From positions 1-64,000 of the IMG/VR virus record IMGVR_UViG_3300023443_000190: a stretch of DNA of 64,000 nucleotides; one strand, 5' to 3'. The notes below the pieces were generated by a model. The model saw only the letters and a list, made by a program, of their open reading frames with translations, searched no databases and was not told where the DNA came from. Below are positions 1 to 64,000 of this stretch, piece by piece. The DNA is from a virus. The position numbers and the translations under genes are program-made. Every line of letters begins with the position of its first letter. Positions within the stretch are counted from its first letter, which is position 1.

Positions 1-437
1 CCGGTTTGATTTAATTGGGTGAGGAGATAAGTGGGGACCCCCCGCTCGCCAGAGGTACCACTTCACATAGACAGATTTCAAAGCCACGCCCCCCTTTGGC
101 TCTCATATAGCAGTCTTAAGCGTGTCCAATACCGTTCGGTTTTGACCAGGGAGTGAGTAGTGAACAGAACTAAAAACATTCATTCTCTTCCCCCATCTTA
201 CCGTCTAACCTACACAATGGCACTAATATGCCAAATTCCTCGACGACACCAATATCTTCTCCTTGTCTCTTCTATTGTCTCTTTATGAGAGCGTGTTAGT
301 TGGTCTTTCGGCTTGCCGGTTGCTTGATCGACCTTTCCTTTCCGCCTGTATCGTTTGATTATCCTTCCCCTCGGCTTGTTAGCGTTAGTCGTCTGATCTT
401 ATCTAATGGCCGGTTGCTTTCGACTGGCTGAGTTGCT
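1..437. other. Left-edge stretch without supported gene
   Basis: No reading frame here has a convincing start, ribosome site and protein-like composition on either strand. I see no tRNA, no array and no clear promoter. The content is ordinary mixed sequence with several pyrimidine-rich runs on the plus strand. Confidence 0.5.
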
Positions 438-596
438 ATGATCGATACGCGTGATGCACTTTGCACCGAAGACCGGCAGCCGGGACATGCTGCTATCATG
501 TTCTTGCTGCCGGTTTCTCTTACCTGCTTACAATCTATCGCCATGAGCCTGGGTGCTGTCAATCCATTGATGTGGCTGGCTGTTGAGTATCAATGA
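438..596 (+). CDS. Possible 52-residue protein
   Basis: An ATG frame of 52 codons ends at 594-596. Its C-terminal half is fairly hydrophobic, with a leucine and methionine-rich stretch that could be one membrane segment. No clear Shine-Dalgarno site precedes it and no family is recognised. It precedes a more certain small gene on the same strand. It is included because it is the only substantial plus-strand frame in this interval; it may be chance. Confidence 0.3.
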   Translation: MIDTRDALCTEDRQPGHAAIMFLLPVSLTCLQSIAMSLGAVNPLMWLAVEYQ

Positions 597-668
597 TCGA
601 CCCGCTACCATTGCTGTATGGCTGACACATGGCGTGGTCATATCATTAGCTGCAATAGAGGCTCTGGC

Positions 669-926
669 ATGTGGTCTTACCAGGACGGGCATCTCGTAGC
701 AGACTGGCCTGACAGACCATGCGGCCATTGCGGATTGGCTAACACACCCGAGGGACACGATGCCTGCCTAGGTGCCTTGCGAGGCGTGATGAATGCCTGT
801 TGCGGACATGGCGAGGAAGCTATGGCATACATCCAATTTGACGACGGCCAACGATTGGAGGGAATACAAGCCTTGCTTTGGGCTTGCCTTCTACCACACA
901 ACCAGGCTACAATCAATCATTCCTAA
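669..926 (+). CDS. Small cysteine-rich phage protein
   Basis: This 85-residue protein has a CGHCG pair, a GHDAC motif and a NACCGHG motif, followed by a short segment ending in a leucine-rich stretch. The combination matches a small conserved family met in many phages, probably binding metal, with no known function. The ATG at 669 is chosen because AGAGG lies seven bases upstream; an in-frame ATG at 618 lacks a ribosome site. The next gene follows after 14 bases. Confidence 0.7.
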   Translation: MWSYQDGHLVADWPDRPCGHCGLANTPEGHDACLGALRGVMNACCGHGEEAMAYIQFDDGQRLEGIQALLWACLLPHNQATINHS

Positions 927-940
927 TCACGAGGCATGAC

Positions 941-1153
941 ATGACTACGATAATCCAATGCGATCACACCAACTCTACCGAATGTATCGCGGAAACTGAA
1001 AACAAGGGTGATTTTGGGTCAATCACCGAACCAGAATGTCAAGGCGGTAAACGGTACGACCTTTGTCCGCCTTGCCTTGAAGACGTTTTGATCTATCTCG
1101 GCACACATTACACGGTGGAATATCCATCCGGACAAGATAGTTTTCAGTCCTGA
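941..1153 (+). CDS. Small zinc-binding protein
   Basis: This 70-residue acidic protein has cysteines near the N-terminus (CDH and TEC) and a later CPPC pair, the usual layout of a small zinc ribbon. The start at 941 follows GAGG by seven bases. An in-frame ATG at 878 would overlap the preceding gene and is less likely. Function is unknown. It follows the preceding cysteine-rich gene in the same orientation, so the two may be co-transcribed. Confidence 0.6.
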   Translation: MTTIIQCDHTNSTECIAETENKGDFGSITEPECQGGKRYDLCPPCLEDVLIYLGTHYTVEYPSGQDSFQS

Positions 1154-1608
1154 TAGCTACCCGACGATCTAAGCACAGCCCTCTTTGATCCTACGGTAGC
1201 TATCTTTGCGCCTGGCTGTATGCCTACGCTATAGCAAGCCCTTATTCCAAGCGTTAGGCCCGTTGCTACGACTGGACGTTAGGCGCAATCCTCGTAACGA
1301 TTAAGGCTATGTGAGAGACGGGCGATATTGCACAGGGCTTGCCCAATGGCACCAGTGGAGACTGGCCGATATAGCGTACCATAAATAAACCCAAAGTTTT
1401 ATCCCCTGTGACTGCATAGACTTACGACGCAATCGTAGCAATTCCCATAATTTCATTATACACCGCTCTACTGTACGATATCTCGTTAAGTCCTTATGGG
1501 ATAACGCTTTCCCTGTTTGTCCAGTTTCATGTATTGTAGAGGGACGAATAAAAGTCCTGTTGACAAAGCCCTCTGATCTGATTACCCTAACTGTAAAGGA
1601 AATGACCG
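1154..1608. other. 455-nt interval without gene
   Basis: No supported gene is seen on either strand. The interval holds two GTTAGGC heptamers (about 1251 and 1276) without matching GCCTAAC partners, and ends with a promoter-like sequence and a start-associated motif ahead of the gene at 1609. It probably serves as the leader of the small-gene block. Confidence 0.5.
1560..1588 (+). promoter_or_regulatory. Candidate sigma70-type promoter
   Basis: TTGACA at 1560-1565 and TACCCT at 1583-1588 are separated by 17 bases. The -35 box is perfect, but the -10 box keeps only the conserved T, A and last T. It lies just upstream of the gene at 1609 and would serve the left-arm small-gene block. Confidence 0.4.
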
Positions 1609-2016
1609 ATGAAGACTGAGACAAAAGCGGCTATTGGAAGTGTTTCGTCTGGAACGCTTAAACCAGAAGACCTGAAAGACGCGTTCGAGGACTGTTTATC
1701 TGACTTTCCCAGTTTCCATGAAACCTACGTTGACGAACAAGTCGAACGATTGATTGAGTTTCTAGGGGAACGTGCTCCCGACTATTGCTACTTTGGAGCA
1801 CTTGAGGGAGACGGAGCGGACTTTGGTTTTTGGCCGTTATGGGATGCTATCGAGGATGGAATTCAAGACGGAGAAATATCCAAAGTGGTCGATTCTTCGG
1901 ACGATTCACGGATGACAGATTACTTACTCGTGGTGAATGATCACGGAAATACTACCCTTTACGGCTCATACGACGAAGAGACCGATTCCCGCCCTAAAAT
2001 ATGGGCTATTGTGTGA
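1609..2016 (+). CDS. Conserved phage protein, acidic
   Basis: This 135-residue acidic protein contains YFGALEGDGADFGFWP near residue 62 and DYLLVVNDHGNTTLY near residue 105. Both segments are typical of a widespread small phage protein family of unknown function. The start carries the type 2 leader motif with AAAGGAA eight bases before the ATG. It is the first gene of the block in which each gene has its own leader element. Confidence 0.75.
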   Translation: MKTETKAAIGSVSSGTLKPEDLKDAFEDCLSDFPSFHETYVDEQVERLIEFLGERAPDYCYFGALEGDGADFGFWPLWDAIEDGIQDGEISKVVDSSDDSRMTDYLLVVNDHGNTTLYGSYDEETDSRPKIWAIV

Positions 2017-2101
2017 TACCCTACTCTCGATCTGTTGAAATAGAGGCTGGATTGTTTCCGGTCTTACCTACCCTGAATCTGTTGACGAAAGGAACTCCCC
2101 G

Positions 2102-2200
2102 ATGATCAGTAAAGACTACAACGAAACCGAAGAGAAGCAACATATTGTCTTATTGCTCGTCCTGTTTGCGACTGTGTTCGCACACTGGTTTTTTACTTAG
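2102..2200 (+). CDS. Very small membrane protein
   Basis: This 32-residue frame has a charged N-terminal third followed by about 18 hydrophobic residues (LLLVLFATVFAHWFF) that would form one membrane helix. GAAAGGAA precedes the ATG by about ten bases, inside a leader element. Function is unknown; a small inner-membrane phage peptide is the natural reading. Confidence 0.55.
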   Translation: MISKDYNETEEKQHIVLLLVLFATVFAHWFFT

Positions 2201-2278
2201 ACCCTACTTTGAATCCATTGCCTGGGTTTTTCTGCCTTACCTTGAATCTATTGTACCCTAACATAAAGGAATGGACCG

Positions 2279-2428
2279 ATGAAACGACAATACAAAATAC
2301 CGGCCAATCGCCAGGAGTCACAAGAGGAATACAGAGAACGGGTTATGGAAGCAATTCGTACCTCTGTCGATGCTATTTTCGATCTGTTGAACCAACGGCT
2401 GGATCGTTTGCAGTCCGACCTATCCTGA
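2279..2428 (+). CDS. Small basic-acidic helical protein
   Basis: This 49-residue protein is rich in Arg, Gln and Glu and looks wholly helical. It has a strong type 2 leader with AAAGGAA before the ATG. Its TGA stop lies inside the next start-associated element. No family is recognised. Confidence 0.55.
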   Translation: MKRQYKIPANRQESQEEYRERVMEAIRTSVDAIFDLLNQRLDRLQSDLS

Positions 2429-2519
2429 ATCCATTGGCTGGAGTCGTTCCAGCCTCTACCCTACCTTAAATCTGTTGAGACTTGACCCTATCCCCGATCT
2501 ATCGGGAGGACTGGAAGAT

Positions 2520-2711
2520 ATGACAATGAAATCAATCGATATTAAAGCCGTGTTGGTTGACATTAGAGGCGAACCTTTTGTTCGACTTCAGGACGTTCTG
2601 CTTTTTCTGTCCGAAGCAGAAAACAACGTCAGGGAATGTGGCGATAGCAACCCGCCTGACGCGCTAACTCTAATCAAAGGACTGAAGGAAGGATTCAAGA
2701 AACTTCAATAA
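2520..2711 (+). CDS. Small protein of unknown function
   Basis: This 63-residue protein reads as a short beta-rich start (DIKAVLVDIRGEPFVRL) followed by helices. The ATG at 2520 lies 13 bases after GGGAGGA. Three start-associated elements precede it, one of them a perfect 6-bp hairpin. An ATG at 2526 is also possible. No family is recognised. Confidence 0.55.
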   Translation: MTMKSIDIKAVLVDIRGEPFVRLQDVLLFLSEAENNVRECGDSNPPDALTLIKGLKEGFKKLQ

Positions 2712-2750
2712 TCTAATCTCCCCCGCAACCTAAACTAAAGGACTGACCCA

Positions 2751-2903
2751 ATGGTAAAGGAGTGCAAAGCTATCGGCCTGGATCGATTCACCGAACAACG
2801 ATTATTCCGTGGTGAAGCGATTTGCGACGACTTGCCCGAAGAGACCGACAACCCAGTCAAACCGAAAGGCGAGACGAAAGAATCTGACGAGACTTTGGAA
2901 TAG
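2751..2903 (+). CDS. Small acidic protein of unknown function
   Basis: This 50-residue frame has an acidic, lysine-rich C-terminal half that is probably disordered. Its leader (AAAGGACTGACCCA then ATG) matches the weaker type 2 start motif, which supports translation. No family is recognised. Confidence 0.5.
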   Translation: MVKECKAIGLDRFTEQRLFRGEAICDDLPEETDNPVKPKGETKESDETLE

Positions 2904-2949
2904 TTCCAGTCTCTTACCCTACTATGAATCTATTTAGAGAGGACATGTT

Positions 2950-3339
2950 ATGCTTACCCAGGAACAAGTATTATCGGCAGTGAAGGCTGGCAGAAAAACT
3001 ACTTGTCTCGATGGCCGCGATTATTCTCGGCTTGGCTGCTTCTTTGACAAAGGTGACCTTCCAACGCTCGGATTGAAACTAAAAGAGGGTGCAGATTGGA
3101 ACCCTGATCCATACACTGAAGAGGAAATCCTCAAGCAGCTAAAATCCGACGTTAGCTTCGGCATCGAGAAGGCTATGAATGAACGGGGCATCTCGTCCAG
3201 CCTAATGTACGAAGTCGTGAAAATGTGGCTGTGGATACTTGAGGATGATCTACAGCATCACTCCGATCATCACGGATACGGATTGGGCTTCTTTCGGGAA
3301 GTCGAATCGAAATATGACTTGGCTTCTAGCCAGGCTTAA
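2950..3339 (+). CDS. Hypothetical phage protein
   Basis: This 129-residue protein starts with a DGRDYSRL segment and has a C-terminal half rich in helix-forming and histidine residues (LQHHSDHHGYG). A start-associated element and GAGAGGACATGTT precede the ATG. The histidine cluster might bind metal, which is inference. No family is recognised. Confidence 0.65.
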   Translation: MLTQEQVLSAVKAGRKTTCLDGRDYSRLGCFFDKGDLPTLGLKLKEGADWNPDPYTEEEILKQLKSDVSFGIEKAMNERGISSSLMYEVVKMWLWILEDDLQHHSDHHGYGLGFFREVESKYDLASSQA

Positions 3340-3411
3340 ACCCTACTTCCGATCTATTCGGATAGGGGTACCTTGAATCCGTTGAGACACTTTTTTATAG
3401 GAGATAATGAA

Positions 3412-3774
3412 ATGCTGATTAAACCTGAATTAGAGTCTGAATATGCCGAATATGTGAAGAACAACAGCGAGGACGGATACAATAAAGGTGTTGTTGATTT
3501 CGGCGAACGCTGGGCAAAGGCGATGGAACTTAGACTGGCCGCAGGCGAGAAGCTGCAAGACTTCGCCGAAAAGACCTCGTTTGAAACCGCCGATGGTATT
3601 ACAGGCTTCATGTATGGCCGTGTCGTTTCTGCACTCGCCAAATTTTGGGTTCACGGCGAAGAGCTGAGGCAATGGCACAATCTCGACACCCAAATAGGAA
3701 ATGAAGGCGAAAAGGCCAACGAATCAGGCGGCACGTTGAATCCTGCCCTTCTGAATATCCAGCCAAAGACCTGA
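3412..3774 (+). CDS. Hypothetical phage protein, helical
   Basis: This 120-residue protein has a predicted all-helical N-terminal two-thirds and a polar tail. The ATG at 3412 follows TAGGAGATAATGA, which decides it over an in-frame earlier ATG at 3373 lying inside the leader element. Wording such as VVDFGERWAKAMELRL recalls small phage accessory proteins of unknown role. No catalytic motif is visible. Confidence 0.65.
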   Translation: MLIKPELESEYAEYVKNNSEDGYNKGVVDFGERWAKAMELRLAAGEKLQDFAEKTSFETADGITGFMYGRVVSALAKFWVHGEELRQWHNLDTQIGNEGEKANESGGTLNPALLNIQPKT

Positions 3775-3833
3775 CCCTGCCTTGAATCCGTTCAGACACC
3801 TACCTATGGGACATTGAGACAGGAAGGAATGAC

Positions 3834-4076
3834 ATGGGAAGAAAACAGCACAGCATGGATGCTGGATACATTGCCGAGAGACTAAATCCGTTTGTGGAAG
3901 GTTGCAAAGTGGTCATTTATGAGGCCGCAAAACAAGGTATCGATGTTGGGCCAGATAAATATGCAGTCGTTTGCGATGCCCATGGCACCCATGTCGGCAC
4001 AACCAGTATTCCGAAGGCTCGCATTCTTATGAAATCACCCGATGAGTTTTGTGAATCATGCCAGCCCCTACCCTAA
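3834..4076 (+). CDS. Hypothetical phage protein with CxxC end
   Basis: This 80-residue protein ends in CESCQPLP and has an earlier VVCDAHGTHVGT segment, together enough for one zinc site. AGGAAGGAATGAC precedes the ATG. Its TAA stop lies in the next start-associated element. The family is not recognised. Confidence 0.6.
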   Translation: MGRKQHSMDAGYIAERLNPFVEGCKVVIYEAAKQGIDVGPDKYAVVCDAHGTHVGTTSIPKARILMKSPDEFCESCQPLP

Positions 4077-4136
4077 ATCCGTTGGCTGAATCGTTCGGCT
4101 GACCCTACCCTGGATTTGTTGAGAGAAGGAATTGAT

Positions 4137-4523
4137 ATGTTTTATTGTGATAAATGCGGAAATAAGAGAGGCTGGCCGATTTCAGCGGTGCGACCCCTTG
4201 AAGCTTGTGAAGTGTGTGAAATTGTGGTGGTTTGCAATGACACTCCATCCAAACTCCTTCCCTTACCAAAGTTAGACTTTGAGGGCAAGGACGTTGAAGA
4301 GAACGAGCTGCCTGACAAAGTAATCACAGTCTGGGAAATTGAGCCATCGCTAGACCCTTCTTTCACGCATGTTGTCATTCGATGTTACGGAGACGCAGTG
4401 AGATATGCTCAAATTGTCGTCGAGAGACTTATGGACGACGAAAACACAGAACTTCCAGTCTCCGTAAATATATCGCAACGAGAGATCGCCCTTCAAGAAT
4501 ACGTAGAACTACAAAACGACTAA
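4137..4523 (+). CDS. Zinc-ribbon protein
   Basis: This 128-residue protein has CDKC at residues 4-7 and CEVC near residue 26 followed by another cysteine, a typical N-terminal zinc ribbon, then an acidic mixed alpha/beta domain. The ATG at 4137 follows GAGAGAAGGA merged with a start-associated element. The DNA- or protein-binding role is inferred only from the ribbon. Confidence 0.6.
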   Translation: MFYCDKCGNKRGWPISAVRPLEACEVCEIVVVCNDTPSKLLPLPKLDFEGKDVEENELPDKVITVWEIEPSLDPSFTHVVIRCYGDAVRYAQIVVERLMDDENTELPVSVNISQREIALQEYVELQND

Positions 4524-4572
4524 CCCCCTACCCTCGGCCTGTAGCCGTAACCCTAACCCAAAGGAAATACCG

Positions 4573-4749
4573 ATGAGAAACCAACAAAAAGCAATTGTGA
4601 AGCATGATGTGACCGGATGGATTGTCGTCTTGGCGTATCGAGGAATCAAAACCTGGATTAACTACCATTCGGCGAGATTTACCAAGCGCCAACACGTCCA
4701 GTCTTACCTCGATCGACTTCGTTTTGACGTGATCGATGGGGTACTATGA
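4573..4749 (+). CDS. Small basic protein
   Basis: This 58-residue basic protein (VLAYRGIKTWINYHSARF in the middle) has a type 2 leader with AAAGGAAATACCG directly before the ATG. Its TGA stop overlaps the next element (GTACTATGAATC). No family is recognised. Confidence 0.5.
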   Translation: MRNQQKAIVKHDVTGWIVVLAYRGIKTWINYHSARFTKRQHVQSYLDRLRFDVIDGVL

Positions 4750-4795
4750 ATCTGTTGAGATATCTTACCCTGGCCGACAAATAAGGAACCCAGCC

Positions 4796-5041
4796 ATGAA
4801 AATTGTTATCGTCGGTGATATTGGCATACACGAAGAAAAGGCTGCCACAATTGCTGGTTTGCAACTACTTATCGCAAACATAGAGCAACACGGCATCCAG
4901 CCGCTTAGCATAACTCAATCACACCTCGACGATTGCTGGTGGTCTCTAAATACAGTCCACGATCCAACCGAAAAGGATGCTGTAATTGGCGGGGTCAATG
5001 TCCGTATTAAAATCAAGCCGGCTGAAGTAATCCAGCCCTAA
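4796..5041 (+). CDS. Hypothetical phage protein
   Basis: This 81-residue protein opens with a beta-strand (KIVIVGDIGIH) and continues as mixed alpha/beta. AAGGAACCCAGCC precedes the ATG. A terminator-like hairpin follows about 13 bases after the stop. No family is recognised. Confidence 0.55.
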   Translation: MKIVIVGDIGIHEEKAATIAGLQLLIANIEQHGIQPLSITQSHLDDCWWSLNTVHDPTEKDAVIGGVNVRIKIKPAEVIQP

Positions 5042-5054
5042 TGATATTTCCTTG

Positions 5055-5108
5055 CCCCCATGTCGCTCGCGAGTAGGGTCGCGGTGGGTAAAGTGGCATG
5101 GGGGTTTT
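5055..5108 (+). terminator. Hairpin with T-run
   Basis: CCCCCATG at 5055-5062 pairs with CATGGGGG at 5097-5104, followed by TTTT. An inner CGCGA/TCGCG pairing makes the loop structured. It sits between two plus-strand genes, directly before a start-associated element. The T-run is short, so it may be leaky or have another role. Confidence 0.45.
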
Positions 5109-5142
5109 ACCCTATCCTGAATCTGTTGAGAGGACTGACTTC

Positions 5143-5439
5143 ATGCTCGATACCCAAGCCAACAACATCTATTTGATATTGCAAGATGAATGCAATGCGC
5201 CGCCTTATAGCAAAGACGATTTCATTTTATGGGCGACTGACCCAGGCCGAACCGGAAATGAATTCAGGTTTTGTGGTGTGTTTGGTATGGCAGTCAAGGT
5301 GTGGATTACTCGTGAGAAAATCTATGTGACAGGGATGAACGAAGAAGAAATGTCACACGTCTCGCCACACCAATCAACTTATCTCGATGCCTGCTTGTCG
5401 ATAGCCAATGCTCGACTTGCTCAGTTGACCCTACCTTGA
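5143..5439 (+). CDS. Hypothetical phage protein
   Basis: This 98-residue protein is mixed alpha/beta with a central VKVWITREKIYVTG segment. GAGAGGACTGACTTC precedes the ATG at 5143, merged with a start-associated element. The stop TGA is part of the following element. No family is recognised. Confidence 0.6.
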   Translation: MLDTQANNIYLILQDECNAPPYSKDDFILWATDPGRTGNEFRFCGVFGMAVKVWITREKIYVTGMNEEEMSHVSPHQSTYLDACLSIANARLAQLTLP

Positions 5440-5498
5440 ATCCATTGGCTGGGTTCCAGCCTCTACCCTATTTTGAATCTGTTGAAAGGGACTTTGCT

Positions 5499-5663
5499 AT
5501 GTCTACGTTTGATGACCTACAAAAAAGGGCGTTGGATCTTCTTTTGATGTGCGGAGATCCTGAAGTCGATTCGCCTAAAAAACTTGAAGGGATTGCACGT
5601 TTGCTGTTGGATCTGACAACTGCAACTGCGTCGCTTTACGACTTTTCGTTGAGAAGAAAATAG
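5499..5663 (+). CDS. Small helical protein
   Basis: This 54-residue protein is leucine-rich and probably two helices. GAAAGGGACTTTGCT precedes the ATG at 5499. Two start-associated elements flank a small GGCTGG/CCAGCC hairpin upstream. No family is recognised. Confidence 0.5.
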   Translation: MSTFDDLQKRALDLLLMCGDPEVDSPKKLEGIARLLLDLTTATASLYDFSLRRK

Positions 5664-5725
5664 CCACCCCACCCTCGGCCTGTAGCCATAGGGGTATCCT
5701 GAATCTGTTGAGAAAGGCGATTGCA

Positions 5726-5914
5726 ATGGCGACGAAGTATTTTTGTGGTCGATGTAAAAATGAGGTTAAATGCGAGACCGATCTCAGTATATTCCGCATT
5801 GAACTCACAAGCCAACGAGGGGAAGGTTCGTCAATGTCAAATTCTTCCGAAGTGTGCAAAGAATGCAAAGATGTCCTGTTCGATTCTACAAGCGAGAATA
5901 TGTATCGTGACTAA
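5726..5914 (+). CDS. Small two-CxxC zinc protein
   Basis: This 62-residue protein has CGRC at residues 7-10 and CKEC near residue 45, so a single four-cysteine zinc site is likely. GAGAAAGG precedes the ATG at 5726. Its last codons overlap the GTG start of the recombinase by eight bases, which implies translational coupling. A regulatory or accessory role to the recombinase is possible but unproven. Confidence 0.6.
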   Translation: MATKYFCGRCKNEVKCETDLSIFRIELTSQRGEGSSMSNSSEVCKECKDVLFDSTSENMYRD

Positions 5915-6608
5915 ATTAGCAATCGGTTACGTCCGCGTCTCGACTGGCAAACAAGCCGAAGGATTATCTCCCGACGCCCAGAAGAAACGTATCAAACAAT
6001 GGTGCAAGGCGAATGGCTACACCCTACTTACGATCCATTCGGACAACGGTAAGTCTGGGAAGAACCTCAAGGATCGACCAGGCGTATTGAAGGCAATCGC
6101 TCGAGCCTGTAAAGAAGGTGCGACTCTTGTTTTCTATTCGCTTTCACGTCTGGCTCGCAACACCCGCGAGACGATGGAAATTGCCGATCAACTCGGTAAA
6201 GCCAACGCCAATATGGTCTCATTAACCGAGCCTATCGATACGACCTCAGCAGCCGGAAAGATGTTCTTTCAGATGATGGCTGTGATGAGTGAGTTCGAGC
6301 GTAATTTACGATCCGAACAGGCGATAGACAGTGCAATACATCGACGATCTTTAGGCTTGCCTGTTGGCAGGATTCCCTACGGACAGCGATTAGTCGATGG
6401 AAAACTGGCAGACAACCCCGACGAAACAAAAGCCGTCAATCGAATGAAACGACTGCGCGACGAGGGCTATTCCTACCGCATGATAGCAACGATCATCGGT
6501 GAGGAAGGATTTGTCAACCGCAAAGGCAATTCAAAATGGAATCACAGTGTCATAAGTCATATACTTAATCGAATCCACCCTGAATCTGTTGGAGAAAATC
6601 AGACATGA
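5907..6608 (+). CDS. Serine recombinase (resolvase/invertase family)
   Basis: This 233-residue protein has the YVRVST motif (catalytic Ser12, Arg10), SRLAR at 80-84 and the FERNLR segment near 130, all marks of the serine recombinase catalytic domain. Residues 152-225 match the first part of the Recombinase domain (IPYGQRL, a conserved GEEG turn, NRKG). It is far shorter than large serine integrases, so resolution or inversion fits better than a classical integrase. The GTG start overlaps the preceding gene by eight bases; the stop overlaps the next ATG. One copy of the start-associated element lies inside the reading frame at 6022-6043, and another at 6576-6595. No crossover site was identified. 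Confidence 0.85.
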   Translation: MTKLAIGYVRVSTGKQAEGLSPDAQKKRIKQWCKANGYTLLTIHSDNGKSGKNLKDRPGVLKAIARACKEGATLVFYSLSRLARNTRETMEIADQLGKANANMVSLTEPIDTTSAAGKMFFQMMAVMSEFERNLRSEQAIDSAIHRRSLGLPVGRIPYGQRLVDGKLADNPDETKAVNRMKRLRDEGYSYRMIATIIGEEGFVNRKGNSKWNHSVISHILNRIHPESVGENQT

Positions 6609-6823
6609 ACACAGGAATGATCTTGACAATCTACATCCTCGGCATTCTCTTTAATCTTATGCTCATATACATATTAAGGAAGACAGAATACGTTAAAATA
6701 TATAGCGGATTGCTCGTCCTATTCGCTTTTGGCAGCATCTATACCACCTCAATTGCCTCAGTAGTGTTGATAATGGCAGGAATAACATATATTATTTTCC
6801 GCGATACCGACGAAAATGGATAA
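6605..6823 (+). CDS. Small membrane protein
   Basis: This 72-residue protein has about three hydrophobic segments (residues 5-23, 33-48, 51-64) and a short acidic tail, so it should be an inner-membrane protein. Its ATG overlaps the recombinase stop (ATGA), implying coupled translation. It separates the intact recombinase from the decayed copy downstream. The function is unknown. Confidence 0.6.
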   Translation: MNTGMILTIYILGILFNLMLIYILRKTEYVKIYSGLLVLFAFGSIYTTSIASVVLIMAGITYIIFRDTDENG

Positions 6824-7077
6824 ATGTTTTCCATGAACATGCCCGTGTCTCGGGTCCCCTTTGGACAACGTCTTAAGGCTGGCCGACTCGTACCAGACGT
6901 AGAAGAAACCAAGACTGTTAATCGTATGCGACAATTACGAGAGGAAGGCCACGCCCTTAGAACAATCGCCATTATCATCGGCGAAGAATAAAGACCTAAT
7001 CGTAAAGGCAATTTCAAGTGGTCTCATTCGGTTGTGAAGTGTATTCTTGACCGACCTACCTTGAATCCATTCGGACA
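6824..7077 (+). pseudogene. Decayed C-terminal copy of the serine recombinase
   Basis: Translation from 6824 gives VPFGQRL, then VNRMRQLREEGH, then IAIIIGEE, then a TAA at 6989-6991, then NRKGN and KWSHSVV in the same frame. This aligns without gaps to residues 153-222 of the recombinase at 5907, with roughly 40 of 68 positions identical. The catalytic domain is missing. A 55-residue product could still be made from 6824 to 6991. It is best read as a remnant of a duplicated or earlier recombinase. Confidence 0.75.
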
Positions 7078-7106
7078 GCACACCCTACTTACGATCTGTT
7101 GAGACA

Positions 7107-7574
7107 ATGGCAAGACGTAAAAAAGACTGGCGTAAACCCTACCAGGCAATCGACGATGCAGGCTGGAAGACTCAGATTGCATTCGACGGGTATGTGTCAT
7201 TCCAGAAAGCAGTCCAGATCTACGCAGACGAGAACGATTTTAACATCGGTGAATTGATGCGAGAAGCCATCGCCAAACATATCGGATACAAAGGGCCGCT
7301 TCACCATCCACACAAAGAAGAAAACGGCTATACTTTGTTAAACATTACAATCGATGAAGTCGCCTGGATTCGTTACCTCAAGGTATGGAAGTGGAGCCGT
7401 CCAGCAATCAGTCGTAAACTGAGAATCAGCCGGAACATGGTCAACAAGATGCTTCGCAAAGATAAGAAGAACAGTAAGCTCATGGAATACTTCCCGTCCA
7501 TTCCGCCTAGTGGTGAGATGCCGCCTTGGTACAACCCTTCGGCAAAATATCAACGTAATTCGTGGTCTCCCTAA
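7107..7574 (+). CDS. DNA-binding protein, likely RHH plus HTH
   Basis: This 155-residue basic protein has an N-terminal stretch (residues 20-58) that resembles a ribbon-helix-helix (a beta strand, then YADENDFNIGELMREAI). A C-terminal helix-turn-helix-like segment near residues 93-112 (SRPAISRKLRISRNMVNKML) follows. It probably regulates transcription of this arm. GTTGAGACA of a start-associated element sits directly before the ATG, and no separate Shine-Dalgarno site is seen. Confidence 0.6.
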   Translation: MARRKKDWRKPYQAIDDAGWKTQIAFDGYVSFQKAVQIYADENDFNIGELMREAIAKHIGYKGPLHHPHKEENGYTLLNITIDEVAWIRYLKVWKWSRPAISRKLRISRNMVNKMLRKDKKNSKLMEYFPSIPPSGEMPPWYNPSAKYQRNSWSP

Positions 7575-7712
7575 TCGACGTGTGCGGTGGTAACGGAATG
7601 AAAAGTGTACCCTATCCTGAATCTGTTGGGACACCTACCCTCGATCTGTTGACGGCTGGGTGATTTGAATCGAAGTAACTGTAACATCCATGTATTGGAG
7701 GTGAGAAGAACA

Positions 7713-8003
7713 ATGAGTGAAAACGATGAAAGAGATTACGGTCTTGTCAAATCGTTCGGTATCGACGATGGGGAACTTGCTGGAAATTCCCCGCAGGAAT
7801 GTTTTGTTCTGGGATACGAATTGGCCCAGATAGATATTTTGCTAAAAGGCCCAGAACCGTTCAGCAGGCCAGTCCACGCAGACAACAGGGACAGAATCAT
7901 CAAGAGTTTCCAGGACACAGGGAGAAAGTTTGATCTCAAGTGGATGACTGAAGATATTTCCGAAACTTGGATGTGGCTCGATTGCACAAAGCCCAATAAC
8001 TAA
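7713..8003 (+). CDS. Small conserved protein, paralogue of the 53.1 kb gene
   Basis: This 96-residue acidic protein shares about 60 percent of its positions with the protein at 53133-53405, including QQ/QECFVLGYEL, PVHA-NR and WMT-D-SE-W blocks. GGAGGTGAGAAGAACA gives a strong ribosome site for ATG 7713. It is the last plus-strand gene of the left arm and overlaps the convergent gene by four bases. The conserved Cys, His and Trp positions suggest a real fold. The function is unknown. Confidence 0.7.
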   Translation: MSENDERDYGLVKSFGIDDGELAGNSPQECFVLGYELAQIDILLKGPEPFSRPVHADNRDRIIKSFQDTGRKFDLKWMTEDISETWMWLDCTKPNN

Positions 8004-8590
8004 TCGGTACAAGTCGAATCCGTTGACGGCTGGGCTGAAAGAATCCCGTCCTTCTCCAACACTTCGATTAGCTCTTCCTCACCAGTCACAAAGTATCTGT
8101 CGTAAAGCGTTTTGACTCGTTTGTACTGAGGCTGGAGTCCTCGTCCACAAGCCCAGTCATGCAGGTAGACCTGCCCTGAATCTGTCTCCAAGGTCAGGGT
8201 TTTATTGCCATACATTTTCTTGATCGGTGACCAGTGGAAATTGCCTGGCCCAAGGGGGTATCTTGAATCCGTTCGGTAGAGGCGGTCGTCATCACCCCAA
8301 GGCGTGATGTCTTGCACGAATTGCCAGAAATCCATCTTCCATCGCTCACAGACGTCGAACTTTTCTATCCAATGGTACCAGCGTCTCCAGAGTGGGTGAT
8401 CCTTTTGTCTGGGATACTTGAGGCAACCGCAGCAGAACAGCTTACGTCTACGGAACCTCCAGCCTTTGATTTGTATGTGCTTTCCGCAACGGCATTGAGC
8501 TAACCATACATCGACCAGACTTGTGACTTTTGCAACGATTGTGAGTTCTTCAAAGACCTCATTTTGCAGGTTGATCTTGTCGATTCGCAT
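8000..8590 (-). CDS. HNH/AP2-like homing endonuclease
   Basis: This 196-residue protein starts with a zinc-finger-like block (CRCG then CCGC near residues 33-56). It continues with HPLWRRW, CERW and a YPLGPGNFHW segment matching the LDR-D-Y-PgNcrW core of phage HNH endonucleases that carry an AP2 domain. A C-terminal DNA-binding region follows. The usual Asp and His of the HNH core look altered, so activity is uncertain. It is convergent to the left arm, and a start-associated element in plus orientation lies inside it near 8257. Confidence 0.6.
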   Translation of the reverse strand: MRIDKINLQNEVFEELTIVAKVTSLVDVWLAQCRCGKHIQIKGWRFRRRKLFCCGCLKYPRQKDHPLWRRWYHWIEKFDVCERWKMDFWQFVQDITPWGDDDRLYRTDSRYPLGPGNFHWSPIKKMYGNKTLTLETDSGQVYLHDWACGRGLQPQYKRVKTLYDRYFVTGEEELIEVLEKDGILSAQPSTDSTCTD

Positions 8591-8993
8591 CAGTCTTTTG
8601 TTCTATGACTTTGCTTTGAACCTTTCCATTCTCATCAACCCACCACTTAACCTTGAGGTTGAGGGGTTCGACATTTACTTCAGGGACGGCGACAACTGGT
8701 GGTTGATCGATTGGCTTCGGTTGTTCCTTTATTTGATTCCAAATCAACATTCCGGCAACAACAGCAACCGGAAGCCCAGATGCGAGAGCGATGCCCATTG
8801 CTGCCTTGCCGCCAATCCCCGACCTGTTAGCATTGATCTGCATGTCGTCCTCTGGGATATCGAGCGATTTGTGTGCGGCCTTTTTGTAGAGTTTGTCTTG
8901 CCAGTCAGACCGTTTGCCCCACCGTTTCCAAAATGCGTATGTGCCCGAATTTGGTACAATCTCATCTGGCAAGTTCGTTTCTGGTTCGCTCAT
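8559..8993 (-). CDS. Single-span membrane protein
   Basis: This 144-residue protein has one membrane segment near residues 62-84 (MGIALASGLPVAVVAGMLIW), followed by a proline- and lysine-rich periplasmic-like part. It overlaps both neighbours by about 30 bases. It may belong to the lysis or envelope group, but no spanin or holin signature is clear. Confidence 0.6.
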   Translation of the reverse strand: MSEPETNLPDEIVPNSGTYAFWKRWGKRSDWQDKLYKKAAHKSLDIPEDDMQINANRSGIGGKAAMGIALASGLPVAVVAGMLIWNQIKEQPKPIDQPPVVAVPEVNVEPLNLKVKWWVDENGKVQSKVIEQKTDANRQDQPAK

Positions 8994-9138
8994 TTTCGTC
9001 TGCTTCTCTTTTTATAGTTTCCTTGACGAATGCGTTCCCGATCTCAAGAAATTCGAGAGCTTGGAGCATGGAGATCCTTCCGTAGTTAATAGGCTCCCCA
9101 CGCTCAATTGTTGCTCTCAATTCTTCCAGATGCGTCAT
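8962..9138 (-). CDS. Small acidic helical protein
   Basis: This 58-residue frame starts at an ATG overlapping the TAA of the upstream gene (TAATG) and reads as one or two amphipathic helices (LEELRATIERGE, LQALEFLEIGNAFV). The tight coupling and composition support it. No family is recognised. Confidence 0.55.
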   Translation of the reverse strand: MTHLEELRATIERGEPINYGRISMLQALEFLEIGNAFVKETIKREADENERTRNELAR

Positions 9139-9380
9139 TATTCGATCTTGCGACGATAGGCCATTTCATCGAACATTTTATCTCTGCGGTCGGAATTCGA
9201 TGTGAACGCCTTACCGAGAACATCGACTGTCAACGTCTGTGATCGTGCAACGATTGCGTTGAAATTTACGTCAGTCGGCGTGTCATTTGAAAAAGACTGT
9301 TGTGCTTGTCGCGTTTCATCAGCACTTTCTCTTGCCCCAAATCCTTTAGTTGAATGAGGGGTTTCATCTTGTATTCCCAT
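9138..9380 (-). CDS. Hypothetical small phage protein
   Basis: This 80-residue protein is polar in its first half and helical with many Arg and Asp later. AGGAGTGACCC precedes the ATG, overlapping the end of the upstream gene. It is coupled to the 58-residue gene downstream. The function is unknown. Confidence 0.6.
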   Translation of the reverse strand: MGIQDETPHSTKGFGARESADETRQAQQSFSNDTPTDVNFNAIVARSQTLTVDVLGKAFTSNSDRRDKMFDEMAYRRKIE

Positions 9381-9383
9381 GGG

Positions 9384-9800
9384 TCACTCCTGTTTTCTGA
9401 TGTTAGCCGGATCGACTCGGATGTTGAGTTCGCCCGACGGCCTGATTTTCCGAAGAGCTTTACGAATCTCCTCGGACAGTTTTCTTTGAACCAGCAATTC
9501 CATACGTTGCTGAAATGCTGTTAAGTCTGGGGTTATTCCGATTGATCCCGGTTTTCCTGGTTCGCCGCGAAACGACTCATCAGCTTTCATCCGTGCGATA
9601 ATCATCGTGGCGAGTTTGTCGTAATTGATTTCGAGTGGTGATCTTGAGGTGACTTCTGGCTGCGGTATCGGTGGACACACTCTGACGACAGGTCGCGGAA
9701 TCAGTTGGCCGAGATTTTGCGGATACATGAATCGAGCGGGAATCTCATTCCGAATAGATCGGGGTGTGACATAACTTGCCACGGATCGGGGAATCCCCAT
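9384..9800 (-). CDS. Hypothetical protein with short collagen-like tract
   Basis: This 138-residue protein has a proline- and arginine-rich N-terminal half, a short GEPGKPGS collagen-like stretch near residue 80, and a C-terminal helical region. Such tracts occur in phage tail and capsid fibres, so a virion role is possible. It lies seven bases downstream of the secreted protease and may share its transcript. Confidence 0.5.
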   Translation of the reverse strand: MGIPRSVASYVTPRSIRNEIPARFMYPQNLGQLIPRPVVRVCPPIPQPEVTSRSPLEINYDKLATMIIARMKADESFRGEPGKPGSIGITPDLTAFQQRMELLVQRKLSEEIRKALRKIRPSGELNIRVDPANIRKQE

Positions 9801-9806
9801 TGGTCG

Positions 9807-10547
9807 TCAACTACTACCCATTGCCTGAAGCGTCTTCGGAATAATCCTGTCTAAGAACGCTCGAATCTGATCAAGTTTAACGACAGTCGCTCCTCGGTAA
9901 ATCGGCCAATTTGACGGGCCTCTCGCTTCGATCCCTCTGTCAGTCCCACCCGATTGAATCCCTACGATTTTATGCTCGTCATTCAGGATCGGCGCACCAC
10001 TATCGCCCGATATCACAAATCCTGTGTAGACGTTATAACTTTGATATTTATCGGTTGCCTGCTCCTTGGTCATATAAAAGTTTCGCATCCCGTTGTGTAC
10101 TGGCCCGCCAATACTGACCAGTTCTCCCTTGCTTCCAGTGCTTAGTGCGAAATCGCTTAACTCCAGCGGTGTCAGGGAATCATTCCGGTACTGAATGAAG
10201 GCGATGTCATAATCGAACTTGTCCCGCGTCATGGCATTGCATTGATTCGACACGTTGCCAGACTGATCGACGATTCGGACAATTTGTCCGCCGTAGGTGA
10301 GGATGTGATTGACGGTGAGAACACCCAACTTATCGTTATGTTTGATGTATACGCCGTTGACCGCGAACCAGTCTTTTTGTAAATGTGTTTTCTTCGCCTG
10401 GACAGTGACGATGGAAGCGTGGTGAGGCTGGCCTCTTTTACTCCATTCCCAATACTGAGGGTCACTCGAAACCTGACCCAAAGAACACCGCGTCAACATC
10501 GCGAATACGACAATCAGCAACGCGGTTTTTCTCAGATAGCGTTTCAT
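9807..10547 (-). CDS. Secreted trypsin-like serine protease
   Basis: This 246-residue protein begins with a Sec-type signal (MKRYLRKTALLIVVFAMLTRC); the Cys at 21 could make it a lipoprotein. The S1-fold triad is visible: His81 in LTVNH, Asp114 in FDYDIAF and Ser183 in SGDSGAPIL, followed by an IVGIQSGG strand. The protein should act outside the cytoplasm. It has its own promoter at 10580-10609 and a GGGGGAATA ribosome site. A secreted protease among phage tail genes is unusual; surface degradation or virion maturation are both possible. Confidence 0.85.
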   Translation of the reverse strand: MKRYLRKTALLIVVFAMLTRCSLGQVSSDPQYWEWSKRGQPHHASIVTVQAKKTHLQKDWFAVNGVYIKHNDKLGVLTVNHILTYGGQIVRIVDQSGNVSNQCNAMTRDKFDYDIAFIQYRNDSLTPLELSDFALSTGSKGELVSIGGPVHNGMRNFYMTKEQATDKYQSYNVYTGFVISGDSGAPILNDEHKIVGIQSGGTDRGIEARGPSNWPIYRGATVVKLDQIRAFLDRIIPKTLQAMGSS

Positions 10548-10579
10548 TATTCCCCCGATTAGCCAGAGTCAAAGTGCGT

Positions 10580-10609
10580 AGATTACACGATGGCTGGGAT
10601 TCTTGTCAA
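10580..10609 (-). promoter_or_regulatory. Sigma70-type promoter for the protease
   Basis: On the minus strand TTGACA (10609-10604) is followed after 18 bases by TAATCT (10585-10580). The expected start of transcription is about 25 bases before the protease ATG at 10547. It is one of the clearest promoters in the window and makes the protease separately expressible. Confidence 0.65.
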
Positions 10610-10619
10610 TAGATGTCTC

Positions 10620-10883
10620 TTAATGATTGTTGGCCAGCTTATTCAGGACTTTCAATATGGCGGCCTGATTTTCTGTCGATTTCTTTGAGTTTGCGACTTG
10701 ACCTTTCGCCAGTTCTTGATAATGAGCCTCGTTCAAAGTGATTCGATGCTCGATTTCTCTCGTGTAAGCGAAGCCGACCATGACCATTGTGAGGGTCATG
10801 GTCGCCAGCCCGCCAAGCAACCACTGAAGACTTCCGCTACTCAATTTCACCTCATTCACTTCAGGGAATTTTTCCTTTGCCAT
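10620..10883 (-). CDS. Single-span membrane protein, coiled-coil end
   Basis: This 87-residue protein has one membrane helix near residues 22-40 (WLLGGLATMTLTMVMVGFAY) followed by a helical, polar tail. AGGAAGAATAAA decides ATG 10883 over an ATG six codons upstream. It starts one base after the preceding stop. It could be a holin-like or envelope protein. Confidence 0.6.
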   Translation of the reverse strand: MAKEKFPEVNEVKLSSGSLQWLLGGLATMTLTMVMVGFAYTREIEHRITLNEAHYQELAKGQVANSKKSTENQAAILKVLNKLANNH

Positions 10884-10884
10884 T

Positions 10885-11379
10885 TTATTCTTCCTGTGCA
10901 TGTCCTGCGAAAGTGAGAAGATAACAGTCGATGTTTGTATTACTTGGAGACTGGTCTTTCATGTCTGACTCATCGAACCTGACCCAGCCTACTCTCGGGT
11001 CGCCTGAAACGTCGTAATCTCTGACGGCGATTGTAACGCGGTTGAACAGTATGTCTAGTTCAGTCAGGATTTCAAACATACGATAGTTATTTGTACTCCT
11101 TTTCACCCAAACCTTTAAGCGAACAATGATGTCCAATTCCCGCTTATTTAGTTTTCTCACAACCGCATCGTCAAACGGATCAATATCAATTTGAACGGCT
11201 TCCGTGACTGAATCAATATCAAATATCTCGTTGTCATATTCTGTCTTACCAGTCAGACTGAAGTTATCGTCGAAATAGGTCATCACTGACTCTTGGATAG
11301 TCAGCTCATTAAACGATCCTACGGTGACGGCAACGACGCCCAGCTTGTTGTAGAACAGCACGATTTGAGGAATAGCCAT
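10885..11379 (-). CDS. Tail terminator-like paralogue
   Basis: This 164-residue protein aligns in length and pattern with the connector-region protein at 57040. Shared patterns include an acidic IDI-F segment, a long strand with VRLKVWVKRSTNNYR versus IRLDLYVKNSTSQYR, GDP-G--R, and a common C-terminal AGHAQ / PAYAQ. The copy at 57040 sits in the head-tail module, so this one may be a second tail-completion protein or a fibre-attachment adaptor. Its neighbours are fibre genes. Confidence 0.55.
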   Translation of the reverse strand: MAIPQIVLFYNKLGVVAVTVGSFNELTIQESVMTYFDDNFSLTGKTEYDNEIFDIDSVTEAVQIDIDPFDDAVVRKLNKRELDIIVRLKVWVKRSTNNYRMFEILTELDILFNRVTIAVRDYDVSGDPRVGWVRFDESDMKDQSPSNTNIDCYLLTFAGHAQEE

Positions 11380-11381
11380 GA

Positions 11382-12362
11382 CTAAACCTCAACAAATACG
11401 AGCCAGCCGTCTATGTCGCCAGTACATTCAAGATTAAGCAACTCGTTATCCGCAGTCTCGAATAATCCTACCGGACAAAATCCTGGGGCAAATCCGCTGT
11501 TTGCAACCAGTTTCATTATGCCTGTCAGTGCCGTTCCCCCTGCATTGCTTTCAAACCTGCAATCTGTTGTGCCGCCAGCAATCAGCACAAGGTTAAGCAC
11601 CCGTATTTTTACACCAACGCCAGCAGCCGCCACGATTGTATTGTCGCCAGAAGCCGCGTTGATGACTGCATATTTGACTTCGCTCGTTGCGTCTGGAAGT
11701 TGTGTTGTTTTCAGAGCGCCGAACTTATCGGATCGAAGAGATTGAATGTCGCCATCAGAATCCGTAATTGCAGTTGATCCCACCTCATCGTCGCGAACCG
11801 ACATCCCCAGCGAACCAGATGGATCGGCATCCGCAGCCACATCCTCGACCACTATCATGTTGTCGATCAGTTGCAAGGCCGTCAGTGCATCCCCATCTTC
11901 CTGAACGACAAATATACCTGCATTGGTGACGTCATGTTCTCCAACCGTCACCGTCCCATTGACGAGAACATGCAAAGCACCATTTGCATCGACGCGAAGA
12001 GGAACCGCATCGCCTTCCACTGCCGTTAAAGCAGAAAGAGTATCGTCTCGGATCGCCCCGCCCACCATCACAGAAGAAGTTGCCAGCGTGAAAGGTGCGT
12101 CATCGACAAATACAGGGTCGTCGATGATCTCAACAGCGGTTTTTATGCTTCCAACGTCTGCAACCATTGTATTGGTGACATCGATAACTTCTACCGGCAG
12201 AGGCGTTGTGCTATCGACCAGTCCGTCATTCGCACCAGCAAGGCCGAACATGATCTTTGTAACGCCGACATCACCGCTCAATGCAGCGATGTTGTCCATG
12301 ACAAGATCGAATCCTGCATCGGTGGTATCGTCGTTTTTCAAATCTCTGGCATTAAAGCCCAT
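11382..12362 (-). CDS. Virion structural protein, fibre or appendage
   Basis: This 326-residue acidic, Val/Asp/Thr-rich beta-type protein contains KTAVEIIDDPVFVDDAPF and similar repeats seen in phage appendage proteins, and a C-terminal beta domain (FETADNELLNLECTGD). AAGGAGAG precedes the ATG and the start overlaps the upstream stop. It probably forms part of a tail fibre or baseplate decoration. Confidence 0.65.
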   Translation of the reverse strand: MGFNARDLKNDDTTDAGFDLVMDNIAALSGDVGVTKIMFGLAGANDGLVDSTTPLPVEVIDVTNTMVADVGSIKTAVEIIDDPVFVDDAPFTLATSSVMVGGAIRDDTLSALTAVEGDAVPLRVDANGALHVLVNGTVTVGEHDVTNAGIFVVQEDGDALTALQLIDNMIVVEDVAADADPSGSLGMSVRDDEVGSTAITDSDGDIQSLRSDKFGALKTTQLPDATSEVKYAVINAASGDNTIVAAAGVGVKIRVLNLVLIAGGTTDCRFESNAGGTALTGIMKLVANSGFAPGFCPVGLFETADNELLNLECTGDIDGWLVFVEV

Positions 12363-12730
12363 TACTCTCCTTCATTCGGCTTTTCGTTTTTCGCCTCAAG
12401 CACAACATCCATAAATGGGATCAATTGTCGGAGTACGCCTTGGTGAATTCCACCGCCTTTGGGTTCCTGTATCGCAGTCTTGAGCATATTCCAATGCTCT
12501 TCTTCGACTTCTACCCACATTTCAGGCGTGGCGGCGTTGAATTGTTTCTCGATGATAGCACAGGCTTTATACGTCTTGTATCCGGCTGGACCTATCGCCG
12601 GATCGGGCAAGACAATGTTCTCTAAATAGCGACCGAATGACCAAGGCGGCATCTCTTTGTCATTGGAATCTCTCCAAGCCACACCGTTCAGCATAACCTG
12701 AATGTCTTCTGGGACTTGAAGGTATTTCAT
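12362..12730 (-). CDS. Hypothetical tail-region protein
   Basis: This 122-residue protein opens with MKYLQVPEDIQVML and is helical afterwards with an acidic C-terminus. It is coupled to the fibre gene downstream by a one-base overlap. No family is assigned; an adaptor or chaperone for fibres is possible from context only. Confidence 0.55.
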   Translation of the reverse strand: MKYLQVPEDIQVMLNGVAWRDSNDKEMPPWSFGRYLENIVLPDPAIGPAGYKTYKACAIIEKQFNAATPEMWVEVEEEHWNMLKTAIQEPKGGGIHQGVLRQLIPFMDVVLEAKNEKPNEGE

Positions 12731-12742
12731 TGTTCATCGATC

Positions 12743-13048
12743 TTATGGAGGTGGAGGTGGCGGAGGACTGTGTTGACCTTCACAAGCTGCTAAGGCTACT
12801 TGTGTTGCGAGGAGCACCGCCTCTGCTGCCTCAACGTCGGCCTCGGCTATTGCCAATTCGATTTCTGCGTCTGCTACGGCTCCTTCTTCCGTCGGACAAT
12901 TACCTACGCCATTGATAACTTCGCAGGCAGTCAAGGCCGCTTGCGTTGCTGTAAGCACAGCTTGTTTTGCATCACGCTGTGCTTCGTCTACCGCTAACTC
13001 CGTCTCTGCATCTGCTACGGCTTCCTCTTCTTCATCGCAATGTGCCAT
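12743..13048 (-). CDS. Two-repeat helical protein with oligoproline end
   Basis: This 101-residue protein consists of two similar ~40-residue units (AVADAETELAVDEAQ and AVADAEIELAIAEAD, each ending in ALTAC or ALAAC plus Glu). The units are alanine-rich and likely helical hairpins, and the protein ends in seven prolines. The DNA end is a run of GGT/GGA triplets on the plus strand. The start is coupled to the upstream stop by TAATG. The function is unknown; a virion coil is plausible. Confidence 0.55.
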   Translation of the reverse strand: MAHCDEEEEAVADAETELAVDEAQRDAKQAVLTATQAALTACEVINGVGNCPTEEGAVADAEIELAIAEADVEAAEAVLLATQVALAACEGQHSPPPPPPP

Positions 13049-13452
13049 TATTCAGAACCCTTTTTTTTCTGTTTTATTAGGATTTTCAGGTAATTGTCTT
13101 TAAGAATCCAAGACAACTTTCCTTTTTCATCTTCGTAAGCAACATGATCTTTGCTTGGCCGTTTTCCAACTTTGTTCAAAGTTATGTAGTATAATGACAC
13201 CAACTTTTTATGAAGCAAAGTTCTTTGCGGAACATCTTGTTTTTCTTTGATTGTCATTATCTTTCTTTCTGATTCCAAATTACGAGAAGGTCCGACAATA
13301 GCCATCGCTGTTAACATCAACGCCCCGAGTATGCCGACGGCTGGACCGACCTTGCCAAACTTTACTCTCTGATTCCTGCCTATCTTATCCAGGAAAACAT
13401 AAAACATCAGGCACAATAAAGCACCTGAAACAGTGACGATCCACTCAAACAT
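13048..13452 (-). CDS. Two-span membrane protein
   Basis: This 134-residue protein has hydrophobic segments near residues 4-20 and 36-54 and a long basic cytoplasmic tail ending in KKKGSE. Its ATG overlaps the end of the upstream gene. With the preceding coiled-coil membrane protein it resembles a holin-type pair, although nothing diagnostic is present. Confidence 0.6.
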   Translation of the reverse strand: MFEWIVTVSGALLCLMFYVFLDKIGRNQRVKFGKVGPAVGILGALMLTAMAIVGPSRNLESERKIMTIKEKQDVPQRTLLHKKLVSLYYITLNKVGKRPSKDHVAYEDEKGKLSWILKDNYLKILIKQKKKGSE

Positions 13453-13708
13453 ATCTTTTTATCATTTGCAAAACACCCGACAGAATTATAACGATGGCCA
13501 GAACCGATCCAAATCCGATGGAAGTAGTCAGGATCAATTTCAGGTTTCGGTCGATCTGTTTGTCTTTTGTCTTGAGTTCCTCAATCGCAGCGTCGATCTG
13601 CTCGACTTTCCAATTCATTCTGATTTCATGGTCTCTGGCCCAAGTCTTAAAGTCATCCATATTCTGCATGGATTCAGCACTCAGATGTGTAATCTTTTCG
13701 TTTTCCAC
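13445..13708 (-). CDS. XhlA-like coiled-coil membrane protein
   Basis: This 87-residue protein has a polar coiled-coil region and a C-terminal membrane helix near residues 60-80 (TTSIGFGSVLAIVIILSGVL). This is the layout of the XhlA/haemolysin-accessory family that works with holins. A GTG start follows AAGGAAAC. The lysis role is inferred from topology and the adjacent two-span gene. Confidence 0.55.
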   Translation of the reverse strand: MENEKITHLSAESMQNMDDFKTWARDHEIRMNWKVEQIDAAIEELKTKDKQIDRNLKLILTTSIGFGSVLAIVIILSGVLQMIKRYV

Positions 13709-13740
13709 AACACCAGTTTCCTTATTTTTTTTTTGGTATC

Positions 13741-14406
13741 CTACGCTGCTATAACACTATTCGGGATCGGTGGTTCTTCGGACTTGGTGGTCCCGTTCAC
13801 CGTCAGATCGAGCCCACCGATTATGTCTAACTCTGGTGACTGGCCATTGATCGGACCATAAAATAGTAGATTGTCATCCTTACGGAGTCTTCGGGGCGAA
13901 GTACCATTAGCCAGTGACGCTATTTCACCAGCGGTTAAATCTACATCCCAAAGTGCTGCGTGGCCAAGGTCTCCGTCGTATGGTTCTTCTATGCTTGCTC
14001 CACCCGCCGCACCAATCCTAACGGGCACTGTGTTTGAGGGCATGTTTCCAGTTTTCACTGCCGAGTTCTCTTGCAGACCATCGACGTAGACTCGGATATT
14101 TGACCCGTCATAAGTTCCTGCGATATAATGCCACTCGCCGTCGTCGATATCCGTTGTGCCTTGGGTGAGTGTGGTGCCACCCGTATTGACGGCGAACAGC
14201 ACTCGGTTACTCAAACCTTCAATCGACAGGAGATAACTGAACTTCCCACCTGCATCATCCCACTTAGCGAATACCTTGTATTCGGTGTTTGGTGTACCTA
14301 ACTTCACCCACATCGACAGAGTGACTTTGTTCCCTGTGAGATTCAGGGCAGCAACATCCCCGACCTCTATGTGGTCATCGCTTGCAGCATCAAAATTCCT
14401 GGCCAT
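13741..14406 (-). CDS. LamG-domain tail adhesin
   Basis: This 221-residue protein matches the concanavalin A-like/LamG fold: VTLSMWVKLG, then WHYIAGTYDG, then IRVYVDGL. A short tail follows (NGTSPRRLRKDDNLLFYGP). Such domains bind carbohydrate, so it probably acts as a receptor-binding appendage. It lies directly downstream of the large tail-fibre gene. Confidence 0.75.
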   Translation of the reverse strand: MARNFDAASDDHIEVGDVAALNLTGNKVTLSMWVKLGTPNTEYKVFAKWDDAGGKFSYLLSIEGLSNRVLFAVNTGGTTLTQGTTDIDDGEWHYIAGTYDGSNIRVYVDGLQENSAVKTGNMPSNTVPVRIGAAGGASIEEPYDGDLGHAALWDVDLTAGEIASLANGTSPRRLRKDDNLLFYGPINGQSPELDIIGGLDLTVNGTTKSEEPPIPNSVIAA

Positions 14407-14407
14407 C

Positions 14408-16975
14408 TTATTGTCTCACAATCACGCTAAGGACTTGAGCATCGCCTATCATGGTGTCTCCACCGTCCGCCGTTACTCTTTCCAGTCTCAAGCGATGGCT
14501 ATCACCAGCCACAATTGCATCAGCCTCAGCTTGCGTCAGCGTAATTGTCGTTCTAGTGACTACACCAGACGTTCCATTTGCAGTACCTGTTGCCGTCTTC
14601 TGGGCAGCAAACCCATCAGAGTCGATGTCCTGCCCTCCCGGTATAACTCTTTCAAACTCAACACCCCAAGTCACACCTCCCGTTATCGCTGTGGCTGCAA
14701 TCCAATCAATATCAACTAAGATATTTCCTCCTGAGTAATCCCGAGACATGACATTATGGAAAACAACATTCTCTTCCAATATATCATCGAAGGCAAGGAT
14801 TGGGTGGGCATTTCGAGAGTTAGCTACCGCTGGAGCTGCCGCCGGGAAAGTCGCGTCATTCGCATCAAACTCATCAAGATGGCTTGTAGTTTGATCTGTT
14901 TGGAATCCAAGATACACGTTGCCAGAACTAACGGTGTTAATGCCTTCGATTGTTTCTTTAACAGCAATGTTAATCGCTAGTGTTCTCAAACCATTATATA
15001 AAACTTCAGGAACAGCAGGATTTTCATTTTGTAATGAAATGGAGCCAAGTAGGTTACTTGCCACCAGTCTTAACACCGATCCAATAGGTCTGGGATTACC
15101 ATCAGGTAAGATAATTGTATAGTCTCTCTTCCCTTCTGGGATATTTATCTGGGCTACATCTCCTGCCATCGTAGCAGCAGTCAACGTTTTTGTAGCTGCT
15201 TCTTCATAGATTGTCACACCGAAGTTATCATGAGATACCACACGATTAGCACCGGAAGTAGAACCACTACTAACTTGAACGTTAGTACCCAAGCCGCCAC
15301 TATTAACAAGAAATGTCGGAACGAAGGTCGTAAGTATTCCGTTAACATAAAGCTCAGCAGCACCCAGTCCTGCCGGTATTACACACTCCCACAAAAACCA
15401 TTCATCGAAAGCGATTAAAGGATTGCCGCTTGTGCCATCCATTGTCACACTATTTCCAGGATTATTGTCAGCCTCTATAATTCGAAGGTTGCCCGCATTA
15501 TTATCGAACAGCACCCCGTAGCGTCGGTTTCCTGTTGCTAATGGGTTTTCCGCTGCGTTAGCTTGTAAGCCAGAGAAGAACCCATTGCTGCCCTGAGCCG
15601 TGTTCAATCGTTCGGCGCCGCCATAAGATGCGCCGAACGCGTTAATGTCTATCCACTTCTGTGCAGTAAGAGCTATACTCGATGTCGTTGCTCCGTTCGT
15701 AACATTATCGCCATGCCTTACAACCTGCTTTACTTCTCCAAAAACAGTTTCAGTGACCAAAACAATAATAGCAGAACCTGTAGCTGTATCCGTCCAACCT
15801 TGTGCGGCAGGCAATCCCAACTCACCGAAAAACCGAACATTGGTCGAAGCAAAAGTCTCTTGTACTAGAACCTGCCCAATGTCTTCAGTTAAGAGAGTCT
15901 TAAATACTGCCCCAGTAAAGACTTTCTTTTTATTGATGGTCGTATCATAGCTTTCTAGGCCGATTGCAGGAGAGGCAATAGCATCTATCTGAATCGTAGT
16001 CATTCGTGGAGGCAAGAATCCTTTAGTGGTACTAAATACATCAAGTTTGGCACTGGCATCAGGAATTGCTCCAATCCCCACACTATTGCCACCGTCTATT
16101 AAAACCACATCTGTACCCAAATCAGTCCATCCAACATCTCCCCAAGTAGCTAATCCGCCTGCATCAGATCGGAGATATTTACTATTCCCAGGATTTCCTC
16201 CTGTTATCTTTATCTGGCCCGTAATCGTAACATCCTTCGCAAAAGTAGCTAATTCACTTCCTATTCCTCCCGACAAAGTTAGATTGGTTGTTTCCTGATC
16301 GCTGGTGAGTCTTAAGTTAGCACCTATTTTTGATGATCCTATAGCAAAATCATTAACTGAATCACTCCATGCCAGAAACGCTCCAAAAGGGTCTGAAGGT
16401 GAGCCAAAAATAATCCTTCCAGAGTTTGTAGCAGGAGTTAGTATCGAAATACCATTGTTTTTCGAATCCTCTACAACAAGACCGTTTGCCACAGAACTTG
16501 CACTTACTGCTCCTGAACTAGCCACATGTATATGGAATTTACCATCTGGAATAGGAGTACCAACACCCACACTGTCAGAACCTGTAGCTAACCTAACAAC
16601 AGTGCCGTCGTCTACCCATCCTCCGCCAACATCAATCGGGGGATCAAATACCCATGAGTCAGAGCCAAGATCCCATAGAATTGTTTTGTCTGTCGTTCCC
16701 TTCAGTCTGATTCCTCCACCATCGGCTAGAGCATCGGTAGGAGAAGGAGTTGCAGCAAGCTCAATGTTTTTATCATCTATAGTTAGCGTCGTAGAATTAA
16801 CTGTCGTAATCGGCCCATCGACCGTCAAGCTACCACCGACATTCAAGTCACCCCCGCAATGTATATCTTTCCATTCATTGTTAATTCTACCAATATCAAA
16901 TGTATTGGGAATTGATGGAATTATATCTCCAGTAATTGCGTCAAGCCTTACTCTACCAGCGGTTGCAGAAGGCAT
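14408..16975 (-). CDS. Long tail-fibre protein
   Basis: This 855-residue protein is beta-rich. Residues 1-300 hold repeats found in phage fibres (WKDIHCGGDLNVGGSLTVDG, VGVGTPIPDGKFHI, NLTLSGG), and later regions look like jelly-roll or beta-sandwich domains. There is no C-terminal S74 peptidase signature. ATG 16975 is preferred because GGGAGTTTGAT precedes it and the upstream gene ends immediately before. It should mediate host recognition. Confidence 0.75.
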   Translation of the reverse strand: MPSATAGRVRLDAITGDIIPSIPNTFDIGRINNEWKDIHCGGDLNVGGSLTVDGPITTVNSTTLTIDDKNIELAATPSPTDALADGGGIRLKGTTDKTILWDLGSDSWVFDPPIDVGGGWVDDGTVVRLATGSDSVGVGTPIPDGKFHIHVASSGAVSASSVANGLVVEDSKNNGISILTPATNSGRIIFGSPSDPFGAFLAWSDSVNDFAIGSSKIGANLRLTSDQETTNLTLSGGIGSELATFAKDVTITGQIKITGGNPGNSKYLRSDAGGLATWGDVGWTDLGTDVVLIDGGNSVGIGAIPDASAKLDVFSTTKGFLPPRMTTIQIDAIASPAIGLESYDTTINKKKVFTGAVFKTLLTEDIGQVLVQETFASTNVRFFGELGLPAAQGWTDTATGSAIIVLVTETVFGEVKQVVRHGDNVTNGATTSSIALTAQKWIDINAFGASYGGAERLNTAQGSNGFFSGLQANAAENPLATGNRRYGVLFDNNAGNLRIIEADNNPGNSVTMDGTSGNPLIAFDEWFLWECVIPAGLGAAELYVNGILTTFVPTFLVNSGGLGTNVQVSSGSTSGANRVVSHDNFGVTIYEEAATKTLTAATMAGDVAQINIPEGKRDYTIILPDGNPRPIGSVLRLVASNLLGSISLQNENPAVPEVLYNGLRTLAINIAVKETIEGINTVSSGNVYLGFQTDQTTSHLDEFDANDATFPAAAPAVANSRNAHPILAFDDILEENVVFHNVMSRDYSGGNILVDIDWIAATAITGGVTWGVEFERVIPGGQDIDSDGFAAQKTATGTANGTSGVVTRTTITLTQAEADAIVAGDSHRLRLERVTADGGDTMIGDAQVLSVIVRQ

Positions 16976-16976
16976 A

Positions 16977-17282
16977 TCAAACTCCCGTCCAAAAGACTTT
17001 TTGACCTGCTTCACTGGCAATTACAAATACATTGCTTGGATCTTGGACTTCAACGACAACGGAACCTCCAGCGGCCAATTCAAAACCATCGGTCGCATCC
17101 GCCGAGTCAGCAGTAACGCTGGATGATGTTCCAACATAGATTGTACCGGAATTTCCATTAGCAGCTTTTATCAAGACTCCACGCCTGAAACGGCCGCGTG
17201 TTGTTGTAAGCTGAACAGCAGTCGTTCCGATTCCGCTTTTTCGTCCGTGTAAGAATCCACCTTTTGTCGCGATCCTTGCCAT
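16977..17282 (-). CDS. Small beta-rich virion protein
   Basis: This 101-residue protein starts MARIATKGGFLHGRKSG and continues as alternating short strands (VQLTTTRGRF, GSVVVEVQD). It resembles small fibre-associated or decoration proteins. The ATG at 17282 follows the upstream stop by one base. Confidence 0.6.
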   Translation of the reverse strand: MARIATKGGFLHGRKSGIGTTAVQLTTTRGRFRRGVLIKAANGNSGTIYVGTSSSVTADSADATDGFELAAGGSVVVEVQDPSNVFVIASEAGQKVFWTGV

Positions 17283-17283
17283 G

Positions 17284-18495
17284 TCATACTCCAACTCCCA
17301 AGAGTGCTAACGAGCCTTTCGGCAATGCCGCTGCCACCGCATCAACAGTAAAAGTCGGCGACCCCACAACATCGACCGCACTTGTTACCAATGCTGCGGC
17401 TGGAACCGTCACAGTGATTGTCTCTTGGGCGGTAATATCGTATGTTGCGGCGGCTGTCAATGTTATTGTCACGACCGTATCGCTGGTGCGTACGACTGCC
17501 CCGACAACCTCTTTGTCTCGCACTTCAGCATTCCATCCAGTCCCTTCAGACTGTGCAGAATCTAATCCGTCGATGATGGCTTGGCGTTGTGCATCAAACG
17601 GCGCTCCTGCCGCTACCCAATTGTCACCAGTAAGCGTGATAATTGTAGTTTTACTGCCTGCAACCACGTCGGCTTCGTCAATTGTGGCTGTTGCCGTGCC
17701 GGTGATTGCCGCTGAGATTTGTGTCGTAACGAACGGTCTACGCCGCCTTAGCGTGAAGATTCCGCCGCGACCGAGGGTGTGTAACTGTTTGATTTCACTG
17801 GAACCCAAAGCACGTTGGTAAACGGTCGTGTTGATAAAATCCACTACCGATTCACCACGCCCAGCCACTCCTCCAAATCTCCAATCCGAAGCATCAGATG
17901 GAAAATATGGCCCAGCAAATGCGGTTGGCCCAACCACTAAAACACCATCATTATATATCCGCATGTTTACGTTGTCAGCAGTGAAAACAGTATGGTGTAA
18001 CGCATTATCAACAACGTTTCCTTCCGCAAGAGCTAAGGTGCCACTGGTGGTGTCTGCACTGTTCCTAAGAAAAAATTCAAGGTCTCCGCCAGAAAACCTA
18101 CATAAAAGTTGCAATGTTCCAGACCAACTCCCAAAGAAATCATCACGGGTCAGTCCCGTCGGTATGATCCACCAGAACGCTACCGAGAATCCCTTTAGAG
18201 CCGAACCGACTATGGGGCGGCTGACGTCGATAACTGTTGACGGTCCGACCGCATCGTCGCTTTCTCTGGAAGTGCGAACCGCATAACCGATACCCGTCTT
18301 CCGCCAGTGTGTGTTCGACCCGAAGGTGCCGTGGTTCTTACTTGCGCCGACATCTCGCATTGTGGTACCAGTCGGACCTAGTGTTGGACCCCAAGCGCCA
18401 ACCAACCTCTTCCACAAATACGGATGAGAAGAGTCACTCGCATTTGGGGCGTAGCCGGTCTTCCAAGTCGGTTTTCGCGTTTGAGCCAAGAGCAT
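17284..18495 (-). CDS. LamG-domain adhesin with Ig-like end
   Basis: This 403-residue protein has a LamG-like domain at residues 30-230 (GFSVAFWWIIPTG, VNMRIYNDGVLV), then an arginine stretch (LRRRRPF), then a ~140-residue Thr/Val-rich domain of immunoglobulin-like character (TITVTVPAAALVT). It is a likely second receptor-binding or decoration fibre. Its LamG part has the same layout as the domain at 13741. Confidence 0.75.
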   Translation of the reverse strand: MLLAQTRKPTWKTGYAPNASDSSHPYLWKRLVGAWGPTLGPTGTTMRDVGASKNHGTFGSNTHWRKTGIGYAVRTSRESDDAVGPSTVIDVSRPIVGSALKGFSVAFWWIIPTGLTRDDFFGSWSGTLQLLCRFSGGDLEFFLRNSADTTSGTLALAEGNVVDNALHHTVFTADNVNMRIYNDGVLVVGPTAFAGPYFPSDASDWRFGGVAGRGESVVDFINTTVYQRALGSSEIKQLHTLGRGGIFTLRRRRPFVTTQISAAITGTATATIDEADVVAGSKTTIITLTGDNWVAAGAPFDAQRQAIIDGLDSAQSEGTGWNAEVRDKEVVGAVVRTSDTVVTITLTAAATYDITAQETITVTVPAAALVTSAVDVVGSPTFTVDAVAAALPKGSLALLGVGV

Positions 18496-18498
18496 TAT

Positions 18499-18957
18499 TT
18501 ATACTTCCAAGACATCGGATCTCATAACTTCATCGTCCAATCCGTTTGGTTCCCAGGTCAACGAGCCAACAAAAAACAGTTCGTTAGCTTCAGCACTGGC
18601 ATATCCACTGGCATCAGTCTGCAACTCTCCGGTCGCATCGCCCTGTGCCAAATAGACATCGAACGTACCGTCGGCAAGGGTTCCTTCGTCGTGGGTTACT
18701 TCTAATTGCACCAATAATCCCAAAAACAAAGTGCTTGAATTGTCAATCTCATCTGCAAGTTGTTCCGACCCGTCTGTAAGGGTGTTTGTTGCAACGAAGT
18801 TTACGTCGTCGTCGGTTAATTGCGTGTAGGTAATCTTGCCTGTAGTGGTATCTACAATCCACCCTGTCACCTTCAGGTTTAATCTTCCGTTCGAGTCAAA
18901 AGTCAGCGTTTGACCCGAGTTGTTGACTACAATCAATTTGGAGAATTTAGAAAGCAT
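18499..18957 (-). CDS. Beta-rich virion protein
   Basis: This 152-residue acidic protein starts with strands (KLIVVNNSGQTLTF) and has a later FDVYLAQGDATGEL segment. It is probably part of the fibre assembly. AAGGGCG precedes the ATG. No specific family is recognised. Confidence 0.6.
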   Translation of the reverse strand: MLSKFSKLIVVNNSGQTLTFDSNGRLNLKVTGWIVDTTTGKITYTQLTDDDVNFVATNTLTDGSEQLADEIDNSSTLFLGLLVQLEVTHDEGTLADGTFDVYLAQGDATGELQTDASGYASAEANELFFVGSLTWEPNGLDDEVMRSDVLEV

Positions 18958-18959
18958 GA

Positions 18960-19358
18960 TTACGCCCTTGCCTGTTCGACATAGCCAACTTTAACATTTC
19001 CAAGTCCAAGCTCAACACCCCGACTTACGGTCTTTGTTTTGAGAGCAAGAAGATTTGCACGAGTCGTTGTGCCTCCTACCCATATTTCAGCGATCTGAGC
19101 TATGATATTGGCGTTGTTGGGATCAACTGAATCCGACAAAATAGCCAACCACCCTCGTTGTTTTACAGCAGACAGTACCACAAACTCAGTCCCTACGACT
19201 GCGGATTGCATTTCGCCTGGACTAATCGAAGTCCTGTTTAATGCGCGGTCTATTGTGTTGTTGAGGCTATTGGCAGCAGCCTCATCGCTCATTGAAGCAT
19301 AGCCACGAACCAAAGGGTCGTCTGTCAGCTCCGTCTTGAGCTTTGCAATATCCATCAT
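18960..19358 (-). CDS. Conserved phage structural-region protein
   Basis: This 132-residue protein starts MMDIAKLKTELTDDPL and contains GYASMSDEAAANSLN, typical of a small protein family often seen next to phage tail genes. It also has an RGWLAIL segment. GGAGAAAA precedes the ATG. The role is unknown; it is the first gene of the fibre group in transcription order. Confidence 0.65.
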   Translation of the reverse strand: MMDIAKLKTELTDDPLVRGYASMSDEAAANSLNNTIDRALNRTSISPGEMQSAVVGTEFVVLSAVKQRGWLAILSDSVDPNNANIIAQIAEIWVGGTTTRANLLALKTKTVSRGVELGLGNVKVGYVEQARA

Positions 19359-19411
19359 TTTTCTCCATGAAACCGCTCAGATAATCTAACATTCAGCCCA
19401 TGACGTCAAGT

Positions 19412-19720
19412 CTATTTTCCAAACGCGGCGGCGGCTTCGGCTAATGTCTGTTTCGGCTCAGGATAAACGCAGGGCGAATCTTTGAGATGGGAATCTGGGC
19501 AAAGAATCCTAATGCCCGTGAACGTGAAGCCGCTGTCTTTTTTCACGACCTCATAATCCCATTCGGGAATCTCCCCGCACTCAGGACACCGCGGCACGAC
19601 AAACGCTGTCGATTCGATGAAGGACGTGAGCCGGTCGAAGATGTCGTGTTTCTCTGGGATTACATATTCATGCACCTCTAGTTCGCGAATCATCTTGAGT
19701 ATCTCTTGCAGTTCATCCAT
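19412..19720 (-). CDS. Small zinc-binding protein
   Basis: This 102-residue protein has CPECGE near residue 45 and two more cysteines at about 74 and 83, enough for one zinc site. The C-terminus is alanine-rich. It begins the accessory-gene block. The function is unknown. Confidence 0.6.
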   Translation of the reverse strand: MDELQEILKMIRELEVHEYVIPEKHDIFDRLTSFIESTAFVVPRCPECGEIPEWDYEVVKKDSGFTFTGIRILCPDSHLKDSPCVYPEPKQTLAEAAAAFGK

Positions 19721-19748
19721 CTGTTTTGCCTTTCTCGTTTGGATTCTG

Positions 19749-20021
19749 TCATATCGATTTCAACTCCCTAATTAGAATCGTAAAGTCATCGATTTCCTCG
19801 TCCTTGGCTGCTACCACCGATACCCTCAAATTGCCGACAAGGAACTCAACAGCCTCTTCGGTGTTTACTTTGATGTGTCCAAGTTCCAATTCGTCCGTTG
19901 CGGCTGCGATGGATGCTCGTAGTGTCTTGCTCTCTTCATACAGTTCAGCGATTTCCTTTCCGATGGACTTGAACCGCTGGACGTTTTGTGCGAGTTCCTC
20001 ATGTTCCTTTTTTTGTGTCAT
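19749..20021 (-). CDS. Coiled-coil protein
   Basis: This 90-residue protein is dominated by heptad-like helices (KSIGKEIAELYEESKTLR) and is acidic. No family is recognised. It lies between two small accessory genes. Confidence 0.6.
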   Translation of the reverse strand: MTQKKEHEELAQNVQRFKSIGKEIAELYEESKTLRASIAAATDELELGHIKVNTEEAVEFLVGNLRVSVVAAKDEEIDDFTILIRELKSI

Positions 20022-20056
20022 CTAAACCACCTCAAATCCAAGTGCCTCGAAATCGG

Positions 20057-20317
20057 TTACTCATCTTTTTCCATGTAAAATTCCAAAGCAAACCTTTCGG
20101 CAACTTCGCGTGTTGACGTTTCACACCATCCCCAGTTATCAGCACCATCGTCATCATCGGGTTCACGCCAACCTCTTGCTGACCATTGCCACGACGCCGA
20201 CGACCCGCAGTTTTGTACCACGATGAGTTCAATGTCTGGGCCGTGCCATATCGAGAAGAATTCTGAACGCACCCATTGTGATTCCGGCATCTTCCAGCCT
20301 GGTTTAACTGTCGCCAT
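20057..20317 (-). CDS. Hypothetical phage protein
   Basis: This 86-residue protein is tryptophan-rich with an acidic DDDDG segment near its centre. Its ATG lies within the end of the upstream gene (14-base overlap). An alternative frame from 20343 to 20032 is rejected as low-quality. The function is unknown. Confidence 0.5.
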   Translation of the reverse strand: MATVKPGWKMPESQWVRSEFFSIWHGPDIELIVVQNCGSSASWQWSARGWREPDDDDGADNWGWCETSTREVAERFALEFYMEKDE

Positions 20318-20615
20318 CGTCGTTCTCCTGAGTCATTCGCCACAGCGAGATCAACGCATCGCCCAACGGTGAGAAGTTATCATGCAGATAAACTTCGCAC
20401 TTCCGTTCAGCGTCATACTGTGTTGGACTGTCATTCGAGAGTATAACTACCCCCGTGTCTTCCCCTTCCGTGCAAACAATTTGTTTGATTTTACGAGCTA
20501 TGCTGACTAGCTTAGATTCCATATCCAGTTCCCGTTTCGTTTTTGCGCGGGTGAACTGCGAGAGTTCCAAGAATAGCCGGTCAATGGTCATGGTTTCGCG
20601 TTTTGGTTCATTCAT
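20304..20615 (-). CDS. Hypothetical phage protein
   Basis: This 103-residue protein has a helical N-terminal half (ELDMESKLVSIARKIKQ). The ATG at 20615 has GAGGAGAG eight bases upstream and overlaps the stop of the small gene before it. A longer version starting at 20657 lacks a ribosome site. No family is assigned. Confidence 0.6.
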   Translation of the reverse strand: MNEPKRETMTIDRLFLELSQFTRAKTKRELDMESKLVSIARKIKQIVCTEGEDTGVVILSNDSPTQYDAERKCEVYLHDNFSPLGDALISLWRMTQENDDGDS

Positions 20616-20787
20616 CGTCGCTCTCCTCGGCTGGTCGCCATTCTTTAACGTACTCAACGCCCATAGATTGCCTTTGAATTGCCGCTAGAACACCGATGCG
20701 TGGATTTGAACATTCCCTCAGAAATGCTCTCCACTCCGTGTCATCCGGCAATCGCTCGCTGGTTTTTATCCATTGGTTTTCTGGCAT
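20608..20787 (-). CDS. Small DUF551-like protein
   Basis: This 59-residue protein contains WIKTSERLPDD near its start and VKEWRPAEE near its end, the two ends of the short DUF551-type phage family. It overlaps the next gene by eight bases (ATGAATGA). A related C-terminal domain is found in the protein at 21021. The function is unknown. Confidence 0.5.
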   Translation of the reverse strand: MPENQWIKTSERLPDDTEWRAFLRECSNPRIGVLAAIQRQSMGVEYVKEWRPAEESDDE

Positions 20788-20838
20788 GATTCAACTCCCT
20801 TCGGAAACTGCCTGACGTTCAACTCTATCTTCGAGTTC

Positions 20839-21021
20839 TTACCCATCGTCAGCCTCACTTTCAATCCTTTTTCGTTCTTTCCTAACTGCTGCCAAAATGT
20901 CATTCCCAAATTCTTCCAGCTCTGTAAGAGTCATGCCGCCTTCTTTTTTGTCATAGCCGTAAAGCCCCTCACAAATTCGGTAAACGCCAAAAGATTCTGA
21001 ACTCATAACTAAATAATCCAT
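20839..21021 (-). CDS. Small hypothetical protein
   Basis: This 60-residue protein starts at an ATG that overlaps the preceding TAA and follows GAGGTGGAG. It is mixed alpha/beta with a helical, charged end (LTELEEFGNDILAAVRKER). No family is assigned. Confidence 0.55.
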   Translation of the reverse strand: MDYLVMSSESFGVYRICEGLYGYDKKEGGMTLTELEEFGNDILAAVRKERKRIESEADDG

Positions 21022-21449
21022 TACTCCACCTCGCTTTCTGGAACCGGCATCCACCATGAAACACATCGAACCATCAACCAACACTTAAGTTCGTTTTCCG
21101 GCAAATGAATCGGCGTGTCTTTTGACAAACTAAGGTTCCACGGCACACCATCCTTGTCGCCTTTCATTAAAATCTCTTTTACGTCAGGCAACCGATCCTT
21201 GACCCGAACCCATGGCGACTGCTCTGCCTGTTGTTCTTCGAGCCAGTCGGCGAGTTTGCGAAATTGAGTTGCTTCGCGTGAAAAACAACCTCCATCTTCG
21301 GGGTCATCCGCTGCAATTTCTCTCAACTCATCCGGCGTCATCGGGCATTTGCTATACATCAACTTCAGTTTCTCCTTCCATTTGAGAAGCCTTTTGTTAT
21401 GTTCTCTCAGTTCGGTCCTGGCTTCTTCGGGGGTCGGGCATTTGCTCAT
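21021..21449 (-). CDS. DUF551-like phage protein
   Basis: This 142-residue protein has an N-terminal helical region and a C-terminal DUF551-like stretch: WVRVKDRLPDVKEIL, then a CVSWWMPVPES end. DUF551 occurs in many phage genomes without known role. The TAATG junction couples it to the next gene. Confidence 0.65.
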   Translation of the reverse strand: MSKCPTPEEARTELREHNKRLLKWKEKLKLMYSKCPMTPDELREIAADDPEDGGCFSREATQFRKLADWLEEQQAEQSPWVRVKDRLPDVKEILMKGDKDGVPWNLSLSKDTPIHLPENELKCWLMVRCVSWWMPVPESEVE

Positions 21450-22018
21450 TTAATCAATCTCCGTTTTCGTATATGGTACACCCACACCCTCTCAATCCCT
21501 GCCCTCTGAGCCGCGATGATACAACGGTAGACAAACCTCATGTCGTCGTCGGATTTGAGCAGTAAAAGTATCCCAGCTTTTTTGTGCGTGATGGCAGCAT
21601 AGTAACTCGCTTGCCCAACTGCTTCAGCCCACTTCTTAGACCAGTCCACCTCAATGGCATAATCAGCCGTCAGCATGTCAACACGAGTTTTGTCAAACAA
21701 GACGTACTCGACTCTCGTGACCGGAACGCCATCGCCAAAATTCGCGAACTGCGGAACCGTTGCAACGATGTGAGCAGTCCACTGGGCTTCGGTTTGTTGA
21801 GTTAACCCAGCCGAAGGACTGGTTCTTGTCTCAATCTCAACTGGCTTGTACAGAAGGCTTAAATACTTTTTCTTGTATTCATCGGATTGTTCGATCCAAT
21901 AAAGTTTTTCTTTCTCAAGTCCTACATAATCTTGGATCGGCCTGCCATCGTGATCTCGTTCGATTTTCTCGCCACACCCAACCATCAGAAACAGACTTAG
22001 AATTGCCAAGGTTTTCAT
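21446..22018 (-). CDS. Lipoprotein with PD-(D/E)XK-like domain
   Basis: This 190-residue protein starts with a lipobox signal (LFLMVGCGEK, Cys at residue 15). Its C-terminal half has RVDMLTADYAIEVDW, KWAEAVGQASYYA and KKAGILLLL, a pattern matching restriction-like nuclease folds and a family of secreted proteins in diverse bacteria. Together they imply an exported, membrane-anchored nuclease-like protein. GGGGAGCGAG precedes the ATG. Catalytic function is inferred only from motif layout. Confidence 0.6.
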   Translation of the reverse strand: MKTLAILSLFLMVGCGEKIERDHDGRPIQDYVGLEKEKLYWIEQSDEYKKKYLSLLYKPVEIETRTSPSAGLTQQTEAQWTAHIVATVPQFANFGDGVPVTRVEYVLFDKTRVDMLTADYAIEVDWSKKWAEAVGQASYYAAITHKKAGILLLLKSDDDMRFVYRCIIAAQRAGIERVWVYHIRKRRLIK

Positions 22019-22320
22019 TTCATCTCGCTCCCCAAGTTATCGTTTCAATTTCAAGGTTCGTGTTATGGTTAGTTATTAGACTGTCGTTTTTTTCAACATG
22101 GGATCGAACAAAAGGTTTTCAAGGGCTTCTACTTTTGTTTCGCCCATCTCATAAAACTCTCCGCAGACAGCTTCCCAATAGACAAAATCCCCGCTTTTGC
22201 TTTGCAGAAACATAATTTCCAATTTCTCTAAACTTTCAATGTCTGATGTTTTTAATCCAGCCATCATCTCGCTCCCCAGGTTATCGTTTCAAAACTTCAA
22301 GTTTGTGTGGTTGGTTAGTT
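22019..22320 (-). repeat. Duplicated gene leader (two ~57-nt copies)
   Basis: The sequences 22019-22075 and 22264-22320 are clearly related: CATCTCGCTCCCCA, GTTATCGTTTCA, then a TTTCAAG-like box and GGTTAGTT. Each lies just before a minus-strand gene (22018 and 22267) and contains its Shine-Dalgarno site GGGGAGCGAG. It is a repeated leader, analogous to the left-arm elements though unrelated in sequence. The entry spans both copies with one gene between. Confidence 0.6.
22076..22267 (-). CDS. Small hypothetical protein
   Basis: This 63-residue protein starts MMAGLKTSDIESLEKLE and ends with the common small-phage form (GETKVEALENLLFDP) of HicB-like antitoxin-style strands and helix. The resemblance to HicB is weak. 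GGGGAGCGAG precedes the ATG. Function unknown. Confidence 0.5.
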   Translation of the reverse strand: MMAGLKTSDIESLEKLEIMFLQSKSGDFVYWEAVCGEFYEMGETKVEALENLLFDPMLKKTTV

Positions 22321-22327
22321 GGCGTTA

Positions 22328-22546
22328 TCACAAGTCTTCTTCACGCCATTTCTTTTCTATCGCCAGCTTTCTTTTCCTTAGTATTACAGACAATTTCACG
22401 TCCTTCTCGCCCGAGCATTCGTGACAGAATCGACTTCGACGATAATTGATGGCATAATTTCCACAATTGATGGCATAATTTCCACAACCATGCTCTGCAC
22501 ATGCTTGATCCATGAGTTGTTCTTCAGAACAGTCGTCCCTCAACAT
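22328..22546 (-). CDS. Small zinc-type protein with in-frame duplication
   Basis: This 72-residue protein has cysteines at CAEHGC and a later CHEC pair, and a direct seven-residue duplication (CGNYAIN twice). The duplication comes from a 21-bp tandem repeat at 22444-22485. GGAGGAACG precedes the ATG. It probably binds zinc; function is unknown. Confidence 0.55.
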   Translation of the reverse strand: MLRDDCSEEQLMDQACAEHGCGNYAINCGNYAINYRRSRFCHECSGEKDVKLSVILRKRKLAIEKKWREEDL

Positions 22547-22580
22547 TATTTTCGTTCCTCCAAATAAATAAATGTCCCAG

Positions 22581-23279
22581 TTACTTCAAAACTTCAATCC
22601 CCTCCGTGAACACCCATGGGTTCTCCGTCCACTTGAACTCGGGTATTTTGTTGTCGGCATCCCATTGTCTTTCCCGTGCGTCTTGAGGTGACATTCGGAA
22701 AAACTCAACATCCCATTCCGGTAACCCATATCCCTTATATCCGCCGATTGTTTTTCCTCGCACAAATCCCTCAGCCAGAATGCTTTTCTCAGTAATCTCC
22801 TGCACCCGCTCAACTCGTTGGCTTGTGACGCGGAACGAGAAGCGGCTGAATTCTCTGGGCATTTGCGTTGAGGAAATCCATCGCCCGTTGCCAGATTTTT
22901 CATAGTATTTCACCCAGTCTGAAATGTTATCAACGTGATCTCTTCCTCCCGCTTTGTATTCAAGCCGCACTTGTGCGTTGTCTGGGTATACTCCAGTTGC
23001 TTTGAACGTCTCCCTCGCCCAGAATTCGGAGCCGACGTTTCCAAATGGTGATTTGAGATTTTGTTCTACGAATACTCCACCGTATTTGGTTCTATGATCC
23101 GCATTCCAGATAATCTCATTGTCATCGCTGTCTTTGAATGGCTTGTGATATTTGTGAATTTCAATCACTTCCCCATCAAAACGGAAATTCACAACCCTCC
23201 TCAACTTCGTCAACCTCCCCGCAAGCATCGCCCGAACTTCCCAGTCGCGAAGAATAAATGGTTTTTGTTTTGTTTTCAT
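22581..23279 (-). CDS. ASCH-like phage protein
   Basis: This 232-residue protein matches the common phage ASCH-like family: an RAMLAGRLTKLRRVV start, a WARETF core, RFSFRVTSQRVERVQ, and a final WTENPWVF. The ASCH fold is linked to RNA or nucleotide binding. It overlaps the upstream gene by ATGA. The exact function is unknown. Confidence 0.7.
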   Translation of the reverse strand: MKTKQKPFILRDWEVRAMLAGRLTKLRRVVNFRFDGEVIEIHKYHKPFKDSDDNEIIWNADHRTKYGGVFVEQNLKSPFGNVGSEFWARETFKATGVYPDNAQVRLEYKAGGRDHVDNISDWVKYYEKSGNGRWISSTQMPREFSRFSFRVTSQRVERVQEITEKSILAEGFVRGKTIGGYKGYGLPEWDVEFFRMSPQDARERQWDADNKIPEFKWTENPWVFTEGIEVLK

Positions 23280-24136
23280 TCCGATTTCTCCGTTCTATTC
23301 AACCTTTTCAACAGTTTCTTTAGTTCCGGCTCAACTTCGGATACAACAACGCCACTCCCGTCGATGACGCTGTTCCCATTGTGGTCATCAATGATTCCGC
23401 AAACCTTATAGACGATGTTTTGGTATTTGATGCGGATTTGCTTTTCGCATTGTGCTTCGGTTTGTTTGACTTCCTGCTCGGCTGTTTCGGCTTTGTATTC
23501 GTCAAAGTATTTTTCCAACACGGACAATTGATAGGTGTGTATTCCAATAAATGCGTCACGGCGACGCCACCACTTCAAAAATCCCTCCACATCACCCTTC
23601 AATCCAAACCGCATCGACACCATTGCTTTTGACTTGATGTGCTGGATATACCATTCTCCCACCGCTGGACTGAATCCGTAACCTCGCTCCCAGTTCGCAC
23701 ATCTGACAAACTGATACTCGCTCTCCCCCTCGCCAGAATCTTCCGACTGTTGCTCTTGCTTCAGATGGTCTTCCCTGCGACATCTTTGGCAATAACCAAA
23801 TTTAATAGATTCTTCGTTGTACAGGGGCGAGTCACAATTTTTGCAGCTTGTATACTCCTCTTCCGCAGACTTTCGCTGCTTGAGGAATGCGGCAAACAGT
23901 TCTTTAATCTGATTGGGCGACGTCCATGTAAGGATAATGCCTTCGTGCTCTCCATCGAGCCACTGACAAAACGCCATCCCCATCTCCACCGACTCACATT
24001 CTTCTGGAAGCGTCAAGCCGATGGAGATGTTGTTTTCGGTGATGGCGTAGAGCAATTTGGGGTCGTCGTAACCATCTGTATCGATGTATTCAGCAACGTC
24101 GCATTTCATGGTTTGCTCACTTTCATGTCTGGTCAT
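23276..24136 (-). CDS. Hypothetical protein with zinc ribbon
   Basis: This 286-residue acidic protein has CKNC near residue 97 and CQRC near residue 115, making a four-cysteine ribbon, and a long glutamate-rich C-terminal helix. It is coupled to its neighbours on both sides (TAATG and ATGA). No enzyme motif is visible. Confidence 0.55.
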   Translation of the reverse strand: MTRHESEQTMKCDVAEYIDTDGYDDPKLLYAITENNISIGLTLPEECESVEMGMAFCQWLDGEHEGIILTWTSPNQIKELFAAFLKQRKSAEEEYTSCKNCDSPLYNEESIKFGYCQRCRREDHLKQEQQSEDSGEGESEYQFVRCANWERGYGFSPAVGEWYIQHIKSKAMVSMRFGLKGDVEGFLKWWRRRDAFIGIHTYQLSVLEKYFDEYKAETAEQEVKQTEAQCEKQIRIKYQNIVYKVCGIIDDHNGNSVIDGSGVVVSEVEPELKKLLKRLNRTEKSE

Positions 24137-24486
24137 TAAAATATCGGCCTTTCCCCACTGGCAGCAAAATGTAGTAGATTTACCAATGATCTTGCATCCC
24201 GTAAATCAACAGTCAGCAACCAAGACTCCCCATCCTTGCGATGAACAACAAATGGAACCTTTCCTTCCGCTTCCCGTCTAGCTTGTTCGACGACTTTGTG
24301 TAGATTCATTGCCTTTCTTCTTTTTACTTCGGGACACAGCTCGGGCCACTGATCGTCAATTAAGTCGGCTGATTCTTTTGTGCCTTTGAATTGTTGGGAT
24401 CGCCGGAAGTTTATGCCGAATGTCTCGTTTAACACTTTGCACGCTTCCAGTTCACCTCGTTTTCCTTTTTGTTTGGAATTAACCAA
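24136..24486 (-). CDS. Hjc-like PD-(D/E)XK nuclease
   Basis: This 116-residue protein has the layout of archaeal-type Holliday junction resolvases: KGKRGELEACKVL at the N-terminus, a SADLIDD turn and CPEVKRRKAMNL (E-V-K) strand and helix. A TTG start preceded by GGAGATGG is likely. It lies beside an HNH nuclease and SSB, which fits a role in resolving recombination intermediates. Confidence 0.7.
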   Translation of the reverse strand: MVNSKQKGKRGELEACKVLNETFGINFRRSQQFKGTKESADLIDDQWPELCPEVKRRKAMNLHKVVEQARREAEGKVPFVVHRKDGESWLLTVDLRDARSLVNLLHFAASGERPIF

Positions 24487-24835
24487 TTTGTTCCATCTCC
24501 TTGTCGATTTCCTCTTGTGTGACTCGATCAGGCGCTTTTAAGTCTGGATCTCTTAAACGCAACCATTCTTCCAAGTCGTAGTGTTCGGGATCATGTTTTT
24601 GTTTGTAGGCCAGTTGTTTGGCGTGAGGCATTGTGTCTAGTTTTGTGGCATGGCACTGATCGCAGGCACAAAAATAATTGCATTTATTATCATGTGTCTT
24701 AGGCGCATGAGACCGACGCTCTATGTGGTGAACCTCTACCCGAACAATGCCCCCAACAACAGAATTGGTTCCACAAATCCAACAGAAATTATCTGCATGA
24801 TCTATCAACCACGCTTGAACAATTTTATTTCTCAT
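24479..24835 (-). CDS. HNH endonuclease
   Basis: This 118-residue protein shows CWICG, VEVHHIERRSH and a later CDQCHATK, the arrangement of zinc-stabilised HNH nucleases. The C-terminal third is acidic. It is coupled to SSB upstream by TAATG. It may act in packaging or recombination, or be a homing enzyme. Confidence 0.75.
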   Translation of the reverse strand: MRNKIVQAWLIDHADNFCWICGTNSVVGGIVRVEVHHIERRSHAPKTHDNKCNYFCACDQCHATKLDTMPHAKQLAYKQKHDPEHYDLEEWLRLRDPDLKAPDRVTQEEIDKEMEQIG

Positions 24836-25224
24836 TAGAAAGGCACCTCTTCGTCTGGACTCGCTGGCGCAGTATTCGGAAGTGATTGTTGAGTTTGTGG
24901 GGCTGACTTTCTATCCGAACTGTTAATGAATCCAAAGTCTGTCACCTTCAATTCGTTTTTGTATCGCTTCTCTCCAGTCGATGCAGAATCCCAGCTTTGT
25001 GTGCTAAGTTCACCAGCGACGTGGATGTAGTCGCCCTTTTTGACATACTCAATCAGAGTTTGACACTTCCTGCCGAACATTGTGCAATCAAGCCACAACG
25101 ACCGTTCGTATTTTCCTTTGCCAGATTTCTCGGCTAGAGAAAACTTTACCATCTCCGTTCCGCTTTGTAGCGTCGTCAACTGAGGATCGTTTGTCAGTTT
25201 CATTACGGAATTAAAGTTAATCAT
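24835..25224 (-). CDS. ssb: Single-stranded DNA-binding protein
   Basis: This 129-residue protein has the OB-fold layout of bacterial SSB: a LTNDPQLTTLQSG strand, W-D-TMFGRK, and YVKKGDYIHVAGELS. It ends with a disordered linker and an acidic tip (DEEVPF) that recruits partner proteins. ATG 25224 follows GGAGAAACCA. It fits the replication and recombination block. Confidence 0.85.
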   Translation of the reverse strand: MINFNSVMKLTNDPQLTTLQSGTEMVKFSLAEKSGKGKYERSLWLDCTMFGRKCQTLIEYVKKGDYIHVAGELSTQSWDSASTGEKRYKNELKVTDFGFINSSDRKSAPQTQQSLPNTAPASPDEEVPF

Positions 25225-25423
25225 TGGTTTCTCCAAACAACGCAGTCACCGATCTGTGGTCAATGCAATACTCATCGTGGATACCTGCAATCTCATCCTC
25301 ACCGTATGCAAGTGCATAACCTTGGTTTTCGCGTTCACGGTTGGCCGCCTTTGCGGATTCGAGGTGAATCAGCGCGTCAACTGCTTGTGAAAAAACGTAT
25401 GCGGCCTTTTGTTCTGGTGTCAT
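25217..25423 (-). CDS. Small hypothetical protein
   Basis: This 68-residue protein is helical at first (AAYVFSQAVDALIHLESA) and acidic later. It starts by ATGA overlap with the gene upstream and overlaps the SSB start by eight bases. No family is assigned. Confidence 0.55.
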   Translation of the reverse strand: MTPEQKAAYVFSQAVDALIHLESAKAANRERENQGYALAYGEDEIAGIHDEYCIDHRSVTALFGETND

Positions 25424-25824
25424 ACTTTTGACTCCTCGTTTGGTTCGATTCCCAATTTCTTCAACACTTCATTAGACAGCATTGGCTTGATCTTGTCAAT
25501 AGTAGTTTGATCGGTGAAGTTAAATTTCAGGCCGAAATCTTTCTGCAACAGTTCCCGAAGTTTTTTCGTCGCAAGCCTCATCTTCATGGTTTTCTCGATT
25601 GCCTCGACCGGTGTTTGGACAGGCTTGTCACCTAGCGGTTTATTTGTGTCCCATATTACACCGAGTCCTTCCAGAAATGATTGCAGTCGCAAGGTGTTTT
25701 TTTCGTCCATTGCAGCCCGAACTGCATTTTTTACATCGCCGTCGCCCAATTCCTCCCAGTCGAACTTTTCTTTCTTTGCCAGATAAATTCCAAGTCTAAT
25801 GAGATCGATTCCAGCCTCAGTCAT
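25420..25824 (-). CDS. Hypothetical helicase-linked protein
   Basis: This 134-residue helical, charged protein has an ATG that overlaps the helicase stop (ATGA), which sets the start at 25824 rather than 25866. It sits between helicase and SSB, so a replication accessory role is reasonable. No motif is recognised. Confidence 0.55.
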   Translation of the reverse strand: MTEAGIDLIRLGIYLAKKEKFDWEELGDGDVKNAVRAAMDEKNTLRLQSFLEGLGVIWDTNKPLGDKPVQTPVEAIEKTMKMRLATKKLRELLQKDFGLKFNFTDQTTIDKIKPMLSNEVLKKLGIEPNEESKV

Positions 25825-27395
25825 AACAAATCCTTTCTCGGTACAGAGGTAACGTAGCTTTTCCAATCGTCTGAATTCTTTGGCATTAACGGCAAGTCTC
25901 TAGGCGGCTTGTAGTGATAGGTGTATTGAAATAGACCGTATGCTTGGCTGAATGTTTTTAGTTTTCCCTTCTTGGAAGCGTTTAACATTCGATAATAAAT
26001 GCTTTGCCATTGTTTTTCTGTTTCGGTTTTTTTCACCACTTCCTGCTTTTTATTGGCCTTGCCTGTCACTTCTTTCAACGTCCCGTTCAATTGCACAATT
26101 CGACGGCTGGATTGTTCGTGCTTGAATCCACATTCCCTACAAGCTGCACCAGATATCCGCAAGGCAAAACATTTCGGGCAACAGATCGGTTCCGGTTCCT
26201 TATTGTCGGCGTATTTCTCTTGCAGTTCTTTAGAGACTTTGTATTCGTCGGCATCGAATAGTTCATGCCAGTCGTGATCCGCGTTAGGGCTGAGATGTCT
26301 CCACCAATTGCCTGCGTGATCTGTTATCAAGACATGGTCGTAGCCAGGATAATTCCTCAGCACTCGTCCAGCCGCCTGAATGTACGACTTAAAACTCGCC
26401 ACAGGCGTTGCAAAGATCGCCTGATAGAAGATTGGAAGATCGATCCCTTCTCGCAATACAAATCGATTACTGACAAATTCAATCTTACCCCGCTCGATCA
26501 TATCGACGAGCATGAGCCAATTATCTTTATTGGAAGGTATCTCCTTTCCTTGAATCCAGATATTCTTAGCGTCTACATGAGCTGAAATTACACCTTGTTC
26601 GTGAAATTCTTTTGCCAACCCCAAGCTGTCTTGAACGGATGGTGCAAACCCAATTGTCGGTAGACGATCTTTATTCATCCTCTTCCAGTGTTCGACGATC
26701 TTACCAATAACGCGCTGAAGCCATATTTTTCTATATCTCCCATTGATAAGAAATTCTTGGTTGCTTGATCTTTTTACAAACCTTGCATCCAATTCATCAG
26801 GTGCAAAGTATTTTGCTCGCAGCAAAGCGCCACATTCTCGTAATTCAGAATTTTTACCAGCCACTATTAAGTGCGAATTTTCTCGTTTCATCCCAACTGG
26901 CGTTGCAGTCACCAAGATAACAGTTGTTCCAAGTTCTATGTGTTCATCGATAATTCCAAGCATTGTTGGACTTCTCATCATGTGAGCCTCATCGACGAAC
27001 ACAACATCGGCTTTCACTAACGGGAATGTTCGTTTTGCATATTCTCCACCAACTGTATGTTTGAGCCGCCTTTTGATGACTCTGAGCCGTTCTGTCTGAA
27101 AACTACAAATCTGAACGTCGGCATTATCATCTTTCTGATTAGCAAATCCAGAAGCCCTGACTCCAACAGTTAACCCAGCATTCACAAAACGCGGCAAAGC
27201 CTGTTGAGTGAGTTTGATCCGATGCGTATACAAAGCAACTTTTTTACCTTGCGACGAGAATACTTTCGACATCTCAACCATCATTAAGGTTTTGCCTGCG
27301 CCTGTTGGTGAGGTTAGGACGATCTCTTTATGACCGGATTCAATGGCGGCAAATACGTCGGCAATTCCTTTTGTCTGGTGAGGCCAGAGTTGCAT
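25821..27395 (-). CDS. SF2 DEAH helicase
   Basis: This 524-residue protein has Walker A SPTGAGKT near residues 29-36, DEAH at 135-138, a TATP motif near 163 and an arginine-finger region QAAGRVLR near 340. A small zinc ribbon (CPKC and CREC at about 406-422) and a basic C-terminal part follow. It is a DNA translocase or helicase of the type in phage replication modules. GGGGGAATGG precedes the ATG. Confidence 0.85.
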   Translation of the reverse strand: MQLWPHQTKGIADVFAAIESGHKEIVLTSPTGAGKTLMMVEMSKVFSSQGKKVALYTHRIKLTQQALPRFVNAGLTVGVRASGFANQKDDNADVQICSFQTERLRVIKRRLKHTVGGEYAKRTFPLVKADVVFVDEAHMMRSPTMLGIIDEHIELGTTVILVTATPVGMKRENSHLIVAGKNSELRECGALLRAKYFAPDELDARFVKRSSNQEFLINGRYRKIWLQRVIGKIVEHWKRMNKDRLPTIGFAPSVQDSLGLAKEFHEQGVISAHVDAKNIWIQGKEIPSNKDNWLMLVDMIERGKIEFVSNRFVLREGIDLPIFYQAIFATPVASFKSYIQAAGRVLRNYPGYDHVLITDHAGNWWRHLSPNADHDWHELFDADEYKVSKELQEKYADNKEPEPICCPKCFALRISGAACRECGFKHEQSSRRIVQLNGTLKEVTGKANKKQEVVKKTETEKQWQSIYYRMLNASKKGKLKTFSQAYGLFQYTYHYKPPRDLPLMPKNSDDWKSYVTSVPRKDLL

Positions 27396-27405
27396 CCATT
27401 CCCCC

Positions 27406-27735
27406 TCATTTAACTTCTCTCAGAATCGCAAACCCTCTTTTCCAAGGGCCGGTTGCCATTATGTCGGAACCCTTCAGCGAAGGATCTAGGAGCCTTTTGT
27501 ACGCGCGGGCACCGGTTATCGTGGACGCAAAGCGATATATTTTTTCTCCAATTCTGTATCTCTTCGGTCTCCTGCTTTCGACCGATACTGCCGGCAAGGT
27601 TTCTTCGGCATAATCACCCTTGTCTTCGTCTGTGATCCATGGGAACAATTTGCCATGGCCATCGGGACAACCAGAGTAACTTTGTAAGTTCTCAAAATGC
27701 TTTCCGCATTCGCCGCACTTAAACTTTCGATCCAT
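27406..27735 (-). CDS. Small zinc-finger protein
   Basis: This 109-residue basic protein starts with CGECGKHF, then CPDGHG (a Cys-His site), followed by an arginine-rich C-terminal half. AAGGGGAAAACG precedes the ATG. It may bind nucleic acid. It lies ten bases upstream of the helicase. Confidence 0.6.
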   Translation of the reverse strand: MDRKFKCGECGKHFENLQSYSGCPDGHGKLFPWITDEDKGDYAEETLPAVSVESRRPKRYRIGEKIYRFASTITGARAYKRLLDPSLKGSDIMATGPWKRGFAILREVK

Positions 27736-27768
27736 CGTTTTCCCCTTTGTGATAAAGATCCATTTCCC

Positions 27769-27939
27769 CTACTTATCAAGCCACCAAGCCTCGTCCTCGT
27801 CTCGTTCTAATTCTTCGTCTGCACAACGGCAGGGATCGAAGCCGCAATAGTCGCAAAGCTCGCATTGGCAAGAAAAGTAGACCTCGAAACCACATTCTGG
27901 ACAGATATTTGTACCCGATAATGGTTCGTCTTTTTCCAT
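27769..27939 (-). CDS. Small cysteine-rich protein
   Basis: This 56-residue protein has CPECG, then CQCELCDYCG and CRC, eight cysteines in about 30 residues, then an acidic tail. Two zinc sites are likely. GGAGGAAAGGAATCCA precedes the ATG. It is too short for most gene-length cut-offs. Function unknown. Confidence 0.6.
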   Translation of the reverse strand: MEKDEPLSGTNICPECGFEVYFSCQCELCDYCGFDPCRCADEELERDEDEAWWLDK

Positions 27940-27960
27940 TGGATTCCTTTCCTCCAGTCT

Positions 27961-28206
27961 TTAGCTGTCGGCTGGGTTATTTGAATCGGTTTCGGCGATA
28001 ATTTCTGATTTGATCCCCCTGATTTGATTAGCAATAACTTCTTTGTAAGTTGCAGACAACTCAAACGCCTTTGTCAATTGAAACCTACTCCCCATAATCT
28101 CTTCCAAACCCTTCGATGCTTTTCTATCGCTTTCTGCCTGTTGATCCAGCCAGTCGGCGAATCTTTCTCTCTCGGCTTGGGTTAATTCAATCTTTTCGTC
28201 TGGCAT
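27961..28206 (-). CDS. Coiled-coil protein
   Basis: This 81-residue acidic, glutamate-rich protein consists mainly of helices (ERERFADWLDQQAESDRKAS). GGAGAAAGAAATAA precedes the ATG. No family is assigned. Confidence 0.6.
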   Translation of the reverse strand: MPDEKIELTQAERERFADWLDQQAESDRKASKGLEEIMGSRFQLTKAFELSATYKEVIANQIRGIKSEIIAETDSNNPADS

Positions 28207-28285
28207 TTATTTCTTTCTCCACACATTCAGGACAAATAACAATCAAGTCGTTAATGTCAGTGCACCAATTCTCGTCCTCGAACAC
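28187..28285 (-). CDS. Possible tiny CxxC protein
   Basis: A 32-residue frame from GTG 28285 follows AGAGGAGA and contains CPEC near its end. It overlaps the next gene by 20 bases. The ribosome site and zinc pair support it, but the length makes chance possible. Confidence 0.35.
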   Translation of the reverse strand: MFEDENWCTDINDLIVICPECVEKEINARRKD

Positions 28286-28291
28286 TCTCCT

Positions 28292-28453
28292 CTAGCATTG
28301 TTCACAATGACCTTGGATTTCTCGCCCTGCTATCGAAGAGACAACAGCTTCGTCACCGTGCAGAGCTTTGAAACTCTTAATGCTACTTTCCACGTCATCC
28401 GTGTTGAACTCCTCAGACAGAAGTTTCTCAGGGATGTATCCTTCAATCAACAT
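28292..28453 (-). CDS. Small hypothetical protein
   Basis: This 53-residue acidic protein starts MLIEGYIPEKLLSEEF and ends in GHCEQC. AGAAAGG lies upstream of the ATG at 28453. Longer versions run into the gene-free hairpin region and lack a ribosome site. No family is assigned. Confidence 0.45.
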   Translation of the reverse strand: MLIEGYIPEKLLSEEFNTDDVESSIKSFKALHGDEAVVSSIAGREIQGHCEQC

Positions 28454-28980
28454 AGGAAGCCTTTCTAAGAGAGTTGGTAGAGAGTACGACAATCCAATAT
28501 GTCGGAGCGCAACGACCCCGAAAAATCGGGGCCAAATACGACAATCCAATAGAGGTCATCGCTTAAACGCCTTCCATTGACTTTGATTACGGAGCTAGGA
28601 AGGTTCCACCCTCGCTCCGCTCCAAGACCTGAACTGTTCGTCGGCACCTTGAACAAGCCGCCGAAACAATGAATGCGAGGCTGGAGAATAAATGTGAACC
28701 CATAAGCGAAGAGGTGTATCACGATAACTTCGATATGGAGACGCCAGCCCAGCATCCATGATTCCGACTGGAGAAATAACGCTGAGGCTATCGGATCAGC
28801 GTCCGGCACTTGTGTCTCAAGCCTGAGGCAGGACGAATGGCCAAGTGCAGCCAATAGACGTAAAAAAACCCCAAGACCGAGTACAAGAGCTTTCGCTCAA
28901 GGTCATGCAATACTCGGTCTTAGAGTTTCTTGTATGTGCTTTTCGGAGCATGACTTCCGACGTCGTGGTGTCTGATGAAT
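28454..28980. ncRNA. Gene-free structured region, candidate RNA
   Basis: No convincing gene is seen here. There are many perfect or near-perfect hairpins: GACCCCGA/TCGGGGCC near 28508-28527, ACGCTGA/TCAGCGT near 28769-28793, a nested CGGC/CTTG stem near 28640-28663, GCACTTG/CAAGTGC near 28807-28850, and the long inverted repeat at 28873-28921. The 15-base direct repeat TACGACAATCCAATA flanks the first hairpin. It reads as a candidate structured RNA; strand and boundaries are unresolved. Confidence 0.45.
28862..28921 (-). terminator. Rho-independent terminator
   Basis: An 11-bp perfect inverted repeat (AAGACCGAGTA at 28873-28883 and TACTCGGTCTT at 28911-28921) is followed on the minus strand by GGGGTTTTTTT. 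It lies about 60 bases after the small lipoprotein gene and would end the transcript begun at 33.45 kb. Confidence 0.65.
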
Positions 28981-29256
28981 TTAATATATCAGGCTGGAGA
29001 CTGGATTGCAAGAGACACTTTCCAGAATCATGTCAAGAATGACTTTTATCTGTCTTATCAACTCTGCCACGTCCTTTACGAGACTGGTGATGTTGTTGGT
29101 ATTTATTCCTGTAATTTCGGCGTTTACAGTGGCAATCTTTTCGAGTTGCTTCACCATGTTTTGAAGTTGCTCGATCTTTCGATAATTGGATGTTTTGGGT
29201 AGATTTTCACCACATCCGACGATCAGGATTATTGAGATTAAGGCTATCATTTTCAT
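28981..29256 (-). CDS. Small lipoprotein with coiled coil
   Basis: This 91-residue protein has a lipobox signal (IILIVGCGE, Cys at 15) and then a coiled coil (IEQLQNMVKQLEKI). The VGCGE junction is the same as in the lipoprotein at 21446. It is probably a phage envelope lipoprotein, possibly for superinfection exclusion, which is speculative. Confidence 0.6.
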   Translation of the reverse strand: MKMIALISIILIVGCGENLPKTSNYRKIEQLQNMVKQLEKIATVNAEITGINTNNITSLVKDVAELIRQIKVILDMILESVSCNPVSSLIY

Positions 29257-29486
29257 TTTTCACCAGTGATTGCAAGAGGTCGTGTTGATTCTTTCGACAA
29301 GAAATCAATACAGCCGCAACAAATTCTCATGTATCGGCTTGGGCTTGATTCAGGTTCGAGTCTTTCATGTTCGGCATTTTTTGGATAAAACAATTCAATC
29401 GATGGAGCTGCTCTTTCGCCGCAGATATGACACCAGTCAACTCTGTTAAGCAGACAATATAGAGAATTTCCGACGCGGCTAAACAT
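29253..29486 (-). CDS. Small zinc-type protein
   Basis: This 77-residue protein has CHICGE near residue 19 and CCGC near residue 55, a likely four-cysteine zinc site, with a basic surrounding. AAAAGGGGAAAATA precedes the ATG, which overlaps the upstream stop. Function is unknown. Confidence 0.6.
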   Translation of the reverse strand: MFSRVGNSLYCLLNRVDWCHICGERAAPSIELFYPKNAEHERLEPESSPSRYMRICCGCIDFLSKESTRPLAITGEK

Positions 29487-29832
29487 TATTTTCCCCTTTT
29501 ATTTTTTCCCAGAATTCCACCTCAACGTAAGAATAATTCTCAGGGATCAAAGATTTTTGGTGCATAGAAACAGTTTTAACAGTAAATCCAGACAAGCCTT
29601 TTTCCAGAAGAAAGGCACAAAGTTCTTTCCGTGTTGTGTCCAAATCACTTTGATTTTCTATCTGGATGGTTGGCAGATTGAAGCAATGGCCTTCACCTCC
29701 TTCGCATGATCCCATTGTACGAAAGCCGTCATCCATTATTAAGCGGACTAAATCTCTAATGCCTTCGTCAATATCACTCCAAAAATCTTCTTCGCTTACT
29801 TCAACTTGGTTCATTTTAGCGTATTTTATCAT
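29479..29832 (-). CDS. Conserved phage protein (MGSCEGGEGH type)
   Basis: This 117-residue protein carries GFRTMGSCEGGEGH near residue 35 and FTVKTVSMHQ later, the signature of a common small phage protein family of unknown function. Its Cys and His positions look conserved. AGGGGAAA precedes the ATG closely; an ATG six codons later is possible. Confidence 0.65.
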   Translation of the reverse strand: MIKYAKMNQVEVSEEDFWSDIDEGIRDLVRLIMDDGFRTMGSCEGGEGHCFNLPTIQIENQSDLDTTRKELCAFLLEKGLSGFTVKTVSMHQKSLIPENYSYVEVEFWEKIKGENNV

Positions 29833-30149
29833 TTTCCCCTCTTCCGAAACTTAATCCCGTTAAACGCAGCGTCTTTTGCGACTGCCCCGACTCTTTCTCG
29901 ATGTACGCCAATCTTCTCGCTGATTCCGACATGCGACAATCTGGTGTTCTGAAGCAAGGCGATGATTCGATAGGCGTTTTGACCCAGCCCTTTGAATTGC
30001 GATCTGCTCACACCATTTCTTCGCAGAACAGTATAAATACGCTGCTTGGTAACCTTAAGAGTAGTTGCACAGGTAGCGACAGACAGGTGTTGATGTGACT
30101 TCATGTATTCAACAATGTTTTTTTCTTCTGCGGGCTTGCTAATCTGCAT
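29829..30149 (-). CDS. HTH DNA-binding protein
   Basis: This 106-residue basic protein has two helix-turn-helix-like units (ATCATTLKVTKQRIYTVLRR and SHVGISEKIGVHRERVGAV). It is probably a transcription regulator or DNA-binding adaptor. GAGGAAAACG precedes the ATG. Confidence 0.6.
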   Translation of the reverse strand: MQISKPAEEKNIVEYMKSHQHLSVATCATTLKVTKQRIYTVLRRNGVSRSQFKGLGQNAYRIIALLQNTRLSHVGISEKIGVHRERVGAVAKDAAFNGIKFRKRGK

Positions 30150-30642
30150 CGTTTTCCTCTGGCTTGTAACTTATCATTCCCTCGCGAATCATTGTACCCA
30201 AATTCTGACAACACCACACACGACAACCCATTTTTGCAAAGAATGGAACAATGGAATCATAATGTCGCTCTGGAACACTAACGCGGATATTTCTATATCT
30301 GCCCGGATTAGCCTCAATTCTTTCACGCACAGCACAAAACAACGCCGACCCGACTCCTTTCCCCCTCCAGTCGGGATCGACGCATAGACGCAAAATATGA
30401 AGCTCTGAGTCAATTCGTCTGGTAAGACAAACTCCAACGCATTGACCGCGGTTGTGCAGAGTTGTGACGGATCGATCGCGTACAACGATTCCAGTCGTTT
30501 CCATCCCGCCCGCATTACACATTAAAGTTTCGTAAGTGGCTGGATACCAAGGGGTAAGGCTCGACAATTTCTCGATAGCGAGAATATTGGGAAAGTCCTG
30601 TCGGACGAGTGGGGTGGTTTTCCAGACTTTGGTTTTATTCAC
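30139..30642 (-). CDS. GNAT-family acetyltransferase
   Basis: This 167-residue protein has the GNAT core: LRLCVDPDWRGKGVGSALF (acetyl-CoA loop R-GKGVG), then a long helix and IRVSVPERHYDSIVPFFAKMG. GTG 30642 is favoured by GGGGGAAAC upstream and an eight-base overlap with the ParB-like gene. The substrate is unknown; in phages these enzymes may modify host proteins. Confidence 0.8.
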   Translation of the reverse strand: MNKTKVWKTTPLVRQDFPNILAIEKLSSLTPWYPATYETLMCNAGGMETTGIVVRDRSVTTLHNRGQCVGVCLTRRIDSELHILRLCVDPDWRGKGVGSALFCAVRERIEANPGRYRNIRVSVPERHYDSIVPFFAKMGCRVWCCQNLGTMIREGMISYKPEENDAD

Positions 30643-31555
30643 GTTTCCCCCTAATGTAAGCATTCCAATGATTGATCGCCCTGTGCAAGAAAGTCTGAGT
30701 ATCCATGTTTTGAGCAACACGGCCAACTCGCTGATCGAGCTGCAATAAGTAGCCCTTGGCCTGCTCCATGTGTTTCAACGCCAGCCTTTCAAGGTCGGCA
30801 ACGGAATGTCTTTCTTTTTTCTTCCGCTCTTTTCCAGCCTTAAACTCTTCAATCGCTACTTCTATGTCAGCAGATTCTGCAATTTTAGTCAACTCCTCTT
30901 TTGAGGCAATGGGCTTATTTTTGAGTTGGGTGGCGAATTCCGAGTCTGTTTCGGCTATTTTGTCGATTTGGCGGGTGCTTCGGGCATCCCGCTTGACCTT
31001 TGAAGGACTCACATTTTCGGATTTACCAATCTTTGTTGCAGTCTCGTTTTCGACCAAAGTGTCATTTTGACCTGTTGCTATAGGTTGTATGGGTTGACTA
31101 GGCGGACGATTGCCGCCGTGAGTCTTTTTTTGCATTTCATATCGTTTACCACGCAGATAGCTCCGCTGGGATGAATTCAGATTTCTACGTCCAAGTTGGT
31201 TCTCGATAATCCACAATTTCACAGCGTCTCGATCCCGCAAGCCGCGAACCATTTCCACTTCGGGAACCATTTTCTTTTTCAGGCCACGAACTCCAACGTC
31301 TTCACCGATCTTATGCCAAATCGCCATTCGGGTGTAACCGTCGATAATGTAGATGTGGTCGGGATCGTCGGGGTCTTGCCAGCATTTGATCGAGTCGAGG
31401 AATCCGTGCTTCTCAATGTTGGACTTGAGATCAGACTTGGACTTTCTGGCATCGATCTCGTAGTCGTCGGGGCAGGTTGCCTTCTCGTCGATGCAATGGA
31501 GAAGCAGATCGCGGAATTCATCCAGTCCTTGAATGTCATTGATTGTTATTGTCAC
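30635..31555 (-). CDS. ParB-like nuclease/regulator domain protein
   Basis: This 306-residue protein has a ParB N-terminal-like domain: SNIEKHGFLDSIKCW, then YIIDGYTRMAIWHKIG (the DG-TR-A-W motif). A helical DNA-binding part and a charged C-terminal coil follow. GTG 31555 is chosen since GGGGA is eight bases upstream and the start overlaps the preceding stop. It sits with recombination genes and may be a regulator or nuclease. Confidence 0.75.
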   Translation of the reverse strand: MTITINDIQGLDEFRDLLLHCIDEKATCPDDYEIDARKSKSDLKSNIEKHGFLDSIKCWQDPDDPDHIYIIDGYTRMAIWHKIGEDVGVRGLKKKMVPEVEMVRGLRDRDAVKLWIIENQLGRRNLNSSQRSYLRGKRYEMQKKTHGGNRPPSQPIQPIATGQNDTLVENETATKIGKSENVSPSKVKRDARSTRQIDKIAETDSEFATQLKNKPIASKEELTKIAESADIEVAIEEFKAGKERKKKERHSVADLERLALKHMEQAKGYLLQLDQRVGRVAQNMDTQTFLHRAINHWNAYIRGKRE

Positions 31556-31782
31556 TTTAGAATTCCCCACAGATCAAGGATTTCTTTTGCCCTGTCAGCC
31601 TCATGTCCCACAAGGCTTACCAGGTTTATACAGCCACTCTTTTTTTCCATGAATCGAATATCGATCGCCGGTTGAGTTTCCCCTAAATAGATGGCCTCCG
31701 TGACGCAAGAAACATTCAGATATTTTGTCCCTTTTTCACAGACGTTGTAACTTATGAATATGGGTTGTTCTGATTTTGTCAT
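31552..31782 (-). CDS. Small hypothetical protein
   Basis: This 76-residue mixed alpha/beta protein (CEKGTKYLNVSCVTEAIYLG) is coupled to both neighbours: an ATGA overlap with the annealing protein and a GTGA overlap with the ParB-like gene. A recombination accessory role is possible from context. No family is assigned. Confidence 0.55.
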   Translation of the reverse strand: MTKSEQPIFISYNVCEKGTKYLNVSCVTEAIYLGETQPAIDIRFMEKKSGCINLVSLVGHEADRAKEILDLWGILK

Positions 31783-32492
31783 TTCTTCCTGCTTTTTGAA
31801 GACTGTCGGTCAACCTCGGCCCTGTTTCCAATGCCATCAGGAATCAGTTTCTTCCTCGTATCCGCCACACTCCCGACAAGAGTCTCGTAAGGTTGGCGAG
31901 TCAGTATTCCGCTATCAAAGTATTGCTGAAGCCGATTGGAAATCTTGTCCAAAGTAGTCGAATCCTTTGCGCCTTGAATGCTTTGACGAACAGATTCGAT
32001 AATTTCTTGAGGCGAACGGTCATCGGTAATACCGCTATCGAACCGGCCTTGAAATACCGTATGAGACATGCCGAGAAGAGAAAACGCTTTTGTCATGGCG
32101 TCGGTCATAGCAATCTTAAAGGCGTGGGTTTCGACCTTTCCACCAGCCCTGACTAATTGTGCCGTTGCTCGGACTGGGCCAACGTAGTAAGGCTCTTTCT
32201 GACTGGAAGTGATTTTGTATCTGATCCCGAGAGTACAAATAGCAATCGTCACATCTTGGACGGTCAAAGTTTCATAGTGGGTGTCGATTGACCAGTCGAT
32301 GCCGATCGGGCCAAACATGGCTGTCATTTCCTGTAGTTGCCAGTTCGGATCGATTGACGTGAATTTGAATCCGAAGTCAACCTCTTTGGTCATGTCTTTT
32401 GGAGTGGTCGAAAACCCGTGCCAAAGCCTTGTGTTGTGATTTTCATTCTGTCCGTTCTCGCGGACACGATCATCAGTCGCCGTATCTGTCAT
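31779..32492 (-). CDS. Rad52/Sak3-like annealing protein
   Basis: This 237-residue protein contains FKFTSIDPNWQLQEMTAMFG (residues 35-60), a YKI-YYVGPVRATAQLV region, and KIAMTDAMTKAFSLLGMSH. These match the Rad52-superfamily single-strand annealing proteins of phages (Sak3/DUF1071-like). A polar C-terminal tail follows. ATG 32492 overlaps the end of the exonuclease gene. With the RecE-like exonuclease it would form a two-component recombination system. Confidence 0.75.
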   Translation of the reverse strand: MTDTATDDRVRENGQNENHNTRLWHGFSTTPKDMTKEVDFGFKFTSIDPNWQLQEMTAMFGPIGIDWSIDTHYETLTVQDVTIAICTLGIRYKITSSQKEPYYVGPVRATAQLVRAGGKVETHAFKIAMTDAMTKAFSLLGMSHTVFQGRFDSGITDDRSPQEIIESVRQSIQGAKDSTTLDKISNRLQQYFDSGILTRQPYETLVGSVADTRKKLIPDGIGNRAEVDRQSSKSRKK

Positions 32493-33330
32493 TATCGCTC
32501 CAGTATGTTTCAAGGTTTTTCCAAGTCGGCTCCCACGCATCGGCTGGGTTTTCTCTCGTCTTTTGCCATTCCTTACATTGCAACAACTTCTCCATTGTCG
32601 CCTGATTATTCTTCGCATACTCGCCAAGAATTTCAGGCTTCACAAACTTGATAAACGCTTTCGGTGGATCGGTCTTTGTAACCGGAACCACGACATATCG
32701 ATCAGCACCAGTAATCATCAGATACCACGCGGCTTGATGGAGATAGCCCAGATTTTGGCCAGCCCGACAAAACGCTATCGGCTCTTTTTCCTTAGTCGTC
32801 TTGAAGTCCATGACCGTAGAACCGAGCGGGCAGTCTGGATAATAGCGGTCAATCATGCACTTAGCTTTTTCGCCATTCGGCAAAGTCGCAATAAAGACTA
32901 CTTCACTTTCGTATTCCCACAGGTTGTAATCGCGTTCTTCCAGACATTCGTCAATCGCTTCGCCCCATGATTCGATCTCGTCAATATCATCGTCGTACAA
33001 AACTTCTTGATGGGCTTCGGACGCGACCTGTAAAATCTCGGCTTCCTGCTCTCGGTGTGAAGGCTTTCGACGGTTAAGCGGTTCGCCGAGAATGGTCTGG
33101 GGGAATCGAAAGACTTCGTTCAGCCATTCCTGACCATGTTGCATTCGCGTATGAAAAATACGCCCCTTGCGATAGTCGTCACCCTTCTTTTCTTCGGCTG
33201 ATCGAGCAACATATTTGCGGTAGTAAATCTCAGGCCCGTCAAGCTCGAAACATCTCAGCCCAGACGCATTCAGCGCATCAATCTGAGTGTAGTCGTAAAA
33301 GCTCATTCCAACATGCTTTTCGACTTCCAT
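32473..33330 (-). CDS. RecE-like exonuclease
   Basis: This 285-residue protein has the PD-(D/E)XK exonuclease layout of RecE/YqaJ relatives: KKGDDYRKGRIFHTRM, KCMIDRYYPD, MDFKTTKE, then NLGYLHQAAWYLMI. It should degrade duplex ends to give single strands for annealing. ATG 33330 follows GGGGGGAACGC. Its own promoter lies about 100 bases upstream. Confidence 0.8.
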   Translation of the reverse strand: MEVEKHVGMSFYDYTQIDALNASGLRCFELDGPEIYYRKYVARSAEEKKGDDYRKGRIFHTRMQHGQEWLNEVFRFPQTILGEPLNRRKPSHREQEAEILQVASEAHQEVLYDDDIDEIESWGEAIDECLEERDYNLWEYESEVVFIATLPNGEKAKCMIDRYYPDCPLGSTVMDFKTTKEKEPIAFCRAGQNLGYLHQAAWYLMITGADRYVVVPVTKTDPPKAFIKFVKPEILGEYAKNNQATMEKLLQCKEWQKTRENPADAWEPTWKNLETYWSDNDRYGD

Positions 33331-33425
33331 GCGTTCCCCCCAAAAGTTCCCGACGAATAACGGCATCCGGTGCTGTCTCGTCGGGCGGGCTGCCATCCAT
33401 GTAAAAATCTGCTTATCACACAAAC

Positions 33426-33454
33426 AGAATAACACAAAGAAATCAGTCCGTCAA
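33426..33454 (-). promoter_or_regulatory. Sigma70-type promoter for the recombination operon
   Basis: On the minus strand TTGACG (33454-33449) and TATTCT (33431-33426) are 17 bases apart. It lies between the cupin gene and the exonuclease start, and the next minus-strand terminator is at 28862. It should drive the recE-to-lipoprotein transcript. Confidence 0.6.
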
Positions 33455-33870
33455 CAGAACTTAGTAAGCAATACATTCAAATCTTCCAATTCTTCGGGAC
33501 TGGCCATATAGCCTTCCTTCAGGCGGATAATATCGTCACGAAGACATTCCGATCCAATTCTTGGATAATAAACCTCGTACATGGTGCCATCACACAATGC
33601 CGAAAACCGATGTACAACGCGGGTGGGAACAACGAACCTTTCTCCGGCATGGACAACCTTCTGCTGTCCTAAATTTAATTCCCATGTTTCAACCAAGACT
33701 TTTCCTCTTGTGACATAAAACACATTTTCTCTCTGTTTGTGATAGTGAATGGAACATCTTCCGCCAGCCAATAATTTCAAGTGGTGGATCGAAATTTCTT
33801 TGTTGTGAATGATCTCGGCAGTCTTTCCCCAGACTTTGTCTTCATAATCTACTAATTCTATTTCGAGCAT
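33451..33870 (-). CDS. Cupin-domain protein
   Basis: This 139-residue protein has the cupin double strand and metal site: SIHYHKQRENVFYVTRG (His-x-His and Glu) and later VPTRVVHRFSAL. It resembles the C-terminal cupin of mannose-6-phosphate isomerase or sugar-nucleotide epimerase-type enzymes. It fits the sugar island upstream. The start overlaps the HTH gene. Confidence 0.75.
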   Translation of the reverse strand: MLEIELVDYEDKVWGKTAEIIHNKEISIHHLKLLAGGRCSIHYHKQRENVFYVTRGKVLVETWELNLGQQKVVHAGERFVVPTRVVHRFSALCDGTMYEVYYPRIGSECLRDDIIRLKEGYMASPEELEDLNVLLTKFC

Positions 33871-34049
33871 CCAAACAACTCCTTCTCTAAAAGGTCAAAG
33901 AGCTTACATACTGATTTGCTCGGGGCAAAAACGCCGCCTTCGTATTGGCTGATTGTTTGCTGATTGACGCCTGCTTTCTCACCCAATTCAGTTTGGGTAA
34001 TTTCCAGCCGTTCCCTCAATCTGATAATATCTTCCGCTTCCCAAACCAC
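33858..34049 (-). CDS. XRE-family HTH regulator
   Basis: This 63-residue protein is almost only a helix-turn-helix of the XRE/Cro type: LRERLEITQTELGEKAGVNQ then QTISQYEGG. The GTG start has GGAGGCATAA upstream, immediately after the preceding gene. It may regulate this sugar island or the lysis decision. Confidence 0.7.
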   Translation of the reverse strand: MVWEAEDIIRLRERLEITQTELGEKAGVNQQTISQYEGGVFAPSKSVCKLFDLLEKELFGCSK

Positions 34050-35051
34050 TTATGCCTCCTGCCGTAGAGACTGGGCGGCTTCTAGCCAGTTGAAAAACTT
34101 ATTCCGCCAGACCTGTAGGCCACCGCGTTCTTTACCGCTTTTTATGGCCTTCTCCCTAAGAAAGTCCAGTCGAAGCGGATCTTTGAGGAACTTAATCCCG
34201 TCTGAAAAGTCGGAGTATTCTCGACACAAATACCCGTCAGCCCCGTGATTGATTTGTTCGATCTGGCCGCCCTTCATATCGACAATAGGAATACACCCAG
34301 CCGCCTGGGCCTCACATACCGTTCTACCATAAGACTCGGTTAGTTTGGAGGACGAGTGCAAGTGAGCAGTCCAGCGATGAAACAAGTTTCGATTCTTCCA
34401 CGCCGGTTCGTAAAACTTGGCATTTTCCCCGACCGCTTGACTTAATGGTTCGACGCGATGGTCTGGGCAGCCGACAAACTCCCATTGAACGTCGGGATGA
34501 TTCTTGTGTAGGTAAGCGTAGAAATCGTAGAGATCATCAAGGCTCCATTTCTCGCGACCCATGTGACCGGACGTGCAAAGCTTACCGATCACAATCCCTT
34601 CGGCGCGTGGAATCGGCTCTGTCTGGGCGCAAGGTTGATAAAAGACATTCTCGGTATTTTGATCGGTTAGGACGGCTAAGTGCATTGAGACCGACCATTC
34701 GATTGTGCATTTCTTCCTGGCGGATCGGTGTGTCTTTAATGCCGAATGTTCGTAGAAGATCGAGATAAAATCCCTCGACAGAAAGTTCGGCATCGTAGAC
34801 GCGCCAGTGTTGTGAAAGATTACAACGTCTAGTGCGACAGATTCCAGATAGGCAGGCGTGATCTTACTCACCCGAGATATCTGACAACCGTAATGAGCCT
34901 TTTCTTCGTCCGAACATTCTCCGTCGCCAGCATTGACGAAAAGGATTTCGTGGTCCCAGTCTGGCAAGGCGCGTTTAATCGAATAGACGCAAGCCCCAGT
35001 TCCGCCGCAGATGTTTGGGATGTTAGCTATTTGGAGTAGCTTCATGGTCAT
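34050..35051 (-). CDS. GT4-type glycosyltransferase
   Basis: This 333-residue protein shows the two Rossmann domains of GT-B enzymes: GGTGACVYSIKRAL at the start and TESYGRTVCEAQAAGCIPIV near residue 235, the E-x7-E-like site of GT4. It should transfer a sugar from an activated donor. It belongs to the sugar-modification island. Confidence 0.75.
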   Translation of the reverse strand: MTMKLLQIANIPNICGGTGACVYSIKRALPDWDHEILFVNAGDGECSDEEKAHYGCQISRVSKITPAYLESVALDVVIFHNTGASTMPNFLSRDFISIFYEHSALKTHRSARKKCTIEWSVSMHLAVLTDQNTENVFYQPCAQTEPIPRAEGIVIGKLCTSGHMGREKWSLDDLYDFYAYLHKNHPDVQWEFVGCPDHRVEPLSQAVGENAKFYEPAWKNRNLFHRWTAHLHSSSKLTESYGRTVCEAQAAGCIPIVDMKGGQIEQINHGADGYLCREYSDFSDGIKFLKDPLRLDFLREKAIKSGKERGGLQVWRNKFFNWLEAAQSLRQEA

Positions 35052-35502
35052 GGTATTTACTATTCACTAGATCAAGGGCTACGATACAACCAAATTCAAA
35101 ATCCCCTAACGGAGAATCGCCATTGGGTGCGTTGCAAAGCTGGGGTTGCATTCTTTTACTGTATTCTTCCCACAAGCCCATATCTTCCAATTTTATTTGA
35201 ACCGGAAAAAATGACCCATAGTATTTACTAAAACGAGGAACTTCTGCTGGGCCACAGCTTGAGCAATATGGGTATGACAACGGTTCGTCCCCATCGGATT
35301 TTCGGGCTTGATTTTTCTCAAAATGTAATATCCAATCCTCGTTTTCCAAACTTTCTGGCGGAAAGAACTGTCTAACCATGCACTTCTTTGGGTAGTTTTT
35401 TGTGCCTTTTATGGGGATTCCCCAAAACGCCACCCATTTCCAACCAAAGAATTCCTGTGCAATGGCCCGATCTAAATCTGTTGTGTTCGGAACAATCATC
35501 AT
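35023..35502 (-). CDS. Phage ABA-sandwich-like protein
   Basis: This 159-residue protein starts with an Asp-Leu-Asp-Arg helix and GWKWVAF, then has a proline-rich middle, SSCGPAEVPRFSKYYG and a final strand (FGCIVALDL). This recalls a small phage-specific ABA-sandwich family. The C-terminus overlaps the next gene by 29 bases. Confidence 0.5.
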   Translation of the reverse strand: MMIVPNTTDLDRAIAQEFFGWKWVAFWGIPIKGTKNYPKKCMVRQFFPPESLENEDWILHFEKNQARKSDGDEPLSYPYCSSCGPAEVPRFSKYYGSFFPVQIKLEDMGLWEEYSKRMQPQLCNAPNGDSPLGDFEFGCIVALDLVNSKYHDHEATPNS

Positions 35503-36026
35503 ATTCTCTTAATCTCCCCCCCAGCAGTTAAAACCCTGATTTCTATAAGTTGCCAGTTTTCTTTGAAGTGACGTTTGGGTTTGGCGGTTTGTTGTCCGCC
35601 TTTGAACTTTTTATGATAGCCGCCTTTGGGGTCGATCCCAACAGTCTCAAACTTTCGATAACCGTCCCGTAATAGCCAGCAAACAGCCGTCTCTCCAACC
35701 GACATGATTCTACCGAAGTATGGTAGAGATCGTTCTGGAGCGGTGTGTAGACAGTAAGTTCTGACTTTATCCCTTGGAGCTGGGCTGGCTTCATGCGGAA
35801 CTTTCTTTTTCCCCCTAACGTCGCAATGCAACCAAGTCGGCAACACAATCGTACCGACACCATCCATTGTATCAATTTCTCCAAATGCTGACATATCATT
35901 AACGAACAACCAGTCGGCGTTTGGATAATAATTCACAGCCCCGTTCAGACAGGCTACCTTGCCATCGAATTCAATCTGTCGAAAGGACGGGCCTTTTCCG
36001 ACGATCAGGACTTTTTCACGATCCAT
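35499..36026 (-). CDS. Maf/DUF115-like protein
   Basis: This 175-residue protein has KVLIVGKGPSFRQIE then CLNGAVNYYPNADWLFVND, the start of DUF115/MptE-like Rossmann proteins related to flagellin-modifying Maf. A later FETVGIDPKGGY fits the GvD motif. GGAG six bases before ATG 36026 sets the start. It is one of three such proteins in the island. Confidence 0.65.
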   Translation of the reverse strand: MDREKVLIVGKGPSFRQIEFDGKVACLNGAVNYYPNADWLFVNDMSAFGEIDTMDGVGTIVLPTWLHCDVRGKKKVPHEASPAPRDKVRTYCLHTAPERSLPYFGRIMSVGETAVCWLLRDGYRKFETVGIDPKGGYHKKFKGGQQTAKPKRHFKENWQLIEIRVLTAGGEIKRI

Positions 36027-36046
36027 CGAGAACTCCATTTCTGTGT

Positions 36047-36919
36047 TTACGCGAGTTCCAGTAGAGGTTTGATTGATTTCCACCACTGGGAGTCACGGAT
36101 GTAATCGTGCCATATTTCTTGTGCCAGCTTACCCATCTGTATGGCCTTAGACACCGTGCATCCATCGATAATGTCTAGTGCTGCGACTGTGGATTTGACA
36201 TGAAAAGAAAATAATCTCCAATCGACAGTATGTGAAAAAGGCTTAATAAATCCCGGCGACACGATAACCGGAACCCGACCTGCCGCCATAGCCTCGAAGA
36301 TTCTACGGGTCGATGGGCCTGCTCCCCTTGGACACAAAGCGAAGTGAGAGTTAAGAAGATTGTCGCAAAATTCCAAGCCATATCGAGTTTTCTTTTTTTG
36401 ATTTAGCCCTCTGCATGACGACCCTTTTCTCGGTATTGTGTTTGCATGATCGCCAAATCTTTTTATTACTTGTCCAATCATTTTTTTACGTTTCCATACC
36501 GACGTGTCTCCGCAAAACGACACAAGGTGTTGTGGTTTAACCGTTTCTGCCGAAAATAAATTGTAGCTCGGCGATCTTTGCGGAAACGGAACTGAATATG
36601 TATTGATTTCGTTATTTTGCTTTATAACCGATGGACGAAACATTACGCAATCAGCATAAAACCTTTCAGTTGAATCGGTGATTTCGAAGATTATATGCTT
36701 TTTTTCGTTGCCGTGCCAATAAGCCAGTTTCCTACACCCCTTCTTAATTCTCGATGGAACTTTAGCCACAGGAAAATATGTATTGCGCAGCCATCTCGGA
36801 TAGAAATACCAATCACAATCTTCTGGGCCGAATTGTTGAAATATCTCTGCTTTTAGAGCTAGGACAGGTTTTCTAAAATCTAGCCCACGAAATTTGGCCT
36901 CGTAAAAATAACACTTCAT
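36047..36919 (-). CDS. GT47/exostosin-like glycosyltransferase
   Basis: This 290-residue protein has the exostosin-type core HFALCPRGAGPSTRRIFEAM followed by AAGRVPVIVSP. The N-terminal part is more divergent. It should be a glycosyltransferase of the island. The start ATG 36919 is preferred; a GTG two codons upstream is possible. Confidence 0.75.
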   Translation of the reverse strand: MKCYFYEAKFRGLDFRKPVLALKAEIFQQFGPEDCDWYFYPRWLRNTYFPVAKVPSRIKKGCRKLAYWHGNEKKHIIFEITDSTERFYADCVMFRPSVIKQNNEINTYSVPFPQRSPSYNLFSAETVKPQHLVSFCGDTSVWKRKKMIGQVIKRFGDHANTIPRKGSSCRGLNQKKKTRYGLEFCDNLLNSHFALCPRGAGPSTRRIFEAMAAGRVPVIVSPGFIKPFSHTVDWRLFSFHVKSTVAALDIIDGCTVSKAIQMGKLAQEIWHDYIRDSQWWKSIKPLLELA

Positions 36920-36934
36920 TGACACTTACTTTCA

Positions 36935-37051
36935 TTATGAATGACAGGACTCACACCACACACCAGTCCAATTTCTTCCACTAAACATATGGCATGGAAG
37001 AATCTCGCCACTATGGTCTATGACCAGCGCCTCATTGCCAATTGTTGTCAT
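36935..37051 (-). CDS. Tiny cysteine/histidine protein
   Basis: This 38-residue frame starts inside the end of the upstream kinase gene and contains PCHMF and CESCHS, a likely zinc site. It fills the gap between two genes without leaving unused space. It is too short for routine detection; the function is unknown. Confidence 0.45.
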   Translation of the reverse strand: MTTIGNEALVIDHSGEILPCHMFSGRNWTGVWCESCHS

Positions 37052-37454
37052 TACAGATGTTCTTTAGTCGGTGTCTTCTCATGGCATACCAAACGTAATG
37101 TCCCCGATTCTCCAATGATTTTGAAATCATGTCCTGAATGTTTTTGTGCAGGTAGCCGTCAATTACGTTAATTGTTCCTCTTGGGTGAAATCCCATCTCA
37201 TGTTCCAGAAATTGCTTTGCGTACAACTTTCCATAACCCGCCTTATGCAAGTAATCGACGACATTCCGTCGTTTTCTCATTCCGAATTCTTGGCAAGTTT
37301 TTAATATCTCTTTGTCTGGAAACCACAAATCCATTCTAATGTTGAATGAATCAATCTTGAAGAACGGGATATTGCTGTTTAACAAAAGTTGTCTGCGCAA
37401 AGTCGTCTTACCATCATTTCCGCCCCCGCTAATCCAAAGTATTATTGTTTTCAC
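37032..37454 (-). CDS. P-loop kinase-like protein
   Basis: This 140-residue protein has a Walker A motif (SGGGNDGKTT) near residues 9-18, then FFKIDSFNIR and a long helical part. It resembles small nucleotide or sugar kinases. GTG 37454 overlaps the preceding stop (GTGA). The substrate is unknown. Confidence 0.65.
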   Translation of the reverse strand: MKTIILWISGGGNDGKTTLRRQLLLNSNIPFFKIDSFNIRMDLWFPDKEILKTCQEFGMRKRRNVVDYLHKAGYGKLYAKQFLEHEMGFHPRGTINVIDGYLHKNIQDMISKSLENRGHYVWYAMRRHRLKNICNDNNWQ

Positions 37455-38236
37455 GCAACACACCAATCTAAAGCGTGTTTCCAGTATTCATGCAAGCCGC
37501 CGTGAACCCGCCAGTCGTTCGATCCTTTTCGGCCAAGTTCCAAACCATGCTCAAGGTGTTCTTTGCAAACAGCCCCAGCCTCGCAAGCCGACTTCAATTC
37601 GTTCTCCCACAAGTAGGAAAGATGATGGTGAGGGTTGTACCAAGGCTGGTCGGTCTCAAAAGTGTAATGAAGCAGTTTAGTATCCGATTGCCAGTGATTA
37701 AAATCGTTCCAGCGTTTCGTCATGTGTTTGACTGGAAACCAATAACCGTGCATGATCCATTGATATGCAAAGACTACTTTTTTGCCGGAATGCGGCACCC
37801 CTTTCGACTGAATGTGTTCCGATATCCATTCCTTGTTCCAAAGGGTTCTGTCGGCATCACCACAATTTATGACCATAACCGATGTTTGTGGAACCTCTTC
37901 TCCTATAGATTCTGCCGTCTTGTCGTTGTGAAAAGCCAAACATGCAGCCTGATACATCCCTTTCCCAAAGTCCCACAATTCCTGAATGTCTCCCAAGACG
38001 AGTTGATCGGCATCCATGTAAATCGCCCTGCCTTCAAAGTTGCAGTATTGCGGAATCAAGAATCGGCGTAGAGAAAACCCAGTCGCCTGATGCACATACT
38101 TTGAAATCAACCAAGGCTCATAATCTCCCATCGGAATGAATTCGACTTCCGCCTGGGTTCTCTTGCGTATGGAATGTTCGAGGACAAGTTCGGCGACTTT
38201 TGTTTTGGTTTCCGTCCCGCAAAAGATTCGGATCAT
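37451..38236 (-). CDS. GT8-family glycosyltransferase
   Basis: This 261-residue protein has AIYMDADQLVLGDIQELW near residue 71, the DxD metal-binding motif of GT-A family 8, and HYTFETDQPWY near the C-terminal third. It should use a UDP-sugar. GGAGAAAGAG precedes the ATG. Confidence 0.8.
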   Translation of the reverse strand: MIRIFCGTETKTKVAELVLEHSIRKRTQAEVEFIPMGDYEPWLISKYVHQATGFSLRRFLIPQYCNFEGRAIYMDADQLVLGDIQELWDFGKGMYQAACLAFHNDKTAESIGEEVPQTSVMVINCGDADRTLWNKEWISEHIQSKGVPHSGKKVVFAYQWIMHGYWFPVKHMTKRWNDFNHWQSDTKLLHYTFETDQPWYNPHHHLSYLWENELKSACEAGAVCKEHLEHGLELGRKGSNDWRVHGGLHEYWKHALDWCVA

Positions 38237-38889
38237 CTCTTTCTCCTGATAACAATCTTTGTTTGTTTGCCCTTATTGGCTTCGGTGATCGCTACAATGT
38301 CAAAGCCATCCGAAAGTATTGTCTCGATTTCCAGTCTGTTATGAATTGTGTAGGCCATGTCTGCTGAAGTTTTTTCTCCAAAATACCAAGTTGTCCATGC
38401 AAGCCCGTCGTCGTTTAGAATGCGCCATATTTCTCTAAGGTAATGTCGTGCATATTTCAATAGTCCAGTGTGAGTAAAAAAAGAGCTGCATATTACAAAA
38501 TCGATGGAATTGTTAGAGACCGGAATCTTGTAGCTTAGAGTTTTTGTTTTTCCTGACGGGTTGTATCTTCTGTTGCTTATGTTTGAGTGTTCAAAATTAA
38601 ATCGATCGTCGCCTCCGTGTTGCTTTCGATTGAATCCGATACAATACTTCTTCGCGTCTATTCCCAGATAGTTCCCATTCCATTCAGACCATTGTTCCAA
38701 TCCAATCGCGTCTGCACCGATGCCACAACCTAAGTCGATAATCTTTGATTCATTTTTTATGTAGCCCCTTTCAATGTATTTATTGATTCTGGTAACTCCA
38801 CGATCGTAAATTGATTTGTAACCGGCAACAGGCAGGGAGAGTGCAGGAGCTTTTGCCAGACGCTCTTTCCATTCTTTCTTAGTTCGCAT
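38233..38889 (-). CDS. SAM-dependent methyltransferase
   Basis: This 218-residue protein has the class I SAM motif IIDLGCGIGADAIGLEQ then YLGIDAKKYCIGF, and a SSFFTHTG motif IV region. It is a close paralogue of the next gene upstream (identical layout, LDIGCG/IDLGCG and SLFTHIG/SFFTHTG). It may methylate sugars in the island. Confidence 0.75.
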   Translation of the reverse strand: MRTKKEWKERLAKAPALSLPVAGYKSIYDRGVTRINKYIERGYIKNESKIIDLGCGIGADAIGLEQWSEWNGNYLGIDAKKYCIGFNRKQHGGDDRFNFEHSNISNRRYNPSGKTKTLSYKIPVSNNSIDFVICSSFFTHTGLLKYARHYLREIWRILNDDGLAWTTWYFGEKTSADMAYTIHNRLEIETILSDGFDIVAITEANKGKQTKIVIRRKR

Positions 38890-39562
38890 CTTCGGGCTTT
38901 CTCAATATGAGTTTCCATTGGCCTTTCATCATCTCTTTCTTTTCGGTACAACCACCCAAATCTTCAACCTCAAAATACCTGAGAAAGCTGAGAATGTCTC
39001 TTTCTCTCATCACAGTTCGTTTGTGCGAGTATTGAATCTGGTAAGGCGGGGATCGATACCATGTCGTGTAGGCGTATGCACCAGGTTTCATTACGCGCCA
39101 CATCTCATCCAGATATTGTCGAGTTTCGGCAGGCGTACCAATGTGAGTAAAAAGCGAGTTGCAAGTCACCAAGTTAAAACGATTCTTCCCAAACGGAAAC
39201 TTGTACTTCGACGCACTTAATTCTCCTTTCGGCCAGTAACGATCGCTTTTCACATCGGCGTGGATGAATTGGAATCGCTCATCTTTTCCAAAGCAGGCTT
39301 GCCCCCAGTCAATGCTGCATCTTTGAACGTCAATCCCGACATACTTTTTGAACTTTCCGTCCTGCTCCAGTCCAATAGCCGTAGGGGCAGCACCGCATCC
39401 GATGTCGAGAACATTGTCCTTGTCACCGAGAATGCCATAACTTCGATATCGAACGATTCTCTCGATGCCGCGCTTGTATATTTCGTGGGAATCCCTTGTG
39501 CGAGGCATTAGAACTCGCGGAAGTTTATCAAGCCGTGAAAGCCATTCCCCTTTTTGTCTCAT
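38879..39562 (-). CDS. SAM-dependent methyltransferase paralogue
   Basis: This 227-residue protein has VLDIGCGAAPTAIGLEQ and YVGIDVQRCSIDWGQ, then NSLFTHIGTPAETRQYLDE, a class I methyltransferase. Together with the following gene it forms a tandem duplicate pair. It is the first gene of the leftward run from 39.56 kb and starts 23 bases from the divergent GT gene. Confidence 0.75.
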   Translation of the reverse strand: MRQKGEWLSRLDKLPRVLMPRTRDSHEIYKRGIERIVRYRSYGILGDKDNVLDIGCGAAPTAIGLEQDGKFKKYVGIDVQRCSIDWGQACFGKDERFQFIHADVKSDRYWPKGELSASKYKFPFGKNRFNLVTCNSLFTHIGTPAETRQYLDEMWRVMKPGAYAYTTWYRSPPYQIQYSHKRTVMRERDILSFLRYFEVEDLGGCTEKKEMMKGQWKLILRKPEDAN

Positions 39563-39585
39563 AGCCGTCTTGCTATATTAGAGTA

Positions 39586-40428
39586 ATGAAAATTGCTTTT
39601 ACTGGAAGAACAAGCCTCGGAGGGGTAAGGATGCGAGGAGTTGCGTTGGCTCAATACATGGGTTATGACTTCATCGATTTGAGAGACTGGAAACACACCA
39701 ATAAGATTTATGACGCGATTATTTTAATCAAATTCTCCCAAAACTTCAACAGTGATCTGATTGGCAAAAGCAAGGTTCTGATCTGGGATGCACTCGATTG
39801 TTTTGCAAAACACAAAAGAAACTACAAGCCTCATGCTTATTGGAGAAAGAGGTGCCATTCGATTAAATGCAATGCCATAATTTCTACATCGCCTGCATGT
39901 CACAAATACATGAAAGAAACACTGAAAAGATCGGGCGTTCGAGTATTCCAGATTCCCCATCATGCAGACCCTTCAATCGACTTTTCTTGGGGCAATCCCA
40001 ATGGTCCTGTCGTCTATGTTGGTAATCCAGCCTATGTGAGTAAAAAAACCTTTGGTGTCGTTAAAAATGTGTGCAAGAAACTTGGGATCAAAGTCATATT
40101 CGACCATAGTTTCTTTTCCCAAAGGACGCTGAAGGGTGCCAGTCTAATGCTTCACCCAAGGCCACACAAAGTTAATCATACCTTGAACATTCACTGTAAA
40201 CCCCAGGTCAAAATTGCCAATGCTGCTGCTGCCAATTTGCCGGTCATAGGAACTCGCGATCCCTGTGTGACAAGTTTGTATGATGGCGTTGTAGGATGGA
40301 ATGAGTATGACTCGTGGGAAACTCGTATTACGAACGCGTTAAACAGGCCGACTCTCAACAATCCCGAAACCTTGGAGTCATCGGCAGCTAAAATGTCATC
40401 AATGTTAGAAACTCTTCTTGGATCGTAA
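39586..40428 (+). CDS. Glycosyltransferase-like protein
   Basis: This 280-residue protein shows a GT-B-like layout: IAFTGRTSLGGVRMRGVA at the start, IIST-ACHKYMKE in the middle and KIANAAAANLPVIGTRD near residue 205. It is plus strand, opposite to its neighbours. TATATT about 17 bases before the ATG may be a -10 box, but no good -35 is visible. Confidence 0.65.
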   Translation: MKIAFTGRTSLGGVRMRGVALAQYMGYDFIDLRDWKHTNKIYDAIILIKFSQNFNSDLIGKSKVLIWDALDCFAKHKRNYKPHAYWRKRCHSIKCNAIISTSPACHKYMKETLKRSGVRVFQIPHHADPSIDFSWGNPNGPVVYVGNPAYVSKKTFGVVKNVCKKLGIKVIFDHSFFSQRTLKGASLMLHPRPHKVNHTLNIHCKPQVKIANAAAANLPVIGTRDPCVTSLYDGVVGWNEYDSWETRITNALNRPTLNNPETLESSAAKMSSMLETLLGS

Positions 40429-40429
40429 T

Positions 40430-40981
40430 ATGTCTCACAAAGAACAGTTGGAATTCTGTGACCGAGTCAAGTCCACGTTTCCAGATTATTTCAACAAGTC
40501 TCGCGTTTTGGAGATAGGATCGAGAAATCTAAACGGTTCGATAAGAGGGCTGTTTACAGAATGTGACTATGTCGGCATCGATTGCATGAAAGGCAAAGAC
40601 GTCGATGTTGTTTGCCTGGCTCATAAATATGAGGATGACCAAGAATCATTCGATGTTGTCTGTTGTGCCGAATCGCTGGAACACGATCCTTATGCTCCAC
40701 AAACAATTCTCTCCATGCTGTCATTTCTCAAGTCAGGAGGGTTGTTCTTCTGTACTTGCGCTTCGACTGGGCGAAAGGAACATGGAACTGTCAGACAAAA
40801 AAAGTCGTGGAAACTTTGCGGGCCAGACCACAAGTATTACAAGAATGTCAAGCTAAGCACTTTGGTTCAATGGATGCTTTACTGCGGGTTTGATTTCGAT
40901 TCGTTGCATTACGAATACAACGAATCATCAAGCGATCTTTATTGCTATGCAATCAAAGCGATATCACCACATTCCTTTTGA
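40430..40981 (+). CDS. SAM-dependent methyltransferase
   Basis: This 183-residue protein has RVLEIGSRNLNG and YVGIDCMKGKDVDVV, then FDVVCCAESLEHDP, the methyltransferase motifs I and II. The ATG is one base after the previous stop. It ends inside the convergent FkbM gene (29-base overlap). Confidence 0.75.
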   Translation: MSHKEQLEFCDRVKSTFPDYFNKSRVLEIGSRNLNGSIRGLFTECDYVGIDCMKGKDVDVVCLAHKYEDDQESFDVVCCAESLEHDPYAPQTILSMLSFLKSGGLFFCTCASTGRKEHGTVRQKKSWKLCGPDHKYYKNVKLSTLVQWMLYCGFDFDSLHYEYNESSSDLYCYAIKAISPHSF

Positions 40982-41618
40982 AGAGACCGACTAAATCGCC
41001 ACCGATCTCCTGTAGGATTCGACCAGTCGTTTTGAATGCTCTTGTCGTTGAACCTACGCTGTGTTCTTCTAATATGATGACTGGTCGGTGTTTACGCAGG
41101 ACTTCCATCGCTCCGTCAACTACTTCCCATTCCATACCTTGGACATCAATCTTTATGAGAGACAGTCCAGATTTATCGAAAAAATCCTCAATGCTATCGA
41201 GCGAGATCATGTCTGCCGTTATCGCCGTCTTTTCAAAGTCCATTAAATGCCGACGATGACCGCTACTCTTTTGGCCATTCGGATCGCACATGTGAAGCTG
41301 CCCTTCATGATCGCCCACAGCTTTTTGTGTTGCATTGACCTCAAAAGGTGTGTTAGCCATTAAGCATTCATAGGTATCGTAAAATGGCTCAAAAGCCAAC
41401 ACCTTCGGAAAATACTGAGCAATCCGACGCGAGAACAAGCCAATGTTTGCACCAACATCGATAGCACAACCGGAACTTGTTCCAGTCGTCCGATTCGAGA
41501 TCGCATTCATCGCACATTGGATTTCCAGTTCCATGTAACACTTGTGTCTTCCAGCCTTAATCAACGGAGTCCATTCCGTGTCTTCGTCTGGAACGTATAA
41601 TTTGCCTACTTTTCTCAT
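40953..41618 (-). CDS. FkbM-family methyltransferase
   Basis: This 221-residue protein has the FkbM layout: CAIDVGANIGLFSRRIA, VLAFEPFYDTYECL, then LIKIDVQGMEWEVVDGA. FkbM enzymes methylate sugar or other hydroxyl groups. It overlaps the convergent plus-strand gene and is coupled to the 2OG oxygenase upstream. Confidence 0.8.
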   Translation of the reverse strand: MRKVGKLYVPDEDTEWTPLIKAGRHKCYMELEIQCAMNAISNRTTGTSSGCAIDVGANIGLFSRRIAQYFPKVLAFEPFYDTYECLMANTPFEVNATQKAVGDHEGQLHMCDPNGQKSSGHRRHLMDFEKTAITADMISLDSIEDFFDKSGLSLIKIDVQGMEWEVVDGAMEVLRKHRPVIILEEHSVGSTTRAFKTTGRILQEIGGDLVGLFKRNVVISL

Positions 41619-42361
41619 GTCTTGAATAAAGGCTTTCTTTGTTCGGCGACGACATTGATGTAACGTCTGGGATATTCGCTTTTACCGCGAACAGAAACAC
41701 CGTGAATCGAATGCTTTGAATTCATAAATCCCACCAATACGTTCTGTTTGTATTTCACAGTCTTAACCAATTCCACGTCATCTTCTCTGATCTGGTTTTG
41801 TGGACTGTGTTTGAACTTTCCGCCCTTGTGTTGGTACAAACCGAAGTCGCCGCCAGTGCTATTGTCGGCTGGGTCTCTGAAATACCAGCACAAGGCATAA
41901 AGTTTTCTCACGCTATCGAAGTGAGGGCCTCGAACAGTAGTTCCGCCGCTAGTCGGAGTGTTGATTACAAACTGACAATCTGTCGTTAATTCCTGATCGA
42001 TAGATTTGTCACGAATTGCAGGGTACGAATCAATTCTGCGAGCATATTCATTCGAGCCGTGACATTCTGCAAAAGGCTTAGCAAATATCTGGAGCATTGC
42101 ATGGAAAAACAGTCCAGTTGATATTTCCATAAACAGACTTTTCCAGACAGCATTCACAGATTTCGATTCTAAGGCATCCAGGCACGACAATCTCACCGCA
42201 ATGTTTTCCCCAGCCTCGCTCGAATTTATGTGTGGAAATCTTGAAAACAGGTATTGGTAGAGATCAAAGTCATTCAATGGGTCTTCAATCACAAAATGAG
42301 GATTCTCCCCGTCGATGTATTCCACTTTTGGGGTTTTCTGTAGCAAGTTGTAATTAAGCAT
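41615..42361 (-). CDS. 2-oxoglutarate/Fe(II) oxygenase
   Basis: This 248-residue protein has a metal-binding HxD (GPHFDSVRK) and a distal His with Arg (SIHGVSVRGKSEYPRRY), the marks of 2-oxoglutarate-dependent oxygenases. It may hydroxylate protein or sugar substrates of the island. AAGGTCG precedes the ATG. Confidence 0.75.
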   Translation of the reverse strand: MLNYNLLQKTPKVEYIDGENPHFVIEDPLNDFDLYQYLFSRFPHINSSEAGENIAVRLSCLDALESKSVNAVWKSLFMEISTGLFFHAMLQIFAKPFAECHGSNEYARRIDSYPAIRDKSIDQELTTDCQFVINTPTSGGTTVRGPHFDSVRKLYALCWYFRDPADNSTGGDFGLYQHKGGKFKHSPQNQIREDDVELVKTVKYKQNVLVGFMNSKHSIHGVSVRGKSEYPRRYINVVAEQRKPLFKT

Positions 42362-43109
42362 GATCGACCTTCAGCAACTTCTCGGATACGTCTTTGAGGT
42401 ATTTACCCTGAGTCGGTTGGATGAATTTTGAATCTTGTTTTTTCTTCATGGCGCAGACAATTATTACATTGGGATACTTCGCACCAGTCCTGCGAGTCTC
42501 ATCCATCGAGACAGATTGAATGGCTTCCGTAATTTCATTTGACTTTGTTTTTGGAATTATCTCTTTCATATTATTTGGTGGTACTGACAAGATTGACCTT
42601 TCAAATCCCCAGCGGTTTGCCAGAGAAAACATTACTATCTCGTAATTATTTGCACGGGCAAGATCAACAAACAATATGGGGTGAAAGCTGTAGAAAGAAT
42701 GGTTGATCCAATTGATGAACGGCAGGATGTGAAGCATGATTCCGCCGACTTTGCAATATCCATGGGCATTATAAAATATCGCGTCTTGGTTAAAACAATG
42801 CTCGCCAGTTCCATTATTTGTTACCAAGTCATGTTGTGAGATCATCATCGCCCTTTGATTCAAATCACTTAATTCAGCGCCGTGTTTTCCATTCACATCA
42901 AGACATTTATAGTCGGAATATCCCATCCCATCGTAAAATACTTTCGACGACTGACCGTTGATTTTTGACGGCTTTGCAATCCCGACGGGAACCCTGAAAT
43001 CATCAGGCAAATTGATTGTCTGGTTGCCGAATTCCAAAACGGACGGACTCCCCTGAAAACTCGGTGTCAAAGCAGCAACAGTTCTCGCCATAATCGGATT
43101 AAAAGTCAT
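42354..43109 (-). CDS. Methyltransferase-like protein
   Basis: This 251-residue protein starts with SVLEFGNQTINL and has KCLDVNGKHGAELSDLNQ, which resemble SAM-binding motifs, and FVDLARANNYEIV later. Motif I is degenerate, so activity is uncertain. It lies between two oxygenases. Confidence 0.5.
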   Translation of the reverse strand: MTFNPIMARTVAALTPSFQGSPSVLEFGNQTINLPDDFRVPVGIAKPSKINGQSSKVFYDGMGYSDYKCLDVNGKHGAELSDLNQRAMMISQHDLVTNNGTGEHCFNQDAIFYNAHGYCKVGGIMLHILPFINWINHSFYSFHPILFVDLARANNYEIVMFSLANRWGFERSILSVPPNNMKEIIPKTKSNEITEAIQSVSMDETRRTGAKYPNVIIVCAMKKKQDSKFIQPTQGKYLKDVSEKLLKVDHA

Positions 43110-43723
43110 CGAGTATTCCGTTCGTAAATTGTGGAATGATACTCACTGAAACCAGGTGGCTTCTCTTTTGTGTAATAGTAAGCGGCAATGCTTTTTCGAT
43201 CTTTCTTGACTGGTTCGGGCACGCCATGCCAAGCATTTTCATTGTAAGGAAAAGCGACCAGTCGGTTAAATAAAGGTGCGATAGATGCCGTGTGTGGTTT
43301 TCGCCCAAGTATCAATTCGCCTTTATCATCCTCTTTCCATTTATCATTGAGAAAGAGAAGTGCATTCACGCGACGATAAAGACCTTCCTTATTTTGATTG
43401 AAATCGACGTGCATATCTAGTTTTGTGCCAACAGGCATCCAATGAAGGCCACCGTCAAAGTTGGTTTCGTCGCAAACTAAACCAAGAATCCCAAACTCTC
43501 TCTCCAGAGTTTCAATCATGGCTTTTGATTTCAGAATCTCCGCTATCCTGATGGTGCTATCAGGGAACCCACTGCACATAGAAAGTTTTCCACAAGAACT
43601 TGCATACCACAAAGAATCGTCTTTATCAGGCCATTCAGAAACAACGTTGTGGAGTCTCGACACTGTTAAACGATCATCCCAGACCGTATGGCGAAATGGC
43701 CAGCTAGAAGGAAAGTGGATCAA
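43106..43723 (-). CDS. 2-oxoglutarate/Fe(II) oxygenase, prolyl hydroxylase-like
   Basis: This 205-residue protein has LDMHVDFN (HxD), a long strand (ALLFLNDKW), and WHGVPEPVKKDRKSIAAYYY (distal His and Arg). It belongs to the prolyl 4-hydroxylase-like group. TTG is the likely start, with GGGAGATG upstream. Confidence 0.75.
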   Translation of the reverse strand: MIHFPSSWPFRHTVWDDRLTVSRLHNVVSEWPDKDDSLWYASSCGKLSMCSGFPDSTIRIAEILKSKAMIETLEREFGILGLVCDETNFDGGLHWMPVGTKLDMHVDFNQNKEGLYRRVNALLFLNDKWKEDDKGELILGRKPHTASIAPLFNRLVAFPYNENAWHGVPEPVKKDRKSIAAYYYTKEKPPGFSEYHSTIYERNTR

Positions 43724-44505
43724 TTAAACATCTCCCTGACTCTTCCGTGTTCGCCTTTGTTATGCGTAATGTAATGTTTGAGAAGCGAATACTGGACAAC
43801 ATGCCCGTCGTTCTTTGATACTCGACCAACGATGTCTCGACAGTCAAATGTACGGGTCGCTTGATAATAGACAAAAGAATCATCCCATCGATTCCAAGCT
43901 TTGAATTGACCGGAATCATAATATCCTCTCATCTTTTCAAAGACCCGCTTGCCTTTTCGCTGCATGTTGTATCCAACAATCCCACATTCAGGAACTAAAC
44001 GCGGCCCCTTGAGGAAGAAGCCGTCATGTCGTTCATACAAAGACCGAATGTTTTTTGTCTCAACCTGACCCTTGAATATACAGTCGCAATCGATCCAGAT
44101 CATGTCTTTTGACTTTGGGAATTGGACAATCGCGGCATTCAGCGTCACAACCTTACGGAACCAACGGCAACAGTTGCGATTGAACCAACTCCAATGGCAG
44201 CCTTTGACGTGATTGTTGCTCGGAGGTCTTCCTGCGTCTTTGCAATCGCAAGGCTTGGTTTCTCCACCCCATTCTTCTGGAATCACATCTTTGTTGGATT
44301 GAAGCCAGTCGTGCAAATAAAGGTCTTCATCCAAGTCGTAGAGGAAGATATTGTCGTTTCGCGGCAAGAGTACAATATCAGAACCCTTGAATCCTTCATG
44401 CCCGACAAACATGATTCCATCGGTATTAGTCCTGACGAACGACTCAAGCAATTTCTCGCCTGAGACTTCGTAGAGTTCTTTGGTGAATGACGTTACCCAG
44501 ATCAT
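43720..44505 (-). CDS. Glycosyltransferase, GT-A-like
   Basis: This 261-residue protein has a GT-A-like nucleotide-sugar fold: WVTSFTKELYEVSG, DMIWIDCDCIF (DxD-like), then CGIVGYNMQRKG. A central CDCKDAG and CHWSW stretch is cysteine-rich. It probably transfers a sugar. Confidence 0.6.
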   Translation of the reverse strand: MIWVTSFTKELYEVSGEKLLESFVRTNTDGIMFVGHEGFKGSDIVLLPRNDNIFLYDLDEDLYLHDWLQSNKDVIPEEWGGETKPCDCKDAGRPPSNNHVKGCHWSWFNRNCCRWFRKVVTLNAAIVQFPKSKDMIWIDCDCIFKGQVETKNIRSLYERHDGFFLKGPRLVPECGIVGYNMQRKGKRVFEKMRGYYDSGQFKAWNRWDDSFVYYQATRTFDCRDIVGRVSKNDGHVVQYSLLKHYITHNKGEHGRVREMFN

Positions 44506-44714
44506 TGTTCATACATCTTTCTTGTGACTTCTATCGCCCATTCTTGTGATTCTTTTATGTCAACCAGTTCGTCAAGAAGAATGGAAATCCCTTTGGCAAT
44601 GGCGATGGACAAATTGAGTGTAGTATCATCTTTTCTATCTTCCCAATGACTCCCATCGACGTTTCCACACTTTAATTCACCTGAGAGCTTTCTTATGTCG
44701 GACACGCTATTCAC
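44502..44714 (-). CDS. Small helical protein
   Basis: This 70-residue protein is mainly helical (NLSIAIAKGISILLDELV). GTG 44714 overlaps the end of the Maf-like gene (GTGAATAG). A longer start at 44771 has no ribosome site. No family is assigned. Confidence 0.5.
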   Translation of the reverse strand: MNSVSDIRKLSGELKCGNVDGSHWEDRKDDTTLNLSIAIAKGISILLDELVDIKESQEWAIEVTRKMYEQ

Positions 44715-45414
44715 TGTAATCCCTTTCTCGAACATATCCCGAAGTGTCTTCCGGCTCAGGAAATCCATCAAGATTGTGGAACTTCTTCAGCCGTTCGTAA
44801 TCTTCAGTCTCCCGACCCAGACCTAAGAACGGAGACAAAGTATAAAACCTGATCCCGTAATGATCAGTCAACTTATCTCTCACAATAGAAGAACATTCGT
44901 AGTATTCGTCGTAGATGTCCTGTGGTGAGAGACCGTGTCGCCTGACATGCTGCTCGTGGGCGTGATGATCTCCTCCAAACGAGTTCATGTCACATCCGAC
45001 GAGAATGGCCGTCTTACAGCCCATTTTGGCAGCCAGGCACATTGCTGTCGCCTGAATGCCACGACCGCAGTAAAGGCGGTTATCTTCTGAGGTGAGCGGG
45101 GAATAGTCGTGAAGGTCTTTGTTGCTTGTGAAGATACAGACATCGGGATCGTTTTCCTTGAGTCGCCTGCTCCATGAGTCGGGCGGGCCTTTTGCTTTGG
45201 TAATCCATGAGTCGGATTTTATGCTTCCTTCTGGTATTATTTCAGGGTGAATTGTCAGATGAAACTTAGTCTTAAAATGGCGGTAAGACTGATTCAATCC
45301 AATCGACCTTCTGTTACGAAAAAAGTGAGGATCAAATACGCGAAGGGACGGCCCTGTACCGATTATGTAGCAGGTTTGACCCTCCCATCCACCATGCAAT
45401 GAAGTCACTTTCAT
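44707..45414 (-). CDS. Maf/DUF115-like protein
   Basis: This 235-residue protein starts CYIIGTGPSLRVFD then SIGLNQSYRHF, and later ILVGCDMNSFGGDHHAH, the phage DUF115 relative. It is likely to act with glycosyltransferases on proteins or glycans. The start overlaps the GT2 gene. Confidence 0.7.
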   Translation of the reverse strand: MKVTSLHGGWEGQTCYIIGTGPSLRVFDPHFFRNRRSIGLNQSYRHFKTKFHLTIHPEIIPEGSIKSDSWITKAKGPPDSWSRRLKENDPDVCIFTSNKDLHDYSPLTSEDNRLYCGRGIQATAMCLAAKMGCKTAILVGCDMNSFGGDHHAHEQHVRRHGLSPQDIYDEYYECSSIVRDKLTDHYGIRFYTLSPFLGLGRETEDYERLKKFHNLDGFPEPEDTSGYVRERDYSE

Positions 45415-46019
45415 AATCCATACTTCTCCTTAAACGCAGCCTTATCAGCCGCAATCAACTCCCCTCGATTTGGACACAGCTTCTTATTGTGGGCAGTCTT
45501 ATGACCGAGATGTTTGAGAGGTAAATCGACTTGACATAATGAACCGCCTTCTTTCAAGGCTCTGATCTGAAAGTCGGTGTCTTGGAAGTAGAGTTTGAAC
45601 CGTTCGTCGAATCCGCCGAGTTTTGTCCAAAGCGATTTGCTGAAGCAAAGGAACCAGCCTTGAAGCAGTTTGCGACCCTCATAAAGAGGTTCACGCCTTT
45701 TCTTCGCCCCGACGATTTCGTTTTCAGATTTTGGATTGCATAGATCAATGAATTTTCCTTTGCAGATTATGTCGTTATTCATAAGGATTATGTTTTTGCG
45801 ATTAGACAGCCTTATTCCAAGGTTCCAAGCAGCAGTCAGTCCTCGCTTGTCGTTTTTGATAGCAAACACATTCTTTGCGATCACCTTAGAGTAATAATCT
45901 TGGCTTGGCCCATCATCTATTATAAAAATATCAACATCACGTTCGTGTTTTCTGATTCCTTCAATCAGACTTATTGTTAAATCATCGTTTCCTCGCTGTG
46001 GTATCACAATCGTCGTCAT
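45411..46019 (-). CDS. GT2-family glycosyltransferase
   Basis: This 202-residue protein has the GT2 features TIVIPQRGNDD, IFIIDDGPSQDYY, GLTAAWNLGI, IILMNNDI and GGFDERFKLYFQDTDF. It is shorter than many GT2 enzymes but complete in motifs. It is coupled to the Maf-like gene on each side. Confidence 0.85.
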   Translation of the reverse strand: MTTIVIPQRGNDDLTISLIEGIRKHERDVDIFIIDDGPSQDYYSKVIAKNVFAIKNDKRGLTAAWNLGIRLSNRKNIILMNNDIICKGKFIDLCNPKSENEIVGAKKRREPLYEGRKLLQGWFLCFSKSLWTKLGGFDERFKLYFQDTDFQIRALKEGGSLCQVDLPLKHLGHKTAHNKKLCPNRGELIAADKAAFKEKYGL

Positions 46020-47167
46020 CCTATTTCATCCACCTTCATTTCGCGGTTCAGTTCGAGAGCCTTTTGAGCAATCGGATCAGGCTTTTTCTCCGGTTCTTCT
46101 TTCCCACCTTTATCAAGCACACCCCTACCGTAGATGTCCATGTCTTTGTGAAATGGAAGTCCTTCGTCCGGCTTTGGCTCGACTGTTAATCGTCCCGACG
46201 TATACTCTTCTAACACATTCCCTACCTGTTTGTCAATAGCATTTGCAGCTTCCACTTCGGTCATGTAAGGGAAGAACGCATTCAGTCTGGAATTTGGCGT
46301 ACAGGAAACAATCTTCACGCCGTTTAACGAATGGTTTCTTCGCGACAATCTGAGGTATTGGATTCGATCCCAATAATGAACGTCGGTTGTAACAGCCGAA
46401 CTGAACCGCTTAACTTCTTCGCAGCCATACTGGGCTTCGCGTTCGACGGCTTCCATTGCTGCGGCGACTTCTTCGTTGTCTTTTCCAATACCTTTCGCCT
46501 TACACATATCCCTGAAATCGATCAGGCGATCAGACCAGTAGCATTCAGGTTGCTTTTCGCCAGTCTGTTTCTCAAACTTGACTTGTCCATTCTCATACTC
46601 CACGCCTTTTTTGCGAGCCAAATCTATTTGTGCCTGACTTGGTCTCACAATCATATCCACACCGACGCAGTAGAAAGTACGAAACCCCAACTGAAAACAG
46701 ATATCAATGGCTTGGATAAAGCTATCCAGAACATTCAGAATGGATTTGGCTTTGATGTCAAAGAAGTGTTCGTAATAACGGTGTTCCACATCGACAAAGA
46801 ACGTATTCGGGCAATCGCACATTTTGTACGAGGTACCAGGAACCAAGTCTAAATGCTTTCCGCCTTTGAGAAACTTGGTAATCGAACTGTCCTTGAACAT
46901 CGTCCCGAACCAACGAGGGGTCGGATCATAGCTTGTCCAGAAAGTTGGCTTGATTAAATAACCTTCACCGTCACGTCCTCTGCCTGCGTAGTTCATTGCC
47001 ATTTTGCAGGCTGGTGATCTTTGGACGATCTCCGTATCAATTGATCGGATGCCTGGCCCAGCACCTACGATCCAGACGGATGAGGCTTCAGTTCCGGCAT
47101 ATTGATTTTTGAATTGTTCCGAGCAGTCGTATTTACGTTTATCCGTAGTGCATCTGTAAAAGAGCAT
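46016..47167 (-). CDS. Maf/DUF115-like protein (long)
   Basis: This 383-residue protein has VWIVGAGPGIRSIDTEIV near residue 29, a TFWTSYDPTPRWFG segment, and FRTFYCVGVDMIV near 200, matching the DUF115/Maf layout. Maf enzymes glycosylate Ser/Thr of flagellin. GGGGGAATGG precedes the ATG. It lies 19 bases downstream of the serine-rich tail gene, the most suggestive pair in the island. Confidence 0.7.
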   Translation of the reverse strand: MLFYRCTTDKRKYDCSEQFKNQYAGTEASSVWIVGAGPGIRSIDTEIVQRSPACKMAMNYAGRGRDGEGYLIKPTFWTSYDPTPRWFGTMFKDSSITKFLKGGKHLDLVPGTSYKMCDCPNTFFVDVEHRYYEHFFDIKAKSILNVLDSFIQAIDICFQLGFRTFYCVGVDMIVRPSQAQIDLARKKGVEYENGQVKFEKQTGEKQPECYWSDRLIDFRDMCKAKGIGKDNEEVAAAMEAVEREAQYGCEEVKRFSSAVTTDVHYWDRIQYLRLSRRNHSLNGVKIVSCTPNSRLNAFFPYMTEVEAANAIDKQVGNVLEEYTSGRLTVEPKPDEGLPFHKDMDIYGRGVLDKGGKEEPEKKPDPIAQKALELNREMKVDEIG

Positions 47168-47186
47168 CCATTCCCCCGAATTGATC

Positions 47187-48980
47187 TTATGGTGGTTCTG
47201 TGGCTTCTTTATCGCTACTGGCCGCCGACGAACTTGCGGCTGAAGAACTTGCGGCTGAAGATGGTGCAGCCGAACTCGCCCGTGACGATTCCAGACGACT
47301 TTGGGAAGCCGCCGAAGACGCCGCCGACTTGTCAGCCGAAGAATCTGCCGATGATTGTATGCGATCTGAGCTGTCGCCACTAGATTGAACCAGATCGGAG
47401 CTATCGCCACTGGATTTTTTAGCTGAACTATCTGCCGATGATTGAATCTGATCCGAACTTAATCCCGAAGATGCAACCAGATCAGAACTTGCTGCCGATG
47501 ATGCCTGATCCGAACTCAACGCAGATGATACTGCGCCAGAACTTGCCGCCGACGACGCTCGATCCGAACTTAATGCCGACGACGCAAGTGCGTCCGAACT
47601 TAATGCCGAACTGCGAGCCGAACTGGCTGCGGAAGAGGCAAGTGCGTCCGAACTTCTCGCTGAAGAATCCGCAGATGATTTATCGGAACTGGCACCAGAT
47701 GCACTCAATGCACTCGACACGGCGCCCGAACTTCTTATAGAGGATTCGTCTATTGTAGAATGCTGAGAATCCCGAGACTCGCTAGGAGGATCTTCGCCGT
47801 CGCCCAAATCGTCTGGATCGGGTATCTCCCATCTCTGGTTTTCGGGAGCATTGGGAAACTGCAAGTCTTCCGGTCCAATCGTAATGTCGAAGATTGGCTT
47901 ATGATCGAATTGAACTCTGATTCTGTCGAATTGACCGTTCGCAATCAGATTAGCGTTTCTGTCAAGCAAACGAATCCAGCCCAAATGCGGAAGCGGAAAT
48001 ATCCCATCGTATTCCACGCGAAACGTATATCGGACTGTGGCTTGTGCAAACTGAGAAAAGAAGAAACTCTGGAAGTTTACTGCATCGTGATTCCGCCTGA
48101 TTTCTGGAGCGAATATCTCGATTACCCTTTCACCGTGCAACGCAATAGAAGGAATATGCTTGAAATTCCATCGTGACCTGTAAGGGTTGACTGCTCCACC
48201 GTAAATATATCCCCCAGTCAACAACATCCGGTTGAAAAGAAGGCTTCGATCTTGCTGTTGGGTAAGATTTCTGGCGTTCACCCCTTCCTGATACGAAGCA
48301 ATTGTCGAGAATCTTCTGTTGATGAAATAGAGCTGGCCGAATTCATTGACGCCAACACTCATCATACGGGCAATAGAAGAAAGCCTTCTGTAAAGTTCGG
48401 CAACCGACTCTTCGCCTCTGACCACCATTGACTGAAAACCGGACAAAATAGGCGGTGATTCAATCGATCCAATCACAACATGCGTTTGGGCAGCGACATA
48501 TCGATCGAACAACAATTTTACGACAGATTCCGGTTGGCCGACTGTATCGACGGTCTGAAAGGTATGGTCGGGATCGTTCGGAAAATAATCTGAGTTCGCA
48601 AATCTATGCGGTTTCCCGCTGCCAGCATTTGCAAATGCGCCTGGAAACACTTCACCCAATTCCGCCCACATACCCTGTAAGCTGATCTGGGCACCTTTCG
48701 GCGAGGAATGGTCAACGTTTTCGACTCGACCGAAATACCATCTCGTTCCCGCCGTAAACTCGAAAGCGATCCAGTCGCCAATCTGAACGTCATTTCGATC
48801 TGCAAAGCTGTCTCTTAGCGTAATACTTCCAGCCCCGTCGCCTCCCATCCTTAGCTTTTCAAACCAAGCATCCGTAACCCGACTGTTACCACCCTTTTCG
48901 CTTAGGACTTGCTTGAGCGTAACGGTATCGTTGAAGAAGTGCAGGATTCTGCGTTGATATAAACTTGAGTCCCAAGGCAT
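47187..48980 (-). CDS. Tail protein with Ser-rich C-terminal domain
   Basis: This 597-residue protein has a beta-rich N-terminal ~395 residues (ITLRDSFADRND, SSIARMMSVGVNEFGQLYF) resembling tail-tip or baseplate proteins of the gpD type. The last ~200 residues are about 40 percent Ser, with Ala and Asp, in repeating SSDALASS and SSADSS units. This tail should be extended or low-complexity, and could be multiply O-glycosylated. GGAGACTAA precedes the ATG. It heads the operon into the sugar genes. Confidence 0.75.
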   Translation of the reverse strand: MPWDSSLYQRRILHFFNDTVTLKQVLSEKGGNSRVTDAWFEKLRMGGDGAGSITLRDSFADRNDVQIGDWIAFEFTAGTRWYFGRVENVDHSSPKGAQISLQGMWAELGEVFPGAFANAGSGKPHRFANSDYFPNDPDHTFQTVDTVGQPESVVKLLFDRYVAAQTHVVIGSIESPPILSGFQSMVVRGEESVAELYRRLSSIARMMSVGVNEFGQLYFINRRFSTIASYQEGVNARNLTQQQDRSLLFNRMLLTGGYIYGGAVNPYRSRWNFKHIPSIALHGERVIEIFAPEIRRNHDAVNFQSFFFSQFAQATVRYTFRVEYDGIFPLPHLGWIRLLDRNANLIANGQFDRIRVQFDHKPIFDITIGPEDLQFPNAPENQRWEIPDPDDLGDGEDPPSESRDSQHSTIDESSIRSSGAVSSALSASGASSDKSSADSSARSSDALASSAASSARSSALSSDALASSALSSDRASSAASSGAVSSALSSDQASSAASSDLVASSGLSSDQIQSSADSSAKKSSGDSSDLVQSSGDSSDRIQSSADSSADKSAASSAASQSRLESSRASSAAPSSAASSSAASSSAASSDKEATEPP

Positions 48981-49442
48981 TTAGTCTCCTGGCGCCGTCG
49001 AGAACATATTGGGATTTTCTGCCACTATGTCACAGGAATAAGTTGGTTCGGCTCGATCATTGTCTCCGTAACCGAAAACCAGATTCTCTGCATAGCAAGA
49101 CTTGAAACTTCGGAAGGTTTCCGAAGGTGCGTCATTGAGAATAAAAGTCTGGTACTTATCGGAATCCGTATCCACATTTAACAACACCTTCAGATTCTCA
49201 AATGCCGTCACGATATCGACATCCTCGAATATCTTTGTCTTTGCCGCATTCTTAACTAAAGCACCTGCTATCGAAAACCGCATCGCATTCAGGCTGTGTC
49301 CTGTTGTTAAAATGCCGTCTGCCAAAGGGGTTTTTGACTTATGAACATCCCAGTCTATTGCAAGATTCAAAACCTTGGCAGGTGTGGGAAGTGCGGAGAA
49401 CACACCATTCTTGAATATGCCTGGATTCCATGTGACAGCCAT
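48981..49442 (-). CDS. Distal tail protein-like
   Basis: This 153-residue protein has a beta-sandwich pattern (FSIAGALVKNAAKT, SDKYQTFILND, YAENLVFGYGDND). It sits between the tape measure and the tail-tip gene, where siphovirus distal tail proteins usually occur. TAATG joins it to the tape measure gene. The family assignment is by context. Confidence 0.55.
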   Translation of the reverse strand: MAVTWNPGIFKNGVFSALPTPAKVLNLAIDWDVHKSKTPLADGILTTGHSLNAMRFSIAGALVKNAAKTKIFEDVDIVTAFENLKVLLNVDTDSDKYQTFILNDAPSETFRSFKSCYAENLVFGYGDNDRAEPTYSCDIVAENPNMFSTAPGD

Positions 49443-52400
49443 TAGCTTACAGTTCCCCTCTTGCCAGCCCGACCTCTTCTCATTCGACTTGCACTTACCT
49501 CGCGCGTCACTAAGCTGGCGATTTCCTGTGGGTTTACTTCCCCGTTGAAGTTCTGGATGATGTTTCCGATCTGACTGGAGTTGTCGGTGTTATCGATGTT
49601 TGTAGCACGGATATTTCCACCTTGCTGGCGCGACTGGCCTACTGGGCCGAACAGGAAGTTTGCACCATTCTGTTTGAAGTTATCCCAGAACTGTCGTCTG
49701 CGTTCGATGTCCTGAAGACGTCTTTGTTTTCTTTGTTCCCCAGTTCCGAATTGCAGTTTTCGCTGTTGGATGTTCTGAAGGCGTCCTTTGCGTTCTTTAT
49801 CTGCAAAGTCGAAGTCGATTCGGTTCCTGTGAGCATCGATTACACCCTGCCTTTGGACTGCTCGGTCGGCACGAATCTTTTGTCTTTCCTCATCTGTAAT
49901 GGGAGGCCTTCTTATTCGTGGTCTTTTTGCAACGACCGGGCCTCCAGCCACTCCTCCGACTCCAGCAATCGCAGCCGCCCCAAATGCACCGCCGGCGCCA
50001 CCGCCGACTGCCGCTAATTGCATTTTAGCAGCTTGTAATTGAATCTGTGCCGCAGACATTTGAATCTGACCTGCACCCCGACGTGTAAAGATACGTTCGA
50101 TCTCTTCCTGTGTCCTTTGGGCTGCCTGAAGGAATTTGAATGCAGAGTTCAGGTTTTGATTGGCAGCACTACGCTGGAATTCTAATTGCTGCCTTTGTTT
50201 CAATGCGGCGACTTGTTGTTCGGGTTTTCCAGCCGCACCAGCCGCTCTTGCTTCGCCCGTCAATTGTAATAATCTTCCACGAACGATGCCCCGTTCTCGT
50301 GACTTGCCAATTCTACCAAAGAATCTTTCTATGTTTTTGTCCTGTCCTCCACCAAGCCCACGAAATCTCGCAAATTGTTTCGCGCGGCCTTGCTGTTGTT
50401 CCGTCACTTTTGCTGCGAATCCCAACCTTGCCCCGAATATGCTGGCAGCAAAACCAGACTTGCTGGCTGCAAGTTGTCGATCGAGTCTTTCGGCATCTCT
50501 CGCCGCATCTCGTGTTGCTTTCTTTGTATCTTGTGCCGCTTTATTTTGCGTCTTTAACTGCTTTTTTAGGCTTTCTTCGGTCCTGAGGATTACACGAAGT
50601 TTATTTTCAAGTGCGACCGACTCATCCTCAAATTGTTTTTTTATTAGAACGCCAATCTGAAATTTTCTTTCTAAAGCACGCTTTTCTTCCGCCAAAGCCC
50701 TTTTCTTTTCTTGTTCTTCGAACTGAAGCAGTTGAATCTTTCCAGCCGACTTAGCCTCAAACCTAGCCTCTATTTTTGATAAACCGACTCGCTCACGAAT
50801 GAATTTACCGCGACGTTCTTCCTCTTTCTCAATAGCGCGTTTCTCAGCCCTCAATTTTTTGAATGCCCTAAATAATGGAGCTACATTCTCCTGAAATTTC
50901 TCCTTCGCAATGTTTTGTAGATCAATGTCTCCCGCAGCAACAGCTATTCGCTGTTCTAAGAGAGATCGTTGTTCCCCAATTCGGCCTTTTACTCCAGTCA
51001 GTCTCTTTCGTACATCAAACTTCTTTCCGGCAAACCCCTTCAGTCCTGCGCGGGCTTCTCCTGTAAATAATCTCTCTATGCGCCTTGCCGATCCTTCTAT
51101 TAGTCGAAAACCCCTCATTTCTCTGCTAAGGTTTTTGAATACATTCTGTACATTGCCAAGAGCTAATTCCAGTTTTGCCATCTCTTCTGATTCTGCCTCT
51201 GTGTCTACGCTAAGTTTTTTGAGTTCCTTTTGCAGATCTTTGATATTCTGAATTGCAGGTGCAAAGTTTTTATCTAATTTTTTTGGGTCGCCAAGCAAGT
51301 TTCCAAAGAATCCACGCTCGACGTCAACAAATTCCCCTTGACGACCGGCTTCAATAATGGCTTTATTACGCGCCTCTATCGCTTGTTTTAGCTGTGCCAC
51401 ATCTCTTTTTAGACCTGGCGTCACGGGCTTGAATTTTTCCCTTGCCCTTCTAGTTTCAACTTTAGTGCGAGCAGCTTCTAGCGTCGCCTCCTTATCGAAT
51501 AACGATTCCAGTGCTGCCTGTCGAGATGATGCAGAGCCGCGACGAAACAACTGGGTTTTACGAATTTTTATCTCTCTCTGAATAGTTGTAATTTTTCCTC
51601 TGGCAGTCTCGATGTCTTCCCTTTTAAGAAATATCTTTGTGGCGCCTTCTCGTTCAGAAGCTTCGCGAATCTTTCTGAGTCTTGACAATCGCTCATTCAC
51701 TAATTTTATGCTGTTCGCAGTTTCTTTAGCTGTCTTCGATGCCTTCGACATACTAAATGCCATAGTTCCAAAAGAGGCGGCGGCTAATCCAACCAATGCT
51801 ATAATTCCACCTTTCCCTCCGAACTGTGCTGCCAGAAAAGCGATATTGTTTGATGCCCCTCGAAATCCTGCAAAGGAAAAGTCCTCAATAGCTTGCTGAA
51901 CCTGAAATATGCTTTGTGTTGCCTTGCTGCTACGCTTGGACAATATATTCTGTTCTCTTTGTCTTTCTGCTCGCTGTGCAGGAGTTAAGCCAGTGCCACC
52001 AACGCCGCCAACGCCAACACCGCCTCCCCCAGCACCTCTTCTAGTACCAAGAGCAGACGCTAGATGAGCGCGAGCCGCAGATTTTCTTCTCGCTTCGACA
52101 ATTTGTATCTGTTTTATTTCAGCTCGCCTGCGCTTATTTAAGGAGGTCTTCTCAAGACGTTCAATCTCATTGAACATCGACCGTGACGAAGCAATGCGAT
52201 TGCCTCTCAATTTTTGATTCGCTCTGTTTTCCTCGGAAACCCTCTTTTCAAGTGCCTTTTTTTCGAGCTGGCGTATTTTATTGATCGTACTTTTTGCGGC
52301 TGTAAATCGCTTTTTGACACTACTGATTAAGTTTCTGTCAGCTTTAGCCGCGTCCCGCTTATCCTGACCAAAGATCGTGACGCCCTTGGATATTTCCTTT

Positions 52401-52543
52401 AATCGTTTCAGTGCCTTTTCGCTGATTTCGATGCGAGTTTTAAGTGGCTTTTGGACTATTTTCTCAACATCTTTACGGAACTTCTCCGCCTGCTTTTTGG
52501 CCTCAGCAGTAGAGATGGTCAGTTTGGCCTTGAGTTCGCCCAT
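49442..52543 (-). CDS. Tape measure protein
   Basis: This ~1,033-residue protein is mainly helical, with long coiled-coil stretches rich in Lys, Arg, Glu and Ala, and a hydrophobic segment near residues 248-265 (IIALVGLAAASFGTMAF). The size and location at the tail module are typical of tape measure proteins. At about 0.15 nm per residue the tail would be some 155 nm, an inferred figure. ATG 52543 follows a GTG. Confidence 0.85.
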   Translation of the reverse strand: MGELKAKLTISTAEAKKQAEKFRKDVEKIVQKPLKTRIEISEKALKRLKEISKGVTIFGQDKRDAAKADRNLISSVKKRFTAAKSTINKIRQLEKKALEKRVSEENRANQKLRGNRIASSRSMFNEIERLEKTSLNKRRRAEIKQIQIVEARRKSAARAHLASALGTRRGAGGGGVGVGGVGGTGLTPAQRAERQREQNILSKRSSKATQSIFQVQQAIEDFSFAGFRGASNNIAFLAAQFGGKGGIIALVGLAAASFGTMAFSMSKASKTAKETANSIKLVNERLSRLRKIREASEREGATKIFLKREDIETARGKITTIQREIKIRKTQLFRRGSASSRQAALESLFDKEATLEAARTKVETRRAREKFKPVTPGLKRDVAQLKQAIEARNKAIIEAGRQGEFVDVERGFFGNLLGDPKKLDKNFAPAIQNIKDLQKELKKLSVDTEAESEEMAKLELALGNVQNVFKNLSREMRGFRLIEGSARRIERLFTGEARAGLKGFAGKKFDVRKRLTGVKGRIGEQRSLLEQRIAVAAGDIDLQNIAKEKFQENVAPLFRAFKKLRAEKRAIEKEEERRGKFIRERVGLSKIEARFEAKSAGKIQLLQFEEQEKKRALAEEKRALERKFQIGVLIKKQFEDESVALENKLRVILRTEESLKKQLKTQNKAAQDTKKATRDAARDAERLDRQLAASKSGFAASIFGARLGFAAKVTEQQQGRAKQFARFRGLGGGQDKNIERFFGRIGKSRERGIVRGRLLQLTGEARAAGAAGKPEQQVAALKQRQQLEFQRSAANQNLNSAFKFLQAAQRTQEEIERIFTRRGAGQIQMSAAQIQLQAAKMQLAAVGGGAGGAFGAAAIAGVGGVAGGPVVAKRPRIRRPPITDEERQKIRADRAVQRQGVIDAHRNRIDFDFADKERKGRLQNIQQRKLQFGTGEQRKQRRLQDIERRRQFWDNFKQNGANFLFGPVGQSRQQGGNIRATNIDNTDNSSQIGNIIQNFNGEVNPQEIASLVTREVSASRMRRGRAGKRGTVS

Positions 52544-52583
52544 CACATATTCTCATAAAAATTGGTTTGTGTCTCACTTGCTG

Positions 52584-52612
52584 TTGACAAATTGTTTTGA
52601 ACCTGTTATGAT
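52584..52612 (+). promoter_or_regulatory. Strong sigma70-type promoter
   Basis: TTGACA at 52584-52589 and TATGAT at 52607-52612 are exactly 17 bases apart on the plus strand. It is the best promoter match seen. It directs transcription across about 520 bases of non-coding sequence toward the gene at 53133. Confidence 0.75.
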
Positions 52613-52968
52613 AGACTTTACTTACCCAATCTTTGGTAGTGATGTCATTTCAGGCCGCCCAAAAAATAAAATAAATAAAGATTTCTTGGGTGTCGATTGT
52701 AGCGTCTGTGTAATTGCTGCCAAGGTCAAATTTGATAGCACCCCCCATGAATATATTTTCGCTTTTTGCGGTGATTTCGTCTGGCCAACGACGGTATCGA
52801 GTGTCAGTCTCCAAATTCGGATCGATAAAGCGACCGCGCGCATCCGAAATCCCCGATCACTCCGCTGGCTTGCGAGAATGGGCCAGTACAACTGGTACGC
52901 GGTCAATCGGGCGGGAACCCTTCCACGGTCACTGCCGAGCCTTCACGCCACAAATATGGGGCGTTTTT

Positions 52969-53089
52969 GGACACCGGCCACCATTCCCGCTATCTATGAT
53001 TCCGCTGACTTCCGGTTCTCGAACTTTAGTCAAAACCGGCGTTTGCCAAATTTTTCGCCAGTTAGGAAATCATAGATAGCGTTTTTTAT
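52969..53089 (+). repeat. Structured element, copy A
   Basis: It starts GGACACCGGCCACCATTCCC and ends in an inverted repeat (CGCTATCTATGATT at 52988-53001 with AATCATAGATAGCG at 53068-53081) followed by TTTTTTAT. An inner CCGGTT/AACCGG hairpin is present. The left end matches copy B at about 25 of 28 positions, while the interior differs. Confidence 0.65.
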
Positions 53090-53132
53090 CGTTCCAAGTG
53101 GAAATTTTGCCATTTTTAAGGCTCCGTAAAAA

Positions 53133-53405
53133 GTGAAAACAATGGCCGAGTATGGTCTATTAAAATCATTTGATATCGATAGTGGTGAACTGAATGGGGC
53201 ATCTCCGCAGCAGTGTTTTGTCTTGGGATATGAACTTTGTCAGATTGATCATATTTTGAGGTGTGATCTGCCAATTAGTCAACCAGTTCATGCAGAAAAT
53301 CGAACAAGAATTATCCAAAGTTGCGAGGATTCAGGACGATACTATCGATTGACATGGATGACAGGAGATTTGTCAGAATCGTGGTTACTTTTAGAATGCG
53401 ATTAA
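53133..53405 (+). CDS. Small conserved protein, paralogue of the 7.7 kb gene
   Basis: This 90-residue protein shares about 60 percent identity with the protein at 7713: GLLKSFDIDSGEL, QQCFVLGYELCQID, PVHAENRTRII, WMTGDLSESW. The ATG at 53133 or the one at 53142 may be used; the ribosome site is weak. It lies between structured elements A and B, downstream of a strong promoter. The function is unknown. Confidence 0.7.
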   Translation: MKTMAEYGLLKSFDIDSGELNGASPQQCFVLGYELCQIDHILRCDLPISQPVHAENRTRIIQSCEDSGRYYRLTWMTGDLSESWLLLECD

Positions 53406-53436
53406 ACTTTCACTCCACCCAATCAAGGATGGTTTC

Positions 53437-53610
53437 GGATACCGGCCACCATACCCGCTACCTACACAGCACTGTTGACTTGCGGAGCGTTTGTCGCTGA
53501 TTACAGCCAGCCTAGCGGTTCTGTTCAACCGCTGCTCCGTCGTGTACCAAAAAACCGAACAGACACACTGTTCGGTTGCGCCAACGGGATACGTAGGTAG
53601 CGTTTTTTAT
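53437..53610 (+). repeat. Structured element, copy B
   Basis: It starts GGATACCGGCCACCATACCC and has the outer stem CGCTACCTA at 53456-53464 with TAGGTAGCG at 53594-53602, then TTTTTTAT. The single difference from copy A in each arm (T/A versus C/G) is compensatory. Internal hairpins are ACCGAACA/TGTTCGGT, AGCGGTT/AACCGCT and CGGAGC/GCTCCG, giving a branched structure. Confidence 0.65.
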
Positions 53611-53739
53611 TTCGTTAAGAACATCATAACAAAATTCAACAGTTCTAACTTGCTGAGTCTTTCAGGGAATAGCTGGAGTGCATCACCAAATAAACTTATA
53701 CCATTGAAATGGGCCGGTCGATTGCAATAATATGAGATT

Positions 53740-53813
53740 GGCCGCCCGATTGCCAAAGTGCGAAGAAAGTAGGTTTTACGACCAACTTTCGATAGAAGCC
53801 ATTGGGGGCGGCC
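53740..53813 (+). repeat. Second hairpin type, copy C
   Basis: GGCCGCCC at 53740-53747 pairs with GGGCGGCC at 53806-53813. Between lie CGATTGCC and AAGTGCGAAG, then an inner AAGTAGGTTTT/GACCAACTT hairpin, and CATTG before the closing arm. The AAGTGCGAAG box is shared with copy D. Confidence 0.55.
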
Positions 53814-53903
53814 TTCTTGTCTAAATGACGGCAAATTTTTACATTTGCTGTTTGAATTATATCGTAGGATCAATATAATTGCTGTTGACATTTTTGGTAT
53901 GTT

Positions 53904-53971
53904 CATCGCCCAATTGCAGAAGTGCGAAGGCTGAGACTATCCTGGCCAATTGGTTTAGTCATTGATGGCGG
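53904..53971 (+). repeat. Second hairpin type, copy D
   Basis: CATCGCCCAATTGCAGAAGTGCGAAG is related to copy C, and CATTGATGGCGG closes it. The outer stem is weaker than in C, but the CAATTG palindrome pairs inside. Role unknown; it lies shortly before the gene at 54113. Confidence 0.45.
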
Positions 53972-54112
53972 AAAGATGCCAGCTCCCTTGCCTATTTAGG
54001 GAGCATCGTTGGCATGTTTCTTTGCGCTCAATGACGGGCTTTCGCACGCCTTGCAATTGCGTAGAGCAGTTTGCGGCGGTGCTCCCGTTTTTATTGCGCA
54101 AGGAGAATATCG

Positions 54113-54739
54113 ATGGCTGTGCAAACGATGAAAAGAGAAAACTATCGATTTGAAGCAAGGGACTTGGCCGGAAAACTGCGGCAGGGCAATATCGAAGCCT
54201 CATCGAGAGAGAAAGCTATCGAAAAACTTAATAAAGCCAACCTTTCGTACGTCGAGCTTACCTTTTTGCCCTATGGTGTAGCAGGAGAAGATGAAATCGA
54301 GAAAGCAAGCGATCCGGTCAAAATTAAGCCGTATGCCAAGATTAGACTCCTGTCGGAAACTTTGAAAGAATATCAATCGCCCTATTATTATTTGGCCTAT
54401 ATCCATAACATCTGTCTGGTATTTGCATGGTTTTTGATTGTTGTTTCGGTAATTTTTGTGTTGATTGGGATTGGTGTCGCCATTACACATACAGAATCGA
54501 GTCAATATGCTTCTGGGCTAGTGCATGACGAGCCAAAATCCTCAAATGCCGTGCTCTATTTTGCTATTGCTGCTGGTCTTCTTCTCTGGAGCTTCCTGCT
54601 TCATGTTGTCACAGCTTTTTTCAGAGGATTTGCAAGCCTCTGCGCCTCAACCAACCTTTCGGCTGATTTATTGATCGCAGCGATTCATCGGCTTGACGAT
54701 ATCGAGGGCAGGATTTTGGAATTCGACGATAGGAGGTAA
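54113..54739 (+). CDS. Membrane protein with GspF-type N-terminus
   Basis: This 208-residue protein starts with a YRFEARDLAGKLRQGNIEAS block and then AIEKLNKANLSYVEL, which matches the small N-terminal domain repeated in type II secretion GspF/PilC proteins. Two membrane segments follow near residues 101-124 and 148-172. Only this piece of the GspF fold is present, so it is not a complete secretion protein. AAGGAGAATATCG precedes the ATG. Confidence 0.6.
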   Translation: MAVQTMKRENYRFEARDLAGKLRQGNIEASSREKAIEKLNKANLSYVELTFLPYGVAGEDEIEKASDPVKIKPYAKIRLLSETLKEYQSPYYYLAYIHNICLVFAWFLIVVSVIFVLIGIGVAITHTESSQYASGLVHDEPKSSNAVLYFAIAAGLLLWSFLLHVVTAFFRGFASLCASTNLSADLLIAAIHRLDDIEGRILEFDDRR

Positions 54740-54794
54740 GTCCGCTGCGGCTAAGGCGATTAAGGCTGGGAAGTAGGCATTCAGGTTTTGATGA

Positions 54795-55049
54795 TTACTG
54801 ATAATCGATCACAAAGCTGATTTGAGCAATCTTGGATGATTTTGCCGCCTCGTTAATTGCTTTTTCCAGGCATCGAAACGGATTCTCGTGACTATCGTAA
54901 AAGATCGCACCACACTTGAGACATTTGCCGTCAGTGAATTGCAGCCCCAACTTTGAAGTGTTCACCTCGACTATCGTGTCACATTTCAGGCAACGAACTC
55001 TGGCTGTATGCAAGTCCGACAAATTGATTTCTAGCTTGTTGTGAACCAT
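54795..55049 (-). CDS. Zinc-ribbon protein 1
   Basis: This 84-residue protein has CLKC near residue 20, then CLKCGA near residue 43. It matches the next gene in layout and length. Both may bind DNA or a protein partner via a zinc ribbon. It is minus strand, convergent to the GspF-like gene. Confidence 0.6.
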   Translation of the reverse strand: MVHNKLEINLSDLHTARVRCLKCDTIVEVNTSKLGLQFTDGKCLKCGAIFYDSHENPFRCLEKAINEAAKSSKIAQISFVIDYQ

Positions 55050-55083
55050 GATAATTTCTCGACTGGTATCCTACCCGCTCCGA

Positions 55084-55338
55084 CTACGGTGCTGGCAAAA
55101 TGAACTCGATTTGACCATCGCGGGAAGGCTTGCGAAGAATTTTGAACAAGTCGGAGAACTTGGAAAACAACTCCTCATCCCCTTCGAGATTTGCCCCGCA
55201 CGAAGGGCACTTGCATCCAGCTAAGACATCGCCCAATTCCGCTGTTTGTGTTTCGAGAGCTACCTTTTTGCAGCTAGTGCAGAAAATTCTAATGTGATCT
55301 AGCTCATTTATTTTTATAACTTGTATGTGTTGAACCAT
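55084..55338 (-). CDS. Zinc-ribbon protein 2 (paralogue)
   Basis: This 84-residue protein starts MVQHIQVIKINELDHIR and has CTSC and CPSCGA pairs at the same spacing as protein 1 (MVHNKLEINLSDLHTARV). They are tandem duplicates separated by 34 bases. The start overlaps the stop of the small gene upstream (TAATG). Confidence 0.6.
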   Translation of the reverse strand: MVQHIQVIKINELDHIRIFCTSCKKVALETQTAELGDVLAGCKCPSCGANLEGDEELFSKFSDLFKILRKPSRDGQIEFILPAP

Positions 55339-55532
55339 TATTCCATTCCAACTTTTCTGCAAAGTTTCGACCATTTCCGTGATCCATCCTGCCAAAGTTC
55401 CGATACATGCTGTGTGGTTATTTCCAACCATCTAGGATCGAATGCGATTTCTAGTAAAGTCCCGTCATGGCTGGAACCACGACGGGAGACTAACACCTGG
55501 CAGGATACGCCAGATGGAGCCTTGAAATTCAT
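55338..55532 (-). CDS. Small hypothetical protein
   Basis: This 64-residue frame starts MNFKAPSGVSCQVLVSR and is coupled to the zinc-ribbon gene by TAATG. Two palindromes (55461-55486 and 55494-55516) lie in its coding part, so it could alternatively be a regulatory region. No family is assigned. Confidence 0.4.
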   Translation of the reverse strand: MNFKAPSGVSCQVLVSRRGSSHDGTLLEIAFDPRWLEITTQHVSELWQDGSRKWSKLCRKVGME

Positions 55533-55568
55533 TCTAGCGTGTTTTGCCTCAATAGTTAAGGGCAAATC

Positions 55569-56420
55569 ATGTCAAATCACATTAGCGAAGAAAGACGCCA
55601 TCAGATCGTCAGCCTCCTGGTCGAAGGAAATTCCTGTCGCAGCATTCAGCGTCTCACAGGTTCGCAACTGCGGACAATCCTCAGACAACTGGTAATTGTC
55701 GGGAATGGATGTCAGCGATTGCTCCACCAGAAAATGAGAAACCTCAAGCTGCGTCACGTTCAAGCCGACGAGATTTGGACGTTCTGCAAAAAGAAGCAAG
55801 GGAAACTGACACCAGCCGAAAGGAAGATTTCGATAATCGGCGATCAGTATCTATTCGTCGCTTTTGATACGGACACGAAATTGGTCATTGCCTATGCTCT
55901 GGGAAAGCGAACAAAAGAAACAACGGATAAGTTTCTGACCGATCTTCACCGACGAATGATCCGGCCTCCACTCGGATTTCTCGGCGACAAACCGCAACTC
56001 TCGACCGATGCGTTTCATGCCTATGAGGATTCTGTCGATACAATTTTTGCGGACACTGTGAACTATGGCCAAATCGTCAAAATTTATGCACATTCACAAT
56101 GGGGGCGATATGCCCCTCCTGGCATTTCGGAGACCAATCGAAAAAATGTACAAGGCATTGAAGACTTAGAGTCGATATGCACGAGCCATGTCGAGCGAAA
56201 CAACTTAACAATCCGCACATTCATCAGGCGGTTCACACGACTCTCTCTCGGCTTCTCCAAGAAGATCGACAACCTTTGGGCATCGATCAGCCTGCATTTC
56301 GCTCACTACAATTTCTGCCGCATTCACAGCACGCTGAAGACGACACCAGCGGTCGCATCTGGAGTGACAGAAAAGCCGTGGACTCTGGAAGAATTGCTCG
56401 ATACGATTCAAAAACAATAG
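55569..56420 (+). CDS. IS1-family transposase
   Basis: This 283-residue protein has the IS1 DDE layout: HVQADEIWTFCKKKQ, FVAFDTDTKLVIAYALGKRT, STDAFHAYEDSVDTIF, then SHVERNNLTIRTFIRRFTRL and an HFAHYNFCRIHSTL tail. An N-terminal helix-turn-helix is present. No terminal inverted repeats were found, so it may be a stand-alone remnant. AAGGGCAAATC precedes the ATG. Confidence 0.8.
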   Translation: MSNHISEERRHQIVSLLVEGNSCRSIQRLTGSQLRTILRQLVIVGNGCQRLLHQKMRNLKLRHVQADEIWTFCKKKQGKLTPAERKISIIGDQYLFVAFDTDTKLVIAYALGKRTKETTDKFLTDLHRRMIRPPLGFLGDKPQLSTDAFHAYEDSVDTIFADTVNYGQIVKIYAHSQWGRYAPPGISETNRKNVQGIEDLESICTSHVERNNLTIRTFIRRFTRLSLGFSKKIDNLWASISLHFAHYNFCRIHSTLKTTPAVASGVTEKPWTLEELLDTIQKQ

Positions 56421-56526
56421 CAACAATCATGCCAATTCAAAAAGCGATTCCAAAAGACATCACTATCTAAACTAGGTAAAGAGACCCACCCCCATAAAGC
56501 ATAAAAGAGGGCGGGTCGGGGGAAAA
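56421..56526 (-). terminator. Terminator between transposase and tail tube gene
   Basis: On the minus strand GACCCGCCC (56517-56509) pairs with GGGGTGGGTC (56492-56483), followed by TCTTT. It lies just after the tail tube gene and before the convergent transposase end, where a terminator for the strong tail tube message is expected. The T-run is weak. The entry covers the interval; the hairpin is 56483-56517. Confidence 0.45.
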
Positions 56527-57030
56527 TCATATCTGAAGAATCTTAGGTTTAGTCTCGAAGTTGACTCCGTCGAAACTGATCGTATTGGCATCGTCGCCTT
56601 CTGCCACAGAACAATTGGTCTTGTAGACTTTGCCGAACGTGATCTGTTCGTCGGTCGAAACACCGGCAGCCGGATCGGATACAACAAAGGCGTGTTGCAG
56701 AGTGAATTTTTCGCCAGTTCCGCTCGTCGATGTGTAAAACGATTCGTTGTTGTTGATAATTTCGTAGAGTGCGGTTGGGTCTGACGAACCGGTCACGGAT
56801 TCACCGATAAGGAACGTCCATTTAGCCGAATAGCTCAACGAACCGGCCAATTGGTCTCCAGGTCTGAGATGATCGAGAATTCCACGATCCTTAATTTCAA
56901 TCGTGTCCTCTTCGGGAACCTCCCAGCTCAAGTCCCCGTTATCGAGGGTCAGGATTAAGGTCTTGCCAGCTCCGTCGCCAATACTGATTTGGCCGTCACG
57001 AAGGTTACGGGTTAATGTTCCAACAGCCAT
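56527..57030 (-). CDS. Major tail tube protein
   Basis: This 167-residue protein has a beta-rich N-terminus (GQISIGDGAGKTLILTLDNG), then YSAKWTFLIGES and ALYEIINN, of tail tube type. Its place after the connector genes and its excellent ribosome site (AGGAGAAAACC) support that. It should polymerise into the tail tube. Confidence 0.7.
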   Translation of the reverse strand: MAVGTLTRNLRDGQISIGDGAGKTLILTLDNGDLSWEVPEEDTIEIKDRGILDHLRPGDQLAGSLSYSAKWTFLIGESVTGSSDPTALYEIINNNESFYTSTSGTGEKFTLQHAFVVSDPAAGVSTDEQITFGKVYKTNCSVAEGDDANTISFDGVNFETKPKILQI

Positions 57031-57039
57031 GGTTTTCTC

Positions 57040-57486
57040 CTAAATAGATTGTGCGTAGGCTGGAATGTTCCAACGTAAAACGCGGATGTTAGTTCGCAAA
57101 GATTCATTCATATCACGGGTGCCGTTGATTCGTTTTGGTTCGTAGATGCGAAGTCGCCCAGTCTCAGGATCGCCAACTGTTGCAAAGTCTTTAATCGATA
57201 ATTCCTTGTGTCTGAATTGAAGGGATAAGTCTTTGCTCAATGACAAGTATCTGTATTGGCTGGTTGAGTTTTTCACATACAAGTCCAGTCGGATCATCAA
57301 GTTCCACTGATCCACCTGTCCAATTCTGTTGACCTTACGTTTGAAGCTGGATACATCGATCTCAGCCCATTCAGACAAGGCGTCTGTATCCAAGTCTTCG
57401 CCTGGGAAAATTGTAGTTAGGCTTGGAAACTCATCGGCCATGTGAGTTGCGATTGTTCCGATCATCTGTTTAAGAGTGATAGCCAT
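57040..57486 (-). CDS. Tail terminator/tail-completion protein
   Basis: This 148-residue protein sits between connector and tube genes, the usual site for a tail terminator. It has a SSFKRKVNRIGQVDQWNL region, VKNSTSQYR and a GDPETG turn. It is paralogous to the protein at 10885. Coupled by TAATG to the upstream gene. Confidence 0.65.
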   Translation of the reverse strand: MAITLKQMIGTIATHMADEFPSLTTIFPGEDLDTDALSEWAEIDVSSFKRKVNRIGQVDQWNLMIRLDLYVKNSTSQYRYLSLSKDLSLQFRHKELSIKDFATVGDPETGRLRIYEPKRINGTRDMNESLRTNIRVLRWNIPAYAQSI

Positions 57487-58079
57487 TATGAAAAACTCAA
57501 CCCCAGTCGTTTTTTGTTTCGTTTGACGGCAGCAAATCCCTTTTCTATCGAATTAGTGCCAGGTAATTGTCTGCTCAATGCCATTCTTTCCACGCCCGAG
57601 GAATCGACCCAACGCAACATTCCAGTTCCGCTACTGCCACGTTCCGACAACAACGCGCCTGGAAATACTCTTTGCCGTTTTCTTCCACCCGGCGCGATCG
57701 GAGTTAATGTCCCGCCAAACTCCATCTCATCCGCAAAAGGCAAAGCGTTCTGAAATGTAACCGTACTCGATGTCAAGGTTCCCGTAATATCGCTTTCCCC
57801 AAAGAAGTCCGCATCCCATGCCCCGTCATCGCGCGGTGCGGCATTCGACAGATTGGATGCACCTACAAAATCGAGCGACCTCGCATTGATACCGTTGATG
57901 TCAAATAACTCGACAACCTTTTCGATTCCCCCAATCCAAGTCGCCTGCATTCGACCAGGCACTTCTTTCGGAGTCGAGTCCAAAATTTCATCCATCATAA
58001 TTGCCGACGCGCGTGCGAGTGCCACAAGCCTTTCTTCGGCCAACCATTGATCGACAGATTTCTGGAACGATTCGGCCAT
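57486..58079 (-). CDS. Neck protein, HK97 gp10-like
   Basis: This 197-residue protein has a helical N-terminus (QKSVDQWLAEERLVALARA) and a beta-rich glycine-containing centre, with a basic C-terminus (KRNKKRLGL). The position and pattern suit the head-tail joining protein of gp10 type. The family match is moderate. Confidence 0.5.
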   Translation of the reverse strand: MAESFQKSVDQWLAEERLVALARASAIMMDEILDSTPKEVPGRMQATWIGGIEKVVELFDINGINARSLDFVGASNLSNAAPRDDGAWDADFFGESDITGTLTSSTVTFQNALPFADEMEFGGTLTPIAPGGRKRQRVFPGALLSERGSSGTGMLRWVDSSGVERMALSRQLPGTNSIEKGFAAVKRNKKRLGLSFS

Positions 58080-58469
58080 CTAAACTTTCCTTCCGACCAT
58101 GATGTAGACGTTATTATCGGACGAGACCATGAATGACATAAGGTCGTATGTATTACTCCCGCTAATAACTTTTGAAGTAAGAGTTGGCGGAACTTCGGGC
58201 AAATCCGATGTCCTAATTCGTATGACAATGTCGTCTGGAAGTATTGCACCGCCAGACTTGTTAATCATGCTTTCGGTTACAGGGCCAATCAATACCCCAG
58301 GATCGTCGTCGGAATCGGCTCCTATCGTCGTATCCGTATTTGTAGGCGTATCGACTCCAGTACCTCGATCTGTCGAATGCGACACTTCCCGATACGTTAC
58401 AGATTCACCAAAGAATCGAAACGCAGGGTCTCGCATTAACTTTCTTGAGGCTTGGGTTAATTGCGCCAT
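58080..58469 (-). CDS. Head-tail stopper-like protein
   Basis: This 129-residue protein has a short helical start (LTQASRKLMRDPAFRF) and a beta-barrel-like body ending in YIMVGRKV, the layout of small head-tail stoppers. It overlaps none and is next to the lysine-rich peptide gene. The assignment is based on order. Confidence 0.5.
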   Translation of the reverse strand: MAQLTQASRKLMRDPAFRFFGESVTYREVSHSTDRGTGVDTPTNTDTTIGADSDDDPGVLIGPVTESMINKSGGAILPDDIVIRIRTSDLPEVPPTLTSKVISGSNTYDLMSFMVSSDNNVYIMVGRKV

Positions 58470-58471
58470 TA

Positions 58472-58537
58472 TTATTTCTTCTTCTTACGCTTTTTCTTTT
58501 TACGTTTTGGTTTAATCAATCCGCCATGTTTAGCCAT
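58472..58537 (-). CDS. 21-residue lysine/arginine-rich peptide
   Basis: A 21-codon frame has AGGAGTTGAC perfectly spaced before the ATG. It reads MAKHGGLIKPK followed by a run of Lys and Arg; about 12 of its last 13 residues are basic. Such tiny basic peptides are found in phage head regions and may bind DNA or capsid. Confidence rests on the strong ribosome site. Confidence 0.5.
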   Translation of the reverse strand: MAKHGGLIKPKRKKKKRKKKK

Positions 58538-58545
58538 GTCAACTC

Positions 58546-58818
58546 CTATAAATCAGGGTCATCGTACAATGAAGTACCTTCAAAGGGTAAATCCCTCAAC
58601 GCATCCTCGTATGTTTTCTTCGCACTTAACAAAGCCGCCAGAAGCGGTGCCGTATCTTTTTTATGACCGCCCGCACCGAATTCTGCAAAATGGACTGACT
58701 CGAAGCGATTTGCGGCGATATTGTAGATTGCCAGATTGATCTTTTCGATAATCGCATTCAGTTGAACTTCCGTAAGTTCGTCTGCGCTAATTCCTGCGAA
58801 ACTCGTAATGTCTGCCAT
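58546..58818 (-). CDS. Head-tail connector-region protein
   Basis: This 90-residue protein is helical (ELTEVQLNAIIEKINLAIYN) with an acidic end. GGAGGTATTTG in the end of the upstream frame gives the ribosome site. The start overlaps that stop (TGATG). It may be the adaptor in the connector series. Confidence 0.55.
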   Translation of the reverse strand: MADITSFAGISADELTEVQLNAIIEKINLAIYNIAANRFESVHFAEFGAGGHKKDTAPLLAALLSAKKTYEDALRDLPFEGTSLYDDPDL

Positions 58819-59054
58819 CAAATACCTCCAAACCCGATCTCATATTCCTCTGCCATTCTTATCTGACTGTAGGTCATCAGTCTGACTTTTTTTTCGTCGT
58901 CCAAATCCCAGAACTTATCTTCGTCTTCAAAGGAAAGGCCAAACCTTTCTAGGATTCTGTAACAGTGGTAGACTTCGGTGTGAACTCTTCGTTGTCCGAT
59001 GCTGTTTTCGAGAATGCTTCCCCCGCCCTTTCCTGATGAGAAGGGGTCTGACAA
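58818..59054 (-). other. -1 frame extension of the chaperone gene
   Basis: This 78-codon open frame has no ATG or GTG early and no ribosome site; its first possible codon is a TTG next to a run of six T. It contains FWDLDDEKKVRLMTYSQIRM-type features that resemble the C-terminal segment of gpG-T-type chaperones. It overlaps the end of the frame at 59596 and would be reached by a -1 slip, giving a ~259-residue fusion. Confidence 0.6.
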
Positions 59055-59596
59055 AAAACCGCTGCCAGATCGTCGGAATCGACAATCAATGTCAACTCTT
59101 CAGAACGATTCAGAATGTGGGCAACTTCCTCTTCGGTGAATTCAAAGGCTTCGATTTCTTTCAGCAGACCTGAAGCGATCTCGTCATTTTCTTCTTTAGT
59201 CTTTTTCGAGACTGGACGATTCTCATCAAACTCTACATTCACGTCGTTGCGAAGTGCATCCCTCACCCGTAAGGCGTCTATCCTTCTGTTGTATTTTATG
59301 GCCGCCTTCCTGTAGTCGGCATCGTCTTCGTCATCGACGATCTTTGGTTCCCTTGTCAGAGGATCGACGACAATCTTTCCGCCAGCATCTTTCAGAGGAA
59401 TCTTTGGGATTACAGGTCTGTCGAAGCAACTGTCGATGGTGTGATAGAAGCCAATTCTTAGCGGCGAGACGACCAGTTCCAACTTTTGATATGTCGTCAA
59501 TTCATTGGACTCACTGTCTACATTGTTTGAGTCAGCCCGATAAATCGTAATCAGCGACTTACTGACCGTCAGCTTTTCTGTACCGTTGACTTTCAT
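58949..59596 (-). CDS. Tail assembly chaperone-like protein
   Basis: This 215-residue acidic protein (FTEEEVAHILNRSEEL near residue 155) overlaps the downstream frame by 106 bases. The combined arrangement and pattern match tail-assembly chaperone pairs with a -1 frameshift. Its location between capsid and connectors, not before the tape measure, is unusual. GGGGGAAAC precedes the ATG. Confidence 0.55.
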   Translation of the reverse strand: MKVNGTEKLTVSKSLITIYRADSNNVDSESNELTTYQKLELVVSPLRIGFYHTIDSCFDRPVIPKIPLKDAGGKIVVDPLTREPKIVDDEDDADYRKAAIKYNRRIDALRVRDALRNDVNVEFDENRPVSKKTKEENDEIASGLLKEIEAFEFTEEEVAHILNRSEELTLIVDSDDLAAVFCQTPSHQERAGEAFSKTASDNEEFTPKSTTVTES

Positions 59597-59613
59597 GTTT
59601 CCCCCATGTTAAG

Positions 59614-59650
59614 AAAAAACGCCCCAGCCGAAATGACTGAGGCGGGCTGG
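59614..59650 (-). terminator. Terminator after the capsid gene
   Basis: On the minus strand CCAGCC (59650-59645) pairs with GGCTGG (59629-59624), followed by GGCG and TTTTTT. It lies about 30 bases after the capsid gene, the usual place for transcript attenuation of this abundant product. Confidence 0.6.
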
Positions 59651-59675
59651 TTAAGTATGAGTAGTGTACAATATA

Positions 59676-60965
59676 TCAATTCCCATCGATTTTCGTAAAC
59701 CAAATACTGTCGGTGGCACTGATGCCGCCGTAGTATCGAACCTTGACCCTGAAGACTGTATCCCGCTCGAATGCCGATTCGCTGTCCGCATTTTGAACGA
59801 AGGTCTGAACCGGCAAAATCTCAGTCCAGATGAATTGTCGATTCGGTTGACCGTAGTACCAGTCGTTGACGTTCTCACCGCCTTCAGCATCAATAAAGGG
59901 TGAACTTAAAACGGCATTGATCAAATCAGGAGTTGGGAACATCGACCTGTTGGTTCCGGCATTGGCCTGATTATCGACGACCTGGGAAGTCGTGCTGCGT
60001 TGGACGTTGTTGCCTGTTGCTCTCAAGGCTTCAGGGACCAAAAGAAGGTTATTGCCATTCAGGCCGGCAATAGGTAATTGTGTCCCGTCAATCCTATCGT
60101 CTTTTGGAGCGACGGCTCGATATTCTCTTGCCGTATCGACATCCGTGAAATCGACCAAGGGCACAGCCGCATTGAAAGTGGCATCAGTCGTGTTGCCGAC
60201 TCCGATGAAGTTTTTGTTCGTGCCAACGGTATCGTAAAGAACTTCTCCCGTTCCAGACGGCCTGAAGACGGGATCGGTAGCCGAATCCGCATCGATCACA
60301 CCGCGAACGATCACTCTCTCCCGTTCCTGACGAGTCCAGAAACCAAGAGTTCTCGCCCGACGTGCCACTTCACCCGTCTGATCAAAGATAAACAATTCTT
60401 CGTTCAGCGAAAGAATACGACCCTTTTTTGTCTCTTTCGTGGTGACGAATTTCTCTTCAAATCCGCTTTCTTCGTAAGGGAAGCCTTCCTGAACTTCGGT
60501 CGGCCCAGCCAGGCTGGTAGTTCCGGTAATCTTCTGATTTCTTAGGGTTTGACCCGGAAGAAGCTCGACCAGAAAATCGCCGATGTATCCTTCCTCTTTG
60601 TCATAACCTTCGATCACGGAACTATGAATCAGATCGCTCGTCATTTTTTTGAAGAGCGTTGTATTCACGCCTGGATTTGCTTCAGAGAACAAAGACTCGG
60701 ACATCACATGACCGGAAATCCCGTCAGCTTCCAATCCCATACTTCTTCGGAAAGACCCAGACCTATCTCTGGAATCCATCACACCCAATTCGAGTGCAAG
60801 ATTGTGGAGTGAAAAGTTCTCCAAGTGGAGGCCTTCACCGCCCTCGTCTTTTGGCGTGATGAGATGATCGATATACCCGATCACTTTTCTGGCACCTTCG
60901 CCCTTATTTTTCGACTCCCGAAACAGGTTGCCAACCACTTCGGAATTAACTGTTCGATGACGCAT
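59676..60965 (-). CDS. Major capsid protein
   Basis: This 429-residue protein has a mixed alpha/beta pattern in which an N-terminal segment (EGARKVIGYIDHLI) is followed by a large body with a VPEALRAT-like helix and a final FRVKVRYYGG strand, as in HK97-fold capsid proteins of the Mu gpT kind. AAGGAGCTAAT precedes the ATG. The protease-scaffold gene lies two genes upstream. No direct motif proves it, so position counts most. Confidence 0.75.
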   Translation of the reverse strand: MRHRTVNSEVVGNLFRESKNKGEGARKVIGYIDHLITPKDEGGEGLHLENFSLHNLALELGVMDSRDRSGSFRRSMGLEADGISGHVMSESLFSEANPGVNTTLFKKMTSDLIHSSVIEGYDKEEGYIGDFLVELLPGQTLRNQKITGTTSLAGPTEVQEGFPYEESGFEEKFVTTKETKKGRILSLNEELFIFDQTGEVARRARTLGFWTRQERERVIVRGVIDADSATDPVFRPSGTGEVLYDTVGTNKNFIGVGNTTDATFNAAVPLVDFTDVDTAREYRAVAPKDDRIDGTQLPIAGLNGNNLLLVPEALRATGNNVQRSTTSQVVDNQANAGTNRSMFPTPDLINAVLSSPFIDAEGGENVNDWYYGQPNRQFIWTEILPVQTFVQNADSESAFERDTVFRVKVRYYGGISATDSIWFTKIDGN

Positions 60966-60977
60966 ATTAGCTCCTTA

Positions 60978-61472
60978 TTAACCGACTTGGTTGTTGGCGT
61001 TGTTGTTCGCAAGGGCGAGTGCCGATGCAAATTGCATTCTGAGTTTTGTAACAGCCGCCGCAGCAAATTCTGTGCAACGAGCGATTGACGATGTTGCAAT
61101 AGCCGATTCCAACACCTGATTTAACAGCGTGTCGTCTGGATCGGTACCTTCGTCTGGGCCGAACGGGTCGCCGACTTGAGGCGTGACCGATGCCACGGTG
61201 AATTCATAAATCGAGACCCCAGACACGTCGATTGTGATATCGTCGTCGTCTGTGATGGAAGATGCCTCGTAAGCGATTCCAGCAAACACTGCCGCAAATA
61301 AACCTTGCGTTGTTGCCAGATCGGTATCGTGATCGAACGTGTTGGCGGGACGGACGCGATTGTTCGTATTGTCGAACCACATCATGTCGCCTGTTTCGAT
61401 CAGATCGGTCGAAAGGACGTCGAATTTCCGAAGATCCATCTGACCGGAACGGAAGTTTTGGGCGTTCGCCAT
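60978..61472 (-). CDS. Head decoration-like protein
   Basis: This 164-residue protein (FRSGQMDLRKFDVLSTDLIE, then beta strands and an alanine-rich C-terminus) lies directly before the capsid gene. Similar small proteins at this place decorate or stabilise capsids. AAGGAGAAGAT precedes the ATG. Confidence 0.6.
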   Translation of the reverse strand: MANAQNFRSGQMDLRKFDVLSTDLIETGDMMWFDNTNNRVRPANTFDHDTDLATTQGLFAAVFAGIAYEASSITDDDDITIDVSGVSIYEFTVASVTPQVGDPFGPDEGTDPDDTLLNQVLESAIATSSIARCTEFAAAAVTKLRMQFASALALANNNANNQVG

Positions 61473-61481
61473 ATCTTCTCC

Positions 61482-62450
61482 TTAAACGTAAATGTTGTTG
61501 TTTTTTGCGAATTCTTTGGGATCGAACGCCTTGGATGTCGATTGCCGTTCGGTGATAAACGGCCCAGAAGAAACCTTTTCCATAATCGCCTTGCGGTCTT
61601 CGATCAACAAAGCTCGTTCTTCGGGAGTCTCTTTTTCCTGAAGCTGCTTCATAAATGTTTCTGTCAGGAGGGTTTCGTCTGTCAGTTCCGCCTTTTCCAG
61701 TTCTTCCTGAATGGTTTTCGCGCGTTCGGACAGGGTTGCCTGTACCTCGAATTCGTCGAGTTTGACCTGAGTTTCTTTGAGCGTCTCTTCCAGTTTGGTA
61801 TGAGACTCTTTCAAAGTGTCAAACTCTTCCGACTTATCGTTGAGTTTGACGGCCATCTCTTTGATTTCGTTTTGATGAGATTGGCTTGCCGTTTCGATTT
61901 TGGTTTGCAGGTCTTTGTTCTGTTCCTGAAGAACTTCGACTGCTTTGTCGGACATATCGGACATATCAGTTTCCTGTTCTGAAAAGTTCGTTGTGGTTGC
62001 CCCGCCGGTGACGACGTCAACCGACAATACTTCCTGAATGGATTCGACGATGGTTCTGCTTCTGTTTCGTTTCCCCGAGATCACCTGAGACATACAGACG
62101 TTGGGAGGATGGACTCTGGCAAGCTCCATGAAGAATCGTCCAGAATCCGTATCCAGAACCGAAATATCTCCCATCATTCTTTTGTTAATGTTGTTCCATC
62201 GTGGATTTTGGACATGACCGACCAGATCGCGAACACTTCTTTCTCTTAGCTTGCTCATCTGGTGATCGATGAAGACAGATGCACCCTCGTAAAGATTGAT
62301 GGCGTTTTCGTAAGCCTTCTCCGCATATTCGTAGCCGTTCTTAGACTTGATTCCAGAAAGAGCGACATTACGAACAAACTTTGGCTTATCTTCTTCAGAT
62401 TCGACAACTGCCTCAGACAGAATATCGGTGACCGTGTCCTCTAATCTCAT
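61482..62450 (-). CDS. Prohead protease fused to scaffold
   Basis: This 322-residue protein has an N-terminal half (ASVFIDHQMSKLRERSVRD, GDISVLDTD) with His and later Ser (PPNVCMSQVISG) of the phage prohead serine-protease type. From residue ~165 there is a long glutamate-rich coiled coil typical of scaffold. A fused protease-scaffold is known in other phages. The start has no clear ribosome site. Confidence 0.65.
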   Translation of the reverse strand: MRLEDTVTDILSEAVVESEEDKPKFVRNVALSGIKSKNGYEYAEKAYENAINLYEGASVFIDHQMSKLRERSVRDLVGHVQNPRWNNINKRMMGDISVLDTDSGRFFMELARVHPPNVCMSQVISGKRNRSRTIVESIQEVLSVDVVTGGATTTNFSEQETDMSDMSDKAVEVLQEQNKDLQTKIETASQSHQNEIKEMAVKLNDKSEEFDTLKESHTKLEETLKETQVKLDEFEVQATLSERAKTIQEELEKAELTDETLLTETFMKQLQEKETPEERALLIEDRKAIMEKVSSGPFITERQSTSKAFDPKEFAKNNNIYV

Positions 62451-62518
62451 AAGCGAGAGATTACATACAGCAATCAGAGCGTCAATCCTGATGATTTACG
62501 AATACCAGTGACTTGTAT

Positions 62519-62962
62519 TTAGAGTGTGACTGTTTCGGGGCTATCTGTAGCACTTATCACACCAACATCTTCCCCTGCCACAAACCGAACCAGCTTTCTA
62601 ACAACGTCATCGACAGCGTTTTGATCTCTCAGGCACAGAGTATAAAATAGGAATGTTCCTACCTTTTCAGGTATAGGTCGGATCTCTTTGTAAATCCCAG
62701 TTGGCGTCTTTACATTTAGGTTGATGGCCTGATTCATCCGATCCATATGATTCGGATACTTTTGGACTAGATGATCGAGGCATTTCCCTAATCCTTGAGC
62801 CAGTTCAAATCTTTTCTGAATCGGCTGCTCCAACACGGCAATGGAAGTGATGGCTTGCTCGATGTCCAAACACAACATAGCCCATTTTTTGACTCGCTTT
62901 GCCTCTCTGATGGATCGTGCGGGATCGATGATGTGGTATTTGACAATTGCGATTTCAGACAA
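62519..62962 (-). CDS. Hypothetical head-region protein
   Basis: This 147-residue helical protein (DIEQAITSIAVLEQPIQKRF) has a TTG start overlapping the MuF-like stop by eight bases. No family is assigned. It lies between the MuF-like protein and the protease-scaffold. Confidence 0.5.
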   Translation of the reverse strand: MSEIAIVKYHIIDPARSIREAKRVKKWAMLCLDIEQAITSIAVLEQPIQKRFELAQGLGKCLDHLVQKYPNHMDRMNQAINLNVKTPTGIYKEIRPIPEKVGTFLFYTLCLRDQNAVDDVVRKLVRFVAGEDVGVISATDSPETVTL

Positions 62963-63983
62963 GATTCTCGTTCCTTTTAATGCTGACCGGAATGCGATTG
63001 CGAACTGTGACGAAATTCCCTAGCTTAAATTTACCAGATCGCCACAACTTAGCTTTTTGATCGCCTAATACCCTGTCTTGAACCGAAACCGATTGGCCTT
63101 TCAGCCAAGACGGGAATGTTTGAATCTGAGCGCGTCCGCCTAACAGTTTCGATCCTACCCTGACTGGAATCGCCGTGCAACGACAATCCAAATGTAAAGG
63201 TATTGGAGGAATGGTCGATTCCCCGTTTTTCAGGCGGAAGATTTTTCCGTCAAGTCCGGCACATCGAATACACGTTCTGGCGTCGAGGATCGCCGACCAC
63301 ATTTCTGCCGCAAAGAACTGCGAATTCTTTTCAACCGTCTTTGTGATAATGGAATTCTTAATCCGGTTGAGTTGAGTCCTGGCAAGCCTCTTTGTCGTGT
63401 CCACCGATGCCCTGATTTGCCTTGATACCAATGTGCTTCTGATTTCCTGACTGGCTGCTCTGCGAATCTTTGTGTCAGTATCCTCAAAAACATCTGGGTC
63501 TCCCGATAAGGTTAGTGCGATGGCCTGATTAAGCCTTTGTGCCAGAAAGAACCTTTGTCTGAGTTCATAAGTCGCCCATTGTTCCTGCATCGTCTGGTTG
63601 CCTATCAGTAATATCGAGAGAATAAAGATCGTCTCTCTGTCTGTTAAACCGACAACCTCTTCGTCCTCGACTTCAACGTCTTCGTCTGGAAACAGGAAAT
63701 CGAACAGTCCTTCAAATTGTTCCAGCAAAGGCTTTTGGTTGATTAGATCGGTGTAGTTGTTTTTGGCATCGATCGACAGCGGCCTGTAGGATTCCAGAAT
63801 GTCGTTTCCAAGCACATTCAATTCTCTGGCGTAAGCATTGGCCAGACTGTTCACATACGCGCGCGTGCTGACGGAGATTGCATCGTTGGCCAGTCCAACC
63901 AAGTCATTCGTAATGCGACGAAAAGCAATGTCGATATCTCTTTCATACAACTCTTCGGCTTCGGCAAACTCGATAGCGAACAT
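62955..63983 (-). CDS. MuF-like minor head protein, start uncertain
   Basis: This 342-residue protein is helical in its first 200 residues, and near residue 235 has LDARTCIRCAGLDGKIF, followed by PLHLDCRCTAIPV, the Cys/His pattern of the Mu gpF C-terminal domain. The frame is open to the window edge, so the true start may lie outside; ATG 63983 is the first in view. It likely sits inside the capsid near the portal. Confidence 0.7.
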   Translation of the reverse strand: MFAIEFAEAEELYERDIDIAFRRITNDLVGLANDAISVSTRAYVNSLANAYARELNVLGNDILESYRPLSIDAKNNYTDLINQKPLLEQFEGLFDFLFPDEDVEVEDEEVVGLTDRETIFILSILLIGNQTMQEQWATYELRQRFFLAQRLNQAIALTLSGDPDVFEDTDTKIRRAASQEIRSTLVSRQIRASVDTTKRLARTQLNRIKNSIITKTVEKNSQFFAAEMWSAILDARTCIRCAGLDGKIFRLKNGESTIPPIPLHLDCRCTAIPVRVGSKLLGGRAQIQTFPSWLKGQSVSVQDRVLGDQKAKLWRSGKFKLGNFVTVRNRIPVSIKRNENLV

Positions 63984-64000
63984 TGTTGTGGCGTCGAACA

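Follow-up and report, generated by a model that had tools for sequence, protein, structure and literature searches.

A serine-rich tail gene and a Maf/GT42-like transferase gene in one phage operon: a possible cassette for tail O-glycosylation

Does a phage whose tail gene ends in a long serine-rich region, directly in front of a series of sugar genes, attach glycans to its own tail? This question is raised by the gene at positions 47187-48980 of the stretch of DNA analyzed here (the window), which comprises 64,000 nucleotides and represents bases 1-64,000 of a virus record of 73,678 bp. The gene encodes a 597-aa protein on the minus strand, for which the initial annotation had described a final stretch of about 200 residues at about 40% Ser and a spacing of 19 nt to a DUF115-like gene. 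Our analysis reproduced its coordinates, strand, length, composition, and spacing. The Ser-rich arm and the DUF115-like gene (DUF115a) are linked in one operon, and the enzyme subfamily concerned has a Ser-rich partner as a rule. As judged from sequence, a phage-encoded enzyme-acceptor cassette that O-glycosylates the Ser-rich tail protein is the probable explanation, to which we assign a probability of about 0.68. That sugar is transferred to serine, which donor is used, how the steps follow each other, and what the glycan is for (stability, stealth, or adsorption) are inferences. The argument is based on the following features.

49442..52546, minus strand: probable tape-measure gene at the head of the tail operon; long coiled, Lys/Arg/Gln-rich product of 1034 aa (by length, composition, and position; no family match)
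48981..49442, minus strand: 153-aa tail gene with a 1-nt overlap with the tape-measure gene (no family match)
47187..48980, minus strand: Ser-rich tail protein, 597 aa, ATG start (tail role deduced from position)
47190..47789, minus strand: Ser-rich C-terminal arm (about residues 398-597), proposed O-glycan acceptor (40% Ser, 38 Ser-Ser pairs)
46016..47167, minus strand: DUF115a, Maf/GT42-like putative protein O-glycosyltransferase of the Ser-linked subfamily, 383 aa, ATG start (profile comparison, tree, partner rule)
45411..46019, minus strand: GT2 glycosyltransferase, proposed chain extension (PF00535 2.3e-6, above cut-off; 4-nt overlap)
44707..45414, minus strand: DUF115b, generic phage DUF115/GT42-like transferase (PF01973 5.5e-7, below gathering score; phrog_4603 'alpha-2,3-sialyltransferase' 8e-10; generic profile 145.5 bits)
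44502..44771, minus strand: small ORF called at 89 aa, although its real start probably lies more downstream (ORF call)
43720..44505, minus strand: 261-aa protein with a DCDC motif, possibly a GT-A glycosyltransferase (no family match)
43106..43723, minus strand: 2OG-Fe(II) oxygenase of the prolyl-4-hydroxylase type (PF13640 8.2e-16)
42354..43109, minus strand: 251-aa protein resembling a gene beside a DUF115 gene in L068 (sequence similarity, 1.3e-8)
41615..42361, minus strand: second 2OG-Fe(II) oxygenase-like protein (PF13640 0.0038, below cut-off)
40953..41618, minus strand: FkbM methyltransferase, end of the unbroken run; resembles its FkbM counterpart in the L223 island at 5.5e-6 (PF05050 6e-18)
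37451..38236, minus strand: GT8-like glycosyltransferase in the second part of the island (PF01501 3.3e-5)
36047..36925, minus strand: exostosin-type GT47 glycosyltransferase (PF03016 1.5e-17)
35499..36086, minus strand: DUF115c, third DUF115-like protein (generic DUF115 profile 4.6e-5; hhalign 93%)
34050..35051, minus strand: GT4-type glycosyltransferase (PF00534 1.5e-10)
33451..33870, minus strand: cupin (PF07883 3.7e-8)

The C-terminal arm of the 597-aa protein (residues 393-597) contains 83 Ser, 42 Ala, 20 Asp, and 2 Thr in 205 residues and is built of 9-10-residue units of the type SSDxxxSSAx. Its peak of 47% Ser per 60-residue window ranked first among 1,589 called ORFs from the window and 80+ phage loci. 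The arm makes use of each of the six Ser codons (TCG 24, AGT 21, TCT 15, TCA 11, TCC 6, and AGC 3), and the other two reading frames across it are interrupted by stops. Hence, the Ser richness is a property of the protein level. The same two observations count against functionless low-complexity drift via repeat slippage, with an adjacency to the enzyme gene that arose by chance. Some tandem DNA repeats in the gene and the orphan status of the protein would fit such drift, the repeats being short and diverged (period 15 in 2.1 copies; period 30 in 2-3 copies at 67-83% match). Since the arrangement comes back in numerous loci, always with this one enzyme subfamily, slippage and chance are already disfavored, and we regard them as extremely improbable.

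Residues 1-390 constitute a unique N-terminal part. No relatives of the Ser-rich tail protein were found in direct searches of phages, viral contigs, and 50 DUF115-bearing records, and the family search gave no significant match (phrog_7064 'tail protein', E-value 0.31). From its position behind the tape-measure gene we infer that the product is a tail protein. A role of the N-terminal part as tail hub stays a guess, because its predicted structure was unusable (pLDDT 33). As the tail protein has no detectable relatives, the linkage was tested via the enzyme DUF115a.

On the minus strand, an unbroken run of genes leads from the tape measure via the tail genes, DUF115a, the GT2 gene, DUF115b, and the oxygenases to the FkbM methyltransferase gene. 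TerL, a lambda-type portal gene, and head genes are located at the right end of the window. The consecutive gaps from the tape-measure gene down to the FkbM gene (40953) are -1, 0, +19, -4, -4, -65 (at a doubtful start), -4, -4, -4, -8, and -4 nt. Because the gaps only range from -65 to +19 nt, tail genes and sugar genes form one operon. The neighbors named by the initial annotation, i.e. DUF115a, the GT2 gene, and DUF115b, were found as described, whereas the two 2OG-Fe(II) oxygenases, the FkbM methyltransferase, and the third DUF115-like gene had escaped it. Further methyltransferases are present beyond the operon together with the GT8, GT47, and GT4 genes. The cupin of the window is homologous to cupins of three islands that contain a Ser-rich gene and DUF115a (L226 3e-19, L223 4e-19, and L222 9e-15).

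Such an island may also alter the host surface (LPS, capsule, or S-layer glycan), either against superinfection or for serotype, in which case its position behind the tail genes would be incidental and the arm merely hydrophilic. This is the usual interpretation of phage glycosyltransferase clusters, as in jumbo cyanophages (PMC7824862), and GT8, GT47, GT4, FkbM, and methyltransferases are typical of surface-glycan loci. However, a simple hydropathy scan predicted no membrane segment in the sugar genes of the operon, and no predicted membrane protein (flippase, polymerase, or GtrA/B-like) was found in the island. Moreover, the sugar genes belong to the late tail operon, and a modification of the host surface would not predict that the DUF115a subfamily tracks Ser-rich genes, as it does in 39/46 loci (see below). 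We therefore consider a modification of the host surface unlikely. The operon combines two 2OG-Fe(II) oxygenases with several glycosyltransferases, which would also be compatible with a hypermodification of the phage DNA by an oxygenase together with glycosyltransferases. This appears very improbable, as the oxygenase is of the prolyl-4-hydroxylase type (PF13640) without assignment to TET/JBP, the island is joined to the genes of the late tail operon, and the enzyme subfamily pairs with Ser-rich genes.

Other features of the window include a 4-kb stretch (about 52.6-56.5 kb) that contains only small ORFs without assignment besides an IS1-type transposase gene (55569-56420). This gene is located between the tape-measure and head genes, and its nearest plasmid matches, from alphaproteobacteria, are 35-39% identical. 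In the late region, genes for a LamG/concanavalin-like lectin domain protein (17284-18495) and a trypsin-like protease (9807-10547) have the same strand as the structural genes.

DUF115a has no direct Pfam match. Its kinship to the PF01973-type DUF115 proteins became apparent by profile comparison, with an hhalign probability of 91% and an E-value of 1e-6 against the phage DUF115 profile. When the DUF115a-subfamily profile was compared to the PDB, GT42 sialyltransferases were the sole matches at E < 0.1, with a weak E-value of 0.005. One Phycisphaerae member of the subfamily matches the families CST-I (PF06002, 0.007, below cut-off) and MptE-like. The generic phage DUF115 profile matched CstII (5e-6) and the pterin kinase MptE (5e-5), which is not a glycosyltransferase and sits in the same superfamily as the DUF115 proteins. 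Structure prediction of the DUF115 proteins, suggested in the initial annotation, was run for DUF115b. The model (pLDDT 72) had GT42 sialyltransferases as top PDB matches in Foldseek, but the similarity was weak (E 7e-3). For the catalytic His of CstII (His188), no invariant His was present in the matching stretch of the DUF115a-subfamily alignment. Taken together, these comparisons characterize DUF115a as a putative Maf/GT42-like transferase with weak similarity to GT42. The central domain of Maf enzymes is PF01973 and resembles Cst-II; these enzymes modify Ser/Thr of flagellin, and their donors are CMP-activated nonulosonic acids or, in some cases, Kdo (PMC11339370).

Single-protein searches with DUF115a, DUF115b, and TerL revealed no close relatives in viral contigs, and for DUF115a there were also none in genomes. 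A generic set of 80 viral loci (L006-L085) was obtained with a profile built from DUF115b and homologs of Caulobacter and Brevundimonas phages. Generic phage DUF115 genes are located in structural modules, where the recognized upstream neighbors mostly are head, connector, or tail genes and sugar-modifying enzymes are encoded downstream. None of 69 such loci had a real Ser-rich product beside the DUF115 gene. Two raw matches (L061 and L085) were rejected because they resulted from antisense reading of acidic genes. The first impression from the 80 loci, that DUF115 genes have no Ser-rich neighbors, was also discarded, since it is true of the generic subfamily only.

In the generic loci the DUF115/GT42-like gene comes immediately after head, connector, or decoration genes, and genes for glycosyl-, sulfo-, acetyl-, or methyltransferases come next. 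This arrangement is a candidate for a widespread virion-decoration set-up without Ser-rich acceptors. In the Caulobacter phage CcrColossus (L005 18833-23386, gp126-gp131), a DUF115-like gene directly follows the tail gene gp125 and precedes sugar-enzyme-like genes; the tail protein in front of it is not Ser-rich. This type of arrangement occurs in cultured Caulobacter phages and is thus experimentally accessible.

From the acceptor side, a repeat-pattern scan of viral contigs resulted in 11 independent records with Ser-rich virion-type proteins, and 38 chance-match records were used as controls. DUF115 was found in 3 of the 11 Ser-rich records, in which L223 and L226 are mutually related, compared to 0 of the 38 controls, which are unmatched for taxonomy or length (p 0.009). 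A DUF115 or GT2 gene was nearby in 5/11 records versus at most 2/38 controls (p 0.004). In L222 the gene order is tape measure, tail tip, Ser-rich protein, DUF115a, and then FkbM, GT8-like, and cytidylyltransferase (PF02348 8e-30) genes. The large phage L223 encodes a Ser-rich fibre with DUF115a starting 17 nt later. In another large phage, L236, which was found via the enzyme alone, the Ser-rich fibre is encoded 72 nt upstream of DUF115a. Two further Ser-rich records have adjacent sugar-transfer genes, namely a GT9 gene beside the Ser-rich gene in L229 and a gene of the Stealth type in L230, and Ser-rich head-region proteins are paired with GT2-type genes in L224 and L225.

The initial annotation had named Ser-rich tails without sugar genes in related phages as a case against its proposal, and such cases partly exist. 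In the 65-kb phage fragment G056, which encodes a Ser-rich fibre like that of G051, a DUF115 or GT2 gene is absent from the fragment, and in several other Ser-rich phage records (G054, G058/59, and G062) no sugar gene was detected near the fibre gene. A group of Ser/Ala-rich proteins that also resulted from the repeat pattern (L087, L088, L091, L101, L119, L148, L166, and about 30 similar loci in uncultured viral contigs) was set aside; they have a hydrophobic signal-like start and look unrelated. These proteins comprise 430-530 aa, with a signal-like N-terminus, a conserved start (QTYTQTYVDKCTGE), and a long SSAASSAAS region.

To follow the enzyme itself, we used an alignment of Ser-linked DUF115 homologs (A7, from L226 and L223), which contains no Ser-rich sequence. 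Searching genome contigs with A7 identified 13 loci, 10 of them titled Phycisphaerae, Phycisphaerales, or Phycisphaeraceae and 2 titled Verrucomicrobia. The remaining one, L249, is a near-identical locus in a probably mis-titled MAG. In 11 out of 11 Phycisphaerae-type loci, a Ser-rich partner gene, whose product reaches 43-82% Ser over 60 residues, begins at or shortly after the end of DUF115a, and most of these partners share the start [R/Q]Y[Y/F]LY[I/L]PVWA (YLYIPVWAT). The Phycisphaerae cassettes are located inside prophage tail modules downstream of the tape-measure gene (PF10145 1.4e-51 in L241). In L241 and L244 the tape measure is followed by a tail gene, a methyltransferase, DUF115a, and the Ser-rich gene. 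In the Verrucomicrobial locus L242 the Ser-rich gene lies alongside on the opposite strand. The DUF115a of this locus (6484-8526) has a C-terminal part that by eye resembles a 2OG oxygenase (no Pfam match), echoing the oxygenase gene in the operon of the window.

When the sample was widened to 397 Phycisphaerae genomes and the initial eight, 46 loci from 29 genomes were obtained. A Ser-rich gene was found directly downstream of DUF115a in 39 of these 46 loci (29 genomes), which do not represent 46 independent events because related prophages were counted separately. On the level of lineages in the first subfamily search, about 5 out of 6 had a Ser-rich partner. Among the remaining loci, 3 have a Ser-rich gene upstream within 1.5 kb and 1 has it alongside on the opposite strand; for the subfamily member L243/L259 no Ser-rich neighbor was present in the sequence examined. 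In contrast, the corresponding figure for the generic loci was 2/69 raw and 0/69 real (p about 5e-21 even with the raw artefacts). The Phycisphaerae genomes G107, G106, and G275 contain up to seven DUF115a matches each. The majority of these matches adjoin a Ser-rich gene, which suggests that such a genome has multiple related prophages or tail modules that became domesticated.

Does DUF115a of the window belong to this subfamily? Among all loci, its closest relatives are the DUF115 proteins of L226 and L223. A hold-out subfamily profile, built without the window protein, scored DUF115a at 44.0 bits compared to 22.5 bits by the generic profile, and DUF115b showed the opposite behavior (11.5 versus 145.5 bits). 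In a tree of 42 proteins, DUF115a grouped with 11 subfamily members (support 99/95, 100% of bootstrap trees). It forms a long branch in this tree; the grouping was also obtained in a previous tree with 61 rows. By these sequence-based criteria DUF115a belongs to a distinct Ser-linked subfamily. The search for related loci with a Ser-rich tail and a DUF115 gene, which the initial annotation had proposed, was strongly positive in the very subfamily that includes the enzyme of the window.

The Ser-rich partners share no homology with the tail protein of the window, and their N-terminal parts are not detectably related. That all of these otherwise unrelated acceptors are Ser-rich suggests that the arm is the substrate they share. 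Instead, the enzymes may decorate other virion proteins such as the capsid or tail tube, as in mycobacteriophages, and the arm may be an unmodified flexible linker or adhesin. Consistent with this, generic phage DUF115 genes lie behind head or connector genes without a Ser-rich product, Ser-rich fibres without sugar genes exist, and mycobacteriophage glycans are found at the C-termini of capsid and tail-tube proteins (Freeman et al. 2023, as cited in PMC12619734). Such a scheme leaves the pairing of one DUF115 subfamily with unrelated Ser-rich proteins unexplained, and seems rather unlikely to us.

If the enzyme and the arm form a cassette, DUF115a would attach the initial sugar to the arm's serines while the protein is still in the cytoplasm, ahead of tail assembly, in the way Maf acts on flagellin. 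As donor it may use an ulosonic or nonulosonic acid activated with CMP, or another nucleotide sugar related to these. No cytidylyltransferase was found in the whole 73.7-kb virus record, so any CMP donor would be supplied by the host. In L222 a phage cytidylyltransferase gene (16640-17380) lies in the same island as DUF115a and the Ser-rich tail protein and possibly serves CMP-sugar donor synthesis; the L223 phage likewise encodes a cytidylyltransferase. The GT2 enzyme, DUF115b, the oxygenases, and the methyltransferases of the operon would extend, trim, or cap the glycan. The tail would then be assembled with a mucin-like decorated arm, and this hydrated arm may serve for stability or as a shield, or may bind to the surface of the host.

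Genes of Maf enzymes are located close to that of their acceptor, flagellin. By profile comparison, DUF115a is related to the PF01973/Cst-II-like domain of the Maf flagellin glycosyltransferases (Maf_flag10, PF01973), which DUF115b matches below the gathering score, and the proposed cytoplasmic transfer to a protein assembled outside has its parallel in Maf (PMC11339370). Unlike Maf, the phage enzymes comprise 290-570 aa and appear to lack the domains that flank the central one in Maf, and the acceptor is a Ser-rich virion protein rather than flagellin; no flagellin gene was found among the annotated neighbors of DUF115a in the phage tail operon. The GT42 sialyltransferases CstI and CstII are the top PDB matches by profile and fold and have the GPSL, GxD, and P/S-S-L-F motifs in common with the phage proteins. 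However, the similarity is weak. The substrate of CstII is lipooligosaccharide, and the positions conserved in the phage subfamily do not include the catalytic His of CstII.

In bacterial adhesins of the serine-rich repeat glycoprotein type, a long Ser-rich region is encoded beside dedicated GtfA/GtfB transferases, which are GT4-type, and secretion depends on SecA2/SecY2. The window resembles these systems in that a Ser-rich repeat acceptor adjoins a transferase gene, and differs by its Maf/GT42-like enzyme and phage assembly. No accessory Sec gene was present among the annotated genes of the operon, and the adjacent enzyme is DUF115-like, not GtfA/GtfB. In the CcrColossus locus the DUF115-like gene gp126 also directly follows a tail gene and precedes sugar genes, but the tail protein is not Ser-rich and the enzyme belongs to the generic DUF115 subfamily. 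Mycobacteriophages encode glycosyltransferases that glycosylate virion proteins (Freeman et al. 2023, Cell Host Microbe 31:1216, as cited in PMC12619734), and the phage of the window encodes glycosyltransferases as well (GT2, GT47, and GT4). In those phages the glycans are at the C-termini of capsid and tail-tube proteins, and the account in the available excerpt of PMC12619734 describes neither a Ser-rich arm nor a DUF115a-type enzyme.

Protein glycosylation of tailed-phage virions is established in few systems. A dedicated Maf/GT42-like enzyme combined with an acceptor rich in serine appears to be a novel variation on the virion glycosylation known from phages. Where the relatives of the enzyme live hints at a planctomycete-verrucomicrobial host for the phage of the window. 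With about even odds, phages and prophages of planctomycete-verrucomicrobial bacteria carry a dedicated Maf/GT42-like transferase subfamily together with interchangeable, unrelated Ser-rich virion proteins and thereby equip the tail with a mucin-like glycan arm, the donor being supplied in some phages by a CMP-sugar synthetase of their own.

The cassette provides a directly testable model of a phage that modifies its own tail and predicts the glycan-bearing protein and residues. Annotators gain a rule for a gene family that otherwise tells them little. Should a simple Ser-rich sequence be all that the enzyme requires, it may become a tool for attaching glycans to serine. The recurrence of the pairing in uncultured large viruses and planctomycete proviruses suggests that these viruses give part of their own tails a coat of sugar.
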